A stretch of 30,627 nt of DNA from positions 1 through 30,627 of IMG/VR virus record IMGVR_UViG_3300013126_000153, one strand, 5' to 3'. Of the stretch, positions 1 through 30,627 are shown piece by piece. A model generated the notes under the pieces. It searched no databases, had not been told where the DNA came from, and saw only the letters and a list, made by a program, of their open reading frames with translations. This DNA comes from a virus. The translations under genes and the position numbers were made by a program. Position 1 is the first letter of the stretch. Every line of letters begins with the position of its first letter.

Positions 1-2
1 CC

Positions 3-1202
3 CCGCCACCCTCCTACATACCTTACAACGCTACAAATAAATTATCTCCATGGACAAAGCAAATAATTGAACGCGCTAGCTTTAGAACCAACAATATGTA
101 CAGAAGCAATATTACGTTAGTTCAACCTCGCGATTCTTCATCACTTCAAACAACATGCCACGGCACTAATTTGGTAACAGATGAGGGGTATTTTACTAGA
201 ACAGTAAGTGAAATAAAGAAATTAGTCGTAGATAAATTAATTTCTTCATTTAAAAACGAGATTAAAATTTTATTACGTTATTGTAATATTAATGATAATG
301 AAGCTATAAATTACCAAGACCCCAACGTTAATCTCTCAAACGTCGATACATATGTTTTTAACTTAGACGTGGAGCGTGTTACCGAGCAAGTTGATTTACT
401 TTCAGACAAAATACATTATTTAAAAAACAGAATAATTAATGATGAAGTTTTATCTACAGAAAAAATCTCTACAATAAATTTAAAAAATAGAACAACAGAA
501 CAATTGGATAAACTATACAAAAATAACTTAGTAACTAGATTAAATGAATTAGATCCTAAAACATTCTTTAGTTCAATAAGCAAAGAAGAAAAAGCTAACA
601 ATAAAGTTGAAGAAAAAATAAAAGATGAGTCTAATATAGATAAAGAACCAACAGAAGTTACAAATCAACAATCTTCAACACAAATTAAAACAGAAGGCGA
701 AAATGCAGCACAAGCACCCGTTTCTTTTACTCATTATGATAATACTATTCCCTACCCGTCTTATCAATCGCCAGCTTGGGGTCAAGAGATAGCTAATTGT
801 ATAGGTATTGGTAGTGCTTTAAGTATTTTTGATGGAGCAAAGGATCCATTATCTAATGCAGATGCTGATAGTGAAGATTTTGATTTGTTTGCACAATTAA
901 GTAAGCTAAACCCCTTTAACCTTACATTTACCCCCGACAGTAACACTGACATGACGTCATTATTAAATTCTATTAATGGTATAGATTTTTCGCAAATTTC
1001 TAACTTATTTAGCTCTAGTTTCCCTATACCACCCTTTAACCTTGGCTCCTTTTTTGATATACCAGGTATTGCAGGTGATTCACGTGAAGACGCGTTAAAA
1101 AATGCTACGGATTCATTACTCGACACCCTTACCCAACAAACTACAGAATTATTAAATGGGTTGGTTTGTGGTACCGCTCAAAGTTTCGGAGCTAACGGGT
1201 GA
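3..1202 (+). CDS. Unrecognised phage structural-type protein, 5' end outside window (partial)
   Basis: The reading frame is open from the left edge (first full codon at 3) through 1202, so the gene begins upstream; the ATG at 96 is probably internal, because the residues before it (PPPSYIPYN...) read as ordinary protein and no late-promoter motif precedes it. About 400 residues are visible. The middle part (roughly 100-215 of the visible protein) is charged, Lys/Glu/Asn-rich and likely helical or coiled coil, followed by a Gln/Ser/Thr-rich linker and a C-terminal region rich in Pro, Phe, Ser and Asn with repeated LNPFNL / PPFNLGSFF-like phrases. I do not recognise the family. Its position just before baseplate genes suggests a virion protein, but this is inference. 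Its last 51 bases overlap the convergent gene at 1152-1637. Confidence 0.7.
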   Translation, partial: PPPSYIPYNATNKLSPWTKQIIERASFRTNNMYRSNITLVQPRDSSSLQTTCHGTNLVTDEGYFTRTVSEIKKLVVDKLISSFKNEIKILLRYCNINDNEAINYQDPNVNLSNVDTYVFNLDVERVTEQVDLLSDKIHYLKNRIINDEVLSTEKISTINLKNRTTEQLDKLYKNNLVTRLNELDPKTFFSSISKEEKANNKVEEKIKDESNIDKEPTEVTNQQSSTQIKTEGENAAQAPVSFTHYDNTIPYPSYQSPAWGQEIANCIGIGSALSIFDGAKDPLSNADADSEDFDLFAQLSKLNPFNLTFTPDSNTDMTSLLNSINGIDFSQISNLFSSSFPIPPFNLGSFFDIPGIAGDSREDALKNATDSLLDTLTQQTTELLNGLVCGTAQSFGANG

Positions 1203-1637
1203 GCTATTTATTTCGATAACCTCGGCATTTTTTATTAATTTTTTAAATATTTCTTCTCTTGTACTAACTAAAGCTTCTGTTGCATCACCTATTAATTCTC
1301 TTTTTTGCTCGTGATCCATTTTTTTTAATTCTTTTAATGTTTCGCCCTTCTTATTTTGAACTAAAATTTTATTAAGAGATTCAATTGCAGATGATGTTGC
1401 ATTAATAAGCTCAGCATACGCGGATAAATCCTTTGCTTCTGGTGCGGCATTTAAAAATACGCCTAAATTTTTTATTAAATCAACCCCTTCATTAACTATT
1501 GAGCTAGCGCTCTCAATAACGTATTCTTCTAAATTTTCTTTTGTTGCAGATTTTCTTATCTCTCTTTTTAATGCTGTATTCTTTTCTTTTAACGCGTCAA
1601 GAATGTTGTCAATATCATCATTATTCGGCTGTTCCAT
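1152..1637 (-). CDS. Small coiled-coil protein, possible T4-type terminase small subunit (gp16-like)
   Basis: 161 residues, acidic at the N-terminus, strongly helical and Lys/Glu-rich, with no signal peptide or membrane segment. The centre (about residues 40-105) has two predicted helices around an APEAKDLSAYAELI segment, followed by LNKILVQNKK. This resembles the pattern of T4-family gp16 small terminase subunits, where a helix, a short PR-Y-E turn and a second helix end in a Lys-rich stretch; T4 gp16 is also about 164 residues. The likeness is of pattern and length only, so the call is tentative; another small virion or scaffold protein is possible. The start at 1637 is supported by a GATAAATA late-promoter motif five bases upstream. 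The 3' end overlaps the preceding + strand gene by 51 bases. Confidence 0.72.
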   Translation of the reverse strand: MEQPNNDDIDNILDALKEKNTALKREIRKSATKENLEEYVIESASSIVNEGVDLIKNLGVFLNAAPEAKDLSAYAELINATSSAIESLNKILVQNKKGETLKELKKMDHEQKRELIGDATEALVSTREEIFKKLIKNAEVIEINSSPVSSETLSGTTNQPI

Positions 1638-1642
1638 AAAGT

Positions 1643-1650
1643 TATTTATC
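1643..1650 (-). promoter_or_regulatory. Candidate T4-type late promoter (GATAAATA)
   Basis: Read on the minus strand, GATAAATA ends five bases before the ATG at 1637. T4 late promoters use TATAAATA centred near -10 with transcription starting about six bases after its last A, so initiation is predicted at or next to the A of the start codon. Confidence 0.5.
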
Positions 1651-1677
1651 TTGAATTCTATAAAGTTAACATATAAT
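1651..1677 (+). promoter_or_regulatory. Candidate sigma70-like early promoter for dut-44
   Basis: TTGAAT at 1651-1656 and TATAAT at 1672-1677 are separated by 15 bases, shorter than the usual 17. The TATAAT lies five bases before the dut ATG at 1683. This spot lacks the ATAAATA motif found before most other transcription units here, consistent with early or middle rather than late expression of the dut-44 pair. The -35 box is weak and its spacing is poor. Confidence 0.35.
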
Positions 1678-1682
1678 AAGGT

Positions 1683-2129
1683 ATGAGCTGTTTAAATTGT
1701 ACTCAATTTTCTTTTTTTAAAACGCATCCGGATGCGCAATTACCAAGAAAAAATAACGCTACAGATAGTGGTTATGATGTTTTTTGTGTTGAAGATAAGA
1801 TTATACCACCATTAAGCTCTGCTGTAGTTGATGTTGGGTTAAAATTCGCTAGCATACCACATGATTATTGGATAAAAGTAGAGTCAAGAAGTGGCTTGGG
1901 ATTCAAGCATGGTATACTTGCGCACCCTGGCATAATAGATACAGGTTATAGAGGTGACGCTGGTATTAAATTGTATAATCTTACTGACAAAGAATATAAA
2001 GTTAATAAAGGTGATAGAATAGCACAGTTTGTTTTGTATAGTAGAGTCGGCAATTTTTTACCTACATTTACTGATAAAATAGAAGAAACCGAAAGAGGTG
2101 AGAAGGGTTTCGGGTCTTCAGGTAAATGA
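1683..2129 (+). CDS. dut: Deoxyuridine 5'-triphosphate nucleotidohydrolase (dUTPase)
   Basis: Homotrimeric-type dUTPase of 148 residues, hydrolysing dUTP to dUMP and diphosphate; it keeps uracil out of phage DNA and feeds dTMP synthesis. All five family motifs are visible: motif 1 ATDSGYDVF (26-34), motif 2 RSG (69-71), motif 3 GIIDTGYRG (83-91) with the catalytic Asp86 and base-stacking Tyr89, motif 4 GDRIAQF (110-116), and the glycine-rich C-terminal motif 5 RGEKGFGSSG (138-147) that closes over the substrate. The length is typical. It overlaps the next gene by four bases (ATGA), so the two are translationally coupled. A TATAAT box rather than the late motif lies just upstream, hinting at early expression. 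Confidence 0.97.
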   Translation: MSCLNCTQFSFFKTHPDAQLPRKNNATDSGYDVFCVEDKIIPPLSSAVVDVGLKFASIPHDYWIKVESRSGLGFKHGILAHPGIIDTGYRGDAGIKLYNLTDKEYKVNKGDRIAQFVLYSRVGNFLPTFTDKIEETERGEKGFGSSGK

Positions 2130-3061
2130 ATTTTAATAATCTCTGGGTTGAAAAATATAGACCCAAAACAATTGATGAGATTGTTGTTACCGAGGATACT
2201 AAAAAATTAATTCTTTCTTTTAAAGAAAAGAAAGAAATACCTAACATATTGCTCGCGGGTATTCAGGGTATCGGAAAAACATCTCTTGCTAAAATTATCG
2301 TTAACGATATTTTAAATTGTCAGTATCTGTATATTAATGCAAGTGACGAAAACGGTATAGATACAATACGTAATAAAGTTATTAGTTTTTCTAAAACTAA
2401 AAGTCTAGACGGTAATATAAAGATAGTTATTTTAGATGAGGTTGATGGTATAAGTTTAGAAGCGCAAAAAGCTTTAAGAAATACTATGGAAGAATATGCA
2501 TTTAATACGCGTTTTGTATTAACATGTAATTACAAGCATAAGATTATACAAGCACTTATCAGTAGATGTCAAGAGATAAACTTAGTACCACCACTTGAAG
2601 GTATTGCAAAAAGACTTCTATATATTTTAAAGTCTGAGAGCATAAAACTTTCTGATACACAGAAAAAAGATTTAGTTATATTAATTAAAAAATTATACCC
2701 TGATTTCCGCAAAATTATAAATGAAATACAAAAATTTAGTAATGACGGTTTTCTTACTATACCTAATATTGCAATTAATAATGAATTTTTAATAAAAATT
2801 CTCGACCATATTAAACAAAAAAGAACAAATACATGTAGAAAATTTTGGATAGAAAATGAAGAAAAATTTCAAGGGGATTACGTTATGCTTATAAGAGATT
2901 TATTTAATTATGCAAATGAAAATTTAAATTTTAACTTTGAGAAAAATAAAAAAGCATTAATTATAATAGCTGAGCATTTATATAGATGTAGTTTCGTAGT
3001 TGACCAGGAAATTAATTTTTATAGCTGTTGTTTAAGCTTGGAAGAAGCAATTAGCTCTTAG
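2126..3061 (+). CDS. 44: Sliding clamp loader small subunit (T4 gp44-like, AAA+ ATPase)
   Basis: 311 residues, close to T4 gp44 (319). It would form the ATPase ring that, with gp62, loads the gp45 sliding clamp for replication; gp45 is also the coactivator of T4-type late transcription. Opening WVEKYRPKTIDEIV (7-20) is the RFC/clamp-loader signature. Walker A is GIQGIGKT (45-52), Walker B VILDEVD (101-107), sensor 1 lies near TCN (133-135) and the SRC motif with the arginine finger is at 146-148. The C-terminal third is the helical collar expected of clamp loaders. The start overlaps the dut stop codon (ATGA) with a weak AGG upstream. Its last 11 bases overlap the convergent gene at 3051. In T4 this gene sits in a replication cluster, not beside baseplate genes. 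Confidence 0.95.
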   Translation: MNFNNLWVEKYRPKTIDEIVVTEDTKKLILSFKEKKEIPNILLAGIQGIGKTSLAKIIVNDILNCQYLYINASDENGIDTIRNKVISFSKTKSLDGNIKIVILDEVDGISLEAQKALRNTMEEYAFNTRFVLTCNYKHKIIQALISRCQEINLVPPLEGIAKRLLYILKSESIKLSDTQKKDLVILIKKLYPDFRKIINEIQKFSNDGFLTIPNIAINNEFLIKILDHIKQKRTNTCRKFWIENEEKFQGDYVMLIRDLFNYANENLNFNFEKNKKALIIIAEHLYRCSFVVDQEINFYSCCLSLEEAISS

Positions 3062-3644
3062 GAAGATAATTATGTGTATAGCTAGTTACAGCGGGCGATT
3101 TGGCTGTAACATCGGGTGATGCAGGTATCTTAACATTTTTATTAACTAATTTTCTATCACCTTTAATTAATTTGCCTTTACCGTCATCAGAAGTTACTGT
3201 ATGTTGAATCTGCTGCTCATCTTCAGGCTTTTCAACTTCAGGTTTAATCTGTACCTTGTCTTGTCTTTTTAACGAATCAGGTATTTTTGGTAAATTAATA
3301 CCGTTACCATAAGGCTCTAAGTATACACCTGGAACTGTTAAATATACAAAAAATCTACCTGGAGCAATTTCTTGAGTTATATCTACATCAAATTCGCTTC
3401 CTGTAATCTCTGCATTACCTGAGCCCTGTGTCGTTGGTCTTACAGGCTTAACACCCGCTACTCTTAGTAATAAATCTGAATCGGCCCAGCTTTTAACTAC
3501 ATCCTTATATTCTTGAGTTTGATCTTTAAAAAAATCTGATTTAAAGAAATCATCCTTAATTTTAACTGTTGACCCATATAGAAAGCCGCCTCTAGTGAAC
3601 TTATCGAGATATGTTTCTAAAATAGAGTCAAACTTCTTCTTCAT
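3051..3644 (-). CDS. Unknown protein with FTRGGFLYG N-terminal motif
   Basis: 197 residues. The N-terminus (LDKFTRGGFLYGSTVKIKDDFF..., in two parts around residues 13-34) looks like a short uncharacterised protein I associate with T4-like marine phages, but I cannot assign a function. Residues about 35-115 look beta-rich and globular (RFFVYLTVPGVYLEPYG); the last 80 residues are low-complexity, rich in Lys, Pro, Asp and Gln, and probably disordered. There is no signal peptide or membrane segment. The start is supported by CATAAATA six bases upstream, so it is probably late-expressed and divergent from gp25. It converges on gene 44 with an 11-base overlap. Confidence 0.75.
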   Translation of the reverse strand: MKKKFDSILETYLDKFTRGGFLYGSTVKIKDDFFKSDFFKDQTQEYKDVVKSWADSDLLLRVAGVKPVRPTTQGSGNAEITGSEFDVDITQEIAPGRFFVYLTVPGVYLEPYGNGINLPKIPDSLKRQDKVQIKPEVEKPEDEQQIQHTVTSDDGKGKLIKGDRKLVNKNVKIPASPDVTAKSPAVTSYTHNYLPKS

Positions 3645-3650
3645 TATTAA

Positions 3651-3658
3651 TATTTATG
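3651..3658 (-). promoter_or_regulatory. Candidate T4-type late promoter (CATAAATA)
   Basis: On the minus strand CATAAATA ends six bases before the ATG at 3644, predicting an mRNA leader of about one base. It lies about 40 bases from a second such motif facing the other way, so the 62-base gap 3645-3706 looks like a divergent late promoter region. Confidence 0.5.
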
Positions 3659-3691
3659 TTTCTAAAACCTTTTTTGTATATACTAATTTGT

Positions 3692-3699
3692 ACTAAATA
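3692..3699 (+). promoter_or_regulatory. Candidate late promoter for gp25-gp6 unit (ACTAAATA)
   Basis: ACTAAATA ends seven bases before the ATG of gene 25 at 3707. CTAAATA is a one-base variant of the T4 late core. No Shine-Dalgarno sequence lies between it and the start. Confidence 0.42.
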
Positions 3700-3706
3700 A
3701 TATTAG

Positions 3707-4177
3707 ATGAGTATAAAGATCGATAGTATAAAAAACGTTATTAATACAAATGACGTTAATTATCAAGACTTAAGATTAGATTTTGAATATACATATACAA
3801 GAAATTCGGAATTTCTTAAAAGAGATGAAGTAATTGATTTAAAGGTAGATAACGATTTAAATGCCATAAAAAACAGTATAAGAAATATGTTTTTAACTAA
3901 TAGAGGGGAGAAACTATTAAACCCATATTTTGGTATAGGTCTAAATGGGTTTGTATTTGAACAAGTTTCTGAAACTACAGCTAAAACAGTAGGTGACTTA
4001 ATAGTAGACAATATTAATACTTTTGAACCTAGAGTAAAATTACAAAAAATTAATATTGTTGCCAATGAAGACGATAATAGCTATACAATTAATCTTATTA
4101 TAGGCGTGCCTCAACTTAAAATTGATTCTTTAAATTTAAACGGTGTATTAAATAATAACGGGTTTAACTTTATTTAA
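3707..4177 (+). CDS. 25: Baseplate wedge subunit gp25-like
   Basis: 156 residues (T4 gp25 has 132). It carries the GPW/gp25 fold shared with the sheath-initiating wedge protein of contractile tails and type VI secretion TssE. The signature spans about residues 53-86: AIKNSIRNMFLTNRGEK followed by LLNPYFGIGLNGFVFE, matching the family pattern of a helix, an LLTxxGER-type turn and a P-x-FG-x-GL segment. In the baseplate it would bind gp6 and gp53 in the wedge and nucleate sheath assembly. Gene 6 follows two bases downstream, the same neighbour as in T4. The N-terminal 40 residues are an extension relative to T4. Confidence 0.93.
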   Translation: MSIKIDSIKNVINTNDVNYQDLRLDFEYTYTRNSEFLKRDEVIDLKVDNDLNAIKNSIRNMFLTNRGEKLLNPYFGIGLNGFVFEQVSETTAKTVGDLIVDNINTFEPRVKLQKINIVANEDDNSYTINLIIGVPQLKIDSLNLNGVLNNNGFNFI

Positions 4178-4179
4178 CA

Positions 4180-6027
4180 ATGAGTACTAAACAAGATTCT
4201 AATTTCTTAATAAATCAAAATGGTTATACTGCATTTGATGCACTTTCCCTTAAACAATTAATTATAGAGCGATTAAATGCAAACAGTACATTTACAGATC
4301 AAAATTATGAGGGTAGTAATATGTCTGCGGTTATTGATATTGTTGCCTATGCTTATCACGTATTGTTATTTTATTTAAATAGAACAGCATCAGAAACTCT
4401 TTTTAGTCAAGCTACCTTATATGAAAATATAAACAAAATTGTAAAAGAATTAAACTATAAGCCAATAGGTTATCAAACCGCATTATTGAGTTTTGTTGCT
4501 ACTGCATTAAAAAATTTACCAGTTGAAACTTATACAATAAGAAGATATTCATATTTTACAATTAATGGTATTGTGTATAGTTTTAATGGTGATGTAACTT
4601 TTATTAAAAATAATAATTCTGATGAAGAGCTGTCTTTGTTTAATCAAAGCAACTTATTATATCAAGGATCTTATGTAGAATACCCAACATATGTGGCAGC
4701 AGGAGAAGATTACGAGCAGATTACTATTACTTTCCTAGCTAATGAGGTAGATCAAAAAATAGATCATTTTAATGTAGATGTTTATGTTAAAGAAAAATCT
4801 ACAGGCAAATATTTTAAATACAATGAAACTGCGTCTCTGTTTCTAAACGATTCAAATGCTAGAGTATTTGAAAAGCGTTTAAACGAAAATGAACGTTATG
4901 AAATTAAATTCGGTAATGGAATTACCGGTAGAAAATTAGAAGAGGGAGATGAAGTTGCGATATATTTTCTTCAAACTGACGGTTCAAAAGGAGAAATAAG
5001 TATAGGAGTATTAGACGGTAATAGGTTGTTTTTGTATGAGTCAGTAAGATACAACCAAATTCTAACTGATACTATTTCAAAAAATTTAAACTTACTTGAA
5101 ACTGATGAAACAAAATTCTTACAATTTGTTAATACCGAGCCATCAACAAAGTATCAAGATAAAGAATCTGCTGAACAAATAAAAACAAACGCGCCAAGAA
5201 TCTATAATTCACAATTCAGATTAGTAACTGCGCAGGACTACGAAACATTTGTAAATAAAAACTTTGCCAACTTTATAAGCTCAACTAAAGCTGTAAACAA
5301 TTGGGATTATCTGAATGGGCATTTTAGATATTTTTATGATCTAGGCTTAGAAAGGCCTAATAATGATTCTAGAGTTTTATTCAATCAAGTAAAATTTGCA
5401 GATACTTGCGATTTTAACAACGTATACATATATGGTGTACCTAGACTTGAAAAAATTACATCCTTAACACAAAGAACAAATTATCTCAACACAGCTCAAA
5501 AAGAATTAATCCTAAACACCTTGCAAAACTACAAAACACTTACTGCAGAAGTTTTAGTAATAGATCCAATTTATGTTTCGGTAGATTTTGGCATACGCAG
5601 ACCCGGTGAAGTGTTGTCACCAATAATAGCAAATCAATCAAAACTTGTTATTACAAAAAACGTATTAAGCCAAGTAGACAATCAAACTATTAAAAATACA
5701 GCTTACAATATATTAAAGTCTGCATTTGATTCAACTCAAAACAGCTTAGGAAAATTATTTGATATAAATGATCTTACAACTCAGCTCTTTAATATTGCAG
5801 GTGTGGAAGATTTTTATGTTGAGAGAACTGATGAGAATGGTACGTTTATTGTACCGGGGTTAAATTTTGTAGTATTTAATCCTGTCTATGATGTTGATAC
5901 TATTATAGTGTCACAAAATTATCAGTTCCCCTATTTTAAATACCCCTTTCTTAATAATCCTCTTGACTTCATAAACAAAATAGAAGTAATTTCTACAACA
6001 ACAGTAAATACAAAAATTGAATATTAA
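4180..6027 (+). CDS. 6: Baseplate wedge subunit gp6-like
   Basis: 615 residues (T4 gp6 has 660). It would form the dimeric wedge core that ties neighbouring wedges into the baseplate inner ring. The N-terminal region (about 1-110), with FDALSLKQLIIERLNAN, then GSNMSAVIDIVAYAYHVL and a LYENINKIVKELNYKPIGY segment, is characteristic of gp6/gpJ-type baseplate proteins. Another recognisable stretch, EIKFGNGITGRKLEEGD (about 242-258), is the FGDG-like motif found in this family, and residues about 325-365 hold the typical APRIYNSQFRLVTAQDYETF segment. It starts two bases after gene 25 with no ribosome binding site and no promoter motif, so it depends on the gene 25 transcript. Confidence 0.92.
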   Translation: MSTKQDSNFLINQNGYTAFDALSLKQLIIERLNANSTFTDQNYEGSNMSAVIDIVAYAYHVLLFYLNRTASETLFSQATLYENINKIVKELNYKPIGYQTALLSFVATALKNLPVETYTIRRYSYFTINGIVYSFNGDVTFIKNNNSDEELSLFNQSNLLYQGSYVEYPTYVAAGEDYEQITITFLANEVDQKIDHFNVDVYVKEKSTGKYFKYNETASLFLNDSNARVFEKRLNENERYEIKFGNGITGRKLEEGDEVAIYFLQTDGSKGEISIGVLDGNRLFLYESVRYNQILTDTISKNLNLLETDETKFLQFVNTEPSTKYQDKESAEQIKTNAPRIYNSQFRLVTAQDYETFVNKNFANFISSTKAVNNWDYLNGHFRYFYDLGLERPNNDSRVLFNQVKFADTCDFNNVYIYGVPRLEKITSLTQRTNYLNTAQKELILNTLQNYKTLTAEVLVIDPIYVSVDFGIRRPGEVLSPIIANQSKLVITKNVLSQVDNQTIKNTAYNILKSAFDSTQNSLGKLFDINDLTTQLFNIAGVEDFYVERTDENGTFIVPGLNFVVFNPVYDVDTIIVSQNYQFPYFKYPFLNNPLDFINKIEVISTTTVNTKIEY

Positions 6028-6029
6028 AA

Positions 6030-9000
6030 ATGCCCTACATAAATACAAATGAACTTTATGTTGATGTTTATGATTTTGCCGGAAGACCCAGCTTATCAAC
6101 ATTTGCTCTAGAACAAACACCTCTTTATTTTGTTCCAAATTATTCTATTGTACAATTATTATCTACATCTACATTTATATCACCATTAACATCTTATACT
6201 AATACTTTCTATATACCTGATACTAATGATTACTCTGATACAAAAATTAGATGGGATTTTGGTGACGGTACTTATCAAGTAAGTCCAACAGGGGTACACT
6301 CATATAAATGGCCAGGTCAATATTCTGTTAAATTGTATCTTATAAATCAAAACGGAGAAAGCTTTTTAAATAGCTTTGTTGCTAATGTATATGTAAAAAA
6401 TTATATTGAAGATAAATGGGTTTTTGGTCCTGAACCTCATTTTATAATTGATATACCTGCAGGCAGATTATCTGATAAGTTATCCATTAACAGAACAAAT
6501 AGCTGGCAAAATTATAATATGCTTTCTGCAACCGGGTATACATTTAAATTATTTTCTAGCGGCTCAGGTACTTATTATTATGATGTTGATAATTATTATA
6601 AAGATAAATGGGCTCATCTAAAGAAATTTTTTAAGTTTGTACAAAAACAAAATGTAAACGGCAAATTACAAGACGTTATAGTTGACGAAATTATTACTGA
6701 TAATAAGGAAATATATGCTAAGATAGACGGTAATGTGGTTAGAATATGCGATAAAACCGACACAAATTCATTTTTAGTAGGTACGTCAGGTACAGCAGAC
6801 TTTTACTATACTGACGATAGTAATAAAAATAATATCTCAAAGGCAGACCCAATATTTTTATTTGCTTATTTAGATACTAGTAAATTTTACGATTTTACAT
6901 CATTGACAGAAAACGCATATAATAATCTCGATCCTTTAGAATTAAGTTATCTAAATAATGCGCCTATCTGCTTGCCTATCATAAAAACAAGGTACAACCC
7001 TGCAGCAATTGCAACAATTACAACCAACGGTCTAGACGGTGAAGGTAGTGAAATTATTAATGCATTTAACATACCTAAAACTAGTTTTTCATCTACTAAA
7101 ATACCTTTTGTATTAAAACTCAAAGACCAATCTAATTTTACAACTAAAAGCTACCCCTACCTCTCATCAACAAATACATTTCCTGCAACTTCTTATTATT
7201 TTAAAATAGTTTTAGTAGATCAAAACAACAATCAAGTACCTTGTAGTTTTTACAAAACTAATTTCGAAGATGAAATATCTGATTCAGGTGGTTTTTATAG
7301 AGGTTATTTTGAAACTACAACATCTCTATTATCTGCAAGATTATCTGCTATTGTATTTTTAAATGATATACCTAACTTCGAGCAAGACACAGCATTTATT
7401 CTTTATTCACAACCTTACAGTGAGTATATAGCCAGGTATTTTACCGCATCTTATCTTTCAGAAAATTTTGGTAATACTGTAATTAATAATTATGATTTTG
7501 TTAATACTGTAGGAAATAGAAGTATTTTTACTATTTCACAAATAACATCTTCAAATAATAGTCTTAATGACTATTGCTTCTGGGCAGGAGACAGCGACAC
7601 CGATACATTGTTAAAATACGACTATAAAGGTATAAACTTGCATACAATAAAATTATCATCTGTAACATTATTTGATAACACAACAGCTAATTTTCTTAAT
7701 GATGATGGTAGTGCTTCCCCGTCCTGTATTGCTATAGATAGCAATAATAACGCGTTTGTTACTTTATTTGATAGTGGCTCAGTTATTAAAATAGATAATA
7801 ATACAAATAAAGTAACAAAATTTAAAGGATTAGGCACTAATCTATATCTAACTTCTTCTGATTATATTTCATATAAAGGTTATGTTGGTGAAAATGTAAT
7901 ATTGCCTTCTTATGTAGATATAGATAAACACAATTATGTATATGTCGTATTAAGCCATCCGCTTTGTTCACGAATTGTAAAGCTTGATAATGATCTTAAT
8001 GTTTTAGATAATTTTTCGCAAAACAATTATTATTTCCAAAAAATAATAATTGATAGAAATAATAAAATTTGGGCAACATCATATAGTAATACCGGAAGCA
8101 CTTCTGCATCTAAATTAGTTAATAGAAATGATAAAATATTCTTACTTGATACCAATTTCAATATTTTAACAACTTTTAATAATTTTTATTTACCCGGTGA
8201 TATAACTGTTGATGGCAGCCAGAATTGTTGGGTGCAACACGGTACAGATTTAATTTCAAAACTTAACTCTTTAGATTATACTGTAACTACTTATAATATT
8301 GACGAAACATTTAGCAACGTAACATCTTACATACAAAGTGTTGAAGGAATGTCGTGCAATTCAAATAATCAAATATTAGTCATAAATAATTTTGATAATA
8401 AAATATACTTTGTACCTGCTAACGTTACATCACAATTTTTAATCTCTTCTTTAGAAAGTATTAACTTTAGGTCTGCACCTAACAATTTTGCTACATATCC
8501 AATTTCAGCTTATTATGATAGCAAGTATCAAGCTGATGGTGATTTTTTAGGATTTAAATGGATTAATAAATTTTATTCAAATGCATCAAACTTAAAATTG
8601 TTGTCTAGTATAACGCCGTTTTTCAATCTTTACGCGCCTTCAGGTAATAATATAATGCTTAAGATAAATGAAGATTTTGATGGTCAAGAAATGTATAAGA
8701 GTTTTGCGCTTTCTGAGGCATTACAAGATAAAAACGTATTTTTTAATGATTTCTTAGGCACAATAGTTGGTAATAATAAATCTAATTATAATACAGCTTT
8801 GTTAAAAAAGATGTACGAAAAAATTGCTAATTTTTCTGATAATATTGCAGATGTTGATGTATGTAATGTTGAATCGTTAATATCAAAATGTGAAATGTTT
8901 GGTGTTATATATGAAAATTATCAATACCCTTACCCACCCTCTCTTGAAAGAGTTATGGATTTAGCAAGTATAAAGAGAAATAAACTTTTTGGTAACAAAA

Positions 9001-9458
9001 ATTCAGTTTCTTATAGCTTTGATAACTTAGAAAATTTAGGTACACTTATTAATGTTTCTACAGATACATTCTCTGCAACAGAGATACTTGTAGCGAGGGA
9101 AAAGTTTTCCAACGTATACAAACCAGTAAATACAACTCTTATTAACGGCTATTCATCTCATGAAATAATACCATTTTCCATGTTTAACTATTATTGGGGC
9201 TGGGGGTTAGTATGCCCTGTTTCTATATCAGGTAACGATATTTCGGCGTATTATGATTTTTATAGGCTCAAGACAACCGATCAAAAAATATACAACAACT
9301 TATTAGATTTCGACAATAAAAATACTAATCTATCTTTTAGCCTTAGCAATAGCAGGTTATTCTATGGCGATGATGGGGTAATAGATCAAAATATAGCCTA
9401 TACATTAGTTAATGGGTTGAACCTTTTCTCTAGTGCAACGAACGTATTTTATAATTAA
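6030..9458 (+). CDS. Large baseplate/tail protein with PKD domain and NHL-like beta-propeller
   Basis: 1142 residues, at the place where gene 7 stands in T4-like genomes; it may be part of the outer baseplate, but I see no clear gp7 signature. Around residues 50-125 is a PKD-like domain: WDFGDGTYQ, then HSYKWPGQYSVKLYL. About 514-800 reads as NHL/YncE-type beta-propeller blades, with repeated phrases such as PSCIAIDSNNNAFVTLFD, PSYVDIDKHNYVYVVLS and KIIIDRNNKIWATSYS. The last 300 residues are more helical (LLKKMYEKIANFSDNIADVD) and probably anchor it to the baseplate. No signal peptide or membrane segment is seen. The start follows gene 6 by two bases without a ribosome binding site. Phage propellers and PKD domains usually serve as adhesion or spacer modules. 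Confidence 0.85.
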   Translation: MPYINTNELYVDVYDFAGRPSLSTFALEQTPLYFVPNYSIVQLLSTSTFISPLTSYTNTFYIPDTNDYSDTKIRWDFGDGTYQVSPTGVHSYKWPGQYSVKLYLINQNGESFLNSFVANVYVKNYIEDKWVFGPEPHFIIDIPAGRLSDKLSINRTNSWQNYNMLSATGYTFKLFSSGSGTYYYDVDNYYKDKWAHLKKFFKFVQKQNVNGKLQDVIVDEIITDNKEIYAKIDGNVVRICDKTDTNSFLVGTSGTADFYYTDDSNKNNISKADPIFLFAYLDTSKFYDFTSLTENAYNNLDPLELSYLNNAPICLPIIKTRYNPAAIATITTNGLDGEGSEIINAFNIPKTSFSSTKIPFVLKLKDQSNFTTKSYPYLSSTNTFPATSYYFKIVLVDQNNNQVPCSFYKTNFEDEISDSGGFYRGYFETTTSLLSARLSAIVFLNDIPNFEQDTAFILYSQPYSEYIARYFTASYLSENFGNTVINNYDFVNTVGNRSIFTISQITSSNNSLNDYCFWAGDSDTDTLLKYDYKGINLHTIKLSSVTLFDNTTANFLNDDGSASPSCIAIDSNNNAFVTLFDSGSVIKIDNNTNKVTKFKGLGTNLYLTSSDYISYKGYVGENVILPSYVDIDKHNYVYVVLSHPLCSRIVKLDNDLNVLDNFSQNNYYFQKIIIDRNNKIWATSYSNTGSTSASKLVNRNDKIFLLDTNFNILTTFNNFYLPGDITVDGSQNCWVQHGTDLISKLNSLDYTVTTYNIDETFSNVTSYIQSVEGMSCNSNNQILVINNFDNKIYFVPANVTSQFLISSLESINFRSAPNNFATYPISAYYDSKYQADGDFLGFKWINKFYSNASNLKLLSSITPFFNLYAPSGNNIMLKINEDFDGQEMYKSFALSEALQDKNVFFNDFLGTIVGNNKSNYNTALLKKMYEKIANFSDNIADVDVCNVESLISKCEMFGVIYENYQYPYPPSLERVMDLASIKRNKLFGNKNSVSYSFDNLENLGTLINVSTDTFSATEILVAREKFSNVYKPVNTTLINGYSSHEIIPFSMFNYYWGWGLVCPVSISGNDISAYYDFYRLKTTDQKIYNNLLDFDNKNTNLSFSLSNSRLFYGDDGVIDQNIAYTLVNGLNLFSSATNVFYN

Positions 9459-9461
9459 ATA
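9454..9461 (+). promoter_or_regulatory. Candidate late promoter, variant (ATTAAATA)
   Basis: ATTAAATA ends eight bases before the ATG at 9470 and overlaps the stop codon of the preceding gene. It differs from the T4 core at one central position and has the longest spacing of the set, so it is one of the weaker members. Confidence 0.3.
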
Positions 9462-9469
9462 ATATCGTC

Positions 9470-12400
9470 ATGTCTGATATTTTAGAAAAAAATACAGTTC
9501 TTATAACTGTACCTGAATCCATTATAACCGGCAAAACTTTTAATGCTATTGACTATAATGAGCCTTTAACGTTTTTAAATTTTATTGTTAGAACAAACCC
9601 AACTGAAACTGATAGCGCTTACCTTGTGCAGCAATATAGATTGTATTTGCTAGAATGGTACAAATATAAGAAAATAGATAAAACAGATAGTACTGATTTT
9701 GTAAGATTATCTTTTATTACGTTTTTAAGGGAAGTATTGCTTAACTTTTCATCATTAGAAGAAAGAAGATTTGTTTCTAATGCTAACTATTCTAATGATT
9801 TAGATCTATATTCAGTACTTCCTTTTTTTACGAAAAAAATAAAAGAAATATGTAATTATTATTCACTTCTCAGACAAAATGTACCATTTAAAAAGTATGA
9901 AAATGCACTAAAAGGTTCTCAAACAGGAGTAGTTACATTACTAAAAAATGAAATATACAAAACTCTACAAGCTGTCGAAATAGTTTCAAATCAAACTAAT
10001 TTATTTAGCTTATCAGCTATAAAAAATAATTTAAGCATAGAAGTTAAAGAGCTATTTGATGATTCACAGTATTTTGATCTTAACCCTAACTATGATTCCG
10101 CAACTTATAATAATGCTATAACATCTAATTTTTATTCTTCAAATTTAAACGATTTTAACTCAACGTTGTTTACAGATTTTGATACGACAATAGTGGATGC
10201 AATTACTACATACCCATTTTATATTACAGATTTTAAAACTAGCTATTCTATTAATTACCAAGTTTTTGCTGATGATTTACAATACTTGAAAGATAGAGAT
10301 TTTATAAATCAAATAAACAATCAGAATAGAAATAATTTAAATTTAAATCTTGAAAAAGAATTAATTGAAAAATTTATAGGTACTGATTATTATTATTTGA
10401 GTACGGGTAATACTATAAATGATATAGTTTCCGGTGTACTTTTTAAAGCACAAGACAAATCGACAAATTTGCTTAACAAAAGATTTCCTTCCACCGCATC
10501 TTTTCAGAATGAAAGTAATTTAAAAAATATAAGACAGATCGGTGGGTTTTTCTTACCTGATAAATTAGGTGTCTTACATTTTAATAACTTTAAGTATAGC
10601 ATAGATGTTGATAAAAACATACTAACGCCAAATAAGCTATATGTGTTTCCTGACCCACATCACCAGGGTAATATTTCTAACTTATCACTTACAGATTTTG
10701 ATTCCCCAATAATTTATGAAGAAGACGTTTCGTGGATGCATTATAATAGAACTGCACAATACCTATTTGCAAATGTTGTAAGCAATCCGTTATATAAAAA
10801 TTTTTATGCTTATCACAGTAGAAGCGAAACTCTAGGTTATCAACCGATAGGTATGTCGCGTGATGTCGATAGTACAGAGTTTTTTACAGGCTCAGCTAAA
10901 TCTATTTGGGATAATTCTGATGTATTTCCTGTAACAGATAATGAATTACCTATAGACGAAAGACAATTTAATTTATTAGCCGTTAACAAGACATTAACAA
11001 AATATAGAAATGATTTATATGGTAATAACTATGGACTTTATAAAGAAATAAATCCTGTTGGTGTAGGTCTAGACGGAACCAATAGAGGAGATTTTATTTC
11101 TCAAGAAGAATTAGATTTTTTTAATTTTACCGGGGGTAGAGCAGGGCTGTATGGTACTGGTAGAAAGGGCTTAAATTTAAATCAGTTTACAGCGTTAAGA
11201 GTTAAACCTTGTTTGTTGCTTGATGGTTATCTTTTTTATGATTTTGACAAAGGGTTTAATATAGATCTAACAATACCTAACCCAGATAAAGATATATCTG
11301 GTGTTACAACAAGAACAGTAACTCAAATACCCCCAGGTTCGGGTTATTATACAAGAATTAATGCTATAACCGCATCATCAACACCTTTAATAAACTATAC
11401 TTTTGCATTTCCTTATTCACCACCACCTACATTTTCACCTCTACCTGCACCTATTCTTGTAATAGCTTATGGTAACGGTCATTTTTGTGAAAATACTCCC
11501 GAGGGTGATTGTATTGATACGTATTGTGATATTTTTAAAGTAAATTATTGTTTATTGCTTGATTGTTTGACTTACCTGGATAGTTTAAGCAATCAAAGAT
11601 TAGATTTTTCATCTGATAGCCCTCAGTGGGACACAGCAATACCTGTGTATTATAGCGAACTACTCGAAGGTAGCTTAACTAACACTTTTACTAAACCTAA
11701 TAACGTTGATAGAGCTACATTCTCATATACTTTTGCACCTTCAGCACAAGTTATTGCGGAATTAGATGCATTTAGATTTAATCTTGGTGGGAAAACTCCT
11801 TGCGCCATTACAAATACAATAGAATTTCCATCGCCTGAAATTTTAAACTATAATAATGATGTTTCGCAGTTTGTTAATTTAGCAGTACCTGAAAATTACA
11901 AAACATCCGTTAAAAGTTTGTCTACAAACTTAACTAAAAGTAAATCTATTTACGATAGTAGGTATGTAACAGAAGGTATTCTTTATTATAAGAACGCAAA
12001 CACTGCAAAAGTTGAATCAGTGCAAAACGCTCTATCTTCTGTATATGAAAAATACCCTTCAATAATATCAGATAGTATAAAGAGCGGGGTAGTAGATTTC
12101 GATATTATATATAATGTTATTTTTGTTGAAACTAAAGATTATCTCATAATAGATAAATTAAATTATAATTATCAAAATAACAATGTTGAACCTTTTGATA
12201 GTTCTAAGAATTATTTACCAATTTACAGTTCAAATAAAAATTTAGAAAAGACCAGCACTATCTTTTTTAATGAAAAAAGTAGCCAAGTATATTTAGTTAG
12301 AACAGTTTTATTCTCAGATTTAAGTTGTACAAACACAAAAATAATTTATCCCGAAATTTATAAAATTGATATTGCATCACCTGATTTAGTTAAATTGTAT

Positions 12401-13318
12401 CCCAATTTTGAAACTACATATCAAAATTTATCAGTCTTTACTCATCTTGATGTAGATACAAATATAGAGAGAATTGATAAGCCAATACTTTCATATAATG
12501 AAGATACTCAAACGTTCTTAATTAATTATTTTGCTAAAAACAGCAATAATGTTTTTGTAAACGTATTCCATGAATTTAATATAAAAAATTCAAACATAAA
12601 TTTCTTAAGACATATCGCTTATAAGCCTGAATTCTTTATAAAAGATATTAACTTTACATATTACATACCAGCCTCAACCGCAGGCGGTGTTACATTAACT
12701 AATGCACCATCTTCATATCAAGTATATACGGATTGCGGTATATTGTGGTTTGCTACATCGGCTGCGCCATCACCAGTTGCAAAACAATTTATTAATTGTG
12801 ATAGTGGTATTATATTTGCGCCTGCAGCTGTAACACCAACACCACAATCTACACCACCTCCTACACCTACACTACCAACACCTTCGCCTTCACCAACACC
12901 AACATTAACTCAATGGACAGGTTCATGTAGTTATGCGCAAATATTAACTGTATCTGGTGCGAATACTACAGCAGCCAACGGTACATATGTAATTACTGGT
13001 AAGTATACAACTATGCTATCAGAAACAAGTACGTTTACAGTATTTTATCAAAATACTACTAACACAAATTATGCATTAGTATTTGTAAATCAAAATAATG
13101 ACGACTCTTCCTACATAAAGGGAGCCATACTTTCTGCATCTAATTCTACATTTATGAATAATATCGGATTGGTGTATGCAAGTACATCACCTATTGACCA
13201 ATATGCCTGTGCTCCATACGGCATATATGATGTTGTATCGGCACGTACACCTAATGACAATATATTAAGGTATACTTCTGGCAAAGCGCCATACCCACAG
13301 GTACAAAAAGTATACTAG
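9470..13318 (+). CDS. Very large tail-associated protein with internal Thr/Pro-rich linker
   Basis: 1282 residues, not assigned to a family. The N-terminal third is helical (LVQQYRLYLLEWYKYKKID near 53-71). The middle (about 350-600) contains a compact, conserved-looking stretch including PNKLYVFPDPHHQGN and ISQEELDFFNFTGGRAGLYG. Residues about 680-720 hold a Cys-containing segment (CENTPEGDCIDTYCDIF). Near the C-terminus (about 1122-1147, bases 12833-12911) is a Thr/Pro/Ser tract of TPTP and TPSPSPT units, followed by a roughly 135-residue Ser/Thr/Asn-rich C-terminal domain that looks beta-structured. Its place after the wedge genes and before lectin-like and propeller proteins suggests a baseplate or tail-fibre connector. 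This is inferred from context, not homology. Confidence 0.8.
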   Translation: MSDILEKNTVLITVPESIITGKTFNAIDYNEPLTFLNFIVRTNPTETDSAYLVQQYRLYLLEWYKYKKIDKTDSTDFVRLSFITFLREVLLNFSSLEERRFVSNANYSNDLDLYSVLPFFTKKIKEICNYYSLLRQNVPFKKYENALKGSQTGVVTLLKNEIYKTLQAVEIVSNQTNLFSLSAIKNNLSIEVKELFDDSQYFDLNPNYDSATYNNAITSNFYSSNLNDFNSTLFTDFDTTIVDAITTYPFYITDFKTSYSINYQVFADDLQYLKDRDFINQINNQNRNNLNLNLEKELIEKFIGTDYYYLSTGNTINDIVSGVLFKAQDKSTNLLNKRFPSTASFQNESNLKNIRQIGGFFLPDKLGVLHFNNFKYSIDVDKNILTPNKLYVFPDPHHQGNISNLSLTDFDSPIIYEEDVSWMHYNRTAQYLFANVVSNPLYKNFYAYHSRSETLGYQPIGMSRDVDSTEFFTGSAKSIWDNSDVFPVTDNELPIDERQFNLLAVNKTLTKYRNDLYGNNYGLYKEINPVGVGLDGTNRGDFISQEELDFFNFTGGRAGLYGTGRKGLNLNQFTALRVKPCLLLDGYLFYDFDKGFNIDLTIPNPDKDISGVTTRTVTQIPPGSGYYTRINAITASSTPLINYTFAFPYSPPPTFSPLPAPILVIAYGNGHFCENTPEGDCIDTYCDIFKVNYCLLLDCLTYLDSLSNQRLDFSSDSPQWDTAIPVYYSELLEGSLTNTFTKPNNVDRATFSYTFAPSAQVIAELDAFRFNLGGKTPCAITNTIEFPSPEILNYNNDVSQFVNLAVPENYKTSVKSLSTNLTKSKSIYDSRYVTEGILYYKNANTAKVESVQNALSSVYEKYPSIISDSIKSGVVDFDIIYNVIFVETKDYLIIDKLNYNYQNNNVEPFDSSKNYLPIYSSNKNLEKTSTIFFNEKSSQVYLVRTVLFSDLSCTNTKIIYPEIYKIDIASPDLVKLYPNFETTYQNLSVFTHLDVDTNIERIDKPILSYNEDTQTFLINYFAKNSNNVFVNVFHEFNIKNSNINFLRHIAYKPEFFIKDINFTYYIPASTAGGVTLTNAPSSYQVYTDCGILWFATSAAPSPVAKQFINCDSGIIFAPAAVTPTPQSTPPPTPTLPTPSPSPTPTLTQWTGSCSYAQILTVSGANTTAANGTYVITGKYTTMLSETSTFTVFYQNTTNTNYALVFVNQNNDDSSYIKGAILSASNSTFMNNIGLVYASTSPIDQYACAPYGIYDVVSARTPNDNILRYTSGKAPYPQVQKVY
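12833..12911 (+). repeat. Thr/Pro/Ser-rich coding tract 1
   Basis: About 26 codons dominated by ACA/ACT and CCA/CCT encode an irregular TPTP / TPSPSPTPT tract linking the body of the 1282-aa protein to its C-terminal domain. It is the first and shortest of three such tracts between 12.8 and 15.1 kb. Confidence 0.85.
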
Positions 13319-13337
13319 TTTCATTCTTTAATACGAC

Positions 13338-13345
13338 AATAAATA
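13338..13345 (+). promoter_or_regulatory. Candidate T4-type late promoter (AATAAATA)
   Basis: AATAAATA ends five bases before the ATG at 13351, predicting initiation at the A of the start codon. A second overlapping ATAAATA (13343-13349) is too close to the ATG to give a transcript containing it. Confidence 0.5.
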
Positions 13346-13350
13346 AATAG

Positions 13351-13635
13351 ATGGCGGCTTACGATCAAATATACGTAAATTCAGTTTCTGGCTCAGTAAA
13401 TATGTTTGGCTCTTGTTATGTTGCTACAGAAACAGAGGGTATTGTTAATACAAAAATTTCTGAGGTCGGGCAAGCTGAAGACTGTTTATTTTGCTTTGCT
13501 CTTACCGGGGTACCTGTACCTTTACCGACTGTTACCCCGTCAAATACCCCGGACCCCTCCAATCCAGTGACCCAAACACCAACTCTAACTCCAACCCCAA
13601 CTATAACCCCAACACAAACGCCTTCAGGTATCTAA
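13351..13635 (+). CDS. Small protein with Thr/Pro-rich tail
   Basis: 94 residues. The first 55 look like a small folded domain with three cysteines (CYVATETEG near 22-30 and CLFCF near 45-49). The rest is a Thr/Pro tract of TPTLTPTPT-type repeats with a SGI end. No signal peptide is apparent and the family is unknown. It starts after a 32-base gap that carries a late-promoter motif, and is followed after four bases by the lectin-like gene that has a longer Thr/Pro tract of its own. It may be an accessory tail protein, or a reduced relative of its larger Thr/Pro-bearing neighbours; the sequence does not decide. Confidence 0.75.
13523..13626 (+). repeat. Thr/Pro-rich coding tract 2
   Basis: About 35 codons encoding TP-type repeats in the C-terminal third of the 94-aa protein. 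It uses many ACC and CCC codons, locally raising GC, unlike the ACA/CCT-rich tract in the next gene. The two tracts are therefore not a recent exact duplication. Confidence 0.8.
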
Positions 13636-13639
13636 TATT

Positions 13640-15124
13640 ATGGAATTAAGTGCAACAAGATCATTTACGTTTTTACCTGCTTATGAATTATCTAAGGAAG
13701 GTGATATAGTAGTATCGTTTGATTATATTACTAATGTTTATGATAATTATATTACTGAATATTATAACGAAACTCCCTCAGAAGGTTTTTGTTTATTTTT
13801 TTATGAAGGTAATAAATCAACCCTTGGTGGGGGACCCGGTTATGGGTTAGGTTATCTACCAGTATCCTCATTTGTTTTTAATAATTTAAATTTTGATTTA
13901 ACTGACACATATAAATTGTCTAATTCGCTACCACTTATACCTCTCACAGCATCTAAAATTATAAATTCTAAAACTGCATATCAATCAAACACATCTTTTA
14001 AAGTAGAATACCACCCGGTAGATTACCCCTCGGTACCAGGATCTGCGGGTTGGAGAATTTGGGGTGTGACTTCTCCTGGTGTAAGTGCTTTATTTTATTA
14101 TAGTAATCAAAATAAAACTTACCCTATATGGGTTTCGGATTGGAATGATGGCCCTGATAAGCCGGGTAGCTGGGGTTACCCTGATTTTATAAGATCTAGA
14201 ACTGGAACTACCTATACTGGTAAAGATGGTGGGTTGTTAGCGGTAGGGTTTGATTTTACAGGTAATTTTGGTAAAACATTTCTTACTTTTAGCCCACTTG
14301 ATTCAGCTATAGGCAATCTTTCTTCTTCCAACCCTAATTCTATAAGTATTCGTGATAGTTATATCAATAATTATAACAAATTAGTTCAGACTGATAATTT
14401 ATCTTCAAATTTTTATACAACACCTATTCTTTTGTATAATAGTCTTGCTACTTCTTTAACCGCTAATACAGGCAATAGAGTAAAAATAAGATTAACTGAC
14501 CTAGGTAGAACTATAGAAGTAAAAATTAAACCTTATAATTCAGAAAATTATTTAAATGCAATAAATTTCGGGGCGCCTGATTTAGGGCCAAACCTAACAG
14601 ATGACAGTATAAAAATAGGTTTAAATTTCTCTTCATTAAACAATACAGATTTTGGTATAAAAAACTTTAATGTAGCGGGAATTGCTGCTTCTCCCACAGC
14701 TACAGAGACACCTACCCAGACACCTACTCAAACACCTTCTCAAACTGCGCCCGTAACTCAAACACCAACACCTACTCAAACATCTACTGCAACAGTTACA
14801 CCTACCGTTTCACCGACTTCTTCACAAACACCAACAGCAACCCCAACTGTTACACCTACTCAGACTGTTACACCTACATTCACACCTACAAATACAATTA
14901 CTCCTACCCAAACACCTACCGCACAGGTTACACAAACACCAACACCTTCTATTACACCTACCGAAACACCGCCTATCACACCAACACCAACAGAAACACC
15001 ACCAGTTTCGCAAACACCTACAGAAACACCAACACCAACTATAACACAAACACCTACTCAAACACCTCCATCAGGCGTACCTCTACAAGACGGTATTATA
15101 GTTGGGTTTGGTTTTGATGTATAA
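13640..15124 (+). CDS. L-type-lectin-like protein with long Thr/Pro-rich stalk
   Basis: 494 residues. The first 350 resemble a legume/L-type lectin (concanavalin-like) jelly roll in order of elements: an [10 protein letters not shown] strand with a following glycine-rich loop ([13 protein letters not shown]), [15 protein letters not shown] at about 194-208, corresponding to the family's VEFDTxxN metal-site strand, then [18 protein letters not shown] and [20 protein letters not shown] at the back sheet. Classical catalytic or metal residues cannot be confirmed by eye. Residues about 351-478 form a mucin-like Thr/Pro/Gln tract, followed by a short hydrophobic tail ([10 protein letters not shown]). 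A glycan-binding tail protein on an extended stalk is the best reading. It sits four bases after the 94-aa gene with no promoter of its own. Confidence 0.8.
14691..15074 (+). repeat. Long Thr/Pro-rich coding tract 3 (TPTQTPT-type repeats)
   Basis: About 128 codons of imperfect TPTQTPT, TPTETPP and TPTVTPT units, built from short DNA units such as acacctactcaaacacc repeated with variation. In protein it would be an extended, unstructured, mucin-like stalk with more than 50 Thr residues. In DNA the reiteration could favour slippage or recombination. Confidence 0.9.
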
Positions 15125-15127
15125 ATA
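15120..15127 (+). promoter_or_regulatory. T4-type late promoter, exact core (TATAAATA)
   Basis: An exact TATAAATA overlaps the stop codon of the lectin-like gene and ends five bases before the ATG at 15133. With T4 spacing, transcription would start at the A of that ATG, giving a leaderless mRNA. Exact copies also occur inside coding sequence (15348-15355 and 15795-15802), so the octamer alone is not proof. Confidence 0.55.
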
Positions 15128-15132
15128 ATTTT

Positions 15133-16668
15133 ATGAATTATAACCCAGTATACTTAAGTGATGTAACCGAAAGCTGGGAAGGTGTAGATTCCCGCCTTTC
15201 TGGCGGCAACACAAACCGACAATTTATATATACAATTGCATATTCTGGAAATAGATTATTTTTTGGTGGAAGCTTTATTTTTAATTATACAAATGTACCT
15301 TGGAAATTTGATTATGTATATCCGATATCTTCATATAATTTAAATTTTATAAATATTGGTTATTTTGATGATGATCCAACCCAAAACATTATAAAATCTT
15401 TAAAAAATATTGGAACTCGTAAACAAGTAGTAGCAGATAGTGACAGTACTGTATACGATGGAGTCTTTAATTTAGCACTTTGCGGTAACAATTTAGTAGC
15501 AGCAGGTAGGTTTAATTTAGTTAATACTGAGATAACGGGGTTTCAAACTACAACACATATTGATAGAAGCTTATTTTATCAACTTTCAAATACTTGGCCA
15601 TTTGATACTACTCTACCTCCTTTAACAAATATTAGAGTTTATGATTGGGGTAAACTATATAATTTTATAGGTACACAAGGCTTCCCTGGTTCGGGTTGTT
15701 TTACACCCTCGTTTTCCGGTGATTATGCAAAAAATATTACATATTATAATAATGATTTAAACAGATGGGTAGCTATTCCTGATTCTGAGAACATTATAAA
15801 TAATTCTACCGGACAACTTCAAGCATTAGAAGTTTTAGATAGCCCGTTAAATGCAAGCTCTAAAATGTTATTTACAGCAGGTTCACATCTATCCGGTACA
15901 CTTCTTTATTATACAGGTACTAGATGGGATTTTGTTAGACCATCACTCTCATCAAGTAGATTTTGGGGAGCCAACCCTCAATGCTATCAATTGTATAATG
16001 ATAATAGAGGAAATTTAATTTATGTTGGTTCTTTTAGTGGATTAAACGGTGATTGGAGACGGTCAGGGGTTGCAAAATATAACAGTACTTTTACAACAGA
16101 TAGTTTATTGGCAATTGGAACAGGATTAACAGGAGCAAGTGGTCACGGATATTGTGTAACAATGTCTGGTGATAATTATATTGTTGGTGGTTTATTTGAT
16201 AGTAAAATAGCTTTTTTCGATATTAACAGCAGTACCAATTGGAGAAAGCTATATAGTGATACTAATAATAGTATATTCCTTTCGTCAAGCATGTCATTTA
16301 ATAGTATTGATCTCGATATAAATCCAAATAAGATTTATTTAGCGGGCAATTTCTTTTTTATAAAGAATGACTTTAACATGACACGAATTGTGCAATTAAC
16401 AAGTAATGGTACAAATTATAGTTTTGGTAGAGTTGATGGAAATATAATAATTCCCGGAATAGAAACATTTAACCGCAATATTCCTCAAACTCTCTTAGTT
16501 AATAGAGTTGCAAACTACACTGTTGACGCCACCCTTTCAAGCGATTTTGATAATATAGCAGGGTTAAATTTACGAACACATTTACAAAATTTCGATTCAG
16601 GCGGTTCTGGTATTTCTATTTACGGTAAATCACCATATCAAGGTGTAAGCGGTTTGCTGGTAAATTAA
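15133..16668 (+). CDS. Beta-propeller tail protein (Rax2 / delta-60-repeat-like)
   Basis: 511 residues built from repeated four-strand blades. Each carries a short signature of a hydrophobic strand followed by GG-F or AG-F: RLFFGGSFIF, NLVAAGRFNLV, LIYVGSFSGLNG, YIVGGLFDS and IYLAGNFFF. A SGVAKYNST phrase after one blade matches the GxxxxGIARLN pattern of delta-60 / Rax2-type propellers. It has no transmembrane segment or signal peptide and I see no catalytic motif. Such propellers in tail proteins are usually binding platforms. It stands alone between its own late-promoter motif and the 36-base gap before the glycosyltransferase cassette, so it is probably a single-gene unit. Confidence 0.82.
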   Translation: MNYNPVYLSDVTESWEGVDSRLSGGNTNRQFIYTIAYSGNRLFFGGSFIFNYTNVPWKFDYVYPISSYNLNFINIGYFDDDPTQNIIKSLKNIGTRKQVVADSDSTVYDGVFNLALCGNNLVAAGRFNLVNTEITGFQTTTHIDRSLFYQLSNTWPFDTTLPPLTNIRVYDWGKLYNFIGTQGFPGSGCFTPSFSGDYAKNITYYNNDLNRWVAIPDSENIINNSTGQLQALEVLDSPLNASSKMLFTAGSHLSGTLLYYTGTRWDFVRPSLSSSRFWGANPQCYQLYNDNRGNLIYVGSFSGLNGDWRRSGVAKYNSTFTTDSLLAIGTGLTGASGHGYCVTMSGDNYIVGGLFDSKIAFFDINSSTNWRKLYSDTNNSIFLSSSMSFNSIDLDINPNKIYLAGNFFFIKNDFNMTRIVQLTSNGTNYSFGRVDGNIIIPGIETFNRNIPQTLLVNRVANYTVDATLSSDFDNIAGLNLRTHLQNFDSGGSGISIYGKSPYQGVSGLLVN

Positions 16669-16692
16669 ATATTGATAATATCGAAAAGTATA

Positions 16693-16700
16693 TTAAAATA
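16693..16700 (+). promoter_or_regulatory. Weak late-promoter-like site before the glycan cassette (TTAAAATA)
   Basis: TTAAAATA ends four bases before the GTG start at 16705, in a 36-base gap. It departs from the T4 core more than the other sites and is spaced more tightly. It is listed because it is the only such candidate in front of the five-gene cassette. Confidence 0.2.
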
Positions 16701-16704
16701 ATTT

Positions 16705-17976
16705 GTGGCTAAAAATAAAAATACTATATATATTCAAATAGCATCATACAGAGACCCACAGCTATTACCAACTCTTAGAGATTGTCTTGCAAATGCCAAG
16801 TATCCAGAAAACTTAAGATTTGGTATATGCTGGCAACATGATGAAAAAGAATCCTTAGGTGAGTTTATAGATGATACCAGATTTACTATTTTAGATGTTC
16901 CGTACAATAAAAGCAAAGGTGTGTGTTGGGCCCGGCATGCTGTTCAACAACATTATAGGGGAGAAAAATACACCCTACAATTAGATAGCCATCACCGCTT
17001 TGTAAAAAATTGGGACGAGATGTTAATAAAGATGATGGAGCAATTAATAAAAAAAGGTCATAAGAAACCATTATTAACAGGGTATATACCGAGTTTTGAT
17101 CCAGATAATGATCCAGGCGCAAGAATACATGTTCCTTGGAAAATGAATTTTGATAGATTTATTCCAGAAGGTGCAGTATTTTTTTTACCTGCCTCTATTG
17201 ATAACTTTAAAGATCTCAACGAGCCAATACCCTCCAGATTTTACTCTGCACATTTTTGCTTCACATTAGGTCAATTCTGTAAAGAAGTACCTCATGACCC
17301 TAACTATTATTTTCACGGTGAAGAAATTAGCATAGCTGTAAGAGCGTTTACACATGGCTATGATTTATTTCATCCCCATAGAGTAGTTATATGGCATGAA
17401 TATACTCGAAAAGGTAGAATCAAACAATGGGATGATGATAAGATATGGGTTCAGCGCAATGAGGCATGCCATCTTAGAAATAGAAAATTGTTTGAGATGG
17501 ATGGTGAAAAGAAAGATATTGATTTTGGTGTGTATGATTTCGGTAAAGTAAGAACGGTTAGAGATTATGAAAAATACGCTGGTATATGCTTTAAAAAGAG
17601 AGCAGTACAGCGTTATACTATTGATAATAATCTAGCACCAAACCCATACCCCTTCAAAAATGAAAAGGAATTTGAAGCTTCATTTTTAAAAATATTTAAA
17701 CACTGTATCGATGTAAGATATGACCAGGTACCGGAAAAGGATTATGATTTTTGGTGTGTTGCTTTTAAAGATAAGAGCGGTAAAGATGTATTTCGTAAGG
17801 ACGCAGATAAAGATGAGATCGATCGTATGCTTAAAGATCCCGACAAATATTGTAAAGTATGGCGAGAATTTAACGCAGAAGAGCTACCTGCTAGCTGGTT
17901 GGTGTGGCCACACAGTAAGAGTAAAGGTTGGTGTCAAACGATTACCGGTAACATTGGTCACAAAACTGTGAGCTAG
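16705..17976 (+). CDS. GT60-like polypeptide N-acetylglucosaminyltransferase (Skp1/mucin GlcNAc-transferase family)
   Basis: 423 residues from a GTG start. It resembles the GlcNAc-transferase family (CAZy GT60), known from Dictyostelium Gnt1, which adds alpha-GlcNAc to hydroxyproline of Skp1, and from trypanosome enzymes that add GlcNAc to mucin Thr. IYIQIASYRDPQLLPTL (8-24) is the opening Rossmann strand and helix. LQLDSHHRFVKNWD (91-104) contains the family metal-binding D-S-H in place of DXD (Asp94, His96). HGEEISIAVR (204-213) and VIWHEYTR (228-235) are the acceptor and metal-site regions. No membrane anchor is present, so the enzyme would act in the cytoplasm. It opens a cassette of five abutting genes right after proteins with Thr/Pro-rich tracts. 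Its GC looks slightly higher than its neighbours. The donor and acceptor are inferred. Confidence 0.9.
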   Translation: MAKNKNTIYIQIASYRDPQLLPTLRDCLANAKYPENLRFGICWQHDEKESLGEFIDDTRFTILDVPYNKSKGVCWARHAVQQHYRGEKYTLQLDSHHRFVKNWDEMLIKMMEQLIKKGHKKPLLTGYIPSFDPDNDPGARIHVPWKMNFDRFIPEGAVFFLPASIDNFKDLNEPIPSRFYSAHFCFTLGQFCKEVPHDPNYYFHGEEISIAVRAFTHGYDLFHPHRVVIWHEYTRKGRIKQWDDDKIWVQRNEACHLRNRKLFEMDGEKKDIDFGVYDFGKVRTVRDYEKYAGICFKKRAVQRYTIDNNLAPNPYPFKNEKEFEASFLKIFKHCIDVRYDQVPEKDYDFWCVAFKDKSGKDVFRKDADKDEIDRMLKDPDKYCKVWREFNAEELPASWLVWPHSKSKGWCQTITGNIGHKTVS

Positions 17977-17977
17977 T

Positions 17978-18802
17978 ATGCAAGAGGAAGAGAAAAATAA
18001 AATAGTTTATCTGCATATACCTAAAACTGGTGGTGCGGCGATGGAGTATTATTTTTATAATCAAACAAAGAATTTAAGACGTAATTATTTTTTAAGTTTT
18101 TTCGGAGTAGATGATTCGAGATTCATAAAAGATGACCTTTCTACTCAAAGAAAAAACGGAAATCACTGCTTAATTGAATCTTTGTTTAGTAATAAGAAAT
18201 TACAATTGGAATTTGAAGCTAGTATACATTTTAAACAAAGCAAATTATTATTCGGTCATACTGTATACGGGTGGGACAGAATTTTTCCTAACTATAATTT
18301 CAATTATGTAACAGTTATAAGAGAACCAATAGAAAGAACTATTTCAAATATATTACAATACACAACAGTTTTTCCTAATGGGTTTACTAAATTTGGTGCA
18401 TTTAAATTACCTCCCAAAAACAGCAGTGAATATTGGGAAGAGATATATTTAATATTGACAAATAATAGAAGAATACAAGGACTATTGCCCCACGAAAATA
18501 TGAATTTTAAGAACTGTCAAGTAAGAGTTTTTGAGGGGCAAGATTTAGCGGTTTATAGAGAAGATGTAAATTTAGATTTAGCTATCGAAAACGCTACAAA
18601 AATACAATATTCTTTATACGATAGTTTTAATGAGGGTATACAGAAAAGTTTTAATAAATTAGATACACCTATCGATATGTCTAGAAATCATGTTCCTAAC
18701 AAGAAAAATAGAAGTGTACCACAAAAAATTGTTGATTTACTCTTAGATTGGAACGCTAAAGATATACAATTTTATAACATACTTAAATCAAAGTATGAAT
18801 AA
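17978..18802 (+). CDS. PAPS-dependent sulfotransferase (Sulfotransfer_2-like)
   Basis: 274 residues. IVYLHIPKTGGAAMEYYF (9-26) is the 5'-phosphosulfate-binding loop of carbohydrate-type sulfotransferases (HIPKTGG signature). YVTVIREPIERTISNIL (110-126) matches the 3'-phosphate-binding motif (REP followed by a Ser, here Ser123). HxxYGW (94-99) and NHVPNK near 235 are also usual for the family, the latter probably in the substrate or cofactor loop. There is no membrane segment, unlike Golgi enzymes, so it is a soluble cytosolic form that would use host PAPS. It starts one base after the GT60-like gene and overlaps the next gene by eight bases. A sugar hydroxyl on the glycan made by its neighbours is the natural guess for the acceptor. 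Confidence 0.9.
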   Translation: MQEEEKNKIVYLHIPKTGGAAMEYYFYNQTKNLRRNYFLSFFGVDDSRFIKDDLSTQRKNGNHCLIESLFSNKKLQLEFEASIHFKQSKLLFGHTVYGWDRIFPNYNFNYVTVIREPIERTISNILQYTTVFPNGFTKFGAFKLPPKNSSEYWEEIYLILTNNRRIQGLLPHENMNFKNCQVRVFEGQDLAVYREDVNLDLAIENATKIQYSLYDSFNEGIQKSFNKLDTPIDMSRNHVPNKKNRSVPQKIVDLLLDWNAKDIQFYNILKSKYE

Positions 18803-19628
18803 ACTAGTTACTGCGATTTATTTGGGTCTTTTTAACACAGAATACGGTGGTAGACCACCTGCGTGGCGTACTAGATATTTTAACGGTATCATACAATTAA
18901 AAAATAACAATTTTCAAAAGATTGTATATACAAGTAGTAAACTAAGCAGTGATATACAAGCATATATTAATAAAAACTGTACCGTTGAACAAGCAAATCT
19001 GTTTACAGTAAAAGTTTTTGAATTAGATCAATTTGTGCATCATTCAAAAATTATTGAAATTAAACAAGCTCAGAACATAAAACATAATATTGATAGATGT
19101 ATTCATGTACAATGGTTAAAGTTTTGGCTTTTAAATAAAGAGCTCGAAGCAAATAACTACGTTTTTTGGATAGATGCAGGTCTTATTGATCATATTCTAT
19201 TTCCATGCAGCACATATAAAAATTTAACTAATATTATAAACCAAACATATTTAGAAAATCTTATTAAACGAATAAATGACAAAACATTTATCATTACCGG
19301 TGATAGAAATAAAGGTTTTACTGGCCCCACAGGTCCGCCCTCACTTAAATCGTTAAAAAATTATAATCTTCACCCTATAGGTGGGTTTTTTGGTGGTTTA
19401 TCTACTAGTCTAGAGAAAACAATTAAAAGATATGAATTAATTATAGAGCAATATCTTAATAACAAGACTTTATATTTTGAAGAAGCAGTTATGGAGGATG
19501 ATTTTTTGCATAATACTGATGAGTATATATTCGATACTTTTGATACTTGGTACCATGAAAACACTAAATGGTTCAATCAGAAGCAACTGGAAAAAATAAA
19601 ATCTTTTCATAAAGTATTTTACAATTAA
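18795..19628 (+). CDS. HtrL/YibB-like glycosyltransferase family protein
   Basis: 277 residues. The layout fits the HtrL/YibB (WlaTC-like) family of putative bacterial surface-sugar transferases: an N-terminal VTAIYLGLF strand, HVQWLKFWLLNKELE helix (104-118), YVFWIDAGL (122-130) with the acidic nucleotide-sugar/metal site Asp127, HPIGGFFGGLS (193-203) and EEAVMEDDFL (229-238). The N-terminal half of the gene at 20252 has the same motif order, so the two are paralogues. The ATG at 18795 overlaps the preceding gene by eight bases; no ribosome binding site is seen. A sugar-adding step after the first transferase is likely, but the sugar is unknown. Confidence 0.82.
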   Translation: MNKLVTAIYLGLFNTEYGGRPPAWRTRYFNGIIQLKNNNFQKIVYTSSKLSSDIQAYINKNCTVEQANLFTVKVFELDQFVHHSKIIEIKQAQNIKHNIDRCIHVQWLKFWLLNKELEANNYVFWIDAGLIDHILFPCSTYKNLTNIINQTYLENLIKRINDKTFIITGDRNKGFTGPTGPPSLKSLKNYNLHPIGGFFGGLSTSLEKTIKRYELIIEQYLNNKTLYFEEAVMEDDFLHNTDEYIFDTFDTWYHENTKWFNQKQLEKIKSFHKVFYN

Positions 19629-19629
19629 T

Positions 19630-20247
19630 ATGGGGTTAGGTAGCTACATTTACAAAAATAGGATAGTTCAACAACATAAAAATATTGAACCTGTTCTATG
19701 TGAACTATTTAATACAGTAAAACCTGCAAGAGTAATTGAAATAGGCACATCATACGCGGGGCTTACACTACTTCTGCGCGATACATTAGATAAAATAGGA
19801 TTAAATGAAAGTAAGTTAGTAAGTTTTGATAAAATAGTTAAATTTAACGATATTAATAAACTCAATTCAATTAGTAATTTAGAAATTAAAATAGAAAATA
19901 TATTTGAATATTTAAAAGGTGGTACAGTTTTTAAATTAATATGTGATAGAACTAAAGATTTTATACAGCAACCCGGCCCTACAATAATTTTCTGTGACGG
20001 TGGTAATAAAATTGCAGAATTTAATTGTTTAGCTGAGCATATAAAACCCGGTGATATAATATTAGCACATGATTATATTGAAAATAAGCAAATTTTTGAA
20101 AGCACATTTAAGGATAAAATATGGAATTGGTGTGAAGTTACGGAAGATAAAATACTAAAATGTTGTGAAGTGTATAATTTAAAACCTTTTATGCAAGATA
20201 AATTCCAGAATGTTGTCTGGGCATGCAGAATAAAAGAATTACTTTAA
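19630..20247 (+). CDS. Class I SAM-dependent methyltransferase, sugar O-methyltransferase type
   Basis: 205 residues. VIEIGTSYAGLTLLL (35-49) is the SAM-binding motif I with its glycine-rich turn. IIFCDGGNK (119-127) followed by IKPGDIILAHDY (138-149) matches the CmcI / rhamnosyl O-methyltransferase group (Methyltransf_24-like), in which these acidic and His residues bind a metal and the sugar hydroxyl. It is short but appears complete. It starts one base after the HtrL-like gene and four bases before the bifunctional transferase gene, so it is part of the same transcript. It probably caps a sugar by O-methylation; methylating a small molecule or lipid is less likely given the context. Confidence 0.85.
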   Translation: MGLGSYIYKNRIVQQHKNIEPVLCELFNTVKPARVIEIGTSYAGLTLLLRDTLDKIGLNESKLVSFDKIVKFNDINKLNSISNLEIKIENIFEYLKGGTVFKLICDRTKDFIQQPGPTIIFCDGGNKIAEFNCLAEHIKPGDIILAHDYIENKQIFESTFKDKIWNWCEVTEDKILKCCEVYNLKPFMQDKFQNVVWACRIKELL

Positions 20248-20251
20248 AAAT

Positions 20252-21928
20252 ATGTTACAAAAAAATAATATTACAATTGTAACTGGTATATTTGATCTAG
20301 GAAGGGAAGGCGCTGGTGAAGGTTTTAAGAGACCCTTTTCACATTATATATTAAAATTTACAGAATTGCTTAGCGCATTTAAAGACTATAATCTAGTTGT
20401 ATATGTTGAGAGCAAGTATAAAAATTTGATATCCGAAATTAGATCTACGCATAATACTGTAATAAGAATTAAGGAAATAGATGAATTTAAAACCAAATTT
20501 CCATTCTATAATCAAGTTAATACTATAAGAAAAAATGAAACGTGGCTATCTCAAGCCGGGTGGTTAAGACAGAGTACACAAGCAACACTCGATCTCTATA
20601 ACCCCATGGTAATGTCAAAGATGTTTATGTTGCATGATGAAAAAATAAGAAACCCCTTTAATACAGAATATTTTTACTGGATAGATGGTGGTATAACAAA
20701 TACAGTTCATAGTGGCTACTTTAATAAAGATAAAGTAATTGACAAGTTACCAAATATTACAGATAAATTTTTGTTTATAGCCTTTCCTTACGAAACTGGA
20801 GGCGAGATACATGGTTTTGAACGATCGAAAATGAACGAATATTCACAGACAAAAAATGTTGAGTATGTCTGTAGGGGCGGGTTTTTTGGTGGTCATAGTA
20901 AACATATTAGTGAAATAAATGCACATTATTATTCTATCTTACATGACTCAATTAATAAGGGGTTTATGGGAACCGAAGAAAGCATTTTTACGATAATATC
21001 TTATCTTAAGCCTCAATTATATCATTTGCATATGATAAATGGTAACGGTTTAATAGGTAAATTTTTTGAAGATATAAAGAATTTAAATGTTGAAGAAAAA
21101 ATAAATGTAATTTCTAATTATAATGGTACTTGTTCATATGTAATCACGTTTAATTCGCCAGAACAGTTTGAAAAATTAATTGAAAGTTATCAAAATCAAC
21201 CTGGGTTTTTTAAAGAAACTAAAAATTATCTTTTAGATAATAGTACGGACCCGGCCACCCTGCCAAAATATACCGAATTATGTAAAAAATTTAACTTCGA
21301 GCATATTAAACAAAATAATATTGGCATTTGTGGAGGCAGACAGTTTGTAGCAGAGCATTTTGAAAACAGTACACAAAGTAAGTATTACTTATTTTTCGAA
21401 GACGACATGAATCTATACAACGGTAATGATATAGCCTGTAATAACGGATTTTTACGTAAAACAGATAATTTATTTTTTAAATTATTAAAAATTATGAATA
21501 AAGAGAAGTATGATTTCTTAAAACTATCCTTTACTGAATTTTTTGGTGATAATAAAACACAATGGGCATGGTATAATGTACCGCAGCATTTAAGAGAAAG
21601 ATTTTTTCCGGAAAAAACTAAATTACCTGTACAAGGATTAGACCCTAATGCACCAAGCACAGTTTTTAAGAATATAAAATCAGTTGATGGTATCAGTTAC
21701 GCTGATGGTGAGGTATATTATTGTAACTGGCCTCAAGTTGTATCACGTGAAGGTAATAAAAAAATGTTTTTAACTACAAAATGGAAGCACCCTTACGAAC
21801 AAACATGGATGTCGCATTTTTATCAATTAACTAAAGCAGGTCAATTAAATGGTGCGGTATTACTTCTTTCGCCTATACATCATCATAGATTTGCACACTA
21901 TAAAGCGGGCGAAAGGCGAGAAAATTAG
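20252..21928 (+). CDS. Two-domain glycosyltransferase: HtrL/YibB-like plus GT-A fold domain
   Basis: 558 residues. Domain 1 (about 5-275) repeats the HtrL/YibB motif order seen in the gene at 18795: ITIVTGIFDLG (7-17), YFYWIDGG (140-147), VCRGGFFGGHS (206-216) and GTEESIFTII (240-249). Domain 2 (about 293-558) is a GT-A-like transferase opening with CSYVITFNSPEQF (294-306). GICGGRQFVAEHF (358-370) is the helix before the metal site and YLFFEDDM (379-386) supplies the DXD-type acidic motif; the C-terminus is His-rich (SPIHHHRFAHY). The fusion suggests two consecutive sugar additions by one polypeptide. It is the last gene of the cassette, followed by a 32-base gap with a late-promoter motif. 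No membrane segment is present. Confidence 0.85.
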   Translation: MLQKNNITIVTGIFDLGREGAGEGFKRPFSHYILKFTELLSAFKDYNLVVYVESKYKNLISEIRSTHNTVIRIKEIDEFKTKFPFYNQVNTIRKNETWLSQAGWLRQSTQATLDLYNPMVMSKMFMLHDEKIRNPFNTEYFYWIDGGITNTVHSGYFNKDKVIDKLPNITDKFLFIAFPYETGGEIHGFERSKMNEYSQTKNVEYVCRGGFFGGHSKHISEINAHYYSILHDSINKGFMGTEESIFTIISYLKPQLYHLHMINGNGLIGKFFEDIKNLNVEEKINVISNYNGTCSYVITFNSPEQFEKLIESYQNQPGFFKETKNYLLDNSTDPATLPKYTELCKKFNFEHIKQNNIGICGGRQFVAEHFENSTQSKYYLFFEDDMNLYNGNDIACNNGFLRKTDNLFFKLLKIMNKEKYDFLKLSFTEFFGDNKTQWAWYNVPQHLRERFFPEKTKLPVQGLDPNAPSTVFKNIKSVDGISYADGEVYYCNWPQVVSREGNKKMFLTTKWKHPYEQTWMSHFYQLTKAGQLNGAVLLLSPIHHHRFAHYKAGERREN

Positions 21929-21946
21929 TCTAATAAAATAGTTAGT

Positions 21947-21954
21947 AATAAATA
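21947..21954 (+). promoter_or_regulatory. Candidate T4-type late promoter (AATAAATA)
   Basis: AATAAATA ends six bases before the GTG start at 21961. It marks the return from the glycan cassette to structural genes and predicts a leader of about one base. Confidence 0.5.
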
Positions 21955-21960
21955 CTAATA

Positions 21961-22659
21961 GTGAGTGACGTAAATACAACAACTGTATATCTTACTTCTA
22001 TTCAAGACCCTGGTGATATAGTAATGTATAATCATTACTGGTTTTCTGATGTATTGTCAGGAACTAGTATAGCGTATCCAAATACAGCTGATGGCAATTT
22101 CTTTACGTATACCTCTCTACCTCTTGTTACGGCTGACGATGGTTTGTTTTTTCCTTGGGGATATGCTTTTCAGGATACAACGTCAATACAATATGTAGGG
22201 AAATATAAAGGTAGAACTACATTAAATTTTTCTGGTACCGGTTTAGACATTAGATTTTTTCCTATTTTAAGAATAAATTATGATTTTGGTGATGGCGCCA
22301 GCTATGAAAACAACAGAGCTATTCTTATAGATTATTCTAAACTACAGATAGATTCGTATGTAAATGGTTTAGGATTCGGCGACCCAAAATGGGTTATAGT
22401 TCAACATACTTACGAGCCTAGTGATACAACCTTTACAACTACATACACTGCACATTTAAGAGTATTAAATGGCAATCTAGTAACAAATAATTTCTATTTC
22501 TTGATCGATATAGTACAAGATTCTATATTTGATTTTGACGACTTTAGTTTGCTTGATACTAAATTTGTATCGCTATCTGATAAATCAGCTATTAGTATAT
22601 TTGAAGCTTCTAATCCTGAGTATATCTTAAATAACCTGGTAAAATTTAGCGGTTCATAA
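21961..22659 (+). CDS. PKD-like tail protein
   Basis: 232 residues from a GTG start. The central part resembles a PKD/Ig-like domain: RINYDFGDGASYEN (103-116) carries the YDFGDG signature and VQHTYEPSDTTF (147-158) the HxY strand that follows it, with a 30-residue insertion between them. The flanks are beta-rich and aromatic. The GTG is chosen because a late-promoter motif lies six bases upstream and the frame has no better ATG nearby. A PKD module also occurs in the gene at 6030. It is a likely small decoration or adaptor protein of the tail; its binding partner is unknown. Confidence 0.78.
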   Translation: MSDVNTTTVYLTSIQDPGDIVMYNHYWFSDVLSGTSIAYPNTADGNFFTYTSLPLVTADDGLFFPWGYAFQDTTSIQYVGKYKGRTTLNFSGTGLDIRFFPILRINYDFGDGASYENNRAILIDYSKLQIDSYVNGLGFGDPKWVIVQHTYEPSDTTFTTTYTAHLRVLNGNLVTNNFYFLIDIVQDSIFDFDDFSLLDTKFVSLSDKSAISIFEASNPEYILNNLVKFSGS

Positions 22660-22671
22660 GAAAAGAGTCCT

Positions 22672-22679
22672 AATAAATA
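22672..22679 (+). promoter_or_regulatory. Candidate T4-type late promoter (AATAAATA)
   Basis: AATAAATA ends six bases before the ATG at 22686, in the 26-base gap after the PKD-like gene. Confidence 0.5.
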
Positions 22680-22685
22680 ATCTTA

Positions 22686-25600
22686 ATGGAAATTAAACCT
22701 TTAAATAAAGAGTCTTTTCCCTCTATTAGACTTAATTATGAATTGGATAGTACTGCAAAAGTAGTTAAGGATAATTTTGAAAACGAACAAAATTTAGATA
22801 TTTTACTTAATAACTTTTTAAAAGATGCGCGTGACACCGCATCAAACAAATATAGTAATTTTTATCTTACTGATAGAGTTAATTTAAGTAAAAATTTAGA
22901 ATTTAAATCTCTTGAAAATCCTAAAATAGAAAAATTTACAACCTGGTTAGCTTCAGATGCAGATCAACTATTAACAACTAAAACTGATTTTTGGACCCTA
23001 GCTAACGATGTAGAAGGCGGGGATACCGTTGTGTATGTAGCAGCATCAGGAACGCCATTCGATATTAATAATAAGTATATCTTTGATATAGAATTTTTAA
23101 GTGAGAAAATTTGTAGAATTAGCCATTCCTATAGCAACTATACCCGTTATCTAACGATAAATTATTTAAATGCTACCGGTAATACTTTTTTCTGTTTAGA
23201 TAACGGGCAAAATCCGTTTGATCCCAACTCAACACAATCTTTTTATTATCTGTATGATAGAAAAAACGATTTTATTGTTATATATAAACTTATAAATGAT
23301 ATAGCTTATATAATTTATACATACGAAGTAACAAAAGATATAACACTATTTCTTCCTGAAACATCAGATGATTTTGGGTTTCTAAACGATCAAATTTATA
23401 GGTGTAGATCAAGATTTGAACCGCAAAACTCACCAACCGTAAACAGCATTTACGCTTTATATAGTAAAAACTTTAAATCTAATAATCTTAATATAGACGA
23501 TCGCCCTGCCCCATTCAACGAATTTTGTCCCTCATATGCAAGTCTTGATAATAATTTTTTAATTAATACTGAATATTATAATCTTTCAGATAAAAATTTA
23601 CCAATAAACTTACTAACATTAAAAAATACATCTACACCAAGCAATTTTCAATCACGAAATAACCCATTTGCAGTCAAAGAGCCTGAAATACAACAAAGAC
23701 AATATAGAAAAATATTCACCGGTACCAATCAAATTGGAGGAAATGATAATATAAATCTTTCCTATGAAACGTTTACTAGCGAAAGAAAATTTCAACCCGA
23801 TAAACTTTCATATTTTCACGCCCCTCAAGATTTATTTCCTTACCAAAAGCTTAATATAAACGATTCTGGGTTAGTAGAAAGCGGCGCAATTGCAGGCGAC
23901 CACCCTCTTAGATCAGATAAGTTATTTAAGAAAGAGGCTGATTATAAGTATAACTCTTCTTTTGGTGATACTACTGATGAACAAAATGGAAGATATCTTT
24001 GTTCTTGGCTATCTGCAGGGCCTACCACAAAAACAAGACCGGTATGGGTAGATAGATATTATTTCCCTCAGCAAACAACCTATATTTCAGCATTTACGTC
24101 AGGTCCCAACCCGTTTTATAATTATTTTTCAGAGGTACAGAGTTTACAGAACGAAATGCCGTTTTTAAAGCAAGTAGTTGTAGATATTCCAAGCAGATGT
24201 ACTCTCGAACCAGGTGTTTTATATGCATATCATCATCTAGGTAAACAAACAATCAACAATTTAATAAAAAATTTAGATTTATATCTATATGAAAAAGATT
24301 TATCGCTATATACAAATATTACTTATGATGGTCTTTCAGGTGTTTTAATAAAAGATGAGAGTTATGAATATAGTTTTTTTGGTGATGAATATGGTAAATC
24401 TAGCAGGGTTTCTAGCCCCGATTACTTTAATAAGTTTACATTAAGCTTTTATTTAGATACCAATCATTGGGACAAACCATTTGCGAACCAAATTATAGGT
24501 AATTATGTAAACGATGGTTTCGGTATTTTTAATACAAATTATGTAACACCATATATTACATTAGTAGCTCCCTCCGCTGTTCACATCTTTAATACAGATT
24601 TAACTTATGTAGATAGTAAGAATTTTAATTCAAATGTTAAAAACATTATAAGGTATGAACAATGTGAAGATTATTTTGTAATCCTTGAAAATGATGATGT
24701 TGTAAGAATTAATATTGACGGTGTATCTTTAAACAAACTAATCTTAGATGATATTAGTAATGTAAGGGGGTTATATCCAATAAACAATAATTTTTGTTTT
24801 GTTCTTACAGGGTTAGCTTCATATGATTTCTTTTTAGTTAATACTGATACAGGTGCTATTTCAAGTTATGATAATACAGGTTATCTGTACGATCAAGCTA
24901 ACAATATTGATTTTGATAATACCGGGTTTTTAAATATTATTGCTTATAACGATCAAGTATATCCCATACAAGGCTACACGCCAAAAAGATTTAAAGATGA
25001 TATCTATTTAAGTTGGTTAAACTATATTTTTGTCTATAATACAATAAACAAAGATCAGGTTTCTGCTTACAAATTTGATGATTTAATTGATTTTAATATT
25101 GATTTTGATGGATATATATGGGCATTACATAGTGGTAACAAGCTTTCTAAGCTTACTACATCAAATGATAAGACTCTTTTATCTACTATTACTTTTGATT
25201 TATCAGGTAGTTTTAAAAATATAGATTTAATAAATTACTTTGAAGGTGATCAATATAGGCAAGAATTATTATTATATTCAAGATTGAGTACAAATGAAAA
25301 TTATAATTACATGAGAATTGATAAGGTTAATTATGACGGTAATATTGTAAAAACAGTAACAGTTAATAGTAATTTATCATCAGATTTAATTTCAGATACA
25401 ACCGGCGGTGATTATGCAAGATATTTTGTGAGGGAAAAATACTTTAAAAATAATATTAATGCAAAATTAAAGCTTAGAAATGTTTACAACTACAACGACT
25501 CACTATTAGTGGATTTACCTTTTAATTTAACTGCATTTGATGTGGGTTATCATCATTTTGCAGTAAGAGTTGATACTTTTAAAGGTATTATTTCATTATA

Positions 25601-26090
25601 TGTAGATGGTGATTTAGTGAATAATACTTTTATTCCTGAAAATAATTATATTTTTAATAATCTGTTAAAAGAACCTTTTTATGTTGGCGCTACTCCGTCC
25701 TTTAATAATCGGTCTCTTGCTAATAGACTTAAACAAAAAAATACTTTCTTTGCTCATAAAATGAGAATAAAGAATCTTTATTTATATGATAATGTACTTG
25801 ATACCAGTCAAATAAATTTACATACTAAGCAGGGATTAAATTTTTATGAAATGATTTATGACATACCATCTGGTAGAAGAAATATTTTGGATGAAATTGA
25901 ATTTGTCTTTAAAAACAAAATACCGGGCTTTAAATCTGGTATATTTGACTTAGAAATAAAAAATACCGGTATTACAGACAGTATCCTTAAATTTAAGCTT
26001 GAACAGCAAATAAAACAAATTTTAGATAATGTTATACCCTCATATACTAAGTTAAGAAACATTATATGGAGTGATTTAAATGCAAGCTAG
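22686..26090 (+). CDS. Large tail protein: LamG-like domain interrupted by a beta-propeller
   Basis: 1134 residues. The N-terminal 330 residues are helical then beta-rich and unassigned. About 330-480 has a distinctive tail-protein stretch (FQPDKLSYFHAPQDLFPY, SDKLFKKEADYKYN). At about 581 a concanavalin-like/LamG domain opens (FTLSFYLDTNHWDKPFANQI) but is broken off. Residues about 620-935 read as propeller blades (FVILENDDVVRINIDG, NNIDFDNTGFLNIIAYND, DFDGYIWALHSGNKLSKL). The LamG fold then resumes at about 953 with YHHFAVRVDTFKGIISLYVDG and PFYVGATP. The last 70 residues are amphipathic helices (LKFKLEQQIKQIL) that could anchor it. It overlaps the next gene by 11 bases, suggesting co-translation and perhaps partnership in the virion. 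Confidence 0.85.
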   Translation: MEIKPLNKESFPSIRLNYELDSTAKVVKDNFENEQNLDILLNNFLKDARDTASNKYSNFYLTDRVNLSKNLEFKSLENPKIEKFTTWLASDADQLLTTKTDFWTLANDVEGGDTVVYVAASGTPFDINNKYIFDIEFLSEKICRISHSYSNYTRYLTINYLNATGNTFFCLDNGQNPFDPNSTQSFYYLYDRKNDFIVIYKLINDIAYIIYTYEVTKDITLFLPETSDDFGFLNDQIYRCRSRFEPQNSPTVNSIYALYSKNFKSNNLNIDDRPAPFNEFCPSYASLDNNFLINTEYYNLSDKNLPINLLTLKNTSTPSNFQSRNNPFAVKEPEIQQRQYRKIFTGTNQIGGNDNINLSYETFTSERKFQPDKLSYFHAPQDLFPYQKLNINDSGLVESGAIAGDHPLRSDKLFKKEADYKYNSSFGDTTDEQNGRYLCSWLSAGPTTKTRPVWVDRYYFPQQTTYISAFTSGPNPFYNYFSEVQSLQNEMPFLKQVVVDIPSRCTLEPGVLYAYHHLGKQTINNLIKNLDLYLYEKDLSLYTNITYDGLSGVLIKDESYEYSFFGDEYGKSSRVSSPDYFNKFTLSFYLDTNHWDKPFANQIIGNYVNDGFGIFNTNYVTPYITLVAPSAVHIFNTDLTYVDSKNFNSNVKNIIRYEQCEDYFVILENDDVVRINIDGVSLNKLILDDISNVRGLYPINNNFCFVLTGLASYDFFLVNTDTGAISSYDNTGYLYDQANNIDFDNTGFLNIIAYNDQVYPIQGYTPKRFKDDIYLSWLNYIFVYNTINKDQVSAYKFDDLIDFNIDFDGYIWALHSGNKLSKLTTSNDKTLLSTITFDLSGSFKNIDLINYFEGDQYRQELLLYSRLSTNENYNYMRIDKVNYDGNIVKTVTVNSNLSSDLISDTTGGDYARYFVREKYFKNNINAKLKLRNVYNYNDSLLVDLPFNLTAFDVGYHHFAVRVDTFKGIISLYVDGDLVNNTFIPENNYIFNNLLKEPFYVGATPSFNNRSLANRLKQKNTFFAHKMRIKNLYLYDNVLDTSQINLHTKQGLNFYEMIYDIPSGRRNILDEIEFVFKNKIPGFKSGIFDLEIKNTGITDSILKFKLEQQIKQILDNVIPSYTKLRNIIWSDLNAS
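26068..26071 (+). promoter_or_regulatory. Shine-Dalgarno-like site GGAG for the gene at 26080
   Basis: GGAG (within GGAGTGA) lies eight bases before the ATG at 26080. It is the only convincing ribosome binding site seen in the window, and it serves a start inside the preceding gene, where no late promoter is available. Confidence 0.55.
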
Positions 26091-27732
26091 TGAAATAACT
26101 AAATCATATAATTATTTTTATGACAGAACACTTGGTGGAGAAATTACCCTGCCTTATAAGCTTAATGACATATTGATACCAATAAATGAACTTTCTTACA
26201 GCGGGACTATAAACGAAGCATATGAAAAATTACAAAATAATTTAATTTATTTGTATTCTTTAACTAAATTAGCTGATAACAATATACCATTTGATTATTC
26301 AAAAATAGCATCCGGCTCACCAACTGCGTTATTTGCACTGTCGGGCGCGTTTGCATGGATTTCAACAAATCAATCTTCTACTTCTAATAGTAAACCGCTT
26401 TCTTCCTATGGATATCCACAACTTGATAAATTGGTTGGGGGAAATTTTACCGATAAAACTCCGGTAGGAACTTTTAACAATATTGGTTTCTTTATTTCTA
26501 ATACACATATATACGCATTAACAAGTAATTATGATCGTTCGCTTATTGGACCATACATATCTGCAAATTCTGTTACAGAAAATTCATTATTTACTTTTGG
26601 TGAATTAAATTCTATTGCTATCGATGGGTCTAAAAATTATATTTTTGTATCTGACAAGCGCAATGATACTATTTATCAGTATGATATATCTAATTTAGTA
26701 ACCGAAGACAATATTATTGGTAGAAAGCTTGTATATGTAGATAGTATGGGTGGCACAGGTACTTATCTTGATATAGATAAATTTAACAACCCTTGCTTTT
26801 TAAACATCTATAAAAATGATTTATATGTCCTAGATAAAGGTAATTTTTGTATTAAAGTTTATGATAGCAATTTAAATTGGAAGAAAACTTATAGAAATAG
26901 AGAGTTATTTTTTGAAAATAATGTTACTGGTTTTAGAATAAACCAGGATACAGAAAAATTTTATTTTGGATTCGAAGATAAGATTGGAATATTTACATTG
27001 AGTAACGAGCTTTCGCTCTCAACAGCTAATTTCTTTTCAATGTCTTCGTTTTTTAGCACAAACGAAAAAATTGTAGATTTTAGTTTTTCAGAAATTGATA
27101 AAAATATATTTTATGTGTTAACAAATAAAAATGTTTATAAAAAATTCATAAGTAAGCCCGAGACTAATATAGGTAAATTTCAACTTTCATATAATAATAT
27201 TACTACAACACAATTTGTTTTTAGCTTTATTGACTCATACGATAATGAAAGGGATAATTTAATTGTTTACGGTAATAGATATAATGCTGGTATGTTTTTA
27301 TCTTTCCTAGAGAAGTCAAATTATATTACTATATTAACAAATAATGATTTAGATTTTTATACTATAGATGAAATTAAAGTAAATCCTGATGAATACTCTC
27401 AAGATTGGGTTTTTAGTAAAGCTAATTATAAAATTTTGCTCAACATACTTGCAATGAGAGACAGAATAACTAAAAGATTTGCAGGCAAATATGATAATTT
27501 TGGAAATAATCTATTTTTCGGTACGTTATACTTGCTAGATGATGAAGTTCAAAAAGATGAATTTGATTATGGGCTGAACTATCTTGTAGGTATTAACGAA
27601 ATGTACAGTAATGCTATTTTAAATAGAAGTTTTTCTAAATTTTATGACCTACAAGTTCATATGCTTAGTGTTTTAAGAGATACTACAATAAATGTGTGGC
27701 CGCCTATTACTGCAACTAAGGTTATAACATAA
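26080..27732 (+). CDS. Beta-propeller tail protein (NHL-like)
   Basis: 550 residues. After a helical N-terminal part containing INEAYEKLQNNLIYLYSLTK (43-62), residues about 85-380 look like propeller blades with the NHL-type phrase pattern: LNSIAIDGSKNYIFVSDKRN (about 175-194), YDISN, KNDLYVLDKGNFCIKVYD and EKFYFGFEDKIGIFTL. The C-terminal 100 residues are helical (ILAMRDRITKRFAGKYDNFG) and end in a Trp/Pro segment. There are no enzymatic motifs. The ATG overlaps the LamG/propeller gene by 11 bases and has its own GGAG. The shared propeller content and coupled translation suggest that the two products assemble together. Confidence 0.82.
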   Translation: MQASEITKSYNYFYDRTLGGEITLPYKLNDILIPINELSYSGTINEAYEKLQNNLIYLYSLTKLADNNIPFDYSKIASGSPTALFALSGAFAWISTNQSSTSNSKPLSSYGYPQLDKLVGGNFTDKTPVGTFNNIGFFISNTHIYALTSNYDRSLIGPYISANSVTENSLFTFGELNSIAIDGSKNYIFVSDKRNDTIYQYDISNLVTEDNIIGRKLVYVDSMGGTGTYLDIDKFNNPCFLNIYKNDLYVLDKGNFCIKVYDSNLNWKKTYRNRELFFENNVTGFRINQDTEKFYFGFEDKIGIFTLSNELSLSTANFFSMSSFFSTNEKIVDFSFSEIDKNIFYVLTNKNVYKKFISKPETNIGKFQLSYNNITTTQFVFSFIDSYDNERDNLIVYGNRYNAGMFLSFLEKSNYITILTNNDLDFYTIDEIKVNPDEYSQDWVFSKANYKILLNILAMRDRITKRFAGKYDNFGNNLFFGTLYLLDDEVQKDEFDYGLNYLVGINEMYSNAILNRSFSKFYDLQVHMLSVLRDTTINVWPPITATKVIT

Positions 27733-27751
27733 TTTTTTAGTTTAAAAATTA
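27730..27751. other. AT-only inverted repeat between operons
   Basis: Arms TAATTTTT (27730-27737) and AAAAATTA (27744-27751) are perfectly complementary around a six-base loop, starting at the stop codon of the gene ending at 27732. With only A-T pairs and no following T-run it is a weak hairpin at best, and it is not called a terminator. Confidence 0.3.
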
Positions 27752-27759
27752 GAATAGTT

Positions 27760-27767
27760 TATAAATA
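27760..27767 (+). promoter_or_regulatory. T4-type late promoter, exact core (TATAAATA)
   Basis: Exact TATAAATA in the 42-base gap before the fibre genes, ending seven bases before the ATG at 27775. Predicted leader is about two bases. Confidence 0.6.
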
Positions 27768-27774
27768 CATATAT

Positions 27775-28029
27775 ATGGCTGGAAATGCACGTTTTCATAA
27801 CAAATATCATAGAGCTAATCACCACACTAATAATACCCCGGGTATACCCGATAGTGGTTCTGACCCTATTGCATCTTCTTTGTTTCCTTTTCAAGGAGAC
27901 TTTGTTTTAAACGGTTCATTATCTGCTAGCGGCTTTAAAACTGGCGGTTCTACAGGCATAGATTATGTTGCTACTATTAACGGTGTAACATACACCTGGA
28001 AAAAAGGTATTTTAATAAGCGCGGTATAA
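27775..28029 (+). CDS. Small fibre-region protein
   Basis: 84 residues. The N-terminus is His/Asn-rich (FHNKYHRANHHTN, 6-18), followed by a PGIPDSGSDPIASSLFPFQ segment and a fibre-like FVLNGSLSASGF stretch. Short proteins opening this way, in front of fibre genes, look familiar from marine T4-like phages, but no function is known to me. The FVLNGSLS-type end resembles the start of tail-fibre repeats, so it may be a fibre adaptor or capping piece. It leads a unit with the next gene, four bases away. Confidence 0.75.
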   Translation: MAGNARFHNKYHRANHHTNNTPGIPDSGSDPIASSLFPFQGDFVLNGSLSASGFKTGGSTGIDYVATINGVTYTWKKGILISAV

Positions 28030-28033
28030 TTTT

Positions 28034-28738
28034 ATGGCAGATATTAGTATAGTAAAAATTAAAGTAAGGCGTGGAACAGACTCAGATAGAAGAAGAGTAA
28101 TTCTTGATGAAGGTGAGCTCGGTTTTACAACAGATACGCAACGTTTTTTTGTCGGTGATGGTGGTACCTTAGGCGGTGTAAATATTGCTAATAAATTTCT
28201 AGGTTATGGCGATAGAACCTTGTTCGGTGATTCTCTTATAGGTGATTTTGTTTATGATACAGTACAAAATTCTCTTTACGCATTAACTTCTAACCCATCT
28301 TCACTCTCAGGAAATTGGATTAATTGTGGGGTAGTACCAGATAATACATCTATCACGCTAACTTCTGCTTATAAATTCGGTGTCGTTCCTAATAGTATTG
28401 ATAGAAGATTTGTTAATACACAGGATTTAGTTTATCTTGGTCTTTCTTCTACCGGTAATAATCAAATAACTTTAAATATTGATAATATAACAATAAAATT
28501 TAATCCTCAGCAAAAAATTTATGTTGATACTTCTACAGTTTCAGTTTCTTCATTAAAAAATACTGGCTTAGGATTAGATTTTACAGGGGTTAAGGTTGAT
28601 AATTTACCTTTATTATTCGGTCTTTCAGCAATTGCCGGTACAAACCCTACATATAATAATCTTCCATCAAAATCTTTATTTATTGTAAATGATCCATTCC
28701 CATCAAATATCTATTATTTGATGATTAAGTCGCCTTAA
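28034..28738 (+). CDS. Tail fibre-related protein with Mtd_N-like N-terminus
   Basis: 234 residues. IKVRRGTDSDRRRVILDEGE (about 8-27) followed by LGFTTDTQRFFVGDG matches the short N-terminal domain of phage fibre proteins (Mtd_N-type: RRGT...LxEGElxxxTDTxRxxxGDG) that attaches fibres to the baseplate. GDFVYDTVQNSLYALTS (about 71-87) is a second conserved stretch. Both blocks recur in the same order in the next gene, so the two are paralogues at their N-termini. The C-terminal half is beta-rich and different from its neighbour, fitting a receptor-binding or connector role. It starts four bases after the 84-aa gene with neither ribosome binding site nor promoter motif. Confidence 0.85.
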   Translation: MADISIVKIKVRRGTDSDRRRVILDEGELGFTTDTQRFFVGDGGTLGGVNIANKFLGYGDRTLFGDSLIGDFVYDTVQNSLYALTSNPSSLSGNWINCGVVPDNTSITLTSAYKFGVVPNSIDRRFVNTQDLVYLGLSSTGNNQITLNIDNITIKFNPQQKIYVDTSTVSVSSLKNTGLGLDFTGVKVDNLPLLFGLSAIAGTNPTYNNLPSKSLFIVNDPFPSNIYYLMIKSP

Positions 28739-28741
28739 ATA
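28734..28741 (+). promoter_or_regulatory. Candidate late promoter, variant (CTTAAATA)
   Basis: CTTAAATA overlaps the stop codon of the preceding gene and ends five bases before the ATG at 28747. It has one mismatch in the core. Confidence 0.35.
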
Positions 28742-28746
28742 ATTAT

Positions 28747-30627
28747 ATGCCTGGCGTATTTGAAATAACTGATACAACAGTATTAAAAATACTAGTACGT
28801 AGAGGAACTGAAGCAGAGCGTCAAAAAGTTCGTCTTGATGAAGGTGAACTTGGTTATACTATTGATTCAAAAAGGTTGTTTATTGGAGATGGTTTAGGTG
28901 GAGGCGGAAATGTTTCAGGTATCTTATATCATGGAGCCTACCCTAATGTGGATACAGTCATAAATTCGGTACCTCAAGGTTATTTTCAGTATGGAGATTT
29001 GTTTTACGATACAAACGAATCTACATTATACGCATTAGGTGAAACTGCGGGTAGTAAATTTGATGTAGGGCCTAGATATGAAGATTTAGTTTTAGAAAAA
29101 ACAACTTCACCCACAGGTCGAGTCAGAATATCTGAAAGTGTATTCGGAAAGTACACTGAGGGGGTAAATGTTAAGAGAAGAGCATTTTATTTTGACTATG
29201 ATACTAATGAACCGTTTTATAACCAAAGAATAGTAGTTAATTTTAATACACTTTATTGGGCTATCACCTCAAAATCAAATTTTAATCAATTAAATCAAGA
29301 CGGAATGTTTTATTTTGGCAATATAAAACAAAATAGCGCAAAATTAGATTTAGATTATCGTATTAATGTTAATACCACAGGCCTTAACAACGGAGCACTA
29401 GCAGTTTATAGCCCTACTAATGATGTTTTTGTAATTAGATCTCAAGGAGATTTTGGTAATGTTACCGGTACATCAAGTGTTTTAGGTCTAAGTGGAATTT
29501 ATTTTTACCCCGGGGTACCATCTATTGCAGGGGCAAGCTCTTTCATACTTACAACATCAGGTACTGCATATTTTCAAAAACCCGGTGGTTCTGCATACGA
29601 ACCATCATTCTTAGTTGATGGTTTTTCTAGATTTACAAACAGTGTAATGATAGATAATGATTGCTTGGTGTTAGGTAATCTTACTGCATTGGGTGATTTT
29701 ACTGTATTAGAAACATTTGTAACAACATCATCCTCACTATCTGTTATAAACAGTACAAATCGTGATGCCATGGTTATAAGACAAGAGGCTGCCAATTTTA
29801 ATACAGCTTATTTTTCAAATGATAATTTACCCCAAACAAGAGTTATATTTGATAGGTATTGTAGAGGTTCTTTTGGTAACGGTTTTGGTGAAACATCAAG
29901 AAACTCTGCAACCACTATAACTGGTGCACTTACTTCATTACACGTTGCGGGGGGAATTCTTGTAAGAGACGTTGCTGTATCTGATGGGGGTATGAATGGC
30001 CGCTTCGATGTTGATATGAATGGTGATTGTGTCATCAAAACAAGTTCTAACTTTTTAGACGGTAGTGTTCATGGTACCTATATTTCAAAAAACCAAGTTA
30101 ATCCTACAGCTTACCCCGCCGATCACGTAGCTCAAATATTTGGTTCTGGTACAAACGGGGGATTAAAAATTATAAGCAATACCGGTCTTGCACCTTCTTT
30201 AGTAGTAGGTTCATCAAACGCAACTAATTCTCAAAGATTATTATCTTTAAGAGTTAATGCTGCTGGCACTCTTATGTCAGATGGTTCTGAAGTTGGGTAT
30301 ATTAACCCTAACGGTTATTTTAACTTAGGTAACGGTGCTGGTGGAGATATAAATGGCAATTTAAATGTAGCCGGCTTTATTAGAGCTACAGGCGATATCG
30401 TTGCATATTTCTCATCAGATATAAAATTAAAAGATAATATTTCTAATATTACTAATTCCTTAGATAAAATAGAAAAAATTAATGGTGTTGAATTTGATTG
30501 GAAGGAAAACGAACTTCATTCTGGCCACGACGTTGGTATTATTGCACAGGAAATAGAAGAAGTTTTACCTGAAGCAGTAACAACGCGCGAAAATGGCATA
30601 AAAGCAGTAAGATATGAAAAATTAATA
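28747..30627 (+). CDS. Tail fibre protein with Mtd_N-like N-terminus and S74 intramolecular chaperone (3' end outside window)
   Basis: Open frame from ATG 28747 to the window edge, 627 codons without a stop, so the gene is truncated by the window. The N-terminus (ILVRRGTEAERQKVRLDEGE, about 15-34, then IDSKRLFIGDG) repeats the attachment domain of the previous gene. Next come a long beta-rich fibre region and glycine-rich turns (NLGNGAGGDINGNLNVAGFI near 532-551). From about residue 556 a Peptidase_S74 domain begins: SSDIKLKDNISNI with the Ser557-Lys562 dyad expected for self-cleavage, then VEFDWKEN, GHDVGIIAQEIEEVLPEAV and KAVRYEKLI. In endosialidases and T5 fibres this domain trimerises the fibre and then cuts itself off before the serine. 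Most of the S74 domain is present; only its end is missing. Likely the receptor-binding fibre. Confidence 0.92.
   Translation, partial: MPGVFEITDTTVLKILVRRGTEAERQKVRLDEGELGYTIDSKRLFIGDGLGGGGNVSGILYHGAYPNVDTVINSVPQGYFQYGDLFYDTNESTLYALGETAGSKFDVGPRYEDLVLEKTTSPTGRVRISESVFGKYTEGVNVKRRAFYFDYDTNEPFYNQRIVVNFNTLYWAITSKSNFNQLNQDGMFYFGNIKQNSAKLDLDYRINVNTTGLNNGALAVYSPTNDVFVIRSQGDFGNVTGTSSVLGLSGIYFYPGVPSIAGASSFILTTSGTAYFQKPGGSAYEPSFLVDGFSRFTNSVMIDNDCLVLGNLTALGDFTVLETFVTTSSSLSVINSTNRDAMVIRQEAANFNTAYFSNDNLPQTRVIFDRYCRGSFGNGFGETSRNSATTITGALTSLHVAGGILVRDVAVSDGGMNGRFDVDMNGDCVIKTSSNFLDGSVHGTYISKNQVNPTAYPADHVAQIFGSGTNGGLKIISNTGLAPSLVVGSSNATNSQRLLSLRVNAAGTLMSDGSEVGYINPNGYFNLGNGAGGDINGNLNVAGFIRATGDIVAYFSSDIKLKDNISNITNSLDKIEKINGVEFDWKENELHSGHDVGIIAQEIEEVLPEAVTTRENGIKAVRYEKLI

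Follow-up and report, generated by a model that had tools for sequence, protein, structure and literature searches.

A candidate mucin-type O-glycosylation cassette with constant ends and an exchanged interior in the tail region of an environmental phage

The founding members of glycosyltransferase family GT60 act either on Thr-rich domains, where they start mucin-type O-glycans, or on a hydroxyproline of Skp1 (PMC3769586, PMC8724618, PMC6939170). The first activity is that of protist mucin-type O-glycosylation, with the polypeptide alpha-GlcNAc-transferases Gnt2 of Dictyostelium and TcOGNT-2 of Trypanosoma cruzi, and this initiator family is common to the protist system and to the phage gene cassette described here. 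As proposed for the cassette, the protist system has Thr/Pro-rich acceptors, several further transferases and strain-dependent end structures (PMC3769586, PMC8724618). Unlike it, the cassette belongs to phages and bacteria, forms one cluster with an exchangeable interior, and is predicted to be cytosolic, with a putative activity. In the glycosylation of Skp1, which takes place in the cytosol, the GT60 enzyme Gnt1 is followed by the bifunctional PgtA, likewise an initiator combined with a two-domain glycosyltransferase (PMC6939170, PMC8724618). However, the second enzyme of that system comes from other families, and the prolyl hydroxylase is mostly missing in phages with the cassette. Among the papers searched, none was found that joins GT60 and bacteriophage.

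To our knowledge, there are few demonstrated cases of glycosylated phage particles. We know of no interior-variable cassette described for mycobacteriophage virion glycosylation, nor of a single swappable cassette among the glycan genes of chlorovirus PBCV-1, a eukaryotic virus with an N-linked glycan on its major capsid protein. According to Freeman et al. (2023), as cited in a later paper, mycobacteriophage glycans are placed on capsid and tail-tube subunits, and their acceptors are the C-termini of these subunits, unlike the Pro/Thr-rich tracts proposed below. PBCV-1 makes much of its own capsid glycan without relying on its host (cited in PMC5852040). Xanthomonas phage XacN1 has the same core as the present cassette in one cluster, namely ORF334 (51% to the first gene), the HtrL-like ORF332 and ORF330 (43% to the fifth gene), but a carbamoyltransferase and ORF331 stand where a sulfotransferase and a methyltransferase were found here. 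For XacN1, at least two glycoproteins were reported from proteomic analysis and only ORF328 and ORF334 were named as glycosyltransferases; neither a cassette nor an acceptor was found described in the available text of that paper (PMC5852040).

The cassette was found in IMG/VR record IMGVR_UViG_3300013126_000153, of which a stretch of 30,627 nucleotides (the window) was analyzed. It consists of five ORFs, all on the + strand and nearly gapless, with spacings of +1, -8, +1 and +4 nucleotides. The initial annotation had proposed one glycan-building cassette inside the tail region, in which tailoring enzymes accompany an initiating transferase of protein type, and this was supported; as it had also stated, no phage system described so far was found to have exactly this composition. 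The tail-region setting holds because genes for baseplate-wedge proteins (3707-6027) lie upstream of the cassette and a gene for an S74 tail-fibre-type protein (28747-30627) lies downstream. For the direct neighbors, c86 (15133..16668, +; nearest relatives 35–49% identical) upstream and c27 (21961..22659, +; nearest relatives 70%) downstream, family profile searches gave no named family. In other lineages c27 carries a Pro/Thr-rich tract, which is lacking in the window copy. The reported absence of an internal promoter motif proved uninformative, since promoter-like sites in the cassette region (55) were at the level expected by chance (54.8), and promoter and terminator evidence was dropped.

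Gene 1 (16705..17976, +) matched the Pfam family PF11397 (GlcNAc) with an E value of 9e-71 (239.6 bits, cut-off 21) and the glycosyltransferase family PHROG 24687 (3e-177). Its DxH metal motif (D94-S95-H96) was invariant in 42 sequences. The AF2 model (pLDDT 91.5) had mucin-type pp-GalNAc-T structures as all of its best 42 PDB matches, with moderate TM-scores of about 0.5; sequence searches of the PDB found nothing. Judged by family match, modeled GT-A fold and DxH motif, gene 1 is a predicted mucin-type polypeptide HexNAc-transferase of the PF11397/CAZy GT60 kind, and it is the proposed initiator. One scan detected 171 relatives; that all 84 loci contain a homolog follows from the design of the search.

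Gene 2 (17978..18802, +) matched Sulfotransfer_2 (PF03567; 3.6e-6, 27.7 bits, above the cut-off of 22) and contains the PAPS-binding motifs HIPKTGG and REPIER; on this family match and these motifs it is a sulfotransferase, proposed to add a sulfate cap. No relative was found in isolated phages, and its cluster has no members besides the window and L001, which is the window's own copy. Gene 3 (18795..19628, +; 28% to XacN1 ORF332) had no Pfam match of its own. It is a recurrent interior gene (cluster c4, 28 members), and its predicted HtrL/YibB-like glycosyltransferase nature comes from one cluster relative, L042, which passes the HtrL_YibB (PF09612) cut-off with 25.5 bits. Gene 4 (19630..20247, +), also recurrent in the interior (cluster c8, 26 members), resembles the SAM-dependent CmcI and rhamnosyl O-methyltransferases, but its RMNT_CmcI match (6e-4, 20.0 bits) fell below the curated cut-off of 23.2, and it is described only as methyltransferase-like, with a methyl cap as its proposed product.

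Gene 5 (20252..21928, +; cluster c1, found in 70 of the 84 loci) is a two-domain glycosyltransferase. Its N-terminal part matched PF09612 directly (3e-15 on residues 6-264; 56.9 bits, cut-off 24.1), and its C-terminal GT-A domain has an EDD motif (E383-D384-D385) that was invariant in 40 sequences. Structures matched by its model were LH3/PLOD, LARGE1, chondroitin polymerase and COLGALT1. Gene 5 is thus not a late capping enzyme but one of two constant core enzymes, and it is proposed to extend the core.

The constancy of genes 1 and 5 was seen in 67 related cassettes from environmental phages and the jumbo phages XacN1 and RAS14, in which the first gene (PF11397/GT60 kind) and the last gene (HtrL plus GT-A) were retained, while the interior genes fell into 70 families arranged in 50 ordered sets. 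The recognizable interior families were mainly glycosyl-, methyl-, carbamoyl- and sulfotransferases, including GT10, GT25, GT2 and FkbM methyltransferase. In the nearest relatives of the window, the end genes showed 70–83% identity and the interiors were unrelated or strongly diverged. The earlier idea of a swappable block is therefore retained for the interior; swapping of the whole cassette was rejected because the ends are constant. Independent scattering among relatives, which had been set beforehand as an observation against the cassette, was found for the interior genes and not for the two ends. In one set of lineages the constant genes flank the interior and in another they sit together, and the interior order varies, so the proposal that gene order reflects biosynthetic order was also rejected.

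The target of the glycan had been left open, and is now less so. Pro/Thr-rich proteins encoded upstream, missed in the initial annotation, are the most likely acceptor. The proposed main acceptor is a 494-aa protein (13640..15124, +) that has, near its C-terminus, a Pro/Thr-rich tract some 130 residues long; a strict PTxTPTxTPT pattern occurs at 14831-14859 (0 in 100 shuffles). Further proposed acceptors are a 94-aa protein with a Pro/Thr-rich C-terminal half (13351..13635, +) and the 1282-aa virion-region protein c18 (9470..13318, +), which has a short tract near residue 1110. A putative mucin-type Thr/Ser/Pro-rich acceptor domain is accordingly present in the same genome (13351-15124 and c18). 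No Pro/Thr-rich tract was found in c18 orthologs on two contigs without the cassette. The tracts are of the "PTQTPT" type, and the genes encoding them lie just upstream of the cassette.

The strict pattern was present in 20 of 24 glycosyltransferase-bearing records of at least 90 kb and in none of 11 large random contigs lacking the enzyme (Fisher p 3e-6, counts uncorrected for relatedness). One further such record contained a Pro/Thr-rich ORF found by translation, two (G008 and G011) had Gly-Ser/Thr collagen-like tracts instead, and G018 had neither. Conversely, PF11397 was carried by 13 of 40 Pro/Thr-positive contigs, compared to a full-length match in 1 of 59 random contigs, itself positive for both enzyme and tract; another random contig (G154) gave a weak partial match. 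Four large contigs (G030, G033, G034 and G039), which may be fragments, had tracts but no detected glycosyltransferase, indicating that the tract does not require the PF11397 enzyme. The cassette and the tract genes are not neighbors in many relatives. Tracts adjoin the enzyme in the unrelated phages G137 and G131. In a Saprospiraceae chromosome, the enzyme and the two-domain enzyme are neighbors of a Pro/Thr-rich protein bearing a type IX sorting domain, and in Jiulongibacter both, together with a carbamoyltransferase, also lie beside a Pro/Thr-rich protein. In the close relatives G130 and G132 the structural genes are kept, and both the tracts and, on their contigs, the cassette are absent.

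The gene identities, the initiator fold, the constant ends with their variable interior and the association with Pro/Thr-rich proteins make it probable that this is a phage-encoded cytosolic mucin-type O-glycosylation cassette, which modifies the phage's own virion proteins and diversifies through its interior. Gene 1 would transfer the first HexNAc, probably alpha-GlcNAc, onto Thr/Ser of the Pro/Thr-rich tracts of tail-region proteins, presumed to be part of the virion, and gene 5 would then add more sugars to it. Branching and capping of the chain would fall to the interior enzymes, in this case the sulfotransferase, the O-methyltransferase and a second transferase of the HtrL type, so that exposed parts of the virion would carry a dense sugar coat with negative charge. 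The glycoproteins reported for XacN1, which has the core, and the lack of membrane segments in the window's five cassette proteins are in line with this reading. Since the interior is exchanged between constant ends, glycan chemistry would differ between close relatives. Such a coat may serve receptor contact, shielding or particle stability.

More broadly, the chances are about even that genuine mucin-type O-glycosylation operates in large aquatic phages and in some bacteria, with a GT60-kind initiator and a two-domain extender assembling a core on Pro/Thr-rich virion proteins. Exchangeable tailoring genes between the two would then make the virion glycan particular to each phage, as a phage counterpart of O-antigen diversity. 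If so, this would be a widespread system whose acceptor, initiator, core and variable caps can all be predicted, and phages and bacteria would join the groups with mucin-type glycosylation. Virion glycans that differ between strains would help in studying receptor contact, particle stability and the way phages are recognized by the immune system, and a function would be provided for a PHROG glycosyltransferase family and for many unexplained Pro/Thr-rich phage proteins.

It is less likely, though it merits consideration, that the cassette glycosylates some other virion or host protein, such as a collagen-like fibre or a folded protein in the manner of Skp1, with the Pro/Thr association reflecting shared ancestry of large aquatic phages. 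One GT60 enzyme does modify just one hydroxyproline of a folded protein, the conservation of gene 1 (66–83%) would suit a fixed acceptor, and G008 and G011 carry Ser/Thr collagen-like rather than Pro/Thr tracts. However, the association is seen again in phages that are unrelated and in the chromosomes of bacteria from different phyla, and the GT60 mucin enzymes use just such Pro/Thr-rich tracts. Of 22 related records, only 2 had a 2OG-Fe(II) oxygenase (PF13640), as needed for hydroxyproline; the window itself is a fragment. Skp1-type initiation was rejected on this ground, although a host enzyme or an oxygenase of another family may act instead. Collagen-like tracts as a general alternative acceptor were also rejected; with two exceptions against a background of 2 in 44 random contigs, they form a weak case.

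Remodeling of the host surface, in which the LPS or capsule of the infected cell is altered, for example to block superinfection, was considered improbable. This role was proposed for glycosyltransferase clusters of jumbo cyanophages in a jumbo-phage survey (PMC7824862), and the interior-variable layout resembles that of O-antigen loci. GT10, GT25, GT2 and FkbM methyltransferase, all present among the interior families, are common in envelope glycan loci. Against this, the modeled initiator has a polypeptide-transferase fold and not that of a lipid-carrier enzyme, and no flippase or polymerase was seen among the interior families listed. No membrane segments were predicted by hydropathy in the window's five cassette proteins, which argues against envelope polysaccharide assembly, and only 8 of 425 cassette proteins exceeded the hydropathy threshold. 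The features expected of an LPS or capsule locus (lipid-carrier initiator, flippase or polymerase, membrane proteins) therefore appear to be lacking among the families listed.

Glycosylation of phage DNA bases against restriction, the kind of reaction carried out by many characterized phage glycosyltransferases, is hardly credible here, as the modeled initiator has the fold of mucin polypeptide transferases and not of T4-type DNA glucosyltransferases, homologs with the same partner genes occur in bacterial chromosomes beside Pro/Thr-rich, secreted-looking proteins, and no base-hydroxymethylating enzyme is among the annotated window genes. In its favor, a diverse range of DNA glycans encoded by viruses is known (cited in PMC12619734).

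In a quick tree of the glycosyltransferase, which served only to show the clustering of genomic contexts, phage and bacterial enzymes were interleaved and the deep joins were unsure. In Burkholderiaceae loci, VgrG-type proteins were found to have tails of Pro/Ser/Thr-Glu repeats, in most cases at a distance of two to four genes from the glycosyltransferase; these are not PT repeats and were counted with reserve. The match in locus L380 was similarly Thr/Ser-rich and not a PT repeat.

The five ORFs assigned to 16705-21928 in the initial annotation were recovered at these coordinates, all on the plus strand, with spacings of +1, -8, +1 and +4 bases. In Pfam searches gene 1 (hereafter GT) matched PF11397 (GlcNAc transferase, 9e-71), gene 2 matched Sulfotransfer_2, and gene 5, a two-domain enzyme, matched HtrL_YibB over residues up to 264. 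Gene 3 was HtrL-like by way of its relatives' matches, and gene 4 gave a sub-threshold CmcI/rhamnosyl-methyltransferase match. No membrane segments were found in the five proteins. The annotated tail-region setting was also confirmed: baseplate-wedge genes lie upstream of the cassette, and the gene of a tail-fibre-type protein follows downstream. The window proteins at 28034-28738 and 28747-30627 both carry an N-terminal major-tropism-determinant domain (PF18454), the second ending in an S74 chaperone domain. The 30.6-kb record is probably a fragment of the virus genome.

GT had 171 relatives in IMG/VR, of which 80 loci were fetched (identity 66-82%), while among isolated phages relatives occurred only in XacN1, RAS14 and CM1. 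Protein clustering placed the gene 5 family in 70 of 84 loci. In the 67 cassettes with both ends visible, the other genes formed 70 clusters, arranged in 50 different ordered sets of at most eight genes each; in XacN1 the order was GT, carbamoyltransferase, HtrL-like, ORF331, two-domain enzyme. Pfam families among the interior cluster representatives were FkbM methyltransferase (six), GT10 fucosyltransferase, other methyltransferases, TylF, PLOD-type glycosyltransferase, GT25, galactosyltransferase, carbamoyltransferase, GT17, GT34, DegT aminotransferase and sulfotransferases, and many representatives had no family match. At least three settings were seen: amid virion-region genes, as in the window; with the two-domain gene immediately upstream of GT, close to protease-like genes; and in a stretch of small genes that includes a putative regulator. 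Setting clustered on the GT tree, which was a quick tree only.

The initial annotation had raised the possibility of a swappable block. The comparisons showed that the interior is exchanged, whereas the ends are kept. Compared with the window, its nearest relative, locus L002, was 70-73% identical in the flanks (clusters c27 and c19), 83% in GT and 72% in gene 5. Its interior homologues reached only 27% and 31%, stood in a different order and did not include the sulfotransferase. Locus L005 shared flanks and ends with the window around five other genes. At L008, L014 and L024, GT was still 72-73% identical, compared with 33-38% for the structural flanks, indicating that the ends are more constrained, or more mobile, than their neighbourhood.

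Upstream of the cassette, three proteins of the window contain Pro/Thr-rich tracts, the longest at 13640-15124; these are the proposed acceptors. The strict DNA pattern for PTxTPTxTPT occurred once in the window and in none of 100 shuffles. It was present in 31/49 GT-bearing records (20/24 of those of at least 90 kb), and in 0/40 and 0/18 random contigs without full-length GT (Fisher p 3e-6 when restricted to large records, 1e-14 over all records, kinship ignored). The single random contig with full-length GT, G137, had the pattern; another, G154, with a weak partial PF11397 match, lacked it. Four large GT-bearing records lacked the pattern. In one (G020) a Pro/Thr-rich ORF had escaped the strict pattern, two (G008, G011) have Gly-Ser/Thr collagen-like tracts instead, and in G018 neither tract type was found. 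The background of collagen-like tracts was 2/44, so such a tract counts weakly as support. In the reverse direction, PF11397 was found in 13/40 Pro/Thr-positive contigs, including 8 of the 12 longest.

The long Gly-Ser/Thr collagen-like proteins lie at L514 (8144-11251) and L527 (3-2912), in two GT-bearing phages that lack Pro/Thr tracts. One of these, G008, also encodes two 2OG-Fe(II) oxygenase domains scoring above the cut-off, plus a third that falls short of it. A proprotein-convertase P-domain lies inside a Pro/Thr-rich virion-region protein (L014, 7627-9918). PF11397 was not found in four large contigs with Pro/Thr-type repeats (G030, G033, G034 and G039; loci L086, L114, L133 and L148), which may carry another initiator.

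The 42 leading PDB matches of the predicted GT model (pLDDT 91.5) were all mucin-type polypeptide GalNAc-transferases, at moderate TM-scores, and D94-S95-H96 was invariant. GT60 enzymes initiate mucin-type O-glycans in Trypanosoma and Dictyostelium as alpha-GlcNAc on Thr-rich domains (PMC3769586, PMC8724618), and also modify a hydroxyproline of Skp1 (PMC6939170, PMC8724618). The prolyl-hydroxylase-type family PF13640 occurred in only 2/22 records; linkage to Thr/Ser is therefore preferred. The gene 5 model comprised two GT-A domains resembling LH3, LARGE1, chondroitin polymerase and COLGALT1. XacN1 has the cassette core, and at least two glycoproteins were reported for it from proteomic analysis, with phage-encoded transferases suggested by the authors (PMC5852040). 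The cassette most probably serves mucin-type O-glycosylation of virion proteins, with a capping chemistry that can be exchanged; the sugars, their linkage, the residues that accept them, the location in the virion and the benefit are all inferred.

GT also adjoined tract genes in other contexts. The structural genes of the G137 phage had no match to those of the window, and three Pro/Thr-rich genes lay directly upstream of its GT, GT25-type, HtrL-like and two-domain genes, and a fourth such gene lay just beyond. In contig G131, GT and a Pro/Thr-rich gene were divergently oriented. Two relatives of the window phage (G130, G132) kept the same structural genes, with cassette and tracts both absent from the contigs examined, which are genome fragments, so that a cassette may lie elsewhere; G129 had tracts and no cassette on its 40-kb contig. 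On a Saprospiraceae chromosome, GT and the two-domain gene adjoined a Pro/Thr-rich protein that carries a type IX sorting domain (32.3 bits, cut-off 27). In Jiulongibacter sediminis (L359, 6950-end, NZ_LGTQ01000005.1), GT, carbamoyltransferase and two-domain enzyme genes, as in XacN1, adjoined a Pro/Thr-rich protein whose N-terminus is signal-like. In bacterial loci, 10/11 tract ORFs lay within three genes of GT (p 0.004, kinship of loci ignored).

L359 also holds a second, distant GT paralogue. GT homologues in Burkholderiaceae (L366, L367, L369, L371) lay near VgrG-type spike genes whose products have C-termini of long Pro/Ser/Thr-Glu repeats (PPPSE, PPTEP), which suggests that glycosylation there may use type VI spikes as acceptors. 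On two MAG contigs (L362, L375), GT has another large partner, from cluster c194, and stands beside Pro/Thr-rich proteins, possibly a second architecture of the system.
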